This document shows, piece after piece, positions 1 through 50,705 of a DNA stretch of 50,705 bases (its first letter is position 1; every line of letters starts with the position of its first letter). Origin of the DNA: a virus; the IMG/VR virus record IMGVR_UViG_3300025769_000013, positions 1 through 50,705 of that record. One strand, written 5' to 3'. A model generated the notes under the pieces. The model ran no database searches and had not been told where the DNA came from. It saw nothing but the letters and a program-made list of their open reading frames with translations. The translations under genes and the position numbers were made by a program.

Positions 1-117
1 CCAGTAGCTCCAGAACTACAGCAGCAGAACCAGGAGGACAGGGGCAGAGGAAACCACAACAGAAGAAGAGGCAACCAAAGGGAACCCCAGAGGAATCCCT
101 TTAGGATTGTGGCGTAG
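1..117 (+). other. 3' part of an open frame that crosses the contig junction
   Basis: Frame 1 is open from the first base to TAG at 115-117. It continues upstream, through the circular junction, to base 50549, where a TAG stops it. The predicted peptide of about 48 residues is rich in Gln, Asn, Arg and Gly, with stretches such as RGRGNHNRRRGN. No ATG, GTG or TTG occurs in the frame. It could be an RNA-binding-like tail reached by frameshift, a gene remnant, or chance in a purine-rich stretch. Confidence 0.25.
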
Positions 118-127
118 TCAGAAGACC
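1..127. repeat. Terminal direct repeat, left copy
   Basis: These 127 bases are identical to the last 127 bases of the window. An exact overlap of this length is what a de Bruijn assembler run at k=127 leaves on a circular contig, so I read it as an assembly overlap proving circularity (50,578 bp unique). A genuine short terminal repeat cannot be excluded by sequence alone, but coding-like sequence runs straight through the junction. Confidence 0.95.
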
Positions 128-186
128 TCACGCGTAACTTAATAAATCCCGCACATCACACACGCGTCACATCATTAAAGGTCGGC

Positions 187-447
187 TTGGAAAACTTCAA
201 TAACTCCAATAAAGTTCCGACCATCATGAACATCCTGGTGGTATGCTCTTTCCCAGTGAAAGATAACCCAGATATCAAAGCAGCTATCAACGACCTCGCT
301 ACCGCACAGGATCGTCTCCGGTCCGCTCAGGTCAGACTCAGTCGATCACTTCCTCAGTCCAAAGCCAAGAAGGTTGCCGGGAACATCGATGGTATCCGGA
401 AGTTCGCCAACACTATTCAATTGGAGGTACAGAACTATGGCGGGTAG
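187..447 (+). CDS. Small hypothetical protein upstream of the terminase small subunit
   Basis: This frame encodes 86 residues of unknown function. The first start is TTG at 187, with AAAGG five bases upstream. An ATG at 226 would give 73 residues but has a poorer ribosome site. The C-terminal two thirds look helical and basic (about residues 35-75). The gene overlaps the next one by 11 bases, so the two are probably co-translated. I recognise no family; a head or packaging accessory role is only suggested by the neighbour. Confidence 0.55.
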   Translation: MENFNNSNKVPTIMNILVVCSFPVKDNPDIKAAINDLATAQDRLRSAQVRLSRSLPQSKAKKVAGNIDGIRKFANTIQLEVQNYGG

Positions 448-973
448 GCCTTACTCTAAGAAGGATCTTGAAATCCTGAAGAAGATGTATCTTGAGGATG
501 GTGAAACTGTTGTTGCGTGTGCTGAAGCCCTCGGGAGGGGTCAAGGAGGCGTTAGGAATAAGATTAAGCTCCTACGATGGAATCAGGTAAGAAAGGACGC
601 GGAAGGGGCCAAAGAATGCGTTATAGCGGGTACTGATTTAGTGACCAAAGGCGTCGATCAAAAGGGCAACGCCCTCGCTGAACAACACATCCAGGATACC
701 AGTCGGAGGGCGGCTGCGGCTGCCACAACAGGGTTCGACTACTTCGAACAAGAGGCAAAAAAGAGGAACTCCAAAGGGGAGCTGACTGGTGACCTGGATG
801 CCATGGATTCGGCTCTTAAGATCGCCGACCGAGCATCGAATATCGCACGTAAGAATTTAGGCCTGGACGGACCTGGAGCGAAGTCTGGTGGCAATACCTT
901 CAACGTCTACTTCAGTGAAGGAGTGGAGATCAAGAAGGCCCAACCTGAGCCCCAGGATGCGACTGATGTGTGA
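437..973 (+). CDS. Putative terminase small subunit (HTH DNA-binding protein)
   Basis: The 178-residue product opens with a helix-turn-helix-like segment (about residues 5-50, beginning AGRPYSKKDLEILKKMYLE) followed by a helical middle. Its C-terminal tail contains GGNTFNVYFSEGVEI, a beta-strand type of ending seen in many small terminases. Such proteins recognise the packaging site and recruit TerL. The start at 437 has GGAGG nine bases upstream. The large subunit is 8.1 kb away rather than adjacent, which weakens the call. A site-specific HTH regulator is the alternative. Confidence 0.5.
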   Translation: MAGRPYSKKDLEILKKMYLEDGETVVACAEALGRGQGGVRNKIKLLRWNQVRKDAEGAKECVIAGTDLVTKGVDQKGNALAEQHIQDTSRRAAAAATTGFDYFEQEAKKRNSKGELTGDLDAMDSALKIADRASNIARKNLGLDGPGAKSGGNTFNVYFSEGVEIKKAQPEPQDATDV

Positions 974-1040
974 ACGCTTGCTACAGGAAGCGTGTACAAA
1001 TGTGCTTCAATCCCTGTATTCATGCGGGATGAGGGCCGAT

Positions 1041-1120
1041 ACACCCCCACCGCCCCCCCGGGGTAGGCCCCCCACCCGCCGGATCGACCCCCACCACATT
1101 CACCGCATCCCCCTCACAAT
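1041..1120. other. C-rich intergenic tract (possible G-quadruplex/i-motif)
   Basis: Between two genes, the plus strand carries C-runs of 5 (1044-1048), 7 (1053-1059), 6 (1068-1073), 3 (1075-1077) and 5 (1088-1092). The minus strand could therefore form a G-quadruplex. Composition is unlike the rest of the genome. No convincing gene is visible here. The AT-rich stretch after it (1132-1163) may hold the promoter for the next gene. Confidence 0.4.
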
Positions 1121-1163
1121 GGACACCTGCTAATTTTCGAGTAACCTATAACATATATTAAAA

Positions 1164-1472
1164 ATGAACATAACAAAACTAGAATGGCGGACAGTGTCCG
1201 TGGACGAGAGCAAGAAGGATCGTATCCGTATTGAGACGCGTAGTGCGTCGGTACCTGGGGGAGCGTTGGTGCATGTGATGAGCGAGCGTAGGGATTCCCG
1301 GAACCACAATTTGCTTGTGAACGAGAGTGTGGCATTTGTGTCGGAAGTGGGTGAAGCGACCCCGACCCCAGTAAAGACCGATGCACCGAAGTCTCCAGAG
1401 GTACCAGCGAAGGCACCTATTAAGAAGGCAGGGAAGAAGTCCTCAACGAAGGTGGAGTCACCAGACGCGTAG
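1164..1472 (+). CDS. Hypothetical protein with Lys/Pro/Ala-rich tail
   Basis: The product has 102 residues. The N-terminal half (1-60) looks like a small beta-rich domain. From about residue 65 it becomes low-complexity, rich in Pro, Ala and Lys (for example PAKAPIKKAGKKSSTK), which resembles histone-like or nucleic-acid-binding tails. The ATG lacks a clear Shine-Dalgarno and follows an AT-rich stretch. No family is recognised. Confidence 0.55.
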   Translation: MNITKLEWRTVSVDESKKDRIRIETRSASVPGGALVHVMSERRDSRNHNLLVNESVAFVSEVGEATPTPVKTDAPKSPEVPAKAPIKKAGKKSSTKVESPDA

Positions 1473-1574
1473 TGAATTGGGGTAGAAGGAAGCAATTCAA
1501 GGAGGCAATTTTTTATCCTGTGGTGTAATAGCCTTGGGTTGAAATCGGAAAAGAGAAACTGACATTATGGTTTG

Positions 1575-1610
1575 GCCTGCTCCTGGTGGGGACTGGGGGC
1601 AGGCATTTTC
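1575..1610 (+). terminator. Candidate hairpin terminator
   Basis: A 9-bp stem (GCCTGCTCC at 1575-1583 with GGGGCAGGC at 1596-1604) with a 12-base loop is followed by ATTTTC. It sits between the Lys/Pro-rich gene and the coiled-coil gene. The T-tract is short, so efficiency is uncertain. Confidence 0.4.
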
Positions 1611-1632
1611 TGGAAGAAAGGTTTAAGGAACA

Positions 1633-2532
1633 ATGAAGAGTGCAAGTGAATGGATATCGGAGATGAGGGGAACTATTTCCGATTTGGAAACAGATGAGTT
1701 GGAGGCGTTTGTGACGCAGATCCAGGAGGATGCGATGGGTGAGGATGTAAACTCGTGGCGAAAGCGTACTTGGGAGGCGGAGAGGGACCGAGATCATAAG
1801 GTTGCTGGGTTGAATGATAAGTTTAAGAAGACTAGGGAGGAGGCATCGGCTAAGGTTACTGAGTTAAACGAAAAATTATCCTATCTTCATGGTGAGTTGG
1901 ATCAGGTGAACGCTCGATGTGACTGCGAGTTAAGAAAAGCCGCCAAGAAGCGAAAGGAGTTATGCGTGCATTTGGAGAAAGCTCGGGGTGATCGGGACCA
2001 GGCACGATTTGACTGGAAGGCTGCGGAGAAGCGGGAGAAGGAACTACAGGAAAAGGTAAATCGCTTAAATGATGTACTCACGAAAGTGAAGAAGGATGCG
2101 GAGGATCGGGCTTGGGAGTTAGGCACACAGGATCAGCGAATCAAGACCTTGGAGAGAGATCGTGACCACGCGGAGAAGAAGGCAATAGAGATTGCGGAAG
2201 AAGCGACAGTGTTGAATAAAGCGAATGCGGGTTTCAGGCATAAGCTGGAGGTTGGGGAGAGGAAGCAGGAGATTCTAAGGGGTCGTATTGCAGAATTTTC
2301 CTGTGCATTAGAGGAGGCGAACGAGGACATTGCTGCCCGGAATAAGGAGTTATCGAAAGCCCATGAGGGTGAGTATATTCTTCAGGAGAAGATTAGTGAA
2401 TTAGAGAGTGATTTGGAGCACCAGGAAAAGATCATACCGTCCCTGACAAAACAGGTGAATACCCTGCAAGAGGAGAAGACTCAAGTGGAAGTGAATCTCG
2501 TCCATGCGATGGAGTTACTGAAAGGACTGTGA
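1633..2532 (+). CDS. Long coiled-coil protein
   Basis: The 299-residue protein is almost entirely heptad-patterned, charged helix (about residues 15-295), rich in Glu, Lys, Asp and Arg with repeated ELE and KEL units. It resembles SMC- or tropomyosin-like coiled coils, but there is no Walker motif or membrane segment. A scaffolding, partition or nucleic-acid-organising role is possible and cannot be chosen from sequence. The ATG has AAGGA just upstream. It is the first of a compact run of genes to 4514. Confidence 0.7.
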   Translation: MKSASEWISEMRGTISDLETDELEAFVTQIQEDAMGEDVNSWRKRTWEAERDRDHKVAGLNDKFKKTREEASAKVTELNEKLSYLHGELDQVNARCDCELRKAAKKRKELCVHLEKARGDRDQARFDWKAAEKREKELQEKVNRLNDVLTKVKKDAEDRAWELGTQDQRIKTLERDRDHAEKKAIEIAEEATVLNKANAGFRHKLEVGERKQEILRGRIAEFSCALEEANEDIAARNKELSKAHEGEYILQEKISELESDLEHQEKIIPSLTKQVNTLQEEKTQVEVNLVHAMELLKGL

Positions 2533-2533
2533 G

Positions 2534-2863
2534 ATGAGTGTGTTTAGTAAAGATGACGGGGGTCAGATGTATGGAGGTGGAATTACTGACATTCCTCCCC
2601 CTATTGAGCGGGGATTCATCGAGGAGCATACTGGTGGTTTTAAGGTAGCAGATCGGTGTATTTACAATGGGGTTTTGCCAATTGGAGGATCAGTGGTGGT
2701 AATTGGTTGGGATCGAGAGTTATTCCGAGCGGCGTTTGATGATGGGAAGTTATCCGGGGATATTGAATATCGCAATGGTTTGGTGCCTGTGGTCGAGGAA
2801 GGCTCGAAGTATTTCCAATGTTTTTGGGTGGCTCCACATCAATTAGAGAGGCGAAAAGTGTGA
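2534..2863 (+). CDS. Hypothetical protein
   Basis: The 109-residue product is of unknown function. Start ATG 2534 lies one base after the stop of the coiled-coil gene. The predicted fold is mixed, with a beta-rich core (about residues 38-65) and no motif I recognise. It is translationally coupled to its neighbours and ends in TGATG shared with the next start. Confidence 0.6.
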   Translation: MSVFSKDDGGQMYGGGITDIPPPIERGFIEEHTGGFKVADRCIYNGVLPIGGSVVVIGWDRELFRAAFDDGKLSGDIEYRNGLVPVVEEGSKYFQCFWVAPHQLERRKV

Positions 2864-3201
2864 TGGAGAAGGTATTGATGAATGAGAAGATTCCAGAAGA
2901 GTCTCCCCGGAGGTTTGATTTGGGGGAGAAGGTGGTGATATCTGGTTGTTTGCGGCGTGGCTTGCGGTATGAAGACCGTGGATATTACCGTAGAACACGT
3001 TTAAAGGAATGGAAGTGGCGGGAGATCCCTGATCAAGTAGGGATAGTGATTGGGGAGCGGACTCTTCGAAATGGCATATCGGACTGGCAGGGTTCTGAAA
3101 TTGGTTATGATTTTTGTATTGAGAGTACTTTTCGTGCGTTGCTGGTGGTGACGGACATGAATCGTAATCCATTTTACGTATTACCGGAGGATGTGGCGTG
3201 A
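2863..3201 (+). CDS. Hypothetical protein
   Basis: The product is 112 residues. I chose ATG 2863 because it overlaps the previous stop as TGATG, a coupling used repeatedly in this operon; an upstream in-frame ATG at 2818 lies deep in the preceding gene. The protein contains several Arg/Tyr/Trp-rich strands. No family is recognised. Confidence 0.6.
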   Translation: MEKVLMNEKIPEESPRRFDLGEKVVISGCLRRGLRYEDRGYYRRTRLKEWKWREIPDQVGIVIGERTLRNGISDWQGSEIGYDFCIESTFRALLVVTDMNRNPFYVLPEDVA

Positions 3202-3440
3202 ACCAGATTGGAAGACAAGTGAGGATTCGCAGGTATCGTCGGAAAGAAGAGATTGTGATGTATCCCTGGAGGGCGTCCCAGCGGATGGATAGTGTGAGGA
3301 TTAGTTCTGAGGCGATAGAGGCGGGGTCACCGAAAGATGGGGATATGGTGGCGTTTCGCAGTGGAGACCCGGATTCGAGGTGGTTGGTGGAGCACCGTGA
3401 TTTTGTGGATAATTGGGAGGAAGTGAAGGGGGAATTTTGA
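3198..3440 (+). CDS. Small basic hypothetical protein
   Basis: The 80-residue product starts at GTG 3198, overlapping the previous stop as GTGA. It begins with a strongly basic stretch (RQVRIRRYRRKEE). The C-terminal half resembles a small beta domain. Function is unknown. Confidence 0.55.
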   Translation: MNQIGRQVRIRRYRRKEEIVMYPWRASQRMDSVRISSEAIEAGSPKDGDMVAFRSGDPDSRWLVEHRDFVDNWEEVKGEF

Positions 3441-3443
3441 GTG

Positions 3444-3791
3444 ATGGGTTTAAGTTTTGCAGAGAAGATACAATTGGCGGATGCGGAGCGTGATCGGATG
3501 CTGGAGTATGAGGTATCGGAGGAGCTTATTGCTTCGATGGTGGATTTCGAGGAAGCGTTGGTGGTTGCCCAGCGGGAGTTTTGGTGGGAGCAATTGATGG
3601 TGATGCAGTGGGCGGAGGCTACAGATGCCCAGAAGGTTGCGATTCGTGGTTATTTGAAGGCGGGGTACTATATTGAGGCCCAGCGATCTGACGGGGACAT
3701 TATTTGTTATCACCGAGGTGATGAGAATGGGGTGTCCTGGCATTATCGGATTTTGGAGAACGGGGATCTGGAGCCCTGGTGTAAGGAATGA
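3444..3791 (+). CDS. Hypothetical protein
   Basis: The product is 115 residues from ATG 3444; an in-frame GTG at 3441 is equally placed. The first 70 residues are helical, followed by a beta-hairpin-like C-terminus (GDIICYHRGDENGVSWHYRI). AAGGGGG lies about 13 bases upstream. No family is recognised. Confidence 0.6.
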   Translation: MGLSFAEKIQLADAERDRMLEYEVSEELIASMVDFEEALVVAQREFWWEQLMVMQWAEATDAQKVAIRGYLKAGYYIEAQRSDGDIICYHRGDENGVSWHYRILENGDLEPWCKE

Positions 3792-4009
3792 GCAGGACAC
3801 ACCACCATTGCAAGAGGTATTGGCGTGGGCAGAAGGCACGTTTGAACCATAATCGTGGTTGGGTGAGACGAGAACCGAAGGAGTGGCGGAAGGCGTTTAA
3901 ACATCGCCCCAGGAGAGCGGCAACGAGGGCGGCTTTGCATATAGCGATGACCCGACCGGAGGAGGCGATCTTCCCTTTAGACAAGAAACCGTGGATTTAT
4001 TATTGGTGA
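3788..4009 (+). CDS. Small Arg/His-rich hypothetical protein
   Basis: The 73-residue product is highly basic, with about a third Arg, Lys and His, suggesting nucleic-acid contact. It starts in an ATGA overlap with the previous stop and ends in TGATG with the next start, so it is embedded in the coupled operon. No domain is recognised. Confidence 0.5.
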   Translation: MSRTHHHCKRYWRGQKARLNHNRGWVRREPKEWRKAFKHRPRRAATRAALHIAMTRPEEAIFPLDKKPWIYYW

Positions 4010-4206
4010 TGAAAATAGAGGTAAAAGACTTAGAGGTTCGGAAGACGGTTATGCCTGACAACCGATGGGGTGAGATGGAAATTGTCGTGAAGCATTTGCC
4101 GAGTGGGGTTTCGGTATTAATTCCAACAAGGGGGTCGCATGTGAAGGCGGAACTATTGGCGGTAACTTTGATCGAATTGGCTTTAGAGGAAGGGGTTACC
4201 CGGTGA
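4009..4206 (+). CDS. Small hypothetical protein
   Basis: The 65-residue product is chosen from ATG 4009, in TGATG overlap with the preceding stop. It looks like a beta-sheet protein with a C-terminal helix (VKAELLAVTLIELALEEG). It directly precedes, and overlaps, the DnaA-domain gene. Confidence 0.55.
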   Translation: MKIEVKDLEVRKTVMPDNRWGEMEIVVKHLPSGVSVLIPTRGSHVKAELLAVTLIELALEEGVTR

Positions 4207-4514
4207 CCACCCCATCGCTAAGTTCAATTCTGGAGACCATCAGTGACAGGTATGGTGTGCCGGGTGATGTAATCCAGGGCAGGAGTCGCCCGGAGATAGT
4301 AGTGGAGGCTCGTCATGCGTTTTGTTATTTAGCGACGATGCGTGGTTATACGCAGGAGGGGATTGGTGCGTTTATTAATCGTGACCATACGACGATCAGC
4401 ATGGCAATTCGCAGTTTCCGTGACCGGATCGATTGTGATGTGAAGGCTCGCGGGGTGTTTGCGAGAGCAGAGGAAGGATTAAAGGAGGTAGAAGCATTGG
4501 TTGTTTCAGCATAG
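4203..4514 (+). CDS. Stand-alone DnaA domain IV-like DNA-binding protein
   Basis: The 103-residue protein matches the C-terminal DnaA-box-binding domain. Visible parts are ILETISDRYGV, RSRPEIVVEARHAFCYLA, and the signature loop NRDHTTISMAI corresponding to the GRDHTTV helix that reads the DnaA box. The AAA+ and DnaB-contact domains of DnaA are absent. Such a protein could compete with host DnaA, mark a phage origin or act as a regulator. It starts at GTG 4203, overlapping the previous stop. Confidence 0.8.
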   Translation: MTTPSLSSILETISDRYGVPGDVIQGRSRPEIVVEARHAFCYLATMRGYTQEGIGAFINRDHTTISMAIRSFRDRIDCDVKARGVFARAEEGLKEVEALVVSA

Positions 4515-4574
4515 GTGAGGCGACCCCGTTGCTGGTTTATGCGTATGACGAGGAGTAAACACACAGAAAGAACT

Positions 4575-5600
4575 ATGAAAACACTATGGAAAAACCCACT
4601 AGAGGAAATGAACCCCCTTACACGAGAGGAGTTCAGTGACCTACCAGATGAGGTCGTAAACGGCATCTACAAGGATGATGATAGACTGGTATTTGAAGGC
4701 AAGGTAGGAAGAAAGTGGATACTCATAAATAAACATGGGGAACCAATACAACAAGGGCTTGTTCCTGATAAACCCTGGCAATCTAAGTGCAACTCTCTCG
4801 CCACCTACCTAACCGAGTGGCGGAAGCAAAGGGCTAAGGTAGAGGAGGTTAGGCATGATACTGGACTACCTAGTTTACTAGAGTGTGCCGAGTTGACTAC
4901 ATTTAGGGATTACCAGGAGAAGCCTGAAGTTAACTACACTGAAGCAGACCCACATAAGTACAATAAACTACTCTACGCGGAGGACGCAAAGCACAGTGAC
5001 ACCCCTTGGCAATGGTGGGAGTTATGTTGTCCAAAACAAGGCTGGGTAGGGGCGGTTGCCAATATGTTTTTTTACAAACAACTGCGATGTCGCAGAAAAC
5101 CAGACGCACCAAAGCGATTCATCGACTTCCAGATGGATCTCACGGACTGCACGGAGGAGCAGTTCAGGCAGGTGCAGAAATGGCTTTTTGAGCAAGGCTA
5201 TAGCTGGATTCAAGACGGAGAAGAATATATTTCAAAAACGCCACCATTTACTAAGATAAGAACACATAAAGATGGAGATATTGTGCGGGGCTGTCCTAGC
5301 TATACTTACACTGATTGCCCTACTCTCACCCTAGAAGAACTTGGCATCCAGTTTGAGCAGGAAGACCCACACAAGCACAACAAGGAGCCAAACCCAGACG
5401 AACTACTGCGGGATAACGCTCTGGAACGCTTCCAGAAGAAGGCATACGAGAAGTTCAATGACGGGATGAAGGAATATAACACAGATGGGGAAAACCCATT
5501 AATAAAACGAGTTACATTTTCTGACATTGAGGAAGAAGTTATTGATTTGTGGATGTACGTACAGGCGATGAAGGAGAAATTAAACCAACTGAACACATAG
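4575..5600 (+). CDS. Hypothetical protein with C-terminal MazG-like domain
   Basis: The 341-residue product is chosen from ATG 4575; a GTG at 4515 would add 20 basic residues. The last 60 residues (ALERFQKKAYEKFNDGMKEY, then SDIEEEVIDLWMYVQAM) resemble the all-alpha NTP pyrophosphohydrolases of phages, with the EEEVID acidic motif for metal. The middle contains two related segments, ADPHKYNK and EDPHKHNK, suggesting an internal duplication. The likely role is nucleotide-pool control. The N-terminal 250 residues are unassigned. Confidence 0.5.
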   Translation: MKTLWKNPLEEMNPLTREEFSDLPDEVVNGIYKDDDRLVFEGKVGRKWILINKHGEPIQQGLVPDKPWQSKCNSLATYLTEWRKQRAKVEEVRHDTGLPSLLECAELTTFRDYQEKPEVNYTEADPHKYNKLLYAEDAKHSDTPWQWWELCCPKQGWVGAVANMFFYKQLRCRRKPDAPKRFIDFQMDLTDCTEEQFRQVQKWLFEQGYSWIQDGEEYISKTPPFTKIRTHKDGDIVRGCPSYTYTDCPTLTLEELGIQFEQEDPHKHNKEPNPDELLRDNALERFQKKAYEKFNDGMKEYNTDGENPLIKRVTFSDIEEEVIDLWMYVQAMKEKLNQLNT

Positions 5601-5609
5601 AAACCAACC

Positions 5610-5807
5610 ATGAAAGTTACACTAGACATACCAACAAGAGACTGGAACGCATTTAAACAGCAAGTCCAACTATGCAAAGAGATGGAGAAAAAACTAGATC
5701 CATTTAATGAAGAGAGTAAACAAGATCACCTGCATGTTATATGGAGTATTAAAGCCGCTGCATATCGGGTTATTGACGCTGAAGTAAAGGAGAAACAGAG
5801 CACATGA
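5610..5807 (+). CDS. Small hypothetical protein
   Basis: The 65-residue, mainly helical product starts nine bases after the previous stop and overlaps the next gene in ATGA. No function is recognised. Confidence 0.55.
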   Translation: MKVTLDIPTRDWNAFKQQVQLCKEMEKKLDPFNEESKQDHLHVIWSIKAAAYRVIDAEVKEKQST

Positions 5808-6115
5808 ACCCACACAACGCAAACTACCACAAGAAGATTAAAAAACTTGAGAACACCATCCAGCAACTTGAGGGTAGAATCAGGATACTCACCGCAGGGA
5901 AGCAACCAGACCCCTCCATCGATGAGCAGATTGCAGAAATTGCAGAGATCCACGGCACAACCGATATTGAACTAAACTATTCGCTAGAACGCAAAGAATG
6001 GCAACTCCTCATCACTTGGTTTGATAAAGAAACCAATGTGCAAGTAACGGAAGAGGTCGCACCAACACTAGACGAGGTACTGGAGAACGCCAAGACACTC
6101 ACGAGAGGATCCTAA
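5804..6115 (+). CDS. Hypothetical protein with N-terminal coiled coil
   Basis: The product is 103 residues. Residues 8-32 (YHKKIKKLENTIQQLEGRIR) form a short coiled coil, followed by a small alpha/beta domain. ATGA overlap with the preceding gene implies coupled translation. It is the last plus-strand gene before the opposing block at 6151. Confidence 0.55.
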   Translation: MNPHNANYHKKIKKLENTIQQLEGRIRILTAGKQPDPSIDEQIAEIAEIHGTTDIELNYSLERKEWQLLITWFDKETNVQVTEEVAPTLDEVLENAKTLTRGS

Positions 6116-6150
6116 GAATCCAAAATGTACATCAGGGGCAGGGTCACATC

Positions 6151-6480
6151 TTATTCTAATTTTTTTAAGATCCACTCTGTCAGTTTCTTGCCCTCGGACT
6201 GGGCAGACTTCACGAATTGGTTTTTCTTCTCCATTGGCACCCTCAGGTGGATGTGAGCATCCTTTGGAGGATCTTTGGCCCCACAGAACTCATCCAGTAG
6301 CTTCCCCTCGTGGACGGACCTCCTAAGTGCTCTCCTGGCGGGGAGTTTATTCCAGGATGGATGGAACTGGATCTCGTCGTCAGGTCCATAGGTTTTGCCA
6401 TTGCGATCCTCCAGGTGGACACCTTGGTCGGTTTTGACCAGGATCCACTTGGGGCCGATGATTTGGGTCTCTTTGTTCAT
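6151..6480 (-). CDS. Hypothetical protein with C-terminal RHH-like segment
   Basis: The 109-residue product ends in IHLRVPMEKKNQFVKSAQSE, followed by a helix (KKLTEWILKKL). A strand plus two helices like this is typical of ribbon-helix-helix DNA-binding proteins. The N-terminal 70 residues are unassigned. It is the last gene of a minus-strand operon of small proteins that starts at 8114. A regulatory role is an inference. Confidence 0.55.
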   Translation of the reverse strand: MNKETQIIGPKWILVKTDQGVHLEDRNGKTYGPDDEIQFHPSWNKLPARRALRRSVHEGKLLDEFCGAKDPPKDAHIHLRVPMEKKNQFVKSAQSEGKKLTEWILKKLE

Positions 6481-6485
6481 GGTGG

Positions 6486-6782
6486 TTAGCTTCTGAGGAT
6501 TGGGGCCATTGAGAAGGATCCAAACGGGAGGCAGTACTCGCCCCAGTCATCATCCAACTGGATTCTTCTCCGGTGGGTTTCGTTATGGTACTGGAGAGTT
6601 ACAAATTTGGCACTCCGCTTGAGTACCTTGAATTTGAAGACACAGTCAGAGTCGCAGGCAGAGGTGCAGGTGTACTTATGTCCGACCTTGAACCTGGTAA
6701 TTGTTTCCTGGTCAACCAGTGCAGCTTGACGCACTTGTGGAGAGACGGCCAGGCGGGAGGGGAATTGGATGATGTTACTCAT
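6486..6782 (-). CDS. Hypothetical protein
   Basis: The 98-residue, beta-rich product contains three Cys (KYTCTSACDSDC) that could bind a metal. It overlaps the upstream gene by four bases in the ATGA style. Function is unknown. Confidence 0.55.
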   Translation of the reverse strand: MSNIIQFPSRLAVSPQVRQAALVDQETITRFKVGHKYTCTSACDSDCVFKFKVLKRSAKFVTLQYHNETHRRRIQLDDDWGEYCLPFGSFSMAPILRS

Positions 6783-7018
6783 GCTTCCACCGCCCTTTCC
6801 AGTTCCTCTTCGCTATCTACCTCATGGGGCCAATTGAAGTAGTCGGTGTCTGGGAGGAGTTCGACATCCACTCCATCCTCAATGGTCACTGGGACGAAGT
6901 TGACATTGGTAGAATCCTCCACTGCGTACCAGGTGCCATATTCGGTCTCCAGGGTGAACACAGTGCAGGGAGTGTTATGGCTCCCGTAGAAGCCGGTGAT
7001 GGTTTTGGTGTTAGTCAT
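6779..7018 (-). CDS. Small acidic hypothetical protein
   Basis: The 79-residue acidic product has a beta-rich N-terminus and an acidic C-terminus (HEVDSEEELERAVEA). It lies within the minus-strand operon and overlaps its downstream neighbour by four bases. Small acidic phage proteins are often inhibitors of host DNA-binding enzymes, but nothing here proves that. Confidence 0.55.
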   Translation of the reverse strand: MTNTKTITGFYGSHNTPCTVFTLETEYGTWYAVEDSTNVNFVPVTIEDGVDVELLPDTDYFNWPHEVDSEEELERAVEA

Positions 7019-7037
7019 GGTATCTGCGTGGTTTGGA

Positions 7038-7280
7038 TTAAATTCCTAAGGCTTGCCTGATTTTGGTCACCAGGCTTGATCTGGTTCGTGCGGTGATGAC
7101 CGGAAGTCCAGAGCTCTGGCTTGGGTCAAATGCCCATGTCCGGTCAGCAGTGATGTACTTGCTGTTGTCACAGAGAAAGTAGCCGACGTAATCTCCATTG
7201 AAGTGGACCACTGAATGGGCCAGCTCCTTGTCGGTCTCACGCTTGTGAGTTATCGAGAATTTTTCAGGCAATATGGTCAT
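7038..7280 (-). CDS. Small hypothetical protein
   Basis: The 80-residue product is of unknown function, predicted alpha/beta. Its start is five bases beyond the TAA of the interrupted gene 7286-7492, consistent with one operon. Confidence 0.55.
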   Translation of the reverse strand: MTILPEKFSITHKRETDKELAHSVVHFNGDYVGYFLCDNSKYITADRTWAFDPSQSSGLPVITARTRSSLVTKIRQALGI

Positions 7281-7285
7281 GATGA

Positions 7286-7492
7286 TTAATGGTTGGCAGG
7301 TAAGTCACCTGGTTCTAGTTGAGGATATAGATCAGCCAGGCTCTCAATCGGCTCACCTTTGACACATGCAGACTTCGCCTTCTCTGCTGTGGCTTTATCC
7401 CAGTGATTGTCAGCAGCATTGTTCCAGACTCCATCTATGTATTCATGGACTCTGTAGTCGCCAAATTTTTCGTTCTTTTAAGTGGTTCCCAT
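7286..7492 (-). pseudogene. Small gene interrupted by an in-frame TAA at codon 5
   Basis: Reading from ATG 7492 on the minus strand gives M-G-T-T, then TAA (7480-7478), then 63 further codons open to TAA at 7288-7286. The downstream part begins KNEKFGDYRVHEYIDG and ends QLEPGDLPANH. It fits exactly between its operon neighbours (13 and 5 bases). The frame after the TAA has no ATG, GTG or TTG. It may be a point-mutated gene, a sequencing error in the run CTTAAAAG, or a site of readthrough. Without the stop it would make 68 residues. Confidence 0.55.
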
Positions 7493-7505
7493 CCCACCCA
7501 GGTGA

Positions 7506-8114
7506 TTAGAGACTGGATTCAACCTTCTCGATTAGGGTGAAGAGTTCCTCATCTTCGGGAGCCTGGAAGGTGGTGTCACTGAGCTCCTGGTGAACATTCG
7601 AGCGAACAGGTGCTCCGAATGACAGGCAGTTCCTAATGACTGCCTTGATCAACTGAGTCCGCTCTTGGTTGGTATCGATTTTTCCCTGGTCGAGACTAAT
7701 AGGGAAGTCACCAGCGGAGACTACGTAGTCCCCGAACTTCTTGCCCAGACGTTTGGCGTTTTCGAGGTCATACTCGACAGGGTGTCCCTGTACGTGGGTG
7801 GATACTACAGCTTCCTGGCGACCTGCTGCAGTAGGATCAAAGGAGAGCAGGTTGTATTTCTCGTCTGAGACTAAAGGGAATATTTCAAACTTGTTAAGGT
7901 ACTTTGTACCATTTTTGTCAGAGGCATACCCAAGGGTGCCATTGACAACGTGCCATCCTGAAAACCCAGGTGCGGATTCAATGCTCGCAATTTCTGCATT
8001 ATAGGATCCGGAGTGGTTTACGCTCCACGATTTATGGAGATTGCGTTGAGCTGGGCTAACCCATTTAAGGGCATCAGCAATTAGGGAGAAGGTGCGAATG
8101 TAGGTGAGGTGCAT
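7506..8114 (-). CDS. Hypothetical protein, first gene of minus-strand operon
   Basis: The 202-residue product has no signal peptide, membrane span or motif I recognise. The N-terminal two thirds look beta-rich; the C-terminal third (from about 120) is helical and acidic. It leads a rightward-to-leftward operon of small proteins (8114 to 6151). A consensus -35 hexamer lies about 90 bases upstream. Accessory or lysogenic functions are suspected only from orientation and position. Confidence 0.6.
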   Translation of the reverse strand: MHLTYIRTFSLIADALKWVSPAQRNLHKSWSVNHSGSYNAEIASIESAPGFSGWHVVNGTLGYASDKNGTKYLNKFEIFPLVSDEKYNLLSFDPTAAGRQEAVVSTHVQGHPVEYDLENAKRLGKKFGDYVVSAGDFPISLDQGKIDTNQERTQLIKAVIRNCLSFGAPVRSNVHQELSDTTFQAPEDEELFTLIEKVESSL

Positions 8115-8202
8115 TTTCTGTCAGTATTTGTAGACTTCCTGGAACTGCCAGGGCAGGCGTTGAATCATTCAACAGCATCCATCTTTGGTATTATTTTCAA
8201 TC

Positions 8203-8208
8203 TGTCAA
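8203..8208 (-). promoter_or_regulatory. Candidate -35 box for the minus-strand operon
   Basis: The minus strand reads TTGACA here, a perfect sigma-70 -35 hexamer, upstream of the 8114 start. The sequence 16-17 bases downstream (AAAGAT or AAGATG) is a poor -10, so the promoter is only a candidate. Confidence 0.3.
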
Positions 8209-8274
8209 CACAAACTGAAAACTTTTTTTCGATCAGAACCAGTCATAGGTGCTAGTATAAGGTTTTCATAGATT

Positions 8275-8333
8275 TCCTGTCTGGGTGCGGTTTAATCCTC
8301 AATAATTGCTCATTGGGTATGTCCCAGACAGGA
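8275..8333. repeat. 11-bp perfect inverted repeat upstream of the tRNA
   Basis: TCCTGTCTGGG (8275-8285) and CCCAGACAGGA (8323-8333) are perfect inverted copies separated by 37 bases. They lie between the divergent minus operon and the tRNA that opens the plus-strand virion block. They could be an operator pair or a stem-loop in the leader. Confidence 0.6.
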
Positions 8334-8336
8334 TAT

Positions 8337-8411
8337 GGTAGGGAGGGCGTTGGTTCCCAGATGAGACTCATAACCTCATCCACACTGGTTCGATTCCAGT
8401 CCCTGCTCCCA
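8337..8411 (+). tRNA. tRNA-Met-like gene (anticodon CAT)
   Basis: A 75-base cloverleaf can be drawn. The acceptor stem is GGTAGGG/CCCTGCT (two G-U pairs), with discriminator C and encoded CCA (8409-8411). The T-arm is ACTGG-TTCGATT-CCAGT. The anticodon loop CTCATAA has CAT at 8369-8371 and stem TGAGA/CCTCA with one A-C mismatch. The D-arm is weak (GGG/CCC, 3 bp) and only one base separates it from the acceptor. The T-loop and anticodon loop are canonical, so a degenerate phage tRNA is likely. Confidence 0.55.
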
Positions 8412-8429
8412 ATTTTTTCGTATAAACAC

Positions 8430-9092
8430 ATGAGTGAACTGACAGGTGAAGAGTTAAATCAAATCAGAAGACGTAATTTCGGGGAGTATGTGGTGAGTAC
8501 TCCAGGATTAGGCCCCTTCGATGCATTTCGGATGGTAGATGGTGTAGACCAGAACCCGGATATTGCGGACTGGGTGAAGGACATGTTTACCAGCAAGCAG
8601 TTGGGTTTCTTTACTGAAAAGACTCCAGCCAGCGTGGGTAAATATTGGCTCAAGACTAGTGGACCGCCTGTCCTTATGCAGCAAGGCGATTGGTTTGTGA
8701 AGGTCTGCGATGATCCGCTGACCATCAATCGATATCCAGACGCAATTTTCCAAATCATGTTCGGGGCGAAGGAAGTCCTGGCCCCAAATGGAGTGGAAGA
8801 GCCGATGACCCGGGTAATTGAACTCTACTCTCCTTCTGCGGAGGCAGCAACCCTATCTGGAGAGATCGCAGCCTACATGGAAACCTCCTACAAGGACTGG
8901 ATGTCCAAAGCCTACTACCACTACATGGAGATCATCAAGGATATGCTAATCCGTGGTCCAATTCTGGACCGAATTAAGCCCATCCAGGAGTACACGGACA
9001 AACTGGAGGCGAAAGGTGGTCAGATCACTAAGGCAAAATATTTCAAACTTCTGAAGCGGGGCATGCAGATGCTCAATCCAGACGTAAATTGA
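8430..9092 (+). CDS. Hypothetical protein upstream of TerL
   Basis: The 220-residue product is chosen from ATG 8430 because an upstream in-frame ATG at 8313 would read through the tRNA. It is alpha/beta in the first half and mainly helical from about residue 130, with a basic C-terminus. It overlaps TerL as TGATG, so it is likely a packaging or head gene, but I recognise no family. Confidence 0.6.
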   Translation: MSELTGEELNQIRRRNFGEYVVSTPGLGPFDAFRMVDGVDQNPDIADWVKDMFTSKQLGFFTEKTPASVGKYWLKTSGPPVLMQQGDWFVKVCDDPLTINRYPDAIFQIMFGAKEVLAPNGVEEPMTRVIELYSPSAEAATLSGEIAAYMETSYKDWMSKAYYHYMEIIKDMLIRGPILDRIKPIQEYTDKLEAKGGQITKAKYFKLLKRGMQMLNPDVN

Positions 9093-11815
9093 TGGAGCGG
9101 CACGGGTATGCATTTCCTGATGAATGGGATGACCTTCGGATAGAACTATGGTGTCTGGCGAATGCTGAAGATACGCATCTACACTTGAAACACTGTATGA
9201 TGCTTCTCTGGCCTCACCTTTACCAAGGGGAAATTGCTCCAGGTGTACCGAGGTGGAGAGAGGATTTGGAATTGATGACATGGGCGTGGTCTAATTACCG
9301 GACGATGACAGTGATCGGACACGCCAGTGCTGGAAAATGCTTAAAAGTTAATACAGAAGTATTAATGTTTAATGGCGAAAAGAAAAAAGTGCAAGACATA
9401 AAACGAGGAGATTTGCTAATGGGTGATGATTCTACTCCTCGTAAAGTCCAAGGGGTCTGCACTGGTCGAGAGGAAATGTTTAAGATCATTCCCAGCAAAG
9501 GCGATCCCTGGGTTTGCAATCGCAGTCACATTCTCTCTCTCAAAGCATCCTACGTCCCAAAAAAGAACACAGACTTTGAAAAGGGAGATGTTCGTGATGT
9601 GCCTCTGGAAGAGTTTTTGACTTACGGCGAGACTAAGCGACGAGTCTGGAAGCAATATCGGGTCGGAGTGGATTTTCCTAAGCAGAAAGAGCCGCTTTTG
9701 ATCGATCCATATATCCTTGGGGTATGGATTGGTGACGGCACAAAGGGAGAGCTAGAAATCACAAAACCAAAAGGCAAGGTAGTTGATGAGTGGATTAACT
9801 ATTGGTCATCTCGTGGACTATCAGTTTCAGAATACCAAGTAAAAGACCGTTGCAAAAGATGGAGAGCAGTTAACAAAGAAAGGCACGGTGACTATCGTCA
9901 ATTTATTCGAGGACTTGCGACGACTGGTCAAAAGATAATCCCGCAAGAATACCTCCTGGCATCCAGAGAAAGACGCTTAAGATTACTAGCTGGATTGATA
10001 GACACTGATGGGTATGTAGACAAGAATGCTTATGCCATCACCACAAAATGGAAGGGACTTGCTGATCAAATTCTATTTTTGGCAAGATCTTTAGGTTTTG
10101 GGGCAAACCTCACTGAGACTACTGGGAAAATTAAATCACTGGGCTTTGAAGGGACTTACTGGAATGTTCATATTTCCGGTGAGGTGCAAAATATACCTAC
10201 TCTTGCTAAAAAAGCGGAGGGGAAAATATCAAGAGATCCATTACTCCAGGAGATCCGAGCGGAATCATTAGGCGAAGGTACTTACTATGGGTTTGAGATC
10301 GATGGAAATCGGAGGTTCCTACTTGGAGACTTCACCGTCACTCACAATACCCATACGCTGGCCCATATCGCTTACACGCACTACCTTTCTGATGCTGCCA
10401 ACACGATTATTACGCTGACCTCCACTCACCTACCAGGTCTCAAAAAGAGGTTATGGTCAGATATCGTATCCGCTCATAAAACCTCAGTCTTGGGGGAGCT
10501 CATGCATGTAAAGACGTATGACATGACGATGCGTCCAATGGATAATCCAAAAGAGGACAAATATGTCATTGAGGGAATTGCAGTAGACCGTGGCGAAGAG
10601 GCGGTAACCCGGATCCAGGGCAATCACTCCAGGGACCATCGATATGTGATTATTGATGAGGCGGAAGGTACGCACCAGGCGATCTTTGATGCAGCATCCA
10701 ACTTGATGACAGATAACGACTTTCGTTGGGCAATGTTGGCGAACCCCGAGAATGAAAATGGAGAGTTTGGGACCTGGTGTGAACCGACACGCGGTTGGAA
10801 CTCCATTGATGCAGAGCAGGATCTCTACTGGGAGACTGCTAGAGGTGGTGTGTGTGTTCGATTGGACGGGTTAAAATCGGCAAACTTTCGGAATCCTCCA
10901 CCAGAGGGAAAGAAACCATACTTTCCATTCCTGATTGATCAAAATTACGTGGATAGAATCAAAACATCCTACGGTTTTGAATCACCCCGGTGGTGGATTT
11001 TCGTGCGTGGTTGGTTTCCTCCAGCCGGATCAATGGGGACGATCTTTTCTCGGAACATCCTGGCTCAAGCAGTGGAGCCGATTTTCTACAACTACCCACC
11101 TACGCCATGTGCTGCATTGGACCCTGCTTTCGAGGGTGATGATGAATGTATGCTCCAATTTGGAGAGTACGGGGAGGCGAATGGATCCAGGTTTGCGTTC
11201 AATTTTAAGGAAGAGCAGGCAGTAAAGGCGAAAGTTCGGCCCGGAGGTGAACCATTGGACTACGTCATTGCTCATGAAGTTATGAACCAATGTGACGCCA
11301 GGGGTGTAAAGCCGGAAAACTTCATCATGGACACTACTGGTGCTGGCCGGGGCGTTTATGCGATCCTTCGCAAGGAGTGGGGGAAAGTCGAAAAGTGCGA
11401 TTTTTGGGGAAAACCGAGTGATCGACGCCTTCGGGCATTTGATGACATGACCTGTGGGGACCAGTTTGATCGATTTGTTACGGAGCTTTGGTTTTCTTGC
11501 CGAATATTCATGGAATCTGGTTTGATTGGTGGAGTCACAATGGATTTCAAGAAGTTGCGGGAGCAATTATCCGCCCGGAGGTTCGAGATTAAGTCCAAAA
11601 AGGAATCTATCGAGACCAAGAAGGATATGAAAAAACGGTTAGGCTACTCGCCTGACCATGCGGACGCATTTGTACTATTTACTGAGCTCCTGAAGCGTAA
11701 AGGAGCAGTCACCGGTGAGGAAAAACTCCCTGAAAACGAGGATGAATCACAGTGGGACCGAGCTAGGGCCTACAGCGATGTAGCAGAGGAGAGTTTTGCA
11801 CATGGATTTGCATAA
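9092..11815 (+). CDS. terL: Terminase large subunit containing an intein
   Basis: This is the ATP-driven packaging motor and headful or site nuclease. The 907-residue precursor has Walker A GHASAGK at 76-82, split from its Thr (420) by a 337-residue intein (83-419). Walker B VIIDEAEG has D522-E523. The RNase H-like nuclease shows D677 (ALDPAFEGDDE), D747 (FIMDTTGAG) and D858 (HADAF). Spliced TerL would have 570 residues, normal for the family. ATG 9092 overlaps the previous stop; a TTG at 9089 is less likely. The intein must be removed for ATP binding. Confidence 0.93.
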   Translation: MERHGYAFPDEWDDLRIELWCLANAEDTHLHLKHCMMLLWPHLYQGEIAPGVPRWREDLELMTWAWSNYRTMTVIGHASAGKCLKVNTEVLMFNGEKKKVQDIKRGDLLMGDDSTPRKVQGVCTGREEMFKIIPSKGDPWVCNRSHILSLKASYVPKKNTDFEKGDVRDVPLEEFLTYGETKRRVWKQYRVGVDFPKQKEPLLIDPYILGVWIGDGTKGELEITKPKGKVVDEWINYWSSRGLSVSEYQVKDRCKRWRAVNKERHGDYRQFIRGLATTGQKIIPQEYLLASRERRLRLLAGLIDTDGYVDKNAYAITTKWKGLADQILFLARSLGFGANLTETTGKIKSLGFEGTYWNVHISGEVQNIPTLAKKAEGKISRDPLLQEIRAESLGEGTYYGFEIDGNRRFLLGDFTVTHNTHTLAHIAYTHYLSDAANTIITLTSTHLPGLKKRLWSDIVSAHKTSVLGELMHVKTYDMTMRPMDNPKEDKYVIEGIAVDRGEEAVTRIQGNHSRDHRYVIIDEAEGTHQAIFDAASNLMTDNDFRWAMLANPENENGEFGTWCEPTRGWNSIDAEQDLYWETARGGVCVRLDGLKSANFRNPPPEGKKPYFPFLIDQNYVDRIKTSYGFESPRWWIFVRGWFPPAGSMGTIFSRNILAQAVEPIFYNYPPTPCAALDPAFEGDDECMLQFGEYGEANGSRFAFNFKEEQAVKAKVRPGGEPLDYVIAHEVMNQCDARGVKPENFIMDTTGAGRGVYAILRKEWGKVEKCDFWGKPSDRRLRAFDDMTCGDQFDRFVTELWFSCRIFMESGLIGGVTMDFKKLREQLSARRFEIKSKKESIETKKDMKKRLGYSPDHADAFVLFTELLKRKGAVTGEEKLPENEDESQWDRARAYSDVAEESFAHGFA
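9338..10348 (+). mobile_element. Intein with LAGLIDADG (DOD) homing endonuclease in TerL
   Basis: The insertion begins with Cys (CLKVNTEVLMFNG, block A) and ends FLLGDFTVTHN followed by Thr, the standard C-terminal HN plus +1 nucleophile. A dodecapeptide endonuclease is present: LGVWIGDGT (precursor residues 209-217) and LLAGLIDTDG (298-307), each with its acidic catalytic residue. All splicing residues look intact, so it is probably active both in splicing and homing. The site is the most conserved point of TerL, the P-loop K-T bond. Confidence 0.93.
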
Positions 11816-12050
11816 AATCAGATGGTTGCGGACTACGCACTTGATTCCCCCGGGTGGATGGAAATTCAAGGACCCAGACAGTCAGCTACCTATCACCGCA
11901 CCGACTTTCGAGGCACTCAAGGAACGAGTCATCACCCACCGGACTTACCTGGGGAATGACACCAGCAATTACCCGGATGAGATTGAGCATCAAATTTGTT
12001 CAGAGATTCCTGAGTCCTGGTGGCAGGACAAACCGAGAACTGTATCATGA
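11802..12050 (+). CDS. Small conserved phage protein between TerL and portal
   Basis: The 82-residue product overlaps the end of TerL by 14 bases and the portal start by four. Its pattern (IPPGGWKFKDPDSQ, APTFEALKERVITHR, EIEHQICSEIPESWW) is one I have seen as a small unknown protein near packaging genes of podovirus-like phages. Function is unknown. ATG 11802 is preferred to TTG 11796. Confidence 0.65.
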   Translation: MDLHKIRWLRTTHLIPPGGWKFKDPDSQLPITAPTFEALKERVITHRTYLGNDTSNYPDEIEHQICSEIPESWWQDKPRTVS

Positions 12051-14200
12051 ACGACCTGAGTGAAATTACGAACGAACGGAGAGTAGGAACAGTAGTTTCT
12101 GCAAATACTCTCTACCAGAAACTAAAGAAAAAGGGTGATGAGCGGGAACGTGGATTTGCCTCCATCGAAAACCAGATCAATGGTGGACGCCCCTATGATC
12201 CTCAAAAGCTGGCGGAGCAGGGGCAATCCTGGCGAGCAAACTTCAATTTTGGAGATGCTGCCAGTGCGTTAGAGCAGGCCCAGGTCTCCTACTGGAGGTT
12301 GCTGCACGATACATCCAACCTTCTGAATGTGGAAATCCACGGAGACCATCAACATAAGGATCGATGGTCTCAAACCTTGGTGCATAATTTTAACCGATTC
12401 ATTGAAGACTGGGGTGATGAGTATGTTCTGAACTATCTCCAATTTTCACGAAACCATTTAATGTATGGAGTTGGTCCTGTCATTTTCCCAGATAAAGACT
12501 CAGCCCGATGGGAACCTATAAGAACAAATGGTGTCCTCGTCCCTGAACGAGCAAAATCTGCATCCAGTAAGCAGGAAATCGTCTGCATCCGCCAGGAAAT
12601 GCAAGTGTCTGAACTCTGGGAGAAGATTCGGACCGATAAAGCAAAGGGGCATAACACAACCCGTGGCTGGAAGGTAAAAGAGATCCGGGATGTTTTGTAT
12701 CACACTCTGAGAAACGGACAGAAGGCATCCAGTGAGGATGACCTAATAAAGATGGAGGATAGTATCCGAAATCGGAGCACTGAGGTCTCTGAGGAGCATG
12801 GTGCTATCAATATGGTCTACCTCTATGTAAAAGAGTGGGACGGAAAAGTCAGCAAGATGATGTTCTGCGAGGACAACCCTACTGCAGGTTTCGTTTTTGA
12901 TGATCATGATACCGCATTCCGAAGTGATTCAATCGATGACGATATTAGTTTTGTCTTCTTTGAAGTCGGGAATGGACTTTACCATTCCGTCAGAGGATTT
13001 GGATACAAAAACTACCAAACCAGCATCGCATCGAATCGATTGAAGTGTAAAGTACTGGACCGTTGCACCATCGAAGGTCTCAATTTTCGGGATACCTCCG
13101 AAGGGACTCGGACTATCCTGCCGATTGTGAACATGGGTGCGTACAATATCGTGCCGAGAGATTTGGAGCAATTGCCAAACTATCCGGGCTCGTCATCAAT
13201 TGGAGATGCTCTTGGAATGATCCAGGATACAGTCAATTGGAATAATGCCCGGTACAGGGACCAATCCCAACAGATTGAGCAATCAAATACTGCTACCCAA
13301 GCACGGATCCTGGCTAATCTTCAATCTCAGGTTGAAGTCTCCAACGCGACCCTTTACTTGAAACAATTTGCCCAGAATATCATGGCGAAACAGTTCGAGA
13401 GACTACGCCGGAAAGGGAATACTGATCCGGATGCGGTGCTATTTAAAAAACGGTGTACCGAGGATGGCAAAATGCCAGTGGAAGCTTTCCATACAATTGA
13501 AGTTACTGTTGGTACTGGAGCGGACCCTGGAAAGACCTCTGCAGCACTGCAGGCCGAGATCTCCTTCCAACTTCTTCAACTCCAGGGTAACCGATATGTC
13601 AATCGACGTGCTGCCACGGAGGCGTATATTGAAAGTACCACTGGAGCTTCCTCAGTGAAGCGGTTTATCCTTCCAGAGGATCAGCTTGAGGACAAGGGTG
13701 CAGTCCGCCTTGCCCAGATTGAAAATACCAGCCTGGGTGACGGCGTACCTATTGAAGTGACCGAGCGTGATGACCACGTCATGCATATCATGACCCACAT
13801 GGAGCCACTAAAAGGAATTGTGGGAACCGCTCAAACGATTGAAGAGGGGCAAATTGGTATGCCAGCAAATGCAGGCATGCCTACGCAACCATCACTCTCC
13901 CAGGAGCAAATGATAGCTCTGGAGACTACCCTGCCCCACATCGCCACACACCTCGAGTACCTCAAACTGGATCCATTTCAGGAACAGGACTACCAGCAAT
14001 TGCAGGCGGAGTTTAAACAACTTGCGTCAGTGGCTGAAGGTATGATCCGAAAAATGGAGGAGACGGCACTGGCATTTGCTAATCAACAACAATTTGGAGG
14101 ACCAACGACACTCGATGGTGCCGACATGCAACCCACGCAAACCGATGAAACTATTCCAACGGATTTTTCACCGCAAGGACTCGATTCCTTTGCTCCCTAA
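12047..14200 (+). CDS. Portal (head-tail connector) protein
   Basis: The 717-residue protein lies directly after TerL and before the scaffold, the canonical portal position. Length fits P22- or N4-type portals. It has a mixed clip and wing region, a long helical stretch around residues 390-450 (DTVNWNNARYRDQSQQIEQS), and a Gln-rich helical C-terminus typical of a barrel. It would form the dodecameric DNA channel. ATG 12047 overlaps the preceding stop as ATGA. Assignment rests on synteny, size and composition rather than a single motif. Confidence 0.75.
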   Translation: MNDLSEITNERRVGTVVSANTLYQKLKKKGDERERGFASIENQINGGRPYDPQKLAEQGQSWRANFNFGDAASALEQAQVSYWRLLHDTSNLLNVEIHGDHQHKDRWSQTLVHNFNRFIEDWGDEYVLNYLQFSRNHLMYGVGPVIFPDKDSARWEPIRTNGVLVPERAKSASSKQEIVCIRQEMQVSELWEKIRTDKAKGHNTTRGWKVKEIRDVLYHTLRNGQKASSEDDLIKMEDSIRNRSTEVSEEHGAINMVYLYVKEWDGKVSKMMFCEDNPTAGFVFDDHDTAFRSDSIDDDISFVFFEVGNGLYHSVRGFGYKNYQTSIASNRLKCKVLDRCTIEGLNFRDTSEGTRTILPIVNMGAYNIVPRDLEQLPNYPGSSSIGDALGMIQDTVNWNNARYRDQSQQIEQSNTATQARILANLQSQVEVSNATLYLKQFAQNIMAKQFERLRRKGNTDPDAVLFKKRCTEDGKMPVEAFHTIEVTVGTGADPGKTSAALQAEISFQLLQLQGNRYVNRRAATEAYIESTTGASSVKRFILPEDQLEDKGAVRLAQIENTSLGDGVPIEVTERDDHVMHIMTHMEPLKGIVGTAQTIEEGQIGMPANAGMPTQPSLSQEQMIALETTLPHIATHLEYLKLDPFQEQDYQQLQAEFKQLASVAEGMIRKMEETALAFANQQQFGGPTTLDGADMQPTQTDETIPTDFSPQGLDSFAP

Positions 14201-14222
14201 CATTTTACCCAGTCGGAAAGAA

Positions 14223-14459
14223 ATGACCGATACGGAAAGAGAAGAACTTCGTAAGTGGCTGGATCTTCCTGCGACAAAGAAGGCGATGAGTTTTCTTGAG
14301 GCAAAAAGACCTGGAGTTTTCCCTCAGGAAACCCCAGCAGATGTCCGATTGTACCAACTGCAAGGTTGGGAATTGTATCGGAATAATCTGCTGACACTTA
14401 CGCACGTTGAGAAGGATGTAAATCCCATTGAGGAGAGCTTTCAATCACCGGAATTTTAA
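14223..14459 (+). CDS. Small protein between portal and scaffold
   Basis: The 78-residue helical product begins MTDTEREELRKWLDLPATKK. ATG 14223 has GGAAAG upstream; longer versions would lie inside the portal gene. It is co-oriented with the head genes. Function is unknown. Confidence 0.6.
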   Translation: MTDTEREELRKWLDLPATKKAMSFLEAKRPGVFPQETPADVRLYQLQGWELYRNNLLTLTHVEKDVNPIEESFQSPEF

Positions 14460-14478
14460 CATTAACGAAAGTTGAGAC

Positions 14479-15660
14479 ATGGGAGACGAAGAAAAAACTG
14501 AACAGGAGGTCATTCGCGACCTCGAAAACGATGACGCAATGGCTCATTTGGATGATGCCAGAGAGATTTTTGGAGAGGAGGTGAAAGAACATGAAGCGAA
14601 AGTGCAAACCGAAGAGTCGAAAGGCTCAGAAGAAAAAAAGCCCACGCAAGCGGATGAGCTACTAAGTGAGCTGATCAAGCCAAAGGCGGAGGAGAAGTCT
14701 ACGGAATCTAAGGAATCTTCCAAAAAGGAGACCCCTGACGATGACAGTGACTTGACTCCCCCGCCCGACGATTCCCCTCAGAAAGCGAACTGGGATATCA
14801 TGAAGCAACGCAAGAATGACGCCGTTGCCCGTGTGAAAGAATTGGAGGCCCAAATGGAGGCTAAGGCGGATGACGCCACAACAGATTCCCTGAGAGCTCG
14901 TGTGAAGGAATTGGAGGGCGAAAATGATCGATTCTCTACCAGGCTGAAGGAACTGGATTTTAAATCTCATCCTGAATATTTCAATCAGTACGAGAAACCA
15001 ATTCAAGATGCCCAGGATTCTCTAAAGGCGATTGCCGAGGCTGAAGGTATCGACCTAAATGTGGAATCCCTGGCTGCGTTATCAGGTAAGGAGTTCGGGG
15101 ATAAGGTATCTGAGATTATTGAGGACCTGTCTCCCTATCGGGCGAATCAATTCACTCTGCAAGCCCAGTCTTTGGAGAGAACGATTCAGGACCGTGATGC
15201 CGTCGCTGCGGACTCAGATAAGTTTATCCAGGACGCCAATGAAAGGTTCCAAGCACAAACCCGTGCTGTTTTTGATGAAGTGACTAATGGATTCTCTGAG
15301 ACGTTGGTCCCGATGACAGTGCCAGAAGGTGCCGACGATGCAGCAAAGCAGCATGCGGATGCATACAATGCAGACTTGGCAGAGGTTCCAAAAATCGCTG
15401 AACAAATTGCATTTGGTCAAATGGACCACCAACAATTGTCTCAAATCTCCAACGAGGCAGCTCACTATCGTTTTGTCATGACGCGGGTATTGCCTCGACT
15501 CGCTGATAATGCCGGAGCGAAAGTGGCAGCACTGCAAGCCGAATTGGATGCGATCAAGGGTGCAGGTCCAAAATACAGCCCATCAGATACAACTGGAGCA
15601 TCATTGACTATGGATGACATGGATCACGATCAAGCTGCAGAAGCGGCTTTTCGTGCATAA
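14479..15660 (+). CDS. Capsid scaffolding-like protein
   Basis: The 393-residue protein is very acidic in the first 110 residues. A predicted coiled coil follows (about 110-165, RVKELEAQMEAKADDATTDS and a second RVKELEGENDRF copy), then an alpha-helical body. Highly charged, helical proteins placed between portal and capsid are the scaffolds of short-tailed phages, comparable in position to T7 gp9. No protease motif is seen. A terminator follows immediately. Confidence 0.75.
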   Translation: MGDEEKTEQEVIRDLENDDAMAHLDDAREIFGEEVKEHEAKVQTEESKGSEEKKPTQADELLSELIKPKAEEKSTESKESSKKETPDDDSDLTPPPDDSPQKANWDIMKQRKNDAVARVKELEAQMEAKADDATTDSLRARVKELEGENDRFSTRLKELDFKSHPEYFNQYEKPIQDAQDSLKAIAEAEGIDLNVESLAALSGKEFGDKVSEIIEDLSPYRANQFTLQAQSLERTIQDRDAVAADSDKFIQDANERFQAQTRAVFDEVTNGFSETLVPMTVPEGADDAAKQHADAYNADLAEVPKIAEQIAFGQMDHQQLSQISNEAAHYRFVMTRVLPRLADNAGAKVAALQAELDAIKGAGPKYSPSDTTGASLTMDDMDHDQAAEAAFRA

Positions 15661-15686
15661 CTATAGTAACTCCAGTAACTTGAATA

Positions 15687-15725
15687 ACCCTGTCTTGAGC
15701 TAATCGCTCAGGGCGGGGTATTTTT
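15687..15725 (+). terminator. Strong rho-independent terminator before the capsid gene
   Basis: A 14-bp stem (15687-15700 with 15706-15719, four G-U pairs, loop TAATC) is followed by ATTTTT. It would end transcripts from the scaffold side and isolate the capsid cistron. Confidence 0.85.
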
Positions 15726-15907
15726 GTGCTTAACTCAATCGCTGGGTAGTGACCAGCGGAACAGTCAGAGAGCTGTTGGGTGACACCCCAGCGACAGGCG
15801 AGCCAAATGGTCCCGATGGCACGAGGACAGTCCAACCACCGGGTTCAACTGTCGCTCACTGCTAAGGGAAAGCCCGGTGAAAATCGAAACTCAAATTTTC
15901 ACCCAAA
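15726..15907 (+). ncRNA. Structured leader of the major capsid gene
   Basis: Four hairpins can be drawn: CGCTGG/CCAGCG (15740-15758); GCTG..GGGT/ACCC..CAGC (15772-15792); GACAGT/ACTGTC with inner AACC/GGTT (15826-15853); and GGTGAAAAT/ATTTTCACC (15876-15903), four bases before the ATG. No ribosome site lies within 15 bases of the ATG. AAGGG at 15864-15868 would be 11 bases away if the last hairpin is excluded, suggesting a hairpin-bridged ribosome site. The promoter is not evident. Confidence 0.5.
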
Positions 15908-17218
15908 ATGGCAAATTTAGCTAATTATTTCCGCACCCGCCGGAACCAGTATCAAAAGGATACAATTCAACGCCTCTTTAGAGGCAATCCCGTCCGTTCT
16001 CTAGTCAACCACCGCGAATACAATGGTGCTGATGGAGAGAACCCAACTGTGGTCACCCACACTCACGAACTCCCAGAGACGTATCCATTGAATGGTTCCG
16101 CTGGTTCTGACCTTACGGATTTCCGTATGGAGACTATTAAGAGGACCAACCACGATGGCACGAACTACGACGGAGAGGACAGTGGTGACACCGATGATCC
16201 AAATGCATTGCTTGCTGGTGCTCCTGCGAACACTCCAACTTCTCCTGAAGGCACTGCGACACTTGCTGACGTCGGTAACCCAACCCAGTACGAAGTTCGT
16301 CGTGGTCAACTGGAACGTACCTTCGAGATTCGTCAGGTTTCTTTCGAGACTGCTGACATCGCTCTCGACGACATTAAGCGTTCCTGGCAAGCCGCCGAGA
16401 CTGCTGGTGCATGGGGTAAGGCTCTTCGTGAGTTTACCACTGTGGTGTTCTCTGACTGGTATCGTGTTCAGAACATTGGAATGGTCACCAATAAGTATGT
16501 TCCTACTGGAGCGACATCCGGTGTTTCCGTCAGTGATAACTACGACCAGGATTTTAGTCATGCTACCTTGACTGCTGGCACCCCAGCTCAATTAGAGTGG
16601 TGGCACTTGGAGGAATTGTACTGGGATCTTGTGGCTCGTGGAGTTACTGACGAGATCGCAATTGGTACTGCCAATGGTCGCCCAATACTTCCTCTCGTTG
16701 TTTCTCCAAAGGTAAAAAATTACCTCTGGCGTGATGAAACTGCAAATGCCGAGACGTTTAAGTGGCTGCGTCCTGAAAGTCGCATTGCTCAACTGGGACA
16801 TCCTGCCGCAATCAAAGGGTTTTATCCGATTGTGGACGTGTTTCCAATGCGTTGTGCTAATGAGGCTGGTCTGGATGCAGGTACTTACATCTACCCTACA
16901 GAAAACGTAGCAACCTCGTTCGGATTTAAGCACCAGCCCAATGCAGCTTATAAGACGGCGGAAATGGAGATCGCCACGATCCTTCCTGCTGACGTTTATG
17001 AGTGTGTGTACGAGCCCTCCAGCCCCACTGCATTCGATGGCATCAAGTTTGACCCGCAGGACTACACTGGCGAGTTCAACTTCATGAACCAGAAGACCTA
17101 TAAGGGTGACAATGACCGTGGTAACCGTGGTTACTACCTGGCAGACATCCGCATGGGTGCCAAACCCCGCAATCCTGACCTTGGATATTCTATCGCTCAC
17201 GATGTTAGCGGACTCTAA
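15908..17218 (+). CDS. Major capsid protein
   Basis: The 436-residue protein follows the scaffold, is preceded and followed by strong terminators, and has even, highly expressed-type codon use. The acidic, Gly/Asp/Asn-rich region at about 40-110 may be a surface loop. The body includes RGQLERTFEIRQVSFETADI and a C-terminal YYLADIRMGAKPRNPDLGYS, where ends like this form the P-domain of HK97-fold shells. The HK97 fold is inferred from position and size. No cleavage peptide is obvious. Confidence 0.8.
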   Translation: MANLANYFRTRRNQYQKDTIQRLFRGNPVRSLVNHREYNGADGENPTVVTHTHELPETYPLNGSAGSDLTDFRMETIKRTNHDGTNYDGEDSGDTDDPNALLAGAPANTPTSPEGTATLADVGNPTQYEVRRGQLERTFEIRQVSFETADIALDDIKRSWQAAETAGAWGKALREFTTVVFSDWYRVQNIGMVTNKYVPTGATSGVSVSDNYDQDFSHATLTAGTPAQLEWWHLEELYWDLVARGVTDEIAIGTANGRPILPLVVSPKVKNYLWRDETANAETFKWLRPESRIAQLGHPAAIKGFYPIVDVFPMRCANEAGLDAGTYIYPTENVATSFGFKHQPNAAYKTAEMEIATILPADVYECVYEPSSPTAFDGIKFDPQDYTGEFNFMNQKTYKGDNDRGNRGYYLADIRMGAKPRNPDLGYSIAHDVSGL

Positions 17219-17239
17219 TCTTCCTTGAACCTCAAACAA

Positions 17240-17278
17240 GCCTGGAGGGAGTTCATTCTCCCTCCGGGCCTTTCTTTT
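17240..17278 (+). terminator. Rho-independent terminator after the capsid gene
   Basis: A 12-bp stem (17240-17251 with 17258-17269, loop TTCATT) is followed by CTTTCTTTT. It lies 21 bases after the capsid stop. Confidence 0.9.
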
Positions 17279-17285
17279 AAGACCT

Positions 17286-18092
17286 ATGGACAACGTACCT
17301 TACCAAAGAGCAACCTTAAGCCCAGCAGTACCGATTAGGTCTGATTTAACGAAGGCGGAGCTAGAGGCGTCAACAAAGGCAGATATCGTAGAAGTGGACA
17401 CTTCCACCGGGGCGATCACTTTGGATTTTCTTCCAACATCCTGGCCAGATGGGCACCTACTAATTCTTAAACTTAGTGATGTCGCGAATACATTGACCTT
17501 TGATCGGGTCGTTGGGGCAGCAACTGCTACCAAGAATATCCAGATTCCTGACAATGTCGGAACTCCAACTCTAACGGAACTATCTCATAAGGTTGCATTC
17601 CGATGGAAGGAAGGAACAGGGGTTGCAGATAGTTATTGGATTCTGGAATACGGTAATTTTGACTCTCATATTGTGTATGACCGAGCGAACGATATCTGGG
17701 GGTATGGTGGTTCTAGTATAGGCACATACAAGCATGGGATCACTGGTGATGTTATTATTCAGGACGATACTGGGGAAGCTACTTTAACGGTCCAGCATAC
17801 AGGAGTTGGTGGATCAGATGCTGCGGTGCTTCGCCTGATCGCAGACTCTCCGACAGTTGTTTGGAACGACGATGCTGGGGCTACTGACAGAAAACTCCTT
17901 CAAGTAGGATACACAAATGATTCCCTGGCTTTTACATTCTATGATGACTCATCTGTAGCTTATGCGACGCCGCTTGAACTCAAGACCGATGGGAGTCTTG
18001 GTAGTGTTTATTTGAATGCATTGCCGACATCTGATCCAGGGAATCCAGGTCAACTGTATCGTACAGGTGGAGCAGTGATGATCAGTATTTAA
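17286..18092 (+). CDS. Virion decoration or fibre-like protein
   Basis: The 268-residue, beta-rich protein is Asp/Thr/Gly-rich. Its middle and end (GDVIIQDDTGEATLTVQHTG, PLELKTDGSLGSVYLNALPT, GNPGQLYRTGGAVMIS) resemble the repetitive shafts of phage fibres and of tail-needle or head-fibre proteins. No catalytic motif is seen. Its place between capsid and LamG genes suggests a head-surface or appendage component. Confidence 0.5.
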   Translation: MDNVPYQRATLSPAVPIRSDLTKAELEASTKADIVEVDTSTGAITLDFLPTSWPDGHLLILKLSDVANTLTFDRVVGAATATKNIQIPDNVGTPTLTELSHKVAFRWKEGTGVADSYWILEYGNFDSHIVYDRANDIWGYGGSSIGTYKHGITGDVIIQDDTGEATLTVQHTGVGGSDAAVLRLIADSPTVVWNDDAGATDRKLLQVGYTNDSLAFTFYDDSSVAYATPLELKTDGSLGSVYLNALPTSDPGNPGQLYRTGGAVMISI

Positions 18093-18106
18093 GGAGAAAT
18101 AAGATT

Positions 18107-18427
18107 ATGAGAAACATTAAACAATTTGCCCTGTTAGAGGGAGCAACTACCGCAGCCGCAGGCAGTGCAGTTAGCGTAGAAAACCAAAAGGGTTGGACAT
18201 TCCTTGTGGTAGCAACCGGAGTAACCACTGGAGCCACTGTGGAAATCCAGGCGAAAGTCAACGGCGAGTGGAAGGCGATCCACGAGGAGGCAGTAACTGC
18301 TACCGGGACATCCGACCCAATTCGTGACGAGCATGGTCACTACGAGTTCCTTCGTGCAGAGATCACCTCCTACACGGACGGCACCTATGACGTTGAGGCA
18401 GCAGGCACGAATCTCAAACAGGTGTAA
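18107..18427 (+). CDS. Small structural protein, capsid decoration-like
   Basis: The 106-residue product is a compact beta-rich domain with a typical pattern of small immunoglobulin-like or stabiliser proteins (GWTFLVVATGVTTGATVEIQ, then YEFLRAEITSYTDGTYDVEA). AAGGAG lies upstream of ATG 18107. It overlaps the LamG gene as TAATG. A decoration role is inferred from size and position. Confidence 0.5.
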   Translation: MRNIKQFALLEGATTAAAGSAVSVENQKGWTFLVVATGVTTGATVEIQAKVNGEWKAIHEEAVTATGTSDPIRDEHGHYEFLRAEITSYTDGTYDVEAAGTNLKQV

Positions 18428-21189
18428 TGCCAATCCAACTTCCATCAGCTAAACAGGATCCCTGGGTCTTACCAAATAAGATCCAGCGACCTAACAAGAT
18501 ACAGTTTCTCCCGGCGTACACGCCCCGTCCTCAATTCTATGCAATGGACGGCACGAATCATCTCACATCCACTTTTGATCCTTCAACCATCGGGACGGGG
18601 GATATTACGGTGTCCTGTTGGGTACGTATTCCTTCTCAACCTTCAGGCACTGATTACGTATGGATACTCGGTAACGACAATCTCGATGACTCGTTAGCTT
18701 TACGCATTCGATCATCTAAGCTTGAGGCGTTCGGTAGAGTAGGGACGACAGGAGAGGTAGAGGTTGCGGCTGCGAATCCGATGTTAAATGACTTTTGGCA
18801 TCATGTGGTAGTGACCAGGACAGGTACGACTATTGAGCTTTTTGTAAACGGCACTAGCAATAACTCAGCTACCAATGCGGAAGCTGCTGCTGATCTTAGC
18901 GATGGCGAAACTTGGTTTGGGTATCATGCAGGTGTAGCGAATTTCACAGGCGACATTGCCAACATTGAGATCCGCTCAGGCATTGCTACCGACTCCGAGA
19001 TTTACAATAATTTCCGCAGTAACACAGCTTACACTACTGGCACTGCACAAACGGTAGAGATTACCAATAATGGAGCAACGGCTTCCAATAGCCCTATTCC
19101 GTTAGCGTGGGGGAATCAGCATAGTTTTTATTTCGATGGAGCAAACGACGATATTGATCTAGGTTCTATTTCCTCCCTTAACTCAGCTTCTCAGTTTTCC
19201 ATAAGTATGTGGTTCAGGGGGAGTGAAGATAACTCTATTGGTAATATGTTTGGTGCATGGGGAGCTATCGCCAATAATAACATTGGTTTATCCCCAAACT
19301 ATGACCTGGATATTTTTTACTTTGTTGTTCGGTCTGGTTCTGCTGCTGCTTCACTTCAGGTTAATAGCATGTCCACCTATGCTCCGGCGGATGAGTGGAA
19401 TCATGTCCTTGCCGTTTTTGATAACGGAGATCGCTATGTTTATATTAATGGGGTTCTACGTGCAAGCGACACAGGGGTAGCTCCAGCAACCACCTCGGCT
19501 TCTTGTGGTGATAATGTTTCCATCGGGCAACGTGAAAACGCTTATTACGAAGGCTTTATTGATGAGTTTCGTTATTATGCCGATACTGCATTAGATGCTG
19601 ACGATGCGACTACACTATATAATGCAGACACCCCAATAGACTCTACTCTATCTCCATCTTACTACCTCCACGAAGGTTCAGGTGCTGACTGGTCGGGTAA
19701 TAATGTCTTAGCTACTCTCCAGTCTGGTGCAGTTCCTTCCAGTGATGTTCCTGTACTTACAATTCCTGATTGGGTAAGCGAACACAGTTTAGACCTTAAT
19801 GGATCTTCACAGTATGGCGTTGCCGATGACCATGATGACTTAACATTCAACACAGGAGGCACAGATGATGCCTTTAGTGGAGGTTGTTGGGTCAAAATGG
19901 ACGATGCGACGAACTTCGTCATTTTTGATAAGACAGTTGAGTACACATTTTATGTAGACAGTTCTGACAAGCTTGCACTCGTACTAGCAACTGACGCTTC
20001 TAATTATCTTTACACACGCACGACATCAACAGTCACTTCTCACGAAGGCTCATGGGTGTATCTTTCCTTCGCTTATGATGGCTCCGAGACGCATGGCGGA
20101 ATTACTTTGTATGTAAATGGAGTCTCACAATCGACGGAAGATCAAGGCTCAGGCACGTACACGGGCATGACCAATACATCAGCTACGTTGAGACTAGGTT
20201 ATGACGGCACAAACTACGCAGATGGTCACGCGTCTAACGTATCAATTTGGACTGCGGAAGTCGATGCGGATGCTATGACAAAGCTTGCAATTGAACCAAT
20301 TGATATAATGTCGGCGGATGGCGACTATGACTACCAGGGCAATGTTGAAGCGTTCTTGCCGCTTGAAACAGGGTTCGGGCCATTCGTGATTGACTACTCT
20401 GGTAATGGTCATCACGCAACTGCCCCTAGTGGTGCATTACCTACTTGGACAACGGATATACCTCCTGATACACGTTCCATTGATCTTGATGGTGTTGATG
20501 ATATTGTTGTCGTTTCCGATAATGATGTTTTCTCCTTTGGTGATGGCGTAAGTGATTCTGCGTTCTCGGTTGTTATTATCTGTAAGATGGATGATGATGA
20601 TCGTTTTCGAGCTATAAATAAATCTGGAGCGTCTAATCGAGAGTGGGCGATAGGTACTAATTCATCGGGTCAACCATACTTTCAGTTATGGTCAGGTGGG
20701 GGTAGTACGGTACAGTTAAATGTTACACATAATGGCGGAGGGTTTTCATCAGACCAAGGCTTATGGGTTATGTATGCTGGGACTTATGACGGGAGTGGTA
20801 ATGTTTCAGGTCTTTATATGTATCGTAATGGTGTTGATGTTTCTGACACTCGTCTCAGCATAGGAGGTAGTTACGTTGCTATGTCTAATACCGCTCAAGA
20901 CGTGCAAATTGGAAAAGGTTACGGGAATATAGTCGGGCATGGAAAGATATTCACTGCTGGTATTTGGAATAATGTACTAACAGCCGCCGAGCTTGTTGAA
21001 CTATGGAACGGCGGTAATCCTATTCGCTTTAACGAGGACTCTGGTAACTACACATCTTCCTCTGACCTTATTGAAGAATGGCCTATGAACGAAGGTGGCG
21101 GTAATACTGCGGCAGGTGTAAACGGTTACGATGCAACCTTAACTCCGACTGGTGAACCTCTTTGGACATTGGATGTCCCTAACGCATAA
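18427..21189 (+). CDS. Surface protein with four LamG/concanavalin A-like domains
   Basis: The 920-residue protein contains four repeats of the laminin-G-like jelly roll. Each shows the hallmark strand pair of a W-x-H/Y-V region followed by LYVNG: FWHHVVVTRTGTTIELFVNG, WNHVLAVFDNGDRYVYINGV, GITLYVNGVSQS, and LYMYRNGVDVSD. Between them are IDLDGVDD- and LDLNGSSQ-type entries to each domain. Such domains bind carbohydrate or protein; this is likely a virion appendage for attachment to polysaccharide. It starts in TAATG overlap and is followed by coupled genes. Confidence 0.8.
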   Translation: MPIQLPSAKQDPWVLPNKIQRPNKIQFLPAYTPRPQFYAMDGTNHLTSTFDPSTIGTGDITVSCWVRIPSQPSGTDYVWILGNDNLDDSLALRIRSSKLEAFGRVGTTGEVEVAAANPMLNDFWHHVVVTRTGTTIELFVNGTSNNSATNAEAAADLSDGETWFGYHAGVANFTGDIANIEIRSGIATDSEIYNNFRSNTAYTTGTAQTVEITNNGATASNSPIPLAWGNQHSFYFDGANDDIDLGSISSLNSASQFSISMWFRGSEDNSIGNMFGAWGAIANNNIGLSPNYDLDIFYFVVRSGSAAASLQVNSMSTYAPADEWNHVLAVFDNGDRYVYINGVLRASDTGVAPATTSASCGDNVSIGQRENAYYEGFIDEFRYYADTALDADDATTLYNADTPIDSTLSPSYYLHEGSGADWSGNNVLATLQSGAVPSSDVPVLTIPDWVSEHSLDLNGSSQYGVADDHDDLTFNTGGTDDAFSGGCWVKMDDATNFVIFDKTVEYTFYVDSSDKLALVLATDASNYLYTRTTSTVTSHEGSWVYLSFAYDGSETHGGITLYVNGVSQSTEDQGSGTYTGMTNTSATLRLGYDGTNYADGHASNVSIWTAEVDADAMTKLAIEPIDIMSADGDYDYQGNVEAFLPLETGFGPFVIDYSGNGHHATAPSGALPTWTTDIPPDTRSIDLDGVDDIVVVSDNDVFSFGDGVSDSAFSVVIICKMDDDDRFRAINKSGASNREWAIGTNSSGQPYFQLWSGGGSTVQLNVTHNGGGFSSDQGLWVMYAGTYDGSGNVSGLYMYRNGVDVSDTRLSIGGSYVAMSNTAQDVQIGKGYGNIVGHGKIFTAGIWNNVLTAAELVELWNGGNPIRFNEDSGNYTSSSDLIEEWPMNEGGGNTAAGVNGYDATLTPTGEPLWTLDVPNA

Positions 21190-21461
21190 TGGATAACGGA
21201 CGCAAATACACCACCCTTACCCAAGCACAACTCGACGCTATTGATGACGACGAGCTTGCTTCTTTAGTGGGTAATCAGAATCGAGGCAATATTTCTTGGT
21301 TCGGTGACGGCCAAGCCCCTTACGTGGTGAAGTGGGAGGACAGTAAGCCAACATTTCTTTGGGGATCTAAGTCAGGGGAGGATATGTCCCATACCCAGAT
21401 CAAGGCAGCCGCACAAGATCCTGAACATGAACTTTACAGGGAACCGATAGATTTACAGTAA
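21189..21461 (+). CDS. Small hypothetical protein
   Basis: The 90-residue acidic product begins KYTTLTQAQLDAIDDDELASL and contains several Trp in the middle. It overlaps the LamG gene as TAATG and the next gene by one base. Function is unknown; it may be a chaperone or accessory to the appendage. Confidence 0.55.
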   Translation: MDNGRKYTTLTQAQLDAIDDDELASLVGNQNRGNISWFGDGQAPYVVKWEDSKPTFLWGSKSGEDMSHTQIKAAAQDPEHELYREPIDLQ

Positions 21462-21808
21462 TGGAAGTCGATGCAAATTTAGTGTTCGCAGGAGTTAGTG
21501 CATGTGCCGTTATTGGTGGTGCAGTCATGGCTTATGGCGAATTAAAAACAAAAGTAGTTGGATTGACGCAACGAGCGGATTCATCGCAGAAATCAAGGGA
21601 GAAAATGTTTGAACGAATAGGCGAACTAGAACAAGAAACTGTGTTGCAAAAGAACCAGATTGTAGACTTGCGAGGCAATAGCGATAAACTGTTTCAGTTG
21701 CATGAAAAGCAAGCCGAGATAAGCCAAAGGTTAGCAACCACAATGGAAGCATTATCTACAGACGTTCACTACATTCGTGACTACGTGAAGGCTCAGAGAG
21801 GACAGTGA
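21461..21808 (+). CDS. Small membrane protein with coiled coil (holin or i-spanin candidate)
   Basis: The 115-residue product has one N-terminal transmembrane segment (about residues 7-25, LVFAGVSACAVIGGAVMAYG) followed by a long charged coiled coil (30-110). That is the layout of Rz-type inner-membrane spanins and XhlA-like haemolysin-associated proteins. A lipoprotein gene 0.7 kb downstream could be its outer-membrane partner. No second span is evident, so a classical holin is less likely. Confidence 0.55.
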   Translation: MEVDANLVFAGVSACAVIGGAVMAYGELKTKVVGLTQRADSSQKSREKMFERIGELEQETVLQKNQIVDLRGNSDKLFQLHEKQAEISQRLATTMEALSTDVHYIRDYVKAQRGQ

Positions 21809-21835
21809 TTAAGAATCCAATGGAAGGAACAACCG

Positions 21836-22525
21836 ATGGCACAATTTCTTAACGACCCAGCCCGAATTGGCATCCTGAACTCCAAATTCTCGGTCACCAC
21901 CGAGCCTTTATTGTTTCAATATGCAGGGACACCTGTGCCTAAGGAACTGGTCTCTGACTACCTCCAGAAATGGAGTCAACCAGGGGCATATGAAGCCTTC
22001 CGAAACAAACTTCCCGCAGACGTACAGATTTGGTTAGTGCCTCCAGGGAAAATGACCGATGGCCCAAGCATGCCTGGATATGTGGCGTGTGCGGGGATCA
22101 TGGCGATCCTCGCATGGTTGACATCTCTTTTTGGCTATTACGCCCCAGATGCCGCTGGTTTGATCGGTGGATTTCTGGGTGCATTGGTTCGTGCGTACAT
22201 GAAACCAGAGGATTTCTATTTAGCAGGCATGCTTCATGATGATCTCCGAGTTAAATTATCCACAGGAAACGCCACCACTGACGGTTTCCTGCGAGATGCG
22301 GTGACCGCAGAGGCAGCATGGGTGGTCAGATCTTATATCGTCTACCTGGGAGTCCGTGCCGGAACTCTTTTTGGCTACAAAACCAAAGTGAAAGAGGAAC
22401 TCAAAAAAGAGGCACTCAAGAGGTATGCCAGGATTCGAGGAGTAGAAGAGTCAGATCTCTGGTTCGATGATGAACACTCCGAAATTCGCTACACTATAAA
22501 AGATCCAATCCAATCAATATTATGA
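21836..22525 (+). CDS. DUF1353-like protein with hydrophobic middle
   Basis: The 229-residue protein shows the DUF1353 pattern: IWLVPPGKMTDGPSMPG (about 65-81) and AGMLHDDLRVKL (about 130-141), with conserved TDGPS and HD. Between them lies a hydrophobic region with one or two membrane spans (85-118). DUF1353 is widespread next to phage lysis genes, but its activity is unsettled. A ribosome site AAGGA precedes ATG 21836. It overlaps the lipoprotein gene. Confidence 0.65.
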   Translation: MAQFLNDPARIGILNSKFSVTTEPLLFQYAGTPVPKELVSDYLQKWSQPGAYEAFRNKLPADVQIWLVPPGKMTDGPSMPGYVACAGIMAILAWLTSLFGYYAPDAAGLIGGFLGALVRAYMKPEDFYLAGMLHDDLRVKLSTGNATTDGFLRDAVTAEAAWVVRSYIVYLGVRAGTLFGYKTKVKEELKKEALKRYARIRGVEESDLWFDDEHSEIRYTIKDPIQSIL

Positions 22526-22815
22526 AAAAGCTAATTCTGTTTCCACTATTGTTTCAAGGCTGCGTGATGAATACCATCGACCAGGCAGTTGATTCTATCC
22601 CTAGGCATGAGTTTGGGGAATTTTCCTACAATCGTGCAGGTAATGCCAGTTCTGGTAGTGTGACCGCAAAAGGAGCAAGATTTGAAAATGGGCAACATAT
22701 TATCGATTCCCTTGATGTTCAGCATACTAATCGCTTTCTTGGTAATCTCTCAGTATCTTTCAAAGATCTGAAGCGACCAGCAGGCGTAGGAGCAACCAGT
22801 ACAACCGGGAACTAA
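22522..22815 (+). CDS. Small lipoprotein (o-spanin candidate)
   Basis: The 97-residue product has an N-terminal Lys-Lys, a hydrophobic stretch and LLFQGC, a plausible lipobox with Cys14. The mature part is polar and Ser/Gly-rich. Small lipoproteins next to a membrane-anchored coiled-coil protein are typical outer spanin subunits, which would imply a Gram-negative host. It is coupled to the preceding gene by ATGA. Confidence 0.5.
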   Translation: MKKLILFPLLFQGCVMNTIDQAVDSIPRHEFGEFSYNRAGNASSGSVTAKGARFENGQHIIDSLDVQHTNRFLGNLSVSFKDLKRPAGVGATSTTGN

Positions 22816-22817
22816 TC

Positions 22818-23714
22818 ATGCTACGCAGATTTGGAGATGTTAAGACCGAACTCGCCAGTGTTGCTGCTGAGACCGGATTCACTGTGGATGATACCCGACT
22901 GAAAAGCCTGGTCGGTCTCGCCCAGGAACGTCTCCTGATGGAAGGCAATTGGCCCCACATTCTGGAGCGACGAATGTCAGTCCAGGTGCATGACGGGATC
23001 CTCGTTCTTCCAGATGAATTTGAAACAATTTACAGTGTCTGTCGATCTGACGTTGGATCTCTGAAGATCACGGACTCCTGGTTCACTCTACTACCTCAGA
23101 ACCAGATTCCAGGTAATTACCCCACTCTTACCTGTGAAGATCGTGGAGAGACGGCGGTGTATCGTCACCCTCAGGGAATGACGATAAAGGCATACTCCGA
23201 AGAGTCCTCCGCGATCACAATTTATGCAGACCACGAATCGGTGAGCATCACGCCGACCTCCCGTGATGCGGAACCGACCCCAACTGCGAAAAAATACTAC
23301 GACATTCAGCGGGTAGAACGTGCTGCAGCAGGAAAGCCATTTGAACTCGTTTATGAGGACGAGGATGGGGTTGAATACTTCGGCGGTAGATTCTCCGGTT
23401 ATTGGCCATCTGCATCACTCAGGGCGTATCAGGTCGGTGCCAGTGACTTTGACGAGGTGGTCAATGTGGTGGCCCGGAGACGGATTATCCCGATCACGGA
23501 TGACACCACTCCGATGATCATTACAAATGTCCCAGCTCTTCGATTGATGCTCATGGCACTCACTAAAGAGAATGCAGGAATGATCGACGAAGCTGATGCT
23601 CTCTTGGCTCGGTCTGTCGCGGCTCTTAAGAGTGAGAACGAGAGATATCATCCACATAACCAACAACCCCGAATTGATATTGTCTCTGGATTTGGAGACA
23701 TTCAGCATTTGTAA
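22818..23714 (+). CDS. Tail tubular protein A-like adaptor
   Basis: The 298-residue protein begins with a helical segment (GDVKTELASVAAETGFTVDD, LAQERLLMEGNWPHILERRM) of the type seen in T7 gp11 and related head-tail adaptors. A beta-rich middle follows, with a helical C-terminus (LRLMLMALTKENAGMIDEAD). It is coupled by TAATG to the nozzle-like gene, the conserved order of short-tailed phages. It would join the portal ring to the tail nozzle. Confidence 0.7.
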   Translation: MLRRFGDVKTELASVAAETGFTVDDTRLKSLVGLAQERLLMEGNWPHILERRMSVQVHDGILVLPDEFETIYSVCRSDVGSLKITDSWFTLLPQNQIPGNYPTLTCEDRGETAVYRHPQGMTIKAYSEESSAITIYADHESVSITPTSRDAEPTPTAKKYYDIQRVERAAAGKPFELVYEDEDGVEYFGGRFSGYWPSASLRAYQVGASDFDEVVNVVARRRIIPITDDTTPMIITNVPALRLMLMALTKENAGMIDEADALLARSVAALKSENERYHPHNQQPRIDIVSGFGDIQHL

Positions 23715-26164
23715 TGGCGGTAGCACGGAGAGATTGGATTACAGATCGATTCGCACTGGCAGTCGGAGGTCACAATAGTGGCGATGACGCAGAGTTCATC
23801 GACCCGACCCAGTATGCCGATTCCAAGAACATCACAAATCGTGGTGGCCGGGTGCGTAGTCGTCCACGTTGGGTGAAGAAGGCAGACCTTCCTACCGATC
23901 CCGAGAATGAACTCTACTTCCAGGGGATCACCCACTTCAAATCCCAGGACCAAATCATTCTGAGGGCAAATGGTAGACTCTACAGGCTGGACGAGGCAAC
24001 TGGAGCATCCGTGGATCCACCTTGTGTATTTAATGAGGTCTACAAGCCCAATGTGACCGTCTGGGAGGTTCCTACCGCCCAAGTGGATACAATTACGGTA
24101 ACTGGGTCATCGGGATCAATTACAGTCAATATTGTGGCGACTGTAGAAGGTACTGTTATTGATGAGTCAGTGACAGTGGCGTGGAACACTAATTTGGATA
24201 CGACTTGCACTGATATCGAAACTGCGATCAATGGTGCGGTTTCAGGAATTGAAGATATTGCAGATGCTGTGTCTACTGGAGGAGGAACAGGCGAGATTGT
24301 TCTGACATCGGAAGTCGCTGGGCGAGGGTTTATCACGACTGTATCAAACACTCTTACCGCGACAGTAGAGACCACGACTCCGAACTACCATTTCTATCTA
24401 CCAAATGAAGCAATCCCTCAGGGTGACACTGCTGGACGTCCAGGTTCTCCTGTTTCTGCGGTTGCTCAAGTGGATACCATCACCATTTCTGACGGGACTA
24501 ATTCCCCAGGTGTAAACACGATTGATGTCTATATTGATGGAAACCAGATTACAGCAGGTGCCGTGGATTGGGTGACTAGTCATGCAACAACCGCAACAAA
24601 TTTAGCAACCGCAATCAATGGGGATCCAACCCTAAGCGGAATCGTGACTGCAGACGCATCAGCGGGTGATGGCACATTGACCCTCACTGGAGATTTGAAA
24701 GGCGACAAGTTCTCAGCCTACACCATCAATGGTGGAGATGTCGAATCGAGCATCACAACGACCACCGCACGATCTTTTCCCGAAAACTCAATTTACTACG
24801 ACTGGGATATTCCCGGACTCTTCATTTACAATGGAAGTAGTTGGGTAGACTTTACCGAAGCACTCACCATTGACATCCCCTTGGATGCAAATCCATTGAG
24901 GGAGAAAACCTGGTTTGAAGACGTTGCTGGGACACTGGTGATTCAGGATGGCCAGAAGCAACCAATCCAGTATGATGGCAGTACATGGGATAACCTCACC
25001 ACGGTGCCTGTAGGGACCGCTATGCGATTTGCCAATGGTCGCCTTCACCTTGTGTCCTCTGGGCAACGCAAGACCCTCCAGGTCGGGGATATCCTCCAGA
25101 ACGGCGATGCCAGTACCGCATTAAAATTTACCGAAACGGGTTATCTTCTCGGAGGTGGCTCTTTCGCATTCCCTGATGAAGTGACTGCACTGCATGAGAT
25201 TCCGATCATGGATACAGCTTCTGGCCAGGGGTCAATGGTCATTGGTACAAGTCGGAACACATATTCTCTACGCACCGAAATTACAGACCGTGACCTCTGG
25301 TCTACTGTTGACGGTTTCCTGAGACCGATACTCCCAGGGATTGGAGTAGCAGGTCCGGAATCGTTCGCGACAGTCAATAACGACCTCTATTTCCGGTCAA
25401 CCAATGGTCTGCGATCACTGAGAATGGCAGTGGGTGAACAGCAGTCTCCCGGTTACGGTGGGCTCCACCAGGAAATCCCAGAGAGATTCTATGCGTGGGG
25501 ATTACAACATAATTCTTCAGTACATGCTGGAGATCGATTTATTACCTTGGTCAATCCAAGGGTCCAGAATCACCAGTGGTTGTACGAAGGTGCCGTATCC
25601 ATCAACTTTGAATCGATCAACCGACTGGGTCAGAAGTCAGGAATGTCATTTGATGGGTTCTGGGACTTGCCCGATGACCACTATTTTTATCAAATCTTCG
25701 ATGTGGATGGCATTGCTTACTCCGTAGTAAGCACTCCGACTGGAGATGAACTCTGGGAACTCCAGAAAGATGAAGGCACGTTTGATGGAGAGACTGGACT
25801 AGAGCAGATTCTGGTCACTCGTGAAATGAATGCTGGAGATCCTATGGGATTGAAAACTTTGGGGCGTTTGGATGCTTGGCTTTCCCAAATCCAGGAGAAT
25901 CTGTCACTGGTTTTTGAATATCGTCTCGGCGGAGAACAAGATTGGCGGACCTGGCACACCCTTGCAGTCACCTACTCTGGTAACCAGGATTATCTATCCC
26001 GGTACACCCTACCGACACCTCCAGGAGATAAAATTTCCGGCTACAGCTTCCAGTTTCGTGTAACATGGACGGGACGCTGTAAGATCGACTACCTGCAAGC
26101 CTATTTGAAACCACTGGCAGAGAGCGTCTTTGCCGAACAACTCACTCCAATCACTCTACCGTAA
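23714..26164 (+). CDS. Tail tubular protein B-like nozzle
   Basis: The 816-residue protein has the beta-propeller-like features of podovirus nozzle proteins. It has an early region listing the nodes (DPTQYADSKNITNRGGRVRS), FQGITHFKSQDQIILRANGR, and a later FRSTNGLRSLRMAVGEQQSP. Two similar inserted modules of about 95 residues at roughly 115-215 and 250-345 share VDTITV..GS/GT and TDIETAINGAV-type sequences, probably duplicated Ig-like or fibre domains. It forms the tail tip with the adaptor. Confidence 0.72.
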   Translation: MAVARRDWITDRFALAVGGHNSGDDAEFIDPTQYADSKNITNRGGRVRSRPRWVKKADLPTDPENELYFQGITHFKSQDQIILRANGRLYRLDEATGASVDPPCVFNEVYKPNVTVWEVPTAQVDTITVTGSSGSITVNIVATVEGTVIDESVTVAWNTNLDTTCTDIETAINGAVSGIEDIADAVSTGGGTGEIVLTSEVAGRGFITTVSNTLTATVETTTPNYHFYLPNEAIPQGDTAGRPGSPVSAVAQVDTITISDGTNSPGVNTIDVYIDGNQITAGAVDWVTSHATTATNLATAINGDPTLSGIVTADASAGDGTLTLTGDLKGDKFSAYTINGGDVESSITTTTARSFPENSIYYDWDIPGLFIYNGSSWVDFTEALTIDIPLDANPLREKTWFEDVAGTLVIQDGQKQPIQYDGSTWDNLTTVPVGTAMRFANGRLHLVSSGQRKTLQVGDILQNGDASTALKFTETGYLLGGGSFAFPDEVTALHEIPIMDTASGQGSMVIGTSRNTYSLRTEITDRDLWSTVDGFLRPILPGIGVAGPESFATVNNDLYFRSTNGLRSLRMAVGEQQSPGYGGLHQEIPERFYAWGLQHNSSVHAGDRFITLVNPRVQNHQWLYEGAVSINFESINRLGQKSGMSFDGFWDLPDDHYFYQIFDVDGIAYSVVSTPTGDELWELQKDEGTFDGETGLEQILVTREMNAGDPMGLKTLGRLDAWLSQIQENLSLVFEYRLGGEQDWRTWHTLAVTYSGNQDYLSRYTLPTPPGDKISGYSFQFRVTWTGRCKIDYLQAYLKPLAESVFAEQLTPITLP

Positions 26165-26165
26165 A

Positions 26166-26966
26166 ATGCCCAAGTACGCACTCACACAAAAAGGGACACC
26201 ATCCAGCGATCCAGCACCTACTGCATTGGATGCGTTGCTTACTCAGATCCGCACTTACACGGAGATCGATACCAATTCCGATGACCCAGATAGTGATACT
26301 GTAAGAAGTATCCTGGTCCAGCCTACGGCACCGACTGGAGCAAGTGCGAATGACCTCTGGGTGAAGACACACTCTATTTCAGGAAGACCACTGGGCCTTT
26401 ATACTTACACGGGGACGGAATGGAGAATATTTAGTCAAACGGATTCTGGAACGACAAATAATCGACCAAGTGATGCCGTTGCAGGTGAAGTCTACTGGGA
26501 TACAGATATTAACGTCATGCTAGTGTACACAGGATCGGCGTGGGTTACTCAGGATGGATCTCCAGGAGACATGAAGTATGTGTACATCGATTCTGGCACA
26601 TACGCAGGGTTTGCTACAGGTAAAGCTCGTGCGGAGACCCTGAATCCAGGATGGGAGTATGCGACTGATGCAGAGGGGGCGGTACTGGTTGGTACAGTAA
26701 GTGGAGATTCCGATTCTGATTATCTCACTGCTGGTAATACCTTCGGGTCTCGTGACCATACATTAACAGAAGCAGAGATGCCTGCCCACACTCATGATTT
26801 TGCAATTGATGGAAATAATGGATCTGCGGATGGAACTGTCATTAAATCCTCATCTACTACTCTAAATCCTCATACAAAAACAACCGACTCTACCGGAAGC
26901 GGAGATGCTCACGAAAATCGACAACCATCCTACACCGCATTCTTGATGCGAAAGTTGGGATACTAA
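26166..26966 (+). CDS. Tail fibre or collar protein
   Basis: The 266-residue product ends with LTEAEMPAHTHDF and GDAHENRQPSYTAFLMRKLG, the hallmark of phage tail-collar/microcystin-dependent-protein-like tips. There AHTH and the Asn-Gln-Pro-x-x segment close a trimeric domain. Residues 65-130 hold NDLWVKT and GSAWVTQDGSPG repeats of a fibre shaft. It is likely a receptor-binding or tip protein. ATG 26166 is chosen, just after the nozzle stop, rather than an upstream start inside it. Confidence 0.8.
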   Translation: MPKYALTQKGTPSSDPAPTALDALLTQIRTYTEIDTNSDDPDSDTVRSILVQPTAPTGASANDLWVKTHSISGRPLGLYTYTGTEWRIFSQTDSGTTNNRPSDAVAGEVYWDTDINVMLVYTGSAWVTQDGSPGDMKYVYIDSGTYAGFATGKARAETLNPGWEYATDAEGAVLVGTVSGDSDSDYLTAGNTFGSRDHTLTEAEMPAHTHDFAIDGNNGSADGTVIKSSSTTLNPHTKTTDSTGSGDAHENRQPSYTAFLMRKLGY

Positions 26967-26980
26967 GGAGAGACTGACCA

Positions 26981-27757
26981 ATGGGATTATTTAGTAAACC
27001 AAAAGTACAATACGCTGGAGAAGTCGATGTAGGCAACAGCATGGGCGAGACCTTCTCGCTCAACAATCGATATTTCCAGGATGCCCAGAACTACACCAGT
27101 CGGGTAAATGAGGCAGCACAACAGCAAGCCATAGATCTACTAGAGCAGGCGATGCCTGGAATCTCGAAAGTCCGTGGCCGATTGATGCAGCAACTCAATG
27201 AGGACCTAAACACAAAAGGTCTGCCAAAGGAGGTGGAAGAAAACCTTGCCCGGAAAGCTGCAGAAATGGGAGTGACCCGTGGTACAGGCAATAGCGACTT
27301 TTCCAAATTCTCCGCTCTTCGTGACCTGGGGATTGAACACACAAAGATGGTCGAGTTCCGTAGACGTATGGCGATGTCCAGCATGCAACAACTCTTCCAG
27401 GCTACACCGAAGATCAACCCAATGTCTCCAGCCTCTATGCTCCTGACCCCAGGGACGACTCTACAGGTCCAAGGCCAAAACCTAGACCGCAGACAAGCCT
27501 TCCTTAACGCAAAGGCTCAAGCTGAAGCCCAACATAAAGCAGGAATCATGAACGCAATTGCAGGTGTGGCTGGATTCGCCCTCGGTGGCCCACTCGGGGG
27601 AATGCTCGGCAAGGGTCTAAAGTCGGGAGTTGGTAAGATATTTGGAGGCGGCGGAGGAACACCATCTGTCTCTCCCTCAGTCGGTCAAGGCACGGTAATG
27701 GCTCCCCCATCAGGCGGATGGAACCAAACTTTAGAGAACACCCTTTACGGACCTTAA
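26981..27757 (+). CDS. Putative internal virion or ejection protein
   Basis: The 258-residue protein is helical to about residue 185. A glycine-rich hydrophobic stretch follows (AIAGVAGFALGGPLGGMLGK) with a low-complexity Gly/Pro/Ser tail. Amphipathic, Gly-rich segments of this kind occur in ejected internal proteins of T7- and P22-like phages. Position before two more large helical genes supports this. AAGGAG precedes ATG 26981. Confidence 0.5.
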   Translation: MGLFSKPKVQYAGEVDVGNSMGETFSLNNRYFQDAQNYTSRVNEAAQQQAIDLLEQAMPGISKVRGRLMQQLNEDLNTKGLPKEVEENLARKAAEMGVTRGTGNSDFSKFSALRDLGIEHTKMVEFRRRMAMSSMQQLFQATPKINPMSPASMLLTPGTTLQVQGQNLDRRQAFLNAKAQAEAQHKAGIMNAIAGVAGFALGGPLGGMLGKGLKSGVGKIFGGGGGTPSVSPSVGQGTVMAPPSGGWNQTLENTLYGP

Positions 27758-27759
27758 TC

Positions 27760-29103
27760 ATGGCAGTTTACGCACAAGCACCAGACGCACAACCCAACCC
27801 GGTTGGCACATTCATTAATGCCTTCTCGACTGGGCGTAACCTATTCCAGCAGAAGCAACGTCAAGAGATGGAGATGCAACGTCTTCAGAGAGCGGAGGAA
27901 CGTGCAGTTCGACAAGAGGAAAGGCAGGCAAAGCTTTGGAGTATGCAGATGAACTCGAAAGAGTTGGAGGTCGAGGCATTGGGGCGTCAGGCTGAAGATG
28001 ATATCGCTCGGAGAGATCGTGCCAGTGGAGATTTACCAAGGGCTTTGCAGCAGTTTGAATTGATTGGATCACAGATAGATGCAATGGAGGCGGCGAATGA
28101 AGAGGATGTCCCTGGATATCGGAGTAAGATTGCGACCATGTATGCAAAGCTTGAAGCAATCAAAGGTCGATACAGTCATGTCCAGGGAGATGCTCGGTGG
28201 GCAACTCAATTTGATGATGCCTACTATCAGGTAACCAATAAGCTTTCTCAGAAAGCAGCACCGTTGGAGGCAGTTCTTCCTGGTGCATTCAATAAGTTCC
28301 GAGAAGAGTTTGCATCACTAAAGGGAATTACTGACCTGAATGAGTATGCAGCAAGAGCAGGTGATATTGAAAAACGGTACGCTTACTTTGCTTCAGATCC
28401 CGTCCGTGGCCAGATGTTTGAGTCGATGGTGGATAAAATGGATGAGAATATCAAATCCATGAGAGAGAACCAATTCAAAGCACAGAAAGAGCAGCAAGAG
28501 CTCGAAGGGCTCAAACACTCAAATCAAAAAAAGGAGTTAGAAGTTGAATCTGCGAAGAAGCAGAAGGTTACTGATAAGAACAATGCAGTTAAAAACCAAC
28601 AGAGGTTACTGCAAGAGCGAGATAAGATTAGGCGTTTACGGAATGATATCCAGAATGCTGATTTTGGTGTAGGCGGAACAGGTACTATTATAGAGGCACT
28701 TAAGACAGCTAAAAGGCTCGGCGGAAGAAGTGCTGGTGCATCAATTGCAGACGAAATTGTTTCCGGTGAGTGGTTAAAGAATGTATCTGCTCTAAAGGGT
28801 GCTTTGTCTGATAAAGAAGGTGCAAGACTCGCAATTGCTGGGTTAAAGAGAACTGATGATAAGGCAGTCTGGTTAAGGAAGCTGAATAACCTCATAGCTG
28901 CATTGGATACTGATCGAGCTTTACTAAGTGAACAGGGGATGTGGTATATCGACGAAAAAGGGAAACCTTTTTCATTATCTGAGGGCACTGAGCAGGAAGA
29001 GATCGGCGATAGTGATGTCAATGATCTGCTCGGAGGTGGAGAATATACACCGCCAGAGGAAGAGCCTGATTTCAGTATTTTTGAAGACCCAGAGGGAAAT
29101 TAA
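27760..29103 (+). CDS. Coiled-coil internal virion protein
   Basis: The 447-residue protein is largely alpha-helical, with strong coiled coils at about 25-80 and 245-300 (KEQQELEGLKHSNQKKELEV). A short acidic tail follows. The start ATG 27760 is two bases after the previous stop. With its neighbours it probably forms the internal core delivered with the genome. No enzyme motif is recognised. Confidence 0.55.
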   Translation: MAVYAQAPDAQPNPVGTFINAFSTGRNLFQQKQRQEMEMQRLQRAEERAVRQEERQAKLWSMQMNSKELEVEALGRQAEDDIARRDRASGDLPRALQQFELIGSQIDAMEAANEEDVPGYRSKIATMYAKLEAIKGRYSHVQGDARWATQFDDAYYQVTNKLSQKAAPLEAVLPGAFNKFREEFASLKGITDLNEYAARAGDIEKRYAYFASDPVRGQMFESMVDKMDENIKSMRENQFKAQKEQQELEGLKHSNQKKELEVESAKKQKVTDKNNAVKNQQRLLQERDKIRRLRNDIQNADFGVGGTGTIIEALKTAKRLGGRSAGASIADEIVSGEWLKNVSALKGALSDKEGARLAIAGLKRTDDKAVWLRKLNNLIAALDTDRALLSEQGMWYIDEKGKPFSLSEGTEQEEIGDSDVNDLLGGGEYTPPEEEPDFSIFEDPEGN

Positions 29104-29107
29104 AGCA

Positions 29108-32100
29108 ATGGGATACACAGACACAGAGAAGCAGGAGATTCTAGCAGGGGTTCCTGAGGATGTGAAAAACCGTGCAAGGCAAGGTGATCGTGATGCAATC
29201 GATTTGATTAAAGGGAAAATTTCGGAATGGAAGTCAGTGACGGAATTACCACAGACACAGACTCAAGCTCCAAAAACTCTATCAGATCGATCTCGTGTTA
29301 TTGATCTGGCCAATCAGGATAACTTTAACTGGGATGAGATCTCTGGTCTAATCGATTCTGGTAAGCTTACGGATGAAGTGGTGGAGTTTTTCGCCAGTGA
29401 AGGGTATGGATTGGAGCAGTCCCTTACTGGTGGTCGGATTATCAATATTGGAAAGAAGGGTAACTATATTTCCAGCCCACAAGGGCGGATGCTCAGTAAG
29501 CTGGGAGAGAGTATTTCTTCTGTTGTTACAATACCCTGGCGTGGCCTTGGAGATAATGATCCAACATCCATGTCTAAGGATGATTTCTACAGGTATCTAT
29601 TAAAGCAACCCAAAGATGATTGGGCTCGGACAGGAGTTGAGAAATTAATCCGGAAGCAACTTCAAGAACGGCAACAAGAGGAACAGAAGGCATATGCACT
29701 TCATGGAGAAGATGCGAATGTCGATATGCACGGAAAAGCCGGAGCTTTAAGCCAAAAGAACGAAATCCCAGCACCAACTCCACAGGATTGGTTCCCAGAA
29801 AAGTTTCTGAAATCAGAAGATGGATCATATTCTGCAAACAAGAGTGAATTAAAACGATACAAATCTGTAATCCTGGAGAATGATCCATATGCGGCATCGC
29901 AGGTGGAACAATTGACCGGACGGGCAGTTGCTGACTTTTATTATGCCAAGAAGGAGGAAGACTCCCAGATGCTCGAACGATTAAATCAGCTTCAAGCAGA
30001 AGGAAGGACGCATCTTCATGACCCTGAGGTTTATGATTGGTTTGTCCGCAGGGGTATGGAGAAGACTCAGGACATCACCTTGGGCCAAGCGATTGACGCT
30101 GGTTGGGATATATTAGGACAAGTTTGGCAAGGGTTGGTTGGCTCGGAAGATGGTTCTGGGATTATCAAGGAATTCGGAGATACAGTATTCAAAGACGATG
30201 CTGCTGAGTATCAAGAGTTTGATGAACTGGTTGGAGAGTCATTCCGGGCATTGGGTTCTGACTACCAACTCCTGAGTGAAAATGCAGGCGGATACTTCTT
30301 GGATCTTATTGAAAAGGCGGATGACAAGGATAGTCCTGAAGCTCAGGAGTTGTATCGAAAAGCGAAATCTGAGCGAAATCGTAAGTTCCAGCTCAGGGCA
30401 TTATCAAACCAAGCAGTTTACGCAAGGGCATCCCAGTCATTGGCATTGAGTCAGGGGAAGAATCCCCAGCAGATGCAGAAGAATATTCTAACTGGTACAT
30501 TTACTTTTGATCCGATGAACTTCGTTCCTATGGGAGGTGTATCAAAAAAAGGTGCAGAGGCGACTCTTAGGGCTGGAGTGAATACACTAAATGATGGTGC
30601 ATTGAAGACTGCGAAGATTGCTGCTGACGAAGCATCGAAAGCTATTTCAGATGCACAAAAGGTGTTGATCGATGCAAAGAAAGCGGGGGATGGTGCTGCG
30701 ATCCAATCTGCCAAAAAGACTTATGATGACGCTTTGAAGCAATACGATAATGCTGAGAAGGCGTTAAAGGAGGCATCGACTAAGGTTGATAATATCTACC
30801 AGGAGTTATTGGAAGCAGGCATGCCAAAACTTTCGGGAAAAGCACTGGAGATGATGGGAGCCGCCGGAGAGTGGATCATGAAGAAAGGCGATGAGGCTTT
30901 AGATAATATCGCAGTTAAGATCGCCCCAGGCATGGCAGATGACACAAGACGATTGCTTGAAGGCGGAGTAAAAGTCGGTGTTGCTGCTACGTTAGGAGGG
31001 GCAAGTCTCGGAACTGTAGGTGCAGTCGTCGGAGGCGTATTGTTAGGAAGTCCAGTAGCAAGAGCACTTGCAAGAGATATGCGGTTAATGGGATCACATA
31101 TTGCACTTGGAGCAAGACTTCAGCCTCTACACCGAGCATTGCAAGCGACCACTGATGCAGGAGGAAATGTAATTTCTCCTGCTTCCTTTGGAACAAGAGT
31201 AGCGGCAAGAGGGTACGAGGCGGCATTTCCCTTTGTAGATCCAGTCGCCAGACTCGGAAGTCGAGTTGTTAAAGGAGTTGCCTCCGTGCAAACGGCGGAG
31301 GCGATGGCAATCCAGTCCGCTATCGGTTATTTGGGATCAGGAGGCACTTGGCAAGGTGCAGTGACTGGAGCGACAATGGGTTTTGGCATGGCAGGGTCTT
31401 TTGGTGCTGCTGGAGCACTTACGCCTTTTGGAAGTCAGAAACAGGTCAATCAATTGGCAGCAACGAATGCTAGGCATTACCGTGATATGTTAAAAGGCAC
31501 TCCTACTGGCGACGAGTTTGCAAAGCTACCATTTGAGGATCAGAAAGCAATAGCATGGGCTATGGGCGGTTTCACAGATACCGCACTCAAGATTATCAAT
31601 GACCCAAATGCACCTGCTGGAGCGTATAACCCAGCAAGGAATGAGATCAACATCAATACAGGGCGAAGAGAGTGGACTAAGGAGTTTGCCAGAAATGTAG
31701 CGAAACATGAACACTCTCATTACATCGCAAGGCATGTTGGTGTCCGTGAGAAAATCCTGAAGACTTTGTTGGCGGATGACTTCTCTCTCCAGTCAGGAAT
31801 CTTTGCTAAGAAGGGGAAAGATGGTAAAGCACTGTATAAGCTAGACCGTGATACTATCCGGGAGATCATGCGTAAAAATACGCAAGGTAAGTCTGTCGAT
31901 GAGGTAATGCAGGAACTTGGATTGTCCAGGGAAGCTGTTGAGTCACTTGGTCAGGTGTTGACTGTCGGTGATCGTCGTAGAAATGACGTTTACATTGAAA
32001 CCACTGATGACTTTAAGGACATCACCAATACATATTTGTCAAAACTGGCGGCATCCAACCCCTTTGCCGCCATTGATTTAATCAACAAAGGTGAGAGGTA

Positions 32101-35100
32101 TGTACAGGAGTACATTGCTGAAGAGATTTTTGCAGAACAGGGGGCAGCAGAAATTGCTAACTACACTCCAGCTTATGCGAAAAGCTTTCGACGAGCTGCA
32201 TGGAGAAAAGATTTGGATGCAGCTCTAAGCAACCCCAGGTTCTCAGGCAGGAAAGCAAGTGTGCTGGGGAGAATTGGTGCATTATTTGGATCTGACCAAA
32301 AGATCAACTCTTCTATATTGGGTGCATTTGACTCCATTCCTGAGTTTAAGGAAATATTTGACGGATACAATCACTCCAGGTCAATGAACCGTGACATGCA
32401 ATTGGCCGAATCCAATGCAGACGGGTTAGCACCTTCGGAGATACTTGATCCAAGAGACTGGGATGCGTCAGTCAGCACTCCATCCACTGAGTCCTTGAAG
32501 GCATGGGTCGCCAACGGGATGCTGGATGTAGATCCAAAGACTGGAGTCCCTAAAGGTATTGAAGTTCAGGCAGATGGAAGCTGGAGAGTCCGAGATCCAA
32601 ACCTTATTCGTCAATCTGCGAAAAATGCCGATAAGGCAGCAAAGGAGTTTGGTAGTGAGATAAAGGATTGGCTCGAAGATAACACGCAGCCTCCGAAGTC
32701 TGCCCAAGAGATTAAAGACTCTATCGACAGTCAGGCTCCCCCTCGATCTCAGGCTGAAAAGGATGCTCTGGATGAAGTGAAGAAGAAGATTGATGGAGGG
32801 GTGAAGCAGGATATCGAGAAGGAGATCCGGGTTCAAAAGTCTCAGTCCGTCCAGGCAACCAAGGACTACCTTGATGATGTTAGTCAAATTATCGACGACA
32901 ACATGGCCGATGATGATGTCGTTGCTCCACGGACTACCATTGATGGCCGAACTATTATTGCAGGCAGATACCTTCCTGAAGACCTACTGACACACCTTGA
33001 AAAGTCTGGGAGGTTTAACCCTCATCAATTACAGAACCTCCGCAATTTGAACCAGTATTTGAAGGATGGACTACATGCCACTCCGATTACGGTGATGTAC
33101 CAATCCACGATGCGAGCTGGGAAAGCAAAGCCTATTGCTGCTGCGGAAAAGACTGTCTATGTAACTGGGTTTGAGGTTACTCAGCAAGGAAACTTTATTT
33201 ACCGCATTTGGAACATTGACAAAATCATGACCAATGGGGCTAAGAAGATGAACTCCAAGATTGGTAAACAGCTTTACAATGGTGATATTGGGCAGTTCAA
33301 TCAGGATGTCTACACTTACTTCAATAACTACGCAAAAGGACTTCCTGGAGCTACTGGATTGAGTGCGACCAAGCGAGATTTCATCCGCAAAGCCATTGGT
33401 CTTGCTGACCCTAACACATCCTCTAACTCTGGAAGGACTCCAAACCCATACGCTTGGAATGTCCAGCCGTTAAAAGACGCAAAGGATACAGCGTTAAACT
33501 CCTATAGACTTGATCGCACAAATTGGATTGACCTTGGGAACCCAAGGATGAAGAAACCGCTGGATGCTCCATTGACATCAAGGGAAGGACCAAATCCAGG
33601 TAGTTACCAGCGGATCAGGGAGAATTACCACCCTGGCGACATAGACTACCTTGACGCAGTGGAGTCTGGTGACATGGAGACTGCTCAGAAGATGGTGGAT
33701 GAGGCTGCGAAGAAGGCGGGATGGACTGTATTGGCATGGCATGGCACTACGCAGGGAGCGTTAAAAGGAAACAAGTTTGATCCCAGTAAACAGCAAAGAG
33801 GCTTCATTACTTCCGCAGGGTATTTCACAACAGATAAGCGAGCGGCAGCAGGGTACGCAACCTCTGGAGGGGCGGGACATTACCCAAAAGGCAGCAAAGA
33901 AAGGAAGGCTCTCGAAGGAGGGGAAAGGCCGTACGACCCTTCACTATATAGAGTTTACTTAAAAGGCGACTGGTGGAAGGGTGATATTGATACAGATGCT
34001 CTAGTTGAGGCAGTGAACACTGTAAACAACAAAGGTATTGCCGATGAGTTTGATTTAGAGTGGACCTCGACATGGGATGATAAGGAAGGGTATGCCAGTC
34101 GTACTGACAGTTACCCAGACGTAGTCTTTGATACTCCAGAGGAATGGTTAAGGGACTTTGTCGAGAAAGGTGAGTTTGATTCGTACGTAGGAAACGATAC
34201 GGATGCTATTGGTTCTGAGTCACCTATTGCATTTGTCTTTTCTAATTGGGAAGTTGGTAAAGAATATCTGAATATAACAAAAAAAGATGGAGTTACTTAC
34301 TTTGATAAGGAAACAACCGAAGTTGATGCGTTTTCCGATAATGCAACTACTTATGTCCCCACGAATCCCAACCAGATCAAATCCGCCGACCCCGTGACTT
34401 ATGATGATGCTGGTAGCGTCATTCCGTTGAGTGAGCGATTCAACCCCAAGAGCGACGATATCCGCTATCACCCAGGCACTGACTCCGACTACCTAAAAGC
34501 AGTGGAGTCTGGAGACACTGAGACTGCTCAGAAGATGGTAGACGAGGCTGCGAAGGCTGCGGGGTATAAAGTTGTTTACCATGGGACGACCAAAAAGGGA
34601 TATACCAATATATGGAAGTCAGGAAAACTGAAACCAGATGCAGAACCAGCAGTTTATGTCACCACCGATTCAGAAGGTGGTGGTTATGGAGATGGCACTG
34701 TTCTCCGAATTGGAATTAAAGAAGGTCGATTGGAAATCGATGATGAATTCCCAGGCGGAAGAGAAGATTATCGTGTGGAGGTGGGTTACCAGGGAGAGAT
34801 TCAAATCAAATCCGCCGACCCCGTCACCTACGATGATGCTGGTAACGTCATCCCGCTCTCCGAGCGATTCAACCCGAAGAGTGACGATATTCGCTTCTTC
34901 CCTGGACTCGATGACGAATCCACCAAACGTGCAGGCTTCAACTTCACTGCAGTCTCCGATCGTATTCCTGTCATCCGTGACCTCTACGCGAAGAAAGACT
35001 GGGAAGGACTCAGGGAGATCAATCGATCACTTATCTCCCACGCCCTGGCTGACATCCCCAGAAGTAAACTCAAAGTAACCACAGAGGATATCCATGGTGT

Positions 35101-37933
35101 CTGGATGGGCGAAACTGAGCCCACCATCCGCGTGGAAGTGGAAGCTGCAGATGACGCCACTCTTGATCAGGCTCGTCGCCGCATCAACGCCCTGGGTGCC
35201 ATCTTCGATCAGGATGAGGTCCACGAATTTCAGAGGGCGAGCATGGGTGACAATGATCAATTTGGGGTAACTCCAGGGGCAGTAGATCAATTCCAACCCT
35301 TCGCCCGTATCTTTGTAGAGGATCCATCCAATCCAGGAAGAAAACTTGACTGGAGCGAACTGGAACCTTATCGTGCTCAAACTGATCTTCTAGGAGCCTC
35401 ATTTGATGGAAACGAAATTTTTGTTTACGGAGTTGATGGTAACGAGAAGGTATTTCTCCAAAATGTAAAAAAACTTGAGCAACTGATCCAAAATGGGAAC
35501 CTTAGCCGAATTCAAAAAACTTCTGAATACGGAGCAATCCGTCTTAGGAGGGCCAGCAGGGATATGGGTAGACCCGAAACCCGAGGATACCAAGAAAGTG
35601 CATTTTCGGATGGTCCAGTATCCCAAGAAGGACAACCAGGCGATAAAGGACTCCGCTCCGACCTCGCCCTCCGAGTCTTAAAGTTTACAGGGGGACGCAT
35701 CCTCTCACCCAAAGACGCCAAGCGATCCCTCTTCGTAGGGAAAGATCTCACTCCCGAGCAGGTCGAGCTCCAGATCAAGATCGCTGACCACTACGAACAG
35801 GCTCCAGTCAATGACATGGACCGCCCGATTGTGCAACGTGCTTACCGAGCTCTCCAGAAAGAACTCGTGGATCAATATAAGGCAATCGTCGAAGGGATGG
35901 AGATCATTGGAGTCCCCTGGAGACGCAAAAAGGACGGAGAGTGGATTGAGGGTGATATCTACCCAAGTTCCAAGGAAGCAGTCCGAGATATCCGCCAGAA
36001 CAATCGGATGGAATACCTCCTAACCGACCCCGATGCATTTGGACCCCAGGGAGAAGACTTCTCAGGACACCCACTCCTGGAAGACTCTGGAATTGAAGTC
36101 ATGCTCCAGGATGCGGAAACCGGAGAGCTCCGGCCCTACTCCGCCAATTACAACGATATTCTCCGAGTCGTCCATGACGTCATCGCTCACGGACTTTATA
36201 CTGACCAATTTGGCCCTATCGGAGAAGAGGGAGCCTACCGCACTCACGCCGTTGTCACTCAGGATCCATTTGCCATTTGGACATTGGCTAACGAGACACG
36301 GAATCAAAACTCCTGGGTCAACTACGGTCCCCAGGTACGTGGCAAAGATGGCCAGCTTATCAAGAAAGGTGAACCCGGGTTCCGGTCGATCCCTGAACGC
36401 GAATTTGCTGAACAGAAAGCCATTCTCCTTCCAGTCGATGACCTCCTGACCGGAGTCCCTGAAATCGATCAGAAAGTTGAATCCCTCAGGGCAATGCTTA
36501 CTCCAGAGGAAGCAATGGGCAGTTTGGCTGAATCAAGTCAGGTCCGATACTACCCTGGCACTGATGATGATGCTATTAGGACTTCAAGTAAGAATATTCT
36601 TACGAATCAATCCTCAAAAGGAACAGTAAATGAAATTGGAGAGGCAGCTACAATCTTCAAGGAGTCCTTCATTGAGCAATTTGGTGAAGTAATGACTGCA
36701 AAAGATATGGGGGATGATCAAATAAAGTGGCTGGCAGATCAATTAGTGCAGGAAGCTTTAGTAGAATTCGATAAAGTTGATAATGCAGTAGATTGGTACA
36801 CAACTGCTGTAGAAGGTATGCTTAAGAAAGCTGAAACTTTGTTTCCAGAAATCTCTGATCGTGGAATTGATTATCATACATTCCTAGCTGCAGTTGCGAT
36901 CACATCCCAGAATCTTGCGGTACGCGACAACCTTGCATATGCAGTCGGTCAGTACGAGTACCGCAAGAAGAATGGTGTCTTTAATTACAAGGAAGATGTT
37001 GGAAGTAAGGCTGAAGCGATTCGTGGAAATTTAAAACTTTTCGATAGACTTATCAAAGAGCTAGGAGAAGAGGATTATATTCAATTTACCCAGAGAGATT
37101 TCACAATAAAAGAGTTATCAAGCGACCTATCAGAAGTCTTGGGCAAGAAAGTAAATATAGCAGGCTATCAATCAGACTCAGTAAAAGGATCTGCGGCATT
37201 CGGTCCAAAGATTGGCCAGGGATTTCTCCAGAATCTCTTGGGCAACTATGACCCTGTAACTGTAGATCTCTGGTTGCGAAGAACATTTGGTCGCTTAACT
37301 GGCGATGCCATTCGGAAAGAATTAACTGTCCAGGATATTGGAAGGTTAGTCTTTGCGTTTAAAAATAGAAGTAATCGAGGTAAGTTTAAATTACCGGAAG
37401 ACATCAATCTGCCAGATTACCTGAAAGGACTTCGACTTGAGGGCTCAGTCACTAAAAGAGGTTCTCAGCATAAGATCACTGGATCCGCATTTAGTCGTCT
37501 ATTTAACCCCAAAACAAAAGAAGGTGCTGCAAGACAAGAAGAACTTCGCCAATTAGGAAAAGTATTAAATTCTGCATGGGAAAGCACGTATAAACGGGAG
37601 GTTCCAAAGCTTGGAAAAGAAGAAGTAGGCAAACGAAAGCCATATTGGGCTTATATTGGAAGCACCTTGAACGGGAAATTTAAACCAGTTGACGCCCCAT
37701 CAAACTTGGAACGAAAGGTTATTACACAAGCGTTTGAGATTGTTCGGAAGCGTCTCAAAGAGGAACATGATCTTGACTTCACTAACGCAGATCTTCAAGC
37801 TCTCCTTTGGTATCCAGAAAAGGATATATGGGGTCACCTCACTGGCGAAAGTGCCGACTCCTTAAAGGAAGACTATTCAACTGCAATGGAGGCAATTCTC
37901 AATGAGCGAAACAGAGCCACAGGAACTGAATGA
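29108..37933 (+). CDS. Giant polyvalent protein (2,941 residues) with HExxH and two ADP-ribosyltransferase-like modules
   Basis: This gene is 17% of the genome. N-terminal 490 residues are unassigned. About 495-567 is coiled coil and 620-650 is a Gly-rich hydrophobic segment. H867-E868-H869-S870-H871 is a zincin HExxH. Two ART-PolyVal-like modules follow: one with GDMETAQKMVDEAAKKAG and WHGT (H1545), one with the same helix and YHGT (H1825). Each is closed by QIKSADPVTYDDAG and a DDIR motif. Then come VHDVIAHG (H2356) with ETRNQNSW (E2396), and a C-terminal domain with KIGQGFLQNLLGNYDPVTVD. It is probably injected to modify host targets. Confidence 0.85.
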   Translation: MGYTDTEKQEILAGVPEDVKNRARQGDRDAIDLIKGKISEWKSVTELPQTQTQAPKTLSDRSRVIDLANQDNFNWDEISGLIDSGKLTDEVVEFFASEGYGLEQSLTGGRIINIGKKGNYISSPQGRMLSKLGESISSVVTIPWRGLGDNDPTSMSKDDFYRYLLKQPKDDWARTGVEKLIRKQLQERQQEEQKAYALHGEDANVDMHGKAGALSQKNEIPAPTPQDWFPEKFLKSEDGSYSANKSELKRYKSVILENDPYAASQVEQLTGRAVADFYYAKKEEDSQMLERLNQLQAEGRTHLHDPEVYDWFVRRGMEKTQDITLGQAIDAGWDILGQVWQGLVGSEDGSGIIKEFGDTVFKDDAAEYQEFDELVGESFRALGSDYQLLSENAGGYFLDLIEKADDKDSPEAQELYRKAKSERNRKFQLRALSNQAVYARASQSLALSQGKNPQQMQKNILTGTFTFDPMNFVPMGGVSKKGAEATLRAGVNTLNDGALKTAKIAADEASKAISDAQKVLIDAKKAGDGAAIQSAKKTYDDALKQYDNAEKALKEASTKVDNIYQELLEAGMPKLSGKALEMMGAAGEWIMKKGDEALDNIAVKIAPGMADDTRRLLEGGVKVGVAATLGGASLGTVGAVVGGVLLGSPVARALARDMRLMGSHIALGARLQPLHRALQATTDAGGNVISPASFGTRVAARGYEAAFPFVDPVARLGSRVVKGVASVQTAEAMAIQSAIGYLGSGGTWQGAVTGATMGFGMAGSFGAAGALTPFGSQKQVNQLAATNARHYRDMLKGTPTGDEFAKLPFEDQKAIAWAMGGFTDTALKIINDPNAPAGAYNPARNEININTGRREWTKEFARNVAKHEHSHYIARHVGVREKILKTLLADDFSLQSGIFAKKGKDGKALYKLDRDTIREIMRKNTQGKSVDEVMQELGLSREAVESLGQVLTVGDRRRNDVYIETTDDFKDITNTYLSKLAASNPFAAIDLINKGERYVQEYIAEEIFAEQGAAEIANYTPAYAKSFRRAAWRKDLDAALSNPRFSGRKASVLGRIGALFGSDQKINSSILGAFDSIPEFKEIFDGYNHSRSMNRDMQLAESNADGLAPSEILDPRDWDASVSTPSTESLKAWVANGMLDVDPKTGVPKGIEVQADGSWRVRDPNLIRQSAKNADKAAKEFGSEIKDWLEDNTQPPKSAQEIKDSIDSQAPPRSQAEKDALDEVKKKIDGGVKQDIEKEIRVQKSQSVQATKDYLDDVSQIIDDNMADDDVVAPRTTIDGRTIIAGRYLPEDLLTHLEKSGRFNPHQLQNLRNLNQYLKDGLHATPITVMYQSTMRAGKAKPIAAAEKTVYVTGFEVTQQGNFIYRIWNIDKIMTNGAKKMNSKIGKQLYNGDIGQFNQDVYTYFNNYAKGLPGATGLSATKRDFIRKAIGLADPNTSSNSGRTPNPYAWNVQPLKDAKDTALNSYRLDRTNWIDLGNPRMKKPLDAPLTSREGPNPGSYQRIRENYHPGDIDYLDAVESGDMETAQKMVDEAAKKAGWTVLAWHGTTQGALKGNKFDPSKQQRGFITSAGYFTTDKRAAAGYATSGGAGHYPKGSKERKALEGGERPYDPSLYRVYLKGDWWKGDIDTDALVEAVNTVNNKGIADEFDLEWTSTWDDKEGYASRTDSYPDVVFDTPEEWLRDFVEKGEFDSYVGNDTDAIGSESPIAFVFSNWEVGKEYLNITKKDGVTYFDKETTEVDAFSDNATTYVPTNPNQIKSADPVTYDDAGSVIPLSERFNPKSDDIRYHPGTDSDYLKAVESGDTETAQKMVDEAAKAAGYKVVYHGTTKKGYTNIWKSGKLKPDAEPAVYVTTDSEGGGYGDGTVLRIGIKEGRLEIDDEFPGGREDYRVEVGYQGEIQIKSADPVTYDDAGNVIPLSERFNPKSDDIRFFPGLDDESTKRAGFNFTAVSDRIPVIRDLYAKKDWEGLREINRSLISHALADIPRSKLKVTTEDIHGVWMGETEPTIRVEVEAADDATLDQARRRINALGAIFDQDEVHEFQRASMGDNDQFGVTPGAVDQFQPFARIFVEDPSNPGRKLDWSELEPYRAQTDLLGASFDGNEIFVYGVDGNEKVFLQNVKKLEQLIQNGNLSRIQKTSEYGAIRLRRASRDMGRPETRGYQESAFSDGPVSQEGQPGDKGLRSDLALRVLKFTGGRILSPKDAKRSLFVGKDLTPEQVELQIKIADHYEQAPVNDMDRPIVQRAYRALQKELVDQYKAIVEGMEIIGVPWRRKKDGEWIEGDIYPSSKEAVRDIRQNNRMEYLLTDPDAFGPQGEDFSGHPLLEDSGIEVMLQDAETGELRPYSANYNDILRVVHDVIAHGLYTDQFGPIGEEGAYRTHAVVTQDPFAIWTLANETRNQNSWVNYGPQVRGKDGQLIKKGEPGFRSIPEREFAEQKAILLPVDDLLTGVPEIDQKVESLRAMLTPEEAMGSLAESSQVRYYPGTDDDAIRTSSKNILTNQSSKGTVNEIGEAATIFKESFIEQFGEVMTAKDMGDDQIKWLADQLVQEALVEFDKVDNAVDWYTTAVEGMLKKAETLFPEISDRGIDYHTFLAAVAITSQNLAVRDNLAYAVGQYEYRKKNGVFNYKEDVGSKAEAIRGNLKLFDRLIKELGEEDYIQFTQRDFTIKELSSDLSEVLGKKVNIAGYQSDSVKGSAAFGPKIGQGFLQNLLGNYDPVTVDLWLRRTFGRLTGDAIRKELTVQDIGRLVFAFKNRSNRGKFKLPEDINLPDYLKGLRLEGSVTKRGSQHKITGSAFSRLFNPKTKEGAARQEELRQLGKVLNSAWESTYKREVPKLGKEEVGKRKPYWAYIGSTLNGKFKPVDAPSNLERKVITQAFEIVRKRLKEEHDLDFTNADLQALLWYPEKDIWGHLTGESADSLKEDYSTAMEAILNERNRATGTE
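33644..33724 (+). repeat. ART module entry repeat, copy 1
   Basis: This stretch encodes DYLDAVESGDMETAQKMVDE and matches 34487-34567 with only scattered substitutions. It marks the start of the first ADP-ribosyltransferase-like module. Confidence 0.8.
34376..34463 (+). repeat. Module-end repeat, copy 1
   Basis: This stretch encodes IKSADPVTYDDAG followed by VIPLSERFNPKSDDIR, and matches 34805-34892 closely, with mostly synonymous differences. It closes the first ART-like module. Confidence 0.8.
34487..34567 (+). repeat. ART module entry repeat, copy 2
   Basis: It encodes DYLKAVESGDTETAQKMVDE and is the second copy of 33644-33724, opening the shorter second ART-like module. Confidence 0.8.
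34805..34892 (+). repeat. Module-end repeat, copy 2
   Basis: It is the second copy of 34376-34463 and closes the second ART-like module. Together the four repeats show that the two modules arose by duplication or recombination within the gene. Confidence 0.8.
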
Positions 37934-38048
37934 AGTACTGCTTGAAATGACTGATGAGCAGTTAGGTCAATTTGCATCCAAGATTAAAGAGAAACTCGCA
38001 AAGGACCGCGAAAATAATCAGGAATCAAAAAAGATTCCTAAGTACTAA
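37902..38048 (+). CDS. Small acidic helical protein
   Basis: ATG 37902 with GGAGG nine bases upstream opens a 48-codon frame ending at TAA 38046-38048. It overlaps the end of the giant gene by 32 bases in another frame. The product begins MSETEPQELNEVLLEMTDEQ and ends KKIPKY; it is a charged amphipathic helix. The ribosome site and placement before a terminator support a real gene. Function is unknown. Confidence 0.55.
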   Translation: MSETEPQELNEVLLEMTDEQLGQFASKIKEKLAKDRENNQESKKIPKY

Positions 38049-38076
38049 AAAGCCCCGACTCGGAGTGAGTCGAGGC
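38047..38076 (-). terminator. Terminator for the serine recombinase transcript
   Basis: On the minus strand a 10-bp stem with one mismatch (38067-38076 with 38052-38061, 5-base loop) is followed by TTTTT. It lies between convergent transcripts and may also weakly stop plus-strand ones. Confidence 0.7.
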
Positions 38077-38080
38077 CATT

Positions 38081-38096
38081 ACGTCTAACTAGACGT
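38081..38096. repeat. Small perfect inverted repeat
   Basis: ACGTCT-AACT-AGACGT is a perfect 6-bp hairpin just beside the terminator. It may reinforce termination or bind a regulator. Confidence 0.45.
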
Positions 38097-38107
38097 CTAA
38101 ATCATGT

Positions 38108-38428
38108 CTAAGCTATGACCTGTACCTGGTAGACGTTCACCTTCCCGGATTCGGACTTACCACGCACATTCACGTACCGGATTGAATCATCCTCCCCCAT
38201 CAAGGAGAACCATTTCCCGATCAATAGGTTAGAGTGAGTGATGCCTACCTTGAACTGCTGACAAGTATCCCGGAACTGTGCAGCGGTCCCTTCCCAGTAA
38301 CGAACGCCAGGATACTGCTCATGGAACTCTGAGCAGAAGGATTTGAGAGCCGCAAAGAACCCGAGGTTTGGAAGGAACCCTGGAAGTTCATCCTGGTGCA
38401 GTCGTGGAGGTTCTGGCTTGGTGACCAA
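38108..38428 (-). CDS. Hypothetical protein downstream of, and in frame with, the serine recombinase
   Basis: The 106-residue product starts at TTG 38428 and is followed by a terminator. The same frame is open upstream to the recombinase stop codon at 38494-38492, giving 21 more codons (beginning TFTLPIPLPEQAELQ). It is therefore either a separate gene with a TTG start or a C-terminal extension reached by readthrough. The body (YWEGTAAQFRDTCQQFKVGI) looks like a small helical domain, perhaps a winged helix. No family is assigned. Confidence 0.5.
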   Translation of the reverse strand: MVTKPEPPRLHQDELPGFLPNLGFFAALKSFCSEFHEQYPGVRYWEGTAAQFRDTCQQFKVGITHSNLLIGKWFSLMGEDDSIRYVNVRGKSESGKVNVYQVQVIA

Positions 38429-38491
38429 TTGCTGCTCAAGGAGCTTCTGGAGTTCTGCTTGTTCCGGAAGCGGAATTGGTAGAGTGAAAGT

Positions 38492-39133
38492 TTACGCCGC
38501 CTGTTTGAGGACACGGGCAACGGTGGTGCCGTGCCAGGTGCCACCCTTTGGAGAAGGTACACCCTCGCCATTAAGGATCTCAGCAATCCCACGAATGGAG
38601 ACCTTCTCTTCACGGAGTCCAACAATCTTGGAAATGGTTTCCTGGTCATCGTAGGGTTTCTGACCACCACAGCGACCAGTCTGGGCCTTTACGTGAGCAC
38701 GGGCAGAAGCCAGACGGGCAACAAGCTGACTTTTCTGGAACTCTGCCACTGCTCCGAGGACCTGGCGGATCAGGGTGCGGGTGGAGTCCCCTTCGATGTT
38801 GGTGAGTTCCACACCACTGGTGTCAAATACGGGAATGCCAGCATCTCTGAATTGGGCAAGGATGACCTCCCCTACCAGTAAATCCCGTGCGATACGGTCA
38901 CTGGACTCCACCAGGATGGTGACGCCTTCCTCCACGCTCGCAATAAGGTCAGAGAGACCCTGGCGAGAAAATCCATCAGTGGTTCCACTTACACCTTCAT
39001 CACTGAAGGTCTTAACAATCTTGTATCCATTCGCTTTTGCGAAGGCACGAATGTTTTCTTCCTGACGGGTTAATCCGTTCCCATCGATCTGCCCGATGGA
39101 GGAAACTCTTAAATAGGAAAATGCGATTTTCAT
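38492..39133 (-). CDS. Serine recombinase (resolvase/invertase family)
   Basis: The 213-residue protein has the resolvase catalytic domain: YLRVSS with nucleophile Ser11 (or 12), GLTRQEENIRAFAKANGY, SDEGVSGTTDGFSRQGL, and ESSDRIARDLL carrying catalytic Arg residues. A C-terminal helix-turn-helix (VSIRGIAEILNGEGVPSPKG) binds DNA. Size is that of small resolvases or invertases rather than large serine integrases. ATG 39133 is chosen because the conserved domain begins there. Substrate could be a phage inversion or multimer site near 39186. Confidence 0.9.
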   Translation of the reverse strand: MKIAFSYLRVSSIGQIDGNGLTRQEENIRAFAKANGYKIVKTFSDEGVSGTTDGFSRQGLSDLIASVEEGVTILVESSDRIARDLLVGEVILAQFRDAGIPVFDTSGVELTNIEGDSTRTLIRQVLGAVAEFQKSQLVARLASARAHVKAQTGRCGGQKPYDDQETISKIVGLREEKVSIRGIAEILNGEGVPSPKGGTWHGTTVARVLKQAA

Positions 39134-39185
39134 GTACACGATAATCAGTAAGTTATGTGTACAGATCAACCTAAAAAACAGCATT

Positions 39186-39461
39186 GGGTTACTTTTTGGA
39201 GTAACCCGACCCTACTTATCCCTTTGATAGAAATGGATATCTTTGGTTTCCGGAGCCGAAAATCTGGGTTCGAGTCCCGGCGGGAGCACCAAGTCACTAA
39301 TAGAGCGGGAAACCGCTTAAATAAAGGGATCAAGAAGGAGATAGTTGACGAATCGGGTTACTTTCAACAGGGTCAAGAGAGTCAAAAAGTACAAGAAAAA
39401 GTAACCCAAAAAGTAACCCAAGGGCATTTTTTGAGGGTTGGGTTACTTAATTTAGTAACCC
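39186..39461. promoter_or_regulatory. Seven GGGTTACT octamers around the attachment core (arm-type sites or operators)
   Basis: GGGTTACT occurs at 39186, 39355 and 39440, and its complement AGTAACCC at 39200, 39400, 39412 and 39454. The outermost pairs, 39186-39207 and 39440-39461, are inverted repeats of identical geometry (8-6-8). Two copies lie left and five right of the tRNA-like core. That is the architecture of integrase arm sites, though a regulator that controls both recombinase genes would bind the same way. The last copy lies seven bases before the integrase ATG. Confidence 0.8.
39217..39291 (+). other. attP: attP-like core: 3' part of tRNA-Arg(CCG)
   Basis: From the D-arm onward a tRNA can be read: D-stem GATA/TATC, anticodon stem TTGGT/GCCGA with loop TTCCGGA and anticodon CCG (39250-39252). 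A 4-base variable loop follows, then T-arm CTGGG-TTCGAGT-CCCGG, acceptor CGGGAGC, A, and CCA (39289-39291). The 5' acceptor strand (TATCCCT) pairs only in its middle, so this is not an intact gene. A tRNA 3' end beside a tyrosine integrase is the classic attP core that restores the host tRNA on integration. Confidence 0.82.
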
Positions 39462-39468
39462 AAATTCT

Positions 39469-40518
39469 ATGACCAAAAAAATAAAAATTTACAGACTCCT
39501 TGATCGCTCGAAACAAAAACTTGGCAAGAAATGTTTCGGAGTTCGGGTCAAAGTGGATGGGGCAAAGCCATTCGCCAAATTCTTTTACACACAACTAGAA
39601 AGAGAAACGTGGGTTGATGAATGGAAGATTGAACGCGAAGAAGGCGTCTTTGAAGTTGTATCAAGCAAAGGCAATACAACCACACAAAGTCGTTCGCTCC
39701 ACTGGGCTATTGATGAGTATTTGTCCTATGGAGAGAAAAAAGGCTGGAGGAGTCACACGATTCGCACCAGAAAGCATCGTTTGGGGGAATTAGGAAAGTT
39801 CTTTGGCGATGTAGGGATGAAGACCATTGAGCGGAAAGATGTCATCAAATTCATTGAGAAGTCAGCAGCCACCAATGTTCTCCGTAAGGCCTGGTGCAGT
39901 GACACAGTCTCCTTCTTTAATTGGTGTGGAAATGAAGACCAGGGGCGGACTTGGTTACCACCATACAAGTTTTCCAAGCTTCAATGGACCCGACTCGCCG
40001 AGGATGAGACTGGAGTTGGGATACTATATCCTGATGAAGCCGAGGATATACTAAATGGCATTTTACCAAAATACCGTGCAGGGATGGCGTTGGCTCTATT
40101 TGCCGGAATTCGCCCAATGGGGGAACTGGATCGTTTACGCTGGGATGATATTCACTTTCGCAGGCAACGTATCATTATTGAAGGGAAAGTATCAAAGACT
40201 CGGAGACGCCGGGTCCTATCAGACCTTCCTGAAAATCTATGGTCTTGGCTTGAAGCCTATAAAAAAGAAAAGGGTCCAGTGATCCATAGTTATTCCGGTT
40301 TCACCCAGGCCCGATACCGGGCTTGTAAGCGTCTCGGTATTAAATATCCACCAGATGGAGCCCGACACTCCTTTGCGAGTTATGGATACTGGCGTGGTGA
40401 AGAATGGTGCCGGAGGACGATGGGGCATACTGCGACCTCCGATGTCTTTCACCGGGTCTACGTGGATGCAGGTCCTAGTCAGGCTGAGTCAGAGGAATAC
40501 TTTGGTATTCTGCCTTAG
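39469..40518 (+). CDS. int: Tyrosine integrase
   Basis: The 349-residue protein has an N-terminal arm-binding-like part, a core-binding SAM-like domain (about 75-165) and a catalytic domain. Arg215 lies in FAGIRPMGELDRLRWDD; a candidate Lys is in the GKVSKTRRRRV hairpin. ARHSFASY carries Arg299, with Asp instead of the usual first His of HxxR. MGHTATSD provides His320, and VYVD the nucleophile Tyr331. It recombines attP with the host tRNA site. Its 3' end overlaps the convergent gene 40475-40885 by 44 bases. Confidence 0.93.
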   Translation: MTKKIKIYRLLDRSKQKLGKKCFGVRVKVDGAKPFAKFFYTQLERETWVDEWKIEREEGVFEVVSSKGNTTTQSRSLHWAIDEYLSYGEKKGWRSHTIRTRKHRLGELGKFFGDVGMKTIERKDVIKFIEKSAATNVLRKAWCSDTVSFFNWCGNEDQGRTWLPPYKFSKLQWTRLAEDETGVGILYPDEAEDILNGILPKYRAGMALALFAGIRPMGELDRLRWDDIHFRRQRIIIEGKVSKTRRRRVLSDLPENLWSWLEAYKKEKGPVIHSYSGFTQARYRACKRLGIKYPPDGARHSFASYGYWRGEEWCRRTMGHTATSDVFHRVYVDAGPSQAESEEYFGILP

Positions 40519-40885
40519 GTTCAAACTCTGGGCATCCATTAAGCACTCCCGCTCTACCTGCCTCCTGCCCAGTAAGTAACCTCTGCAAATTTGCCATTCC
40601 ACGCCAAGCAACACGAGTCGCCTCCTGGATCTCTCGATCCTTGTTGGTGGCAATCTGGGATTCTGCAGCACCGATCAAGTGACGCATCAGAGCGTCTGGT
40701 TCGTCAGTGCTCTTTTCCATCGCCCAGTGCAGAGGTTGCCCAGGACTGTGCTGCTGGTTCCCTTGGTAGGATAGGTTTGCTACCGCCGCAATTGCATGGG
40801 GGAAGTACTTAATAAAACCTGAGTAGATGGGAAATTCTTTACGTTTGTCCGCGTCTTCAGGTAGGGCTGGTGGTAGTGCGTTCAT
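40475..40885 (-). CDS. dATP/dGTP diphosphohydrolase-like protein
   Basis: The 136-residue product matches the phage dGTP/dATP diphosphohydrolase N-terminal family: FPIYSGFIKYFPHAIAAVAN, GQPLHWAMEKSTDEPDALMRHL, and a following helix. The RH and repeated acidic residues would bind metal. Such proteins cut dNTPs and are often linked to altered bases. It is the last gene of the leftward replication operon and overlaps the integrase 3' end convergently. Confidence 0.65.
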   Translation of the reverse strand: MNALPPALPEDADKRKEFPIYSGFIKYFPHAIAAVANLSYQGNQQHSPGQPLHWAMEKSTDEPDALMRHLIGAAESQIATNKDREIQEATRVAWRGMANLQRLLTGQEAGRAGVLNGCPEFEPKAEYQSIPLTQPD

Positions 40886-41052
40886 AGCATCCTCGCGTTT
40901 GCGACCAGTCGTTTAGCTTCTGGTGTGTTTCCAGGAATAACGAATTTCAATTGCTTCTGTGCTGTATGCACTTGTTCTTTCGTGAGTCCAAGCCTTCGAA
41001 GGATTTCTTCAGGTGGCTTGCCGTTGTTGGTTCTACTTTTGTTCTTTCTCAT
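40882..41052 (-). CDS. Small basic protein
   Basis: ATG 41052 opens 56 codons ending at TGA 40884-40882. Both ends share ATGA overlaps with neighbours, which is strong evidence for translation. The product starts MRKNKSRTNNGKPPEEILRR and continues with a helix (TKEQVHTAQKQLKF) that looks like a small helix-turn-helix or helical pair. Function is unknown. Confidence 0.7.
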   Translation of the reverse strand: MRKNKSRTNNGKPPEEILRRLGLTKEQVHTAQKQLKFVIPGNTPEAKRLVANARML

Positions 41053-41321
41053 TTTAGTTTCTTGGTTTGGATATTCAGGTACAGCGAGTCGAGCTTACTG
41101 TGGTTCCTGTAATAGGAAACATTCAGGCAACGAGAGGTAATCTCATATACTCCTGGTTTCACTCCCTGGAGAGCGAGAGAGACAGTGTCTAGTCCTACAT
41201 TGATTGTGTCACCTTTGTTGAGTGACATGAATAGTTGACCCTGTTCTGAATCCACTCGAAGACACTCAGTGGTCTCAGTGCCAGGGAACTCGATGTTGAT
41301 CTGGATGTTGTGGTATCTCAT
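41049..41321 (-). CDS. Small beta-rich hypothetical protein
   Basis: The 90-residue product is predicted to be mostly beta strands (MRYHNIQINIEFPG, LNKGDTINVGLDTVSLALQ). It lies in the leftward operon and is coupled by ATGA to the next gene. No family is recognised. Confidence 0.6.
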   Translation of the reverse strand: MRYHNIQINIEFPGTETTECLRVDSEQGQLFMSLNKGDTINVGLDTVSLALQGVKPGVYEITSRCLNVSYYRNHSKLDSLYLNIQTKKLK

Positions 41322-41324
41322 GCC

Positions 41325-41456
41325 TTATTTCGGATGTACGCTGGTCCAAACGCCAGTCTTGAGGTTAACGGTGATGTATCGATATCCACGTCTAACTGGA
41401 TGGCAGTGAGACTTCCTTCTGGGTTTTGGGATTCTAGGACGAGAGGATGCTTTCAT
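41325..41456 (-). CDS. Very small Arg-rich protein
   Basis: ATG 41456 overlaps the stop of the primase-helicase as ATGA and opens 43 codons to TAA 41327-41325. The product begins MKASSRPRIPKPRRKSHCHP and is strongly basic, ending GYRYITVNLKTGVWTSVHPK. The exact overlap and the gap it fills support a gene. A nucleic-acid-binding role is only suggested by charge. Confidence 0.6.
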   Translation of the reverse strand: MKASSRPRIPKPRRKSHCHPVRRGYRYITVNLKTGVWTSVHPK

Positions 41457-43270
41457 TTCTTTTTCTCTGGTGCTGGTGGTTGTTTACAAAGGTTCCAACA
41501 GACGCCCTTCTGGGCATGCTGGATGTAAATATGATTGGAAAGCTCGCCATCGACGTTCCGCATCCCTGCTTTGTTTCTACGCTTGCAGAGATCGAGTCGG
41601 AAGGTCCGTGGTTGGTCGTCTGGAGCTCGGACCTGACTCAGGTTGATCATCTCCCTACATGCATTCGGAATAATACTTGTGCCAAACCCTTGATAGGCCA
41701 GATCGGTGCCAGTGAGGGCATCCATCTTCCGGGAGTCTTTGACTGGTTTCCCTGTATGCTGGACTAGACCGATGATGGTGCCTGTATCCTTGGCAATAGG
41801 TAGGATCATTCTGGAAAGCCACTCGGTCATGTATTCCTGGTCAGAAAGATCACCACCGACATAATGCATTAGAGGATCGATCCAAAGAATGTCAGGCTCG
41901 TGTCGATCAATGGTGTACTCCAGAAGCTTGCCGAGATCCATCCCCACATGTTTCAGCACATTTCGAAAGATCAGCTTCTCCTGGAGCATTTCAATCTCAG
42001 GTCCACTCAATCCAATCCCCTCGGCTACACCTTGGAATTGTTCCGCTAAATCTCCATCATCATTTTCGTGTTGGATAATATAACTCTTGAGTGGATGGAT
42101 AGGCTTGATTCCAAAGAAGTCGCGGCCCAGACCCCAATCCATTACTGCCTGCATCAGTAAGGTGGACTTCCCTACCCCAGTAGGCCCCACGAATCCAAAA
42201 ACAGCACCTTTACAGAGCCAGCGGTTCCCAATGACATTATTAGGGTCATTTTGAACATCATACTTGATCAGGAAATCCGGCCCAAACTCTGGAGACTCTT
42301 CAGAAAGATCATTAAGTAGATCCCACTCATCATAATCACGGGGACCGAGTCCAAGGGCTAAAAGTTTTTGTTCCTGGTCTCCACGATTACATCCAGGCAA
42401 TCTGGAGAACCGGGAAGGGTTCTTGTTCTGCTCATCAATGACAAATCCATCCGGGAGTGCATCCCAGAGTTTCTGTCGGCGTTTATGGTACTGCTGTAGG
42501 TTGGCAGCACCAACATGGACCCAAGCGTGGATAGATTTTCCTCCAGAATCTATCAAGGCATGAACGGGAAGTTTGCTGGCTCTGATGATTTTTTCCTGCT
42601 CTTCTTTAGTCCCTTCATCTGACTCGATCAAAGTGTACCGATAATTTGTGACGTCATTATTGCCACCATGAGTCCCCCGCTCAATTGGGTTGATCCGAAT
42701 ATAGGTTCCGTGGGCGTTTCCCCCGAAGTAAGATTTTGGGTGCTGGTCTCCGTTTCGGATTCCCTCAAGCCAATGATCAACAGGGTAAATATTGGTACCT
42801 GCCCCTTTAGGTACTTCCTGGCCATCAATCAGTTCAGTGCATTCGATGGATACGATATCGCCTGGTTCAAAACAATAGGTTAGGAACCGTTCCGTGTCGT
42901 CAGGATATTCATCAGTATCGGGAATTGGTTTACGTAGTTTTCTGCGACCAACCAGACGAGATGTGCTTTCTGACCGAGCCTCCGCCTTACCCAATTCAGA
43001 ACGAAGGATTGTATTCGCCCGGTCAACCTCAGGTTTACAGGAGTTATGAAAACAGGTGATGGTTGGAGGTCTGCCATCGGCTAGGTGGACCATGGTATCT
43101 TTATCACTATTCTTTCCAGTGTGCAGATGTTGCCCTGGACATTTGCAGTATCCTGTCGTACCGCCGTCTTCCCATTCAATATGGCCGAGGACGTCCTGTG
43201 CAATCTGTCGATAGTCTACCGGGGTCGCCGATGGTTTTTCGGTTCCTTGTGCTGTTGCTGTTATGATCAT
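41453..43270 (-). CDS. Primase-polymerase (AEP-like) fused to RepA/DnaB-type helicase
   Basis: The 605-residue protein begins with a Zn-ribbon-like set (C42, C44, C73, C78 with nearby His). Then comes an archaeo-eukaryotic primase-like region: NYRYTLIESDEG (Asp218) and IDSGGKSIHAWV (242-251), with NPSRFSRLPG. The C-terminal RecA-like ATPase has Walker A GPTGVGKS (362-369) and Walker B ILWIDP (461-466). It would prime and unwind the phage genome. It is coupled to the SF2 helicase by ATGA. No DNA polymerase gene is present, so it is a likely key replication protein. Confidence 0.82.
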   Translation of the reverse strand: MIITATAQGTEKPSATPVDYRQIAQDVLGHIEWEDGGTTGYCKCPGQHLHTGKNSDKDTMVHLADGRPPTITCFHNSCKPEVDRANTILRSELGKAEARSESTSRLVGRRKLRKPIPDTDEYPDDTERFLTYCFEPGDIVSIECTELIDGQEVPKGAGTNIYPVDHWLEGIRNGDQHPKSYFGGNAHGTYIRINPIERGTHGGNNDVTNYRYTLIESDEGTKEEQEKIIRASKLPVHALIDSGGKSIHAWVHVGAANLQQYHKRRQKLWDALPDGFVIDEQNKNPSRFSRLPGCNRGDQEQKLLALGLGPRDYDEWDLLNDLSEESPEFGPDFLIKYDVQNDPNNVIGNRWLCKGAVFGFVGPTGVGKSTLLMQAVMDWGLGRDFFGIKPIHPLKSYIIQHENDDGDLAEQFQGVAEGIGLSGPEIEMLQEKLIFRNVLKHVGMDLGKLLEYTIDRHEPDILWIDPLMHYVGGDLSDQEYMTEWLSRMILPIAKDTGTIIGLVQHTGKPVKDSRKMDALTGTDLAYQGFGTSIIPNACREMINLSQVRAPDDQPRTFRLDLCKRRNKAGMRNVDGELSNHIYIQHAQKGVCWNLCKQPPAPEKKK

Positions 43271-44760
43271 TTCTTCCCTAATCTCGTATCAATAAAAGCC
43301 GATGCCTCAGTAAAAGTAGCCATTCCGGGGTCAGGGTATTTGAACCTCTCCAACATCCTTACTTGTTTTGGGCTCGCCATTCCTTCTCGGCGGCGGGTAA
43401 AAAGTAGATCCAGGATTTTGCTGACATGACCTCGGTTGGAGATCCCGATGTCATCCATTCCGAACTTTTCCAAAGTCGCAATCTGGTTGGCGGTAGGTGG
43501 CTCCATCTCCCACATTGTTTCTGGTTCGTAGGTCGCCAAGTCTGGAAGGTTCAGTTTGAGGCAGAAGTCCAGAGCATCCACGGTCCTGGCACTTCGTCTA
43601 CGTTGAGCCTTGATTTCAGCTTCCAATGCTTCCATCCGCTCTTCCTCGGCCAAACTTTCAGCATCCAGGAGGTCTACCTCTTCTTCTTCCTGGAATTGAT
43701 TATTGATGAACTCCGCCTCTTCAGGTTTCGAAGCTACCAGTCTGGCCGGAGTGATAATTTTCAGCTTGTCGGTCAAGTAGAGTGGGTCCAGCAGAAGCAG
43801 GTTCTCTTTCCCTTCTGCAATCCTGGTGCCACGTCCCACCATTTGCTGGTATAGACTCAGGCTTTTGGTCGGTCTCAGGATGTACACACAATCGGTTGCC
43901 GGGTGATCCCATCCAGTAGTAAGAAGACTGGCGTTGCAGATGACTTGGGCTTCACCCTGCTCGTATTCATCCAGTGCAGTTCGATCCACTCCATCCACAT
44001 GCACTGCGTAGAGCCCTGCACGTTGGCAGGCATCCCGGAATTTTTTTGAAATTTCAATAAGTGGAAGGAAGCAGACGGTTTTGCGGTCACTGGCATGCTT
44101 CGCCAATAGATGTGCTGCTTCTTCCAAGTGGGGTTCAATCGCTTCGCCAAGGTCTTCTTCCCGGTAGTCTCCATTTTTCGTGCGGACTCCAGTTAGATCA
44201 ATCGGTACTGGTACAGACTTGATCGTTATTCTGGATAGGTACCCTTCCCGGATCAGACGAACCATCCCTACCTCGAACGATATCTTCTCGAAGAAGTCGC
44301 CCAATTGTTTGCGGTCTTTCCTCCAGGGCGTGGCAGTCAACCCAAGTACTTTTGCAGATTTGAAATAATTGAGGACCTTCTGGCACTGGTCGCCCAGACA
44401 ATTTCGGTGGGCCTCGTCTACAATCACCAGAGAGAAGTGTTTAGGATCCCATTTCCAGAGTCGCCTTACCATCGATTGAGTGGTGCCAACCACAGTGGAA
44501 CTGTCTGGATGGGCGTGGTTTTCGCCCTGCTCGACTGACACCTTGCGTCCGGTGTACTGATGGAACTTGTCTGCGTTCTGTTCCACCAATTTTGTAGCAT
44601 CGGCCAGGAATAGTGTATTTCCTTTGGCTACATTCATCAGCTCAGATGCAAGGATTGTCTTTCCAGCCCCTGTCCCGGCGACTCCGAGAACACGTTCATG
44701 CTCCCGGAAGTCGCGGATCACGGACTGAATTGCTTCAGTCTGGTAAGGGCGGAGTTGCAT
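43267..44760 (-). CDS. SF2 DEAH-type helicase
   Basis: The 497-residue protein is a superfamily 2 helicase: RPYQTEA Q-like motif, Walker A GTGAGKT (29-35), DEAH (115-118), TATPWRK (motif III), and QMVGRGTR (motif VI, about 308). An acidic linker (about 345-395) leads to a C-terminal helical domain with two similar helical halves (PPTANQIATLEKFGMDDIGI, ASPKQVRMLERFKYPD). Such phage helicases help replication or recombination. It overlaps the SSB-like stop in TGATG. Confidence 0.9.
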   Translation of the reverse strand: MQLRPYQTEAIQSVIRDFREHERVLGVAGTGAGKTILASELMNVAKGNTLFLADATKLVEQNADKFHQYTGRKVSVEQGENHAHPDSSTVVGTTQSMVRRLWKWDPKHFSLVIVDEAHRNCLGDQCQKVLNYFKSAKVLGLTATPWRKDRKQLGDFFEKISFEVGMVRLIREGYLSRITIKSVPVPIDLTGVRTKNGDYREEDLGEAIEPHLEEAAHLLAKHASDRKTVCFLPLIEISKKFRDACQRAGLYAVHVDGVDRTALDEYEQGEAQVICNASLLTTGWDHPATDCVYILRPTKSLSLYQQMVGRGTRIAEGKENLLLLDPLYLTDKLKIITPARLVASKPEEAEFINNQFQEEEEVDLLDAESLAEEERMEALEAEIKAQRRRSARTVDALDFCLKLNLPDLATYEPETMWEMEPPTANQIATLEKFGMDDIGISNRGHVSKILDLLFTRRREGMASPKQVRMLERFKYPDPGMATFTEASAFIDTRLGKK

Positions 44761-45266
44761 CAGAAGGGAACGTCTGAATCTTCATCGTCGTCAGTGTCCT
44801 GAGCACCTTCTGGAGTCTTAGGAACTTCCATCGTATCCTCCTGCTTTGGAGCTGCATGAGTCTTTGTGGTTCCCTGGGTGGTACCATCTTTGGTCTTATA
44901 GTAACCAATCCGGTTGACCTTCTTCAGGTCACCTTCGTCATTGGTGTAAGTCTCAATTTTGAGATGGGCTTCACACCGTTGACCGATGAGAGCATCCGTG
45001 TCGATATCGAATTGCTCACCTTTTTTAAGAGGTCCATGAAATGCAGTATGAACCTGCTCCCATTTCCAGTCCATTGAATCCAAAAGCACAATGGCGTCAG
45101 AGACTTTTCGAGTCGTCTTTTCGACTTGAAACTCCAGTACTGCCATCTTGTTCCCAGATGATTTTGCGGTCTTCTGGGTGACTCCCAGAAAAACCAGTTT
45201 GTAATCTCCTTCGGGCAATGGCTCAAAGGATTTTTGTTCGCCTGTGGCGGTTTTTGTGAACTTCAT
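44760..45266 (-). CDS. SSB-like ssDNA-binding protein (DUF669-type)
   Basis: The 168-residue protein has an OB-like beta-rich core (LPEGDYKLVFLGVTQKTAKS, MAVLEFQVEKTTRKVSDAIV). Its C-terminus is an acidic tail ending DDEDSDVPF, the classical tip by which SSBs recruit partner proteins. It lies between the Sak4 ATPase and the helicase, the usual place for such proteins. It would coat single-stranded DNA during replication and annealing. Confidence 0.75.
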   Translation of the reverse strand: MKFTKTATGEQKSFEPLPEGDYKLVFLGVTQKTAKSSGNKMAVLEFQVEKTTRKVSDAIVLLDSMDWKWEQVHTAFHGPLKKGEQFDIDTDALIGQRCEAHLKIETYTNDEGDLKKVNRIGYYKTKDGTTQGTTKTHAAPKQEDTMEVPKTPEGAQDTDDDEDSDVPF

Positions 45267-45296
45267 AATAATGAGTTTTAGGGTTAGATTATTGAT

Positions 45297-46382
45297 TTAA
45301 GCGGCGGATTCGTCTGGGCCTGCCTCCAGTTTCGATGTAAGGAACGAGATGACCTTTGCCGCTTGTGGCTTAGTTAGTTTGGACCATGTTCCTGCGGGAC
45401 CTTCCAGTTTGTAGAATTTCCAGAGTTGCTTCATGTGGGTCGCCTTGAAGTCCAGGTCCTTTGTGCATTTTTTCCACAAGGATTTGATGTTTTCCTGCTG
45501 GACTGGAGTCGCATTGTCGGACTCGTCAGTTTCCGTCAGAGGATCCACTACTGTCTCTTCTTCAGGCTCACTATCTTGGACCTTATCTTCTACCTTATCT
45601 TGGACCTCTGGTTCTGGTCCAAGCTGAATTTGGGGCTTTGTGCTGGGTGCCGTGTATTCGAAATTGAATGCAGGTGCCAGTGATGACCATTCCGCTGGAA
45701 CTTCAGCCGGAAGGTTGTAACGGTTTTTCGCATCCCATGCCGCATTGTGCTCCAGGTATATTACACGTTCCTTGCCACCTACAGCAACCTTGCCCTTATC
45801 ACCATCGGTGAGGGTAGATTTATAGGTCATGAAGCCGAGAAGGTCCGCCCATTCTTTCACAATTGGACTAATCTTCTTTTCAGCATTCAGTTCGAATCGG
45901 TCATAGGATCCTACTTGACCGGGGTCTTCGTGCTTTTTGGTTACACTATGACCGATCAGGATGACATGGATGCCACGTTCCACGATGCGATCCAGCAAGT
46001 CCAGAAGTTGGGTAAATGCTTCAGCAAGGTGGGTGTACCCTTTGCCGTAACCGAAGTCCTCAATGGACTGCTTATTGGCATTGCTACAAATGTACTGACT
46101 GATCGATTCCTGAACAGAGTCAATGGAGTCAATCACCAAAGAGCGATATGGGAAGTCTGTCGCTTTTGCGATCTCTTCCAAATAGTTCTTGGTAATGAGT
46201 CCCCAATGCTCTTCAGGACTGTATTCGATACGATCCACTTCCAGATTCTTCGTGCCTTTTTCGAGGTCGAGGAACAATGGACTTGGAGCCCAAGTCGCCA
46301 GCGTTGATTTTCCCACTCCTTCAGGACCGTAGATGACGGCCCGGACGGGTGAGGAGATGATTCCTTTTGATATTTTGAACAT
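45297..46382 (-). CDS. Sak4-like RecA-fold ATPase (single-strand annealing/recombination)
   Basis: The 361-residue protein begins with a compact RecA-like core: Walker A GPEGVGKST (19-27), Walker B SLVIDSIDSV (91-100), HVILIGHSVTKKHEDPG with a sensor-like Ser. From about 245 it has an acidic linker, then a helical C-terminal domain (about 295-350). Sak4 proteins work with an SSB to promote annealing in phage recombination, and an SSB-like gene follows directly. The gene is followed within 30 bases by its operon partner. Confidence 0.8.
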   Translation of the reverse strand: MFKISKGIISSPVRAVIYGPEGVGKSTLATWAPSPLFLDLEKGTKNLEVDRIEYSPEEHWGLITKNYLEEIAKATDFPYRSLVIDSIDSVQESISQYICSNANKQSIEDFGYGKGYTHLAEAFTQLLDLLDRIVERGIHVILIGHSVTKKHEDPGQVGSYDRFELNAEKKISPIVKEWADLLGFMTYKSTLTDGDKGKVAVGGKERVIYLEHNAAWDAKNRYNLPAEVPAEWSSLAPAFNFEYTAPSTKPQIQLGPEPEVQDKVEDKVQDSEPEEETVVDPLTETDESDNATPVQQENIKSLWKKCTKDLDFKATHMKQLWKFYKLEGPAGTWSKLTKPQAAKVISFLTSKLEAGPDESAA

Positions 46383-46421
46383 AGTTTTGTTTGAGTGAAA
46401 GTGATGCTTGTCCGCCCCAGT

Positions 46422-46463
46422 TTAGATAGATACGGATTGATAGAGAATATTAACTGGAACCAT
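46422..46463 (-). CDS. Possible 13-codon leader peptide upstream of the Sak4 gene
   Basis: ATG 46463 with a strong AAAGGAG a few bases upstream opens MVPVNILYQSVSI and stops at TAA. It ends 40 bases before the Sak4 start. The good ribosome site is unusual for noncoding DNA and suggests a regulatory upstream peptide or ribosome-loading site. Confidence 0.3.
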   Translation of the reverse strand: MVPVNILYQSVSI

Positions 46464-46517
46464 GACTCTCCTTTGAGCCAATGAGGGTTAATATGTGGGA
46501 CGGACAGGCGAAATGGG

Positions 46518-46997
46518 TTATGCTGCCTTGGCTTTAGACTTTGGAAGCGGGGCGATACTGTCCGCGTTCTGTTTAGTGGTGCCGTAGTTCGCAACACACT
46601 GGTTGACCAGATGCTCAATCTGTGAAGCTGGAGTGCCTGGAGGCAGTCCGGCCTTGATGATATCTTTCACACCACCAGTACTGATAGAGCAGGCGGCACG
46701 AAAGGTCTCGGCACTGCAGCCATACTCCTTTTTGAGGTGCTGGGAGAGCTCCACGAGCTTTGTGAACTTACGGACTGGGTTGCCGGGTTTGACGAACCAT
46801 CCGGCCACCTCCACACCTTCGAACATTTGCTTCTTCGCATAGTCCTTAAAGGCTTTCATGGTTTTGGTGTGACGCTCGAAGCTATCCAGGATGTATGGGA
46901 TCAATTCCTGTGGGACGTCCCCCGGTTCGATTTCTTTGCCCAAAAGGGCGTTGGCACACTTACGTGCCTGTTTCTGTTCTTCTGTTAATGAACTCAT
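46518..46997 (-). CDS. Hypothetical protein in replication operon
   Basis: The 159-residue, helical protein has a conserved-looking centre (EVAGWFVKPGNPVRKFTKLV) and a helical C-terminus. No enzyme motif is visible. Position between the HTH gene and Sak4 suggests a role in recombination or as an accessory factor. Confidence 0.6.
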   Translation of the reverse strand: MSSLTEEQKQARKCANALLGKEIEPGDVPQELIPYILDSFERHTKTMKAFKDYAKKQMFEGVEVAGWFVKPGNPVRKFTKLVELSQHLKKEYGCSAETFRAACSISTGGVKDIIKAGLPPGTPASQIEHLVNQCVANYGTTKQNADSIAPLPKSKAKAA

Positions 46998-47253
46998 TGC
47001 CGATTTCCATTAGTTGGGTTGCGATTTTATCCACCGCATCACACTGAAGATCGCGGAGGGTTGAATAAGGGATCCCGGTCAAACGACTGAGTTCCCTAAG
47101 TGAAAAGGTTCTTCCTGGGTGTACATTTGCTGCCCACTTGGAGAGGCGAATAAGACGTGTCTCCACTGGTCCTTCATCAAAAGGTTCCGGTAGCATCGTC
47201 TGCACCATCGGGTGAGACCTCTGGGATGCCTTTCTCTGAAGTCGGGTGTTCAT
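46960..47253 (-). CDS. HTH domain protein
   Basis: The product is 97 residues, with ATG 47253 chosen from the ATGA overlap with the upstream gene. Residues about 45-85 (GRTFSLRELSRLTGIPYSTL) form a sigma-70 region 4-like or generic helix-turn-helix. It could regulate the operon or assist integration and excision. Its 3' end overlaps the next gene by 38 bases. Confidence 0.6.
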   Translation of the reverse strand: MNTRLQRKASQRSHPMVQTMLPEPFDEGPVETRLIRLSKWAANVHPGRTFSLRELSRLTGIPYSTLRDLQCDAVDKIATQLMEIGNEFINRRTETGT

Positions 47254-47468
47254 GCGTCGAGCACCTCCGCATTGTTCCAAGGTTGCTTCCGGGCAAGGAG
47301 GACCATGTCACTCCTCAGGAAGCGGACGGTCTTCTGTTTATTCCTGCCTACAGTCGGCAGGTAATACCTTTGGATAAATCCAGCGTCCGCCCAATTACGG
47401 ACTGTATTCTTAGCGACTTGGAAATGGTCTGCCACTTGTTGTGGCGTCACATAGATGGAGTCCTTCAT
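47250..47468 (-). CDS. Excisionase-like MerR-type HTH protein
   Basis: The 72-residue protein is a compact winged-helix of the HTH_17/Xis kind: YVTPQQVADHFQVAKNTVRN, WADAGFIQRYYLP, then VRFLRSDMVLL. Such proteins bend attachment-site DNA and direct integrase to excise, or act as small regulators. It is 7 kb from the integrase, so partnership is an inference. ATG 47468 overlaps the RusA stop. Confidence 0.7.
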   Translation of the reverse strand: MKDSIYVTPQQVADHFQVAKNTVRNWADAGFIQRYYLPTVGRNKQKTVRFLRSDMVLLARKQPWNNAEVLDA

Positions 47469-47935
47469 GTCATGGTCCCTTCCGTCTTGTACCACCGTGG
47501 TGGTTGGGTTGGTTTGAGTTGCACTATCTTGACCCGGATGCCGGGTTGGTCGCCCCAGGCTTTTTCCACCAGTAGTTGGCAGATTTGGTTGTCGTCCTCC
47601 CAAAACCCCAGGTCTGTCATGCAGTCCTCCAGTGTCTTGGGAAAGTTGGTGCAGTCAGGCTTGGTGATTTTCCAGAACCACCCGGTTGCTTTGTTCTTTT
47701 TGGTCTCGGACTTCCGCCATGGATAGACGTAGGCGATCTGAAGCTGGAGAGGTCCGGTCAGTGGACTTTCTGGAGCGTACTCAGAAAGCAGACTCCAGAA
47801 CATTTGCTGGATCCGCTTCCCTTCGCTCGACTTCATCTTACCGACGAATTGCTTCCCAGTCTTACGGTTTTTTAGGACCCGAAGGGCGGACTGGTGGGTG
47901 CCAGTCGGCGGATTTACTTTGAGAGTGAACTCCAT
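47465..47935 (-). CDS. rusA: RusA-family Holliday junction resolvase
   Basis: The 156-residue protein contains the RusA signature KPDCTNFPKTLEDCMTDLGF followed by WEDDNQI, giving the catalytic acidic residues (Asp in KPD, and DD). The usual Asp-Asn of KPDxDN is Thr-Asn here. It would cut four-way junctions made by Sak4-driven recombination. ATG 47935 is chosen; an in-frame TTG farther up would invade the structured element at 47955-48039. Confidence 0.8.
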   Translation of the reverse strand: MEFTLKVNPPTGTHQSALRVLKNRKTGKQFVGKMKSSEGKRIQQMFWSLLSEYAPESPLTGPLQLQIAYVYPWRKSETKKNKATGWFWKITKPDCTNFPKTLEDCMTDLGFWEDDNQICQLLVEKAWGDQPGIRVKIVQLKPTQPPRWYKTEGTMT

Positions 47936-47954
47936 GATTTTTCTGAAATTGAAT

Positions 47955-48039
47955 GGCACCGGGAGCAGCGTGGGCTGCGGGGCTTTATTGCTTTGGAGAG
48001 ACAAAGATGATAAGAAAACTCTCCGTTACTCCCGGTGCC
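47955..48039 (-). ncRNA. Three-way-junction structured element upstream of rusA
   Basis: An 11-bp perfect outer helix (GGCACCGGGAG/CTCCCGGTGCC, 47955-47965 and 48029-48039) encloses two hairpins. One is GCAGC-GTGG-GCTGC (47965-47978) and the other GGAGAG/CTCTCC (47995-48024). It lies in the minus-strand leader, 19 bases from the rusA ATG. It could be a riboregulator, an RNA processing site or a DNA structure for replication. Confidence 0.6.
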
Positions 48040-48118
48040 TGCCATGTCACTATACCTGCACGGTGGCTAAATTGTGTATATACGTTAAGGTGGACTGCCT
48101 GATCTTTGATGCAGGGAT

Positions 48119-48409
48119 CTAAAAGTTCAGGTGACTGAGTTTGCGGGTGGAGGTGGTTTCGATCTTTTCGAGAAGTTCATCACCTTCGCCTTCGTGGATC
48201 TTGGCACCTTCGAGAAGGGCCTGGGCGTCTTTCTTGGCCTGACGGCGAGCTGAGACGAACGTCTTAGGCACTACCGTCACCACACCATTCTCGGTGCGGA
48301 TGTGCTTCGGACGATGACGTCTGACGCGGTCCTGGTAGACCGCTTTGTTTCCCGCCAGTAGACGGGTCTGTAATTCTCTCCGTTGCCGGAGACGATTGGA
48401 TTTGCTCAT
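48119..48409 (-). CDS. Small basic hypothetical protein
   Basis: The 96-residue product is strongly basic in its first half (SNRLRQRRELQTRLLAGNKA, RVRRHRPKHIRT), suggesting nucleic-acid binding, with a helical second half. It lies between the TM peptide gene and the structured element. Function is unknown. Confidence 0.6.
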   Translation of the reverse strand: MSKSNRLRQRRELQTRLLAGNKAVYQDRVRRHRPKHIRTENGVVTVVPKTFVSARRQAKKDAQALLEGAKIHEGEGDELLEKIETTSTRKLSHLNF

Positions 48410-48428
48410 TGGGTTATTGGGTTTGGGT

Positions 48429-48527
48429 TTACTTCAAAAGTTCTTGCAGAATGACGATAACGATGGTCAGGAATGGGGTCGCAATCGCTAGGGTCACTGT
48501 GGCGTGAAAGTAGATTGGGTCTTTCAT
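48429..48527 (-). CDS. Tiny membrane peptide (32 residues)
   Basis: ATG 48527 overlaps the upstream gene's TGA as ATGA and opens 32 codons to TAA 48431-48429. The peptide starts MKDPIYFHATVTLAIATPFL and continues TIVIVILQELLK, a single transmembrane helix. The overlap supports translation. It might disturb or regulate the inner membrane or a host membrane complex. Confidence 0.65.
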   Translation of the reverse strand: MKDPIYFHATVTLAIATPFLTIVIVILQELLK

Positions 48528-48664
48528 CGTTTGCGGCTCCATCTATCTGCGGCTTGATCTGATCTCCAGCTACGGCCTTTACCGTAGAGGTGACGTTGGA
48601 TCTCCGCTACACGTTCCTGGTAGTCCAGGAGCTCGTTGATCTTCTTTTGCTCTTCCTGGGTCAT
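48524..48664 (-). CDS. Small helical protein
   Basis: The 46-residue product starts MTQEEQKKINELLDYQERVA and ends in a Trp/Arg-rich tail. ATG 48664 overlaps the upstream TGA, and its own TGA overlaps the TM peptide start. Function is unknown. Confidence 0.6.
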   Translation of the reverse strand: MTQEEQKKINELLDYQERVAEIQRHLYGKGRSWRSDQAADRWSRKR

Positions 48665-49107
48665 GACTGAGTCTCCTGAGCGAAGTGAGCTTTGAAGTGG
48701 GGCAGTGCTTCCTGGCATTTCCTTACACCGTAGGTCCTACCAATAGTGTCTTTGAGGAGTTGGCGAAATGACTGAATCTCTAAAGGGACATTTGATTCTA
48801 ATTCGCCCTCCACTTCTTTTGGGACTTCAGTACCTTGGAGTTGTATCCAGTATTGCCCATTGGATCCTTTGGGCTTTCCAATAATGAAATCTCCTTTTGC
48901 CGCTATGTCGGCAAGCATCGCCTTAATCTTTGGGCGACTCAACTGCCTGCTCTTCAGGTCGGCAGGGATTAAGCTTTTCATCCCCCATGCTGAGGTCTTG
49001 AAAAACAACTCATCAGGATGTTGTTCTTTTAGATTCGCATAGACCTTCCCCAGGTCTGCTTTGAATGTCATTAGTTCCTGATTAGTATATATTCCCTGTT
49101 CACTCAT
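48661..49107 (-). CDS. Hypothetical protein
   Basis: The 148-residue product has a middle stretch (SRPKIKAMLADIAAKGDFII) reminiscent of winged-helix proteins, and GSNGQYWIQLQG. It begins one base after the RHH gene stop. A regulatory role is possible; no family is assigned. Confidence 0.6.
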   Translation of the reverse strand: MSEQGIYTNQELMTFKADLGKVYANLKEQHPDELFFKTSAWGMKSLIPADLKSRQLSRPKIKAMLADIAAKGDFIIGKPKGSNGQYWIQLQGTEVPKEVEGELESNVPLEIQSFRQLLKDTIGRTYGVRKCQEALPHFKAHFAQETQS

Positions 49108-49108
49108 A

Positions 49109-49321
49109 TTACTTTCCTAACTTGCTGCTCTTTCTTGGTTTCCGGTTTTTTGCCTTCTCTCTACGATCAAGACTGGAAGTTACTAGTTCCTGCATAAATT
49201 GAGATCTGGAGATGCCCAAATCAAAACAAAGGTCATTCAGTTTTGTTATCGTCTCAGGTTTAAATGTCACTGATATGGAACGAGACTGAGTGAACGGATC
49301 TTTTAATATTTTCCTTGGCAT
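49109..49321 (-). CDS. Ribbon-helix-helix regulator (CopG/Arc-like)
   Basis: The 70-residue protein has a beta strand (SRSISVTFKPE) and two helices (TITKLNDLCFDLGI, SRSQFMQELVTSSL), the RHH fold, with a basic tail. RHH dimers bind short inverted repeats; two are present upstream at 49339-49352 and 49378-49392. It is the first gene of the leftward operon and is divergent from another RHH gene, so mutual or self regulation is likely. Confidence 0.78.
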   Translation of the reverse strand: MPRKILKDPFTQSRSISVTFKPETITKLNDLCFDLGISRSQFMQELVTSSLDRREKAKNRKPRKSSKLGK

Positions 49322-49500
49322 GTTTAAAAAGCTGGCAAGTTAGCTTTCTAACATCAAGCACTTTTTTAGAAAAATGAAAAATGGTTCATTTTGCAGCTTG
49401 CATTCCGCATGAATACAGTGCATATTGGAGTGCCCTGTTCGATAATCCCCTACTCAAAATGAGGCGTCTTGACTCCTTTTTCGTAACAGGAAACCTAGTT
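49322..49500. promoter_or_regulatory. Divergent regulatory region with two inverted repeats
   Basis: The region between two RHH genes holds GTTAG-CTTT-CTAAC (49339-49352) and AAAATG-GTT-CATTTT (49378-49392). A candidate rightward promoter follows, TTGCAT (49398) with a 17-base spacer to CATATT (49421-49426). The second repeat abuts its -35, as an operator would. No CI-type repressor is seen elsewhere, so this may be the lysis-lysogeny switch. Confidence 0.5.
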
Positions 49501-50088
49501 ATGACCGAAGAATTAAAAAATAAATCAGGCAGTAGAAATACTTCCGTAAGTCTTGAGAATGAAGTTTTTGATTGGCTCGATACCCAGGGTGAGAAGTATG
49601 GGATCAATCGATCCAAACTCATAAATGATATTATCAGAGAGAGGATTCGTCGCCGACCATCGGGTTTGAATCATGATATTGAGTGGATACTTGATAACAA
49701 AGTTAACTACCACAAGTTGGCATTTGGAACCGACTGTAAGTTTCATTACAAGTTAGAAGACTGCCCGGAGTATGGTGATTTCTCCACTGCATATTCGATC
49801 ACCCTGGATGATGAACCTCCACTTGCGTATGTTCTCGCAGCAGAAGACACCAGGGAGACCCTGAAGGATCTATTCGCTGACTCCGTAATGTTCTACATGG
49901 AGAAGGTTACACCAATAATCCTGGTGATCCCCTATCGAATGGATCCAAGTCATAAGATTTGGGAGTTACTCAGTAAGCATGAGGGAATCATTGTCACCAC
50001 CCCAGAGGACCTGGTTGATCATATTGAAGTAATTATGTCTGGATTGCCAGAGGATTGGAACCACCCCCGCGTCCCCCTGGATCTCTAA
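49501..50088 (+). CDS. RHH-domain regulator with C-terminal sensor-like domain
   Basis: The 195-residue protein begins with an RHH domain (NTSVSLENEVFDWLDTQGEK and INRSKLINDIIRERI). An unassigned alpha/beta domain of about 130 residues follows. ATG 49501 is chosen because the RHH starts there; a longer frame is open from 49381. A DNA-binding plus second-domain layout suits a regulator, possibly the repressor, with the divergent RHH gene as its partner. The C-terminal domain could be a dimeriser or ligand sensor. Confidence 0.65.
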   Translation: MTEELKNKSGSRNTSVSLENEVFDWLDTQGEKYGINRSKLINDIIRERIRRRPSGLNHDIEWILDNKVNYHKLAFGTDCKFHYKLEDCPEYGDFSTAYSITLDDEPPLAYVLAAEDTRETLKDLFADSVMFYMEKVTPIILVIPYRMDPSHKIWELLSKHEGIIVTTPEDLVDHIEVIMSGLPEDWNHPRVPLDL

Positions 50089-50400
50089 GGGTCTCATCTA
50101 CGCCTGATCGAGTGCATGAAATGCCCAGATGACCTGTGTGCAGGTCATGCGGTCATGCACCCGCGATCGCCCATACATGCGAGGGTTTCTAAATTTCGAA
50201 AGGGGCTCAGTTCCTTCGCACACCATGCCTATACATCATCCATGACGCCCCTGGATGAGTGCATAGTACGGTCATAGTCCGAATGCGTGCGAGATCATGT
50301 ATGCCTACATGCATGCGTATATATGATGCACACCCCATCATCCCCAGGATCACCATGCATCAGGTACATAGGCAGATGATGATCGCGTCATGCATCCCCG
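50089..50400. other. Noncoding ATGC/GATC-rich region, possible replication origin
   Basis: No convincing gene is present. The tetramer ATGC occurs about a dozen times, often as GCATGC or ATGCAT-like palindromic words, and GATC is also frequent. Such short clustered repeats in an intergenic gap beside replication genes suggest an origin, methylation-sensitive region or binding array. No classical long iterons or DnaA-box cluster were identified. Confidence 0.4.
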
Positions 50401-50409
50401 CCCCTTTCC

Positions 50410-50436
50410 TTCGAGAGAACTACGTTCTCTCTCGAA
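50410..50436. repeat. Long stem-loop in the noncoding region
   Basis: TTCGAGAGAAC (50410-50420) pairs with GTTCTCTCTCGAA (50424-50436) with a 2-base bulge and loop TAC. Flanking CCTT and AAGG runs can extend it. It lacks a T-tract, so a terminator is less likely than a recognition or origin structure. Confidence 0.6.
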
Positions 50437-50548
50437 AAGGAAGCAAGAAGCGGACAAATCCACCAGCCTAACGGCGTGGATTGTCCTACAAAGGGAAGGA
50501 AAGGAAGTTTCTTGATCGGGTTTTGATCCATTTCCAAAATAGAAATAG

Positions 50549-50705
50549 TTCGAGTCCCAGAACCCCAGTAGTCGAAGACCAGTAGCTCCAGAACTACAGC
50601 AGCAGAACCAGGAGGACAGGGGCAGAGGAAACCACAACAGAAGAAGAGGCAACCAAAGGGAACCCCAGAGGAATCCCTTTAGGATTGTGGCGTAGTCAGA
50701 AGACC
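50549..50705 (+). other. 5' part of the open frame that crosses the junction
   Basis: The frame opens after TAG 50546-50548 and reads FESQNPSSRR into the terminal repeat, then on to TAG at 115-117 of the window start. There is no canonical start codon. See the matching entry at 1-117. Confidence 0.25.
50579..50705. repeat. Terminal direct repeat, right copy
   Basis: These 127 bases equal 1-127 exactly. Together the copies show that the contig closes on itself. Confidence 0.95.

What the first reader, a model, noticed from the sequence alone, without database searches (positions are those of the whole stretch)
29108..37933. 2,941-residue polyvalent protein with metalloprotease motif and duplicated ADP-ribosyltransferase-like modules
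Polyvalent proteins of phages and conjugative elements are known to carry effector domains injected with DNA. Here I see HExxH (867-871), two ART-like modules, a VHDVIAHG/ETRNQNSW domain and a C-terminal KIGQGFLQNLLGNY domain. Large parts, especially residues 1-490 and 870-1500, are unassigned. It may combine internal core function with host takeover or anti-defence.
Basis: partly seen in the sequence, partly recalled or inferred. Interest (0 to 1): 0.75.

Follow-up and report, generated by a model that had tools for sequence, protein, structure and literature searches.

The report
Phage multi-effector protein with punctuation peptides
This uncultured phage makes one 326-kDa protein in which a fixed front half carrying a protease-like motif is followed by swappable effector modules, every module boundary being marked by the same short peptide; similar protein-specific boundary words occur in many unrelated giant phage proteins and look like cut sites that can now be tested.

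Summary
In detail: an intact 2,941-codon gene with HExxH at 867-871, two ADP-ribosyltransferase (ART)-like modules, a VHD/ETRNQNSW domain and a C-terminal KIGQGF domain. It belongs to the known class of phage 'polyvalent proteins'. Both ART modules are ART-PolyVal relatives, although catalytic competence is uncertain. The HExxH stretch matches polyvalent zincins by profile. The VHD domain is a widespread phage domain with no PDB match found.

In all three proteins every [YF]xPG motif (11 of 11) lies at a module boundary, including boundaries between non-ART modules. In an independent set of 27 unrelated giant phage proteins, the peptide before the first ART module matches that protein's own ART-tail peptide, not those of other proteins (z = 7.8; shifted controls flat except where the next tail is expected).

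I propose these 'words' are processing sites, perhaps for the built-in zincin. That is inference: nothing here shows cleavage, packaging or injection. The main rival is duplication or recombination seams. Residues 1-780 and about 1015-1500 remain unassigned. No host was found.

The parts
29108..37933 (+). Gene for the 2,941-residue polyvalent protein (326 kDa), stop codon included
29108..33625 (+). Trunk, residues 1-1506, conserved (61-63% identity) in relatives with different modules
30968..31081 (+). Only strongly hydrophobic stretch, residues 621-658
31613..31843 (+). Zincin-like core, residues 836-912 (edge strand AGAYNPARNEININ and HEHSH at 31706-31720)
   Evidence: profile match; HExxH position
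32102..32146 (+). Conserved YVQEYIAEEIFAEQG (residues 999-1013), candidate second zincin helix with the third zinc ligand (inference)
   Evidence: invariant in the three relatives
33623..33637 (+). Punctuation word 1, NYHPG (residues 1506-1510), end of trunk
33638..34462 (+). ART1, residues 1511-1785 (HGT at 1545, YFTTD at 1572)
34463..34477 (+). Punctuation word 2, RYHPG (residues 1786-1790)
34478..34891 (+). ART2, residues 1791-1928 (HGT at 1825, VYVTTD at 1849)
34892..34906 (+). Punctuation word 3, RFFPG (residues 1929-1933)
34907..36544 (+). VHD-domain module, residues 1934-2479; its first 270 residues are unassigned
35720..36457 (+). VHD domain, about residues 2205-2450
36545..36559 (+). 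Punctuation word 4, RYYPG (residues 2480-2484)
36560..37930 (+). C-terminal module, residues 2485-2941 (KIGQGFLQNLLGN...TVDLWLRR), shared with podovirus-like giants
22818..29103 (+). Block of five syntenic genes directly upstream (298, 816, 278, 258 and 461 aa), also present before the trunk in L013/L014/L024; one has weak tail-protein PHROG hits

Best explanation
The gene encodes a polyvalent effector protein of a tailed phage, most likely carried in the virion and delivered with the DNA. A constant trunk of about 1,506 residues with a zincin-like protease motif is followed by exchangeable effector modules: here two ART-like modules, the VHD domain and a C-terminal domain. Every boundary carries the family's own short word, [YF]xPG, usually after IR or VR. 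The word is the processing signal: the trunk zincin, or another phage protease, is predicted to cut there, plausibly between R/N and Y/F, releasing pieces of about 165, 31, 16, 62 and 52 kDa during assembly or in the host. New modules can be accepted if they carry the recipient's word. Shown: architecture, constant/variable split, words at all boundaries, words specific to each protein lineage, zincin motif by profile. Inferred: packaging, injection, zincin activity, cleavage and its exact site, ART activity and targets.
For: All 11 [YF]xPG motifs in the three family members lie at module boundaries; the longer [RNH][YF]xPG form is expected 0.06-0.09 times per shuffled protein. The word occurs in no other credible gene of the window. 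In other phages the peptide before the first ART module matches the protein's own ART-tail word: 339 against 165 +/- 20 in permutations; without the window family 311 against 159 +/- 19.5, 0 of 5,000, shifted controls z -0.1 to 2.0 apart from +200 where the next tail lies. HExxH is in 56 of 60 giants with such tails (2.2 in shuffles) and in 30 of 42 VHD-domain giants. Zincin profile match confined to the HExxH region. Trunk constant, modules variable. Synteny with structural-type genes. Prior proposal that polyvalent zincins process these proteins, and P1 DdrB is known to be processed before packaging (PMC5512222).
Against: No cleavage or proteomic data. Codons at matching word residues agree more often than codon usage predicts (126 of 259 against 86.7), so part of the pattern is shared DNA ancestry. 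N4 virion RNA polymerase has a zincin and is packaged uncut (PMC5512222). The trunk model is uninterpretable. L154, L128, L134 and L178 have ART-tail words but no HExxH in the part held. The junction pattern was defined after viewing part of the data.
Confidence: 0.5

Rival explanations
1. The words are seams left by module duplication and recombination: modules enter by recombination in a short linker that is copied along, and the peptide itself has no function.
For: Excess of identical codons at words; the two window ART tails are 79% identical at DNA level over 108 bases; modules are clearly exchanged between relatives.
Against: About half of the matching residues use different codons, so the peptide has outlasted the DNA identity; the word also ends the conserved trunk and non-ART modules.
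Confidence: 0.28
2. The words are structural linkers (turns or binding motifs, for instance for packing or unfolding during ejection) and the protein works as one chain.
For: P-G and S-rich words are turn-like; N4 virion RNA polymerase works uncut (PMC5512222).
Against: A generic turn would not need to be specific to each protein.
Confidence: 0.14
3. The words are sites of a separate phage protease such as the head-maturation protease, not of the trunk zincin.
For: A weak head-maturation-protease PHROG hit in the window (1633-2529, E 3.5e-5); such proteases process other virion proteins (general knowledge).
Against: The word occurs in no other credible window gene; the one further match lies in a 128-codon frame on the other strand, inside the terminase gene. 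A head protease would be expected to cut scaffold or capsid at the same word.
Confidence: 0.08

Closest known systems
Phage polyvalent proteins (Iyer et al. 2017, PMC5512222)
   Same: Very large, many domains of different activity, ART and zincin domains, late-gene context, predicted delivery with DNA and predicted zincin processing
   Different: That paper does not describe a boundary peptide ('linker' occurs 0 times, 'cleavage site' only in a reference title); here the words are protein-specific and mark all boundaries in the window family
ART-PolyVal (Pfam PF18760)
   Same: ART1 and ART2 align with members over HGT, YFT and QIKSA motifs
   Different: ART1 itself scores below Pfam's cut-off (20-28 bits against 31.2) and third active-site position is not the usual acidic residue
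Giant 'crystallin beta/gamma motif' proteins of podovirus-like phages (ctQRb9, ctEw122, Limnohabitans phage DC33)
   Same: Share the C-terminal domain (about 30% identity) and, in ctQRb9, the VHD domain; same place in the gene order behind a lysozyme-type gene
   Different: Trunk unrelated, domains in another order, no [IV]R[YF]xPG words
Bacteriophage N4 virion RNA polymerase and P1 DdrB (from PMC5512222)
   Same: Giant or large virion-packaged proteins with a zincin domain; DdrB is processed
   Different: No RNA polymerase or ParB domain found here; N4 protein stays uncut
Polymorphic toxins and viral polyproteins (works like, not member of)
   Same: Constant carrier part, variable cargo, built-in protease motif, repeated boundary signal
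   Different: No cleavage shown; no homology claimed

Membership tests
Polyvalent proteins of phages | Several domains of disparate predicted activity in one very large chain | tested here: met
   ART x2, zincin-like, VHD domain, C-terminal domain in 2,941 aa
Polyvalent proteins of phages | Encoded with virion structural genes | tested here: met
   Directly follows a conserved late-type gene block; weak tail PHROG hits in one gene, terminase and portal-like genes upstream
Polyvalent proteins of phages | Delivered into the host with the DNA | not testable with these tools
   Needs virion proteomics or translocation assay
ART-PolyVal PF18760 | Score at or above Pfam's gathering cut-off for the window's own module | tested here: not met
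   20.3-28.2 bits against 31.2; relatives aligned with it pass strongly, best E 2.8e-27
ART-PolyVal PF18760 | Full-length similarity to accepted members | tested here: met
   ART1 E 2e-28 over residues 1-277 to L123; ART2 E 2e-26 to L146
ART-PolyVal PF18760 | H-Y-D type active site | tested here: inconclusive
   H and Y present in both; third position T in ART1, unclear in ART2
Zincin-like metallopeptidase of polyvalent proteins | HExxH in a helix behind an edge strand | tested here: met
   hhalign probability 86-88 against at most 3.0 for the other trunk windows
Zincin-like metallopeptidase of polyvalent proteins | Second helix with a Glu ligand | tested here: inconclusive
   Conserved EYIAEEIFAE at 1001-1010 is a candidate; model unusable
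Aromatic amino acid hydroxylase fold (considered for the VHD domain) | Catalytic-domain fold with HxxxxH and Glu | tested here: inconclusive
   Motif spacing is similar (my own reading); PDB fold search neither listed it for the domain core nor excludes it
Self-processing polyprotein | Recurrent site at each boundary and a protease motif in the chain | tested here: met
Self-processing polyprotein | Cleavage at those sites | not testable with these tools
   Needs biochemistry or virion proteomics

The most novel reading that the evidence does not exclude
Giant polyvalent proteins of phages are self-cutting polyproteins with a lineage-specific cleavage code: each lineage has its own boundary word read by its own built-in zincin, and effector modules that move between lineages take on the recipient's word.
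Probability: 0.38. Interest if true: 0.87.

Novelty: new variant of a known kind. Interest (0 to 1): 0.66.

Why it matters
It was proposed in 2017 that phage polyvalent proteins are processed by their own metallopeptidases, but that paper gives no cut sites. The boundary words give concrete predicted sites, fragment sizes and mutants, in this protein and in dozens of unrelated ones. They also give a parsing rule for giant unannotated phage proteins: read the word in the ART tail, then split the protein at each copy, which exposes unknown modules such as the VHD domain as separate units for folding and assay.

Tried and rejected
1) 'The word is just the ART tail': rejected for the window family, since it also ends the trunk, a non-ART module of L012 and the VHD module. 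In other lineages many sites outside the PLSER-type tail proved to be variant ART tails, so the test was rebuilt on non-ART-to-ART junctions and repeated without the window family and with shifted controls. 2) Requiring [IV]R[YFW] before the first ART module found little (2 of 26): R is not part of the word outside ART tails. 3) AlphaFold of residues 780-1510 gave pLDDT 44 and no usable fold. 4) Foldseek and VIA-align with the VHD model listed no convincing PDB relative; the VIA rows covered mainly model residues 1-55, outside the conserved core. My hydroxylase idea from motif spacing is therefore unsupported, not excluded. BFVD returned 18 phage hits with E below 1e-3. 5) Pfam and PDB searches with the C-terminal domain gave only sub-threshold DUF7178. 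6) Two genome-contig scans, with the trunk and with the 816-aa neighbour, found no provirus or host. 7) A joint alignment of ART and VHD relatives misaligned (A9) and was not used. 8) Literature searches found no paper that describes boundary peptides in polyvalent proteins, but most subscription papers are not in that library.

Full report
WHAT WAS CHECKED. The window is a 50,705-base virus record of unknown host. The gene at 29108-37933 is intact; a second contig, 99.98% identical over 18.2 kb, confirms most of it.

RELATIVES AND ANATOMY. No phage record is similar at DNA level. Other viral contigs carry the same trunk: L012 and L013 (and L024 in the part held) are one type, L014 another. 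The trunk is 61-63% identical over residues 1-1510 and the identity stops there. Behind it the modules differ. The window has ART1, ART2, a VHD-domain module and the C-terminal domain. L012 has a non-ART module of about 210 residues, one ART (Pfam E 6.5e-12) and the same C-terminal domain (62% identical). L014 has a 29-residue segment, an ART (E 3e-7), a further ART-like module by its tail, and an unknown module that runs off the contig. The five genes before the giant gene are syntenic.

ART MODULES. Relatives of ART1 match over its whole length (E 2e-28) and 29 of 30 aligned modules hit PF18760. The profile weakly recalls solved PARP-type and other ADP-ribosylating folds (E about 0.01). The window copies keep the first two active-site positions. 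The third is T in ART1 and unclear in ART2, so activity is uncertain.

ZINCIN. Only the stretch with HExxH matches a profile made from 32 zincin stretches of unrelated polyvalent proteins: probabilities 88.2 and 85.7 against 3.0 or less for the other trunk windows. Members of that profile hit putative metallopeptidase families in Pfam, such as DUF6782, weakly. The three-sequence AlphaFold model is not interpretable.

VHD DOMAIN. At least 519 viral-contig stretches encode relatives. Conserved positions include N-D, R, H-D-xxx-H, F-G, G-E-E, H and E-T-R-x-Q-N-S-W-x-N, which looks like an enzyme site. The model is good (pLDDT 79.6). No PDB relative was found; BFVD relatives are phage proteins, including short ones in Mycobacterium phage Spud (433 aa) and Gordonia phage Skog (291 aa). 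Function unknown.

PUNCTUATION. In the window protein and its two relatives, [YF]xPG occurs 11 times and each time at a module boundary. The longer [RNH][YF]xPG form would occur 0.06-0.09 times per shuffled protein. It occurs in no other credible gene of the window. Boundaries include trunk/ART, trunk/non-ART, non-ART/ART, ART/ART, ART/VHD module, VHD module/C-terminus and ART/C-terminus.

IS IT GENERAL? The ART tail (QIKSADPVTYDD.GNVIPLSERFN...DIR[YF]) is encoded by 225 viral-contig stretches. What follows differs between proteins: YSLK, FSR, YMPAG, YARG, YSVG, YSDR, RNPP. In a set of 62 proteins, sites outside the PLSER-type tail share the two following residues with their own tail 22 times, against 5.0 +/- 2.7 in permutations; many of those sites are variant ART tails. 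The cleaner test takes the peptide before the first ART module, where the preceding module is not an ART. It matches the protein's own tail word with score 339 against 165 +/- 20 over 28 proteins. Without the window family it is 311 against 159 +/- 19.5, none of 5,000 permutations reaching it. The same test on windows shifted by -200 to +120 residues gives z from -0.1 to 2.0; +200, where the next ART tail often lies, gives 4.6. Examples: L113 FMPAG before the ART and YMPAG after it; L159 YSLK and FSLK; L161 YSDRD and YSNRD; L160 LPP at both ends. The junction pattern was written after looking at part of these data, so the test deserves repetition on a fresh set.

WHAT THE WORDS DO. Codons agree at 126 of 259 matching residues against 86.7 expected: some shared DNA ancestry, yet about half differ, so the peptide is kept while the DNA drifts. 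HExxH occurs in 56 of 60 giants with such tails, against about 36% of polyvalent proteins with a zincin in the 2017 survey, which used another method and another set (PMC5512222). I therefore favour processing sites, with seams and structural linkers as rivals.

LIMITS. Packaging, injection, cleavage, enzyme activity and host are not shown. Residues 1-780 and about 1015-1500 remain without assignment, as do residues 1934-2200.

Noticed in passing
window 9089-11815: A 908-aa gene hits terminase large subunit PHROGs only over residues 73-423 and also helicase/primase families; its nearest phage-record relative (ctsTn925, 37% identity) is annotated as a restriction protein next to a separate terminase gene. 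The C-terminal half is unassigned.
   Followed up: no
window 39469-40518 and 41453-46382: Integrase, primase, helicase, SSB-like and Sak4-like genes suggest a possibly temperate phage with its own replication and annealing set; no provirus of it was found in genome contigs.
   Followed up: partly
L013 (IMGVR 3300025853_000159), about 2307-4766: The 816-aa neighbour gene is split into two open frames of 400 and 419 codons, whereas L024 and the window have it whole; possibly a sequencing error or a broken gene.
   Followed up: no
PQ492659.1 (L005): Limnohabitans phage DC33 is filed under Inoviridae although its 39-kb genome has a gene order and a giant gene like podovirus-type ctQRb9; the taxonomy line looks wrong.
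   Followed up: no
window 27718-29103: The 461-aa, charged and coiled-coil-like gene directly before the giant gene diverges faster (33-34% identity) than its neighbours (about 59-80%) between relatives, as a partner or co-injected protein might.
   Followed up: no

What the first reader, a model, noticed from the sequence alone, without database searches (positions are those of the whole stretch)
39186..39461. attP built from a tRNA-Arg(CCG) 3' part with seven octamer arm sites
The tRNA-like core (39217-39291) has a canonical anticodon arm, T-arm and CCA, but a degenerate 5' acceptor. GGGTTACT and its complement occur seven times around it, with two identical 8-6-8 inverted pairs at the outer edges. 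Tyrosine integrases use tRNA 3' ends as cores and short arm repeats. The octamer's pairing geometry is unusual and may double as an operator for both divergent recombinases.
Basis: partly seen in the sequence, partly recalled or inferred. Interest (0 to 1): 0.75.

Follow-up and report, generated by a model that had tools for sequence, protein, structure and literature searches.

The report
Phage docking site copied from tRNA
This is the spot where a phage of verrucomicrobial (Opitutales-type) bacteria very probably inserts itself into a host arginine-tRNA gene, carrying a copy of the gene's second half plus repeated binding sites for its own integrase; the arrangement is a well-known kind, but a sister phage with a switched target makes it a neat natural experiment.

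Summary
GGGTTACT occurs seven times in 39186-39461 (0.8 expected in the whole window), with two 8-6-8 inverted pairs at the edges, around a tRNA-Arg(CCG) 3' half. The reading as a tyrosine-integrase attP is supported. A tyrosine integrase starts 8 nt after the last octamer. Two sister contigs (integrase 74% identical) keep the layout, but the core is tRNA-Arg(CCU) and the intact octamers all change to GAGTTAC(C/T). A scan of ~85,000 species genomes for both cores gave five loci, all Opitutales/Opitutae, all CCU. The sister core matches one of them exactly over 54 bp. No held genome has the exact CCG core (longest exact run 30 nt), so the window's own host is unsampled. In-silico junctions rebuild a full tRNA-Arg(CCG). 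Distant integrases in Opitutales sit directly behind tRNA genes with short repeats before their start codons. This is a new member of a known kind. Integrase binding and the operator idea are untested. One loose end: an 18-bp sequence 21 nt behind the tRNA end (39313-39330) recurs 20 times in 13 of 372 Opitutales genomes (reversed control 0), often just behind tRNA 3' ends.

The parts
39469..40518 (+). tyrosine integrase (349 aa, P0001), shares its upstream region with attP
   Evidence: PF00589 3.2e-6, phrog_1 integrase 2.7e-20
39243..39291 (+). attP core: anticodon arm (CCG) to CCA end of a tRNA-Arg
39248..39254 (+). anticodon loop TTCCGGA, presumed 7-bp crossover (overlap) region
   Evidence: inference: identity of the sister core with its partner tRNA starts on the 5' side of this loop
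39186..39207 (.). left (P) arm: octamer pair 8-6-8, GGGTTACT/AGTAACCC
   Evidence: spacing kept in L003/L004
39355..39362 (+). single octamer GGGTTACT, right arm (degenerate in the sister)
39400..39407 (-). octamer, right arm
39412..39419 (-). octamer, right arm, 12 nt from the previous one
39440..39461 (.). right (P') arm: octamer pair 8-6-8, ends just before the integrase ATG
39304..39317 (+). small inverted repeat AGCGG-GAAA-CCGCT (TGCGG-CATC-CCGCA in L003)
39313..39330 (+). recurrent 18-bp sequence CCGCTTAAATAAAGGGAT, role unknown
38492..39133 (-). divergent short serine recombinase (213 aa, P0002), also next to attP in the sister phage
   Evidence: PF00239 1.6e-26, PF07508 2.3e-6; 71-72% identical homologue in L108/L109
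39133..39163 (.). inverted repeat TGTACAC-N17-GTGTACA at the serine recombinase start, possible site of that recombinase
   Evidence: only exact match in the window; similar in L003

Best explanation
39186-39461 is the attP of a temperate phage of an Opitutales-type verrucomicrobium. The 349-aa tyrosine integrase encoded at 39469-40518 binds the GGGTTACT sites as arm-type sites (inferred) and recombines the tRNA-derived core with the host tRNA-Arg(CCG) gene, probably within the anticodon loop (inferred). Integration cuts the host gene, but the phage half (anticodon loop to CCA) makes it whole again (shown in silico), leaving the integrase gene directly downstream of, and in line with, the rebuilt tRNA gene. 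The right-arm sites cover the region where an integrase promoter would be expected, so autoregulation is plausible (inferred).
For: Adjacent tyrosine integrase. Seven octamers around the core. Sister contigs L003/L004 (integrase 74% identical) keep core position, both 8-6-8 pairs and their 14-nt spacing while the core becomes tRNA-Arg(CCU); the four octamers still intact there all carry the same G-to-A change (GAGTTACC/T), and the distance between the fifth and sixth sites changes from 28 to 18 nt, about one helical turn. Genome scan for both cores: 5 loci, 5 of 5 Opitutales/Opitutae, all CCU; L012 shares 54 bp exactly with the sister attP. Opitutales tRNA-Arg(CCG) genes share runs of up to 30 nt with the window core. 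Host 5' half + phage half = tRNA-Arg(ccg) for 3 of 3 CCG genes tried; the opposite junction gives no tRNA (1 tried). Of 6 distant-integrase loci inspected (out of 18 rows), 3 have a whole tRNA gene just upstream in line (Phe, Phe, Thr), 2 a tRNA-Thr 5' half, 1 none; other repeats precede the integrase in L088 (GGGTGAC x4), L089 (TGTCAAA x4) and weakly L090 (GCCACCA x2). In MAG OFTM35 the intact tRNA-Arg(CCU) gene is followed by another tyrosine integrase and a second contig holds a displaced 3' half followed by a stretch 95% identical over 347 bp to the flank of the first.
Against: No held genome carries the exact CCG core (0 hits), and no prophage form was found: the core occurs in viral contigs only in a contig of the same phage, and the closest integrases among 384 class-level and 372 order-level genomes are distant. 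No known excisionase was recognised among the small neighbouring ORFs scanned. The structure prediction of the integrase failed (mean pLDDT 38), so an arm-binding N-terminal domain is not shown. Only two independent attP sequences of this type (window/L002 and L003/L004) are available. Most contigs sharing an octamer pair have no integrase nearby, so the pair alone is not diagnostic.
Confidence: 0.93

Rival explanations
1. The octamers are mainly an operator for a repressor or for the divergent serine and tyrosine recombinase genes, and the tRNA piece is incidental.
For: They fill the 335-nt gap between two divergent genes and form palindromes; KplE1 shows integrase autoregulation at an att site that overlaps the promoter (PMC2951348).
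Against: They lie on both sides of a tRNA 3' half whose position relative to them is conserved while the tRNA type changes; no sigma-70-like promoter was found (0, against 0.7 by chance). An operator role in addition to the attP role is not excluded and is likelier than this rival.
Confidence: 0.04
2. The core is a phage tRNA gene or its decayed remnant, not an att site.
For: ARAGORN calls a tRNA-Arg(cct) over the same place in L003 and L004.
Against: No tRNA is found in the window; the 5' half is missing; the match to host tRNA starts at the anticodon arm, as attP cores do; the core is replaced by another tRNA-Arg while the flanks stay.
Confidence: 0.02
3. The divergent serine recombinase is the integrase and the intergenic region is its att site.
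For: Serine recombinase with its own inverted repeat at 39133-39163; phrog_95 is labelled integrase.
Against: It is only 213 aa and matches profile positions 87-310 of 651 of phrog_95 and 3-51 of 102 of PF07508, and is equally short in the sister; a tRNA 3' core with flanking short repeats fits a tyrosine integrase (PMC4383910).
Confidence: 0.03

Closest known systems
tRNA-targeting tyrosine-integrase attP with anticodon-loop crossover (class A of Islander, PMC4383910; lambda-type arm sites)
   Same: tRNA 3' half restores the target, integrase downstream in the same orientation, arm-type repeats on both sides of the core
   Different: seven copies of one octamer incl. two 8-6-8 inverted pairs; Opitutales host; a short serine recombinase divergent from the integrase
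KplE1 IntS and the STI-type tRNA-integrase arrangement (PMC2951348)
   Same: after integration the tRNA precedes the integrase in line and the att site would overlap the integrase control region
   Different: autoregulation not tested here
Mycobacteriophage systems with tRNA-dependent lysogeny (PMC10865867)
   Same: lambda-like integrase, tRNA attB, pairs of putative arm sites around the core
   Different: here the core is long enough to rebuild the tRNA and the phage carries no tRNA gene

Membership tests
tRNA-targeting tyrosine-integrase attP | tyrosine recombinase gene next to the site | tested here: met
   PF00589, phrog_1; R215, K243, R299, H320, Y331 invariant in 4 aligned integrases (assignment as catalytic residues recalled, and D296 stands where a His is usual)
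tRNA-targeting tyrosine-integrase attP | core identical to the 3' part of a host tRNA gene | tested here: inconclusive
   sister phage: 54 bp exact; window: longest run 30 nt, no exact host
tRNA-targeting tyrosine-integrase attP | integration restores a whole tRNA gene | tested here: met
   in silico, 3 of 3 CCG junctions and 1 of 1 CCU junction; opposite junction none
tRNA-targeting tyrosine-integrase attP | repeated arm-type sites on both sides of the core | tested here: met
   2 on the left, 5 on the right, conserved pairs in the sister
tRNA-targeting tyrosine-integrase attP | N-terminal arm-binding domain of the integrase | tested here: inconclusive
   model too poor; PDB profile search reaches lambda Int only weakly and outside the N-terminal domain (E 0.07-0.2)
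tRNA-targeting tyrosine-integrase attP | prophage with attL/attR at the tRNA | tested here: inconclusive
   none found for this phage, whose host appears to be unsampled; distant relatives do sit at tRNA genes
tRNA-targeting tyrosine-integrase attP | integrase binds the octamers and recombines | not testable with these tools
   needs protein
tRNA-dependent lysogeny (PMC10865867) | short core that breaks the tRNA plus a phage tRNA gene | tested here: not met
   no phage tRNA; core rebuilds the tRNA
large serine integrase system | long serine recombinase with complete C-terminal domains | tested here: not met
   213 aa, partial profile coverage

The most novel reading that the evidence does not exclude
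The 18-bp sequence CCGC(A/T)TAAA(C/T)AAA(A/G)GGAT just behind the tRNA end is a hitherto unnamed element shared by mobile DNA that docks at tRNA 3' ends in Opitutales (and beyond), perhaps a terminator-loop or protein site that lets the element insert behind different tRNAs; together with the octamer set it would form a portable module in which only the tRNA core is swapped to change target.
Probability: 0.2. Interest if true: 0.55.

Novelty: new member of a known kind. Interest (0 to 1): 0.37.

Why it matters
It gives a concrete host prediction (Opitutales) for phages known only from metagenomes and a pair of sister phages whose integrases, arm sites and tRNA cores changed together, between tRNA-Arg(CCG) and tRNA-Arg(CCU). 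Such pairs allow a direct test of which integrase residues follow arm sites and which follow the core. It also warns that tRNA finders call a false phage tRNA at such attP sites (L003, L004).

Tried and rejected
Related-locus search with the integrase alignment on viral contigs chose poor patterns and found only the same three contigs. tblastn in phage and plasmid collections: one distant hit, Akkermansia phage Chantilly, 24.5% identity, and none; DNA search in phages: none. Octamer-pair scans gave 10 and 67 contig stretches; of 74 new loci, 4 have an integrase-like match anywhere and 2 of these lie within 1.5 kb of the pair, so the pair is not a marker. Rfam at a lax threshold: four weak hits, none reaching its gathering score; not pursued. 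The 10-mer CCGCWTAAAY alone is not enriched in six genomes; only the longer form is. ORF lists around 13 fetched copies of the 18-bp sequence gave no common neighbour gene; that output was cut, so I relied. The structure prediction was too poor to use, so no fold search was run. Ideas rejected: phage tRNA gene, serine integrase, tRNA-dependent lysogeny (see rivals and membership tests). Literature searches; seen: abstract plus one section of PMC2951348, passages of PMC4383910 and PMC10865867, search listings only for the rest; PMC100330 (Williams 2002) is not held and is known here only from PMC4383910's reference list.

Full report
The window is a 50,705-base virus record without an attached host. 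Terminase, primase and helicase, Sak4-like annealing protein, a short serine recombinase and a tyrosine integrase identify it as a phage ('temperate' is inferred from the integrase). The finding lies in the 335-nt gap between the serine recombinase (38492-39133, minus) and the tyrosine integrase (39469-40518, plus).

What is there. GGGTTACT occurs seven times in 39186-39461 and once elsewhere, against 0.8 expected for the whole window (further controls). The tRNA-like core is the 3' part of a tRNA-Arg(CCG): anticodon arm 39243-39259, T-arm 39264-39280, acceptor strand and CCA to 39291. No whole tRNA is present. The outer octamers form two inverted pairs with a 6-nt gap.

Relatives. Only three viral contigs carry a close integrase: one from the same phage (L002, 100%) and two sister contigs (L003, L004; 74%). 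All have the divergent serine recombinase too (71-72% in the sisters). The alignment shows the same layout, with a tRNA-Arg(CCU) core in the sisters. Four octamers remain intact there, all as GAGTTAC(C/T); the two pairs keep their 14-nt spacing; the other three sites are degenerate. The distance between the fifth and sixth sites is 28 nt in the window and 18 nt in the sisters. A shared change in all intact repeats, with kept spacing, is what sites for one protein would show. This rests on two independent attP sequences only.

Host. The exact 52-nt CCG core is in no genome of the 84,980-species collection. A degenerate 44-mer covering both cores gave five loci, all Opitutales or Opitutae, all of the CCU type (ARAGORN finds a whole tRNA-Arg(cct) in 4 of 5). 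L012, an uncultured Opitutae MAG, shares 54 bp without mismatch with the sister attP, from the 5' side of the anticodon stem to just past CCA. For the window, 113 of 372 genomes of that order gave a match at E 1e-7 or better; tRNA-Arg(CCG) genes of two of them (L042, L043) share runs of 30 and 29 nt with the core (41 loci compared). Joining the 5' half of three CCG genes to the phage half gives a tRNA-Arg(ccg) in 3 of 3; the opposite junction gives none. The phage host is thus probably an unsampled relative; an exact attB for this phage was not found.

Behaviour of related integrases. Among 372 genomes, 17 had an integrase match at E 1e-18 or better; in the class-wide set 14 of 384 at 1e-20. 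I fetched six loci. In three a whole tRNA gene stands just upstream of and in line with the integrase (tRNA-Phe, tRNA-Phe, tRNA-Thr), in two a tRNA-Thr 5' half, in one none. Repeats of other sequence precede the integrase in L088 (GGGTGAC four times) and L089 (TGTCAAA four times), and weakly in L090 (GCCACCA twice). In MAG OFTM35 the tRNA-Arg(CCU) gene itself is followed by another tyrosine integrase, and a second contig holds a displaced 3' half whose flank is 95% identical over 347 bp to that of the first. So tRNA genes, tRNA-Arg(CCU) included, are integrase targets in Opitutales.

Mechanism. Shown: layout, repeats, conservation, partner tRNA for the sister, restoration in silico. Inferred: binding of the octamers by the integrase, crossover in the anticodon loop, autoregulation. 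Roughly half of the tRNA islands in Islander use an anticodon-centred crossover (2083, against 1836 at the T-stem side), and integrases have switched targets often (passages of PMC4383910), so the CCG/CCU switch fits known behaviour. Autoregulated integrases next to tRNA genes are described for KplE1 (abstract and one section of PMC2951348). The integrase model was too poor to show an arm-binding domain. I give an additional operator role about one chance in three; nothing here tests it.

Loose end. Twenty-one nt behind the CCA lies CCGCTTAAATAAAGGGAT (39313-39330). The degenerate form occurs 20 times in 13 of 372 Opitutales genomes, the reversed pattern never. The pattern was drawn up after seeing the window, L003 and L090, so the L090/L091 sites (L115, L116) are not independent, and G500 (6 sites) and G187 (3 sites) supply nine of the twenty. 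Six of the twenty lie 11-19 nt behind a whole tRNA gene, one behind a tRNA 3' fragment, one abuts a tRNA-Ser 3' half and two follow a tRNA-Thr half; the other ten are elsewhere, some inside coding sequence (the tRNA fragments and coding contexts were read by eye). Four have an integrase-like gene in the fetched locus (L115, L116; L117, L129). In viral contigs 13 stretches matched, three of them this phage and its sisters. Its role is unknown.

Verdict.

Noticed in passing
window 39313-39330; loci L110-L129: 18-bp sequence CCGC(A/T)TAAA(C/T)AAA(A/G)GGAT recurs in 13 of 372 Opitutales genomes (20 sites, reversed control 0), ten of them at tRNA 3' flanks or tRNA parts, several in terminator-like hairpin loops.
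   Followed up: partly
window 39133-39163: Inverted repeat TGTACAC-N17-GTGTACA at the start of the serine recombinase gene, similar in the sister phage; possibly that enzyme's own site.
   Followed up: partly
L003 4760-4833, L004 2252-2325: ARAGORN calls a tRNA-Arg(cct) that is really the attP core; a likely false tRNA annotation in such phages.
   Followed up: yes
window 9089-11815: Terminase large subunit with an inserted intein-like stretch (Hom_end_hint, Hom_end, LAGLIDADG_3).
   Followed up: no
window 39469-40518, residue 296: Asp stands three residues before the conserved Arg of box II where tyrosine recombinases usually have His (recalled); the same in L088-L090, L092, L093, while several other Opitutales integrases have Asn.
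   Followed up: partly
window 28928-37933: A single open frame of 3001 aa, the largest of the phage.
   Followed up: no
window 1010-1027: Second, weaker copy of the 18-bp sequence (2 mismatches, minus strand) near the left end of the contig.
   Followed up: no
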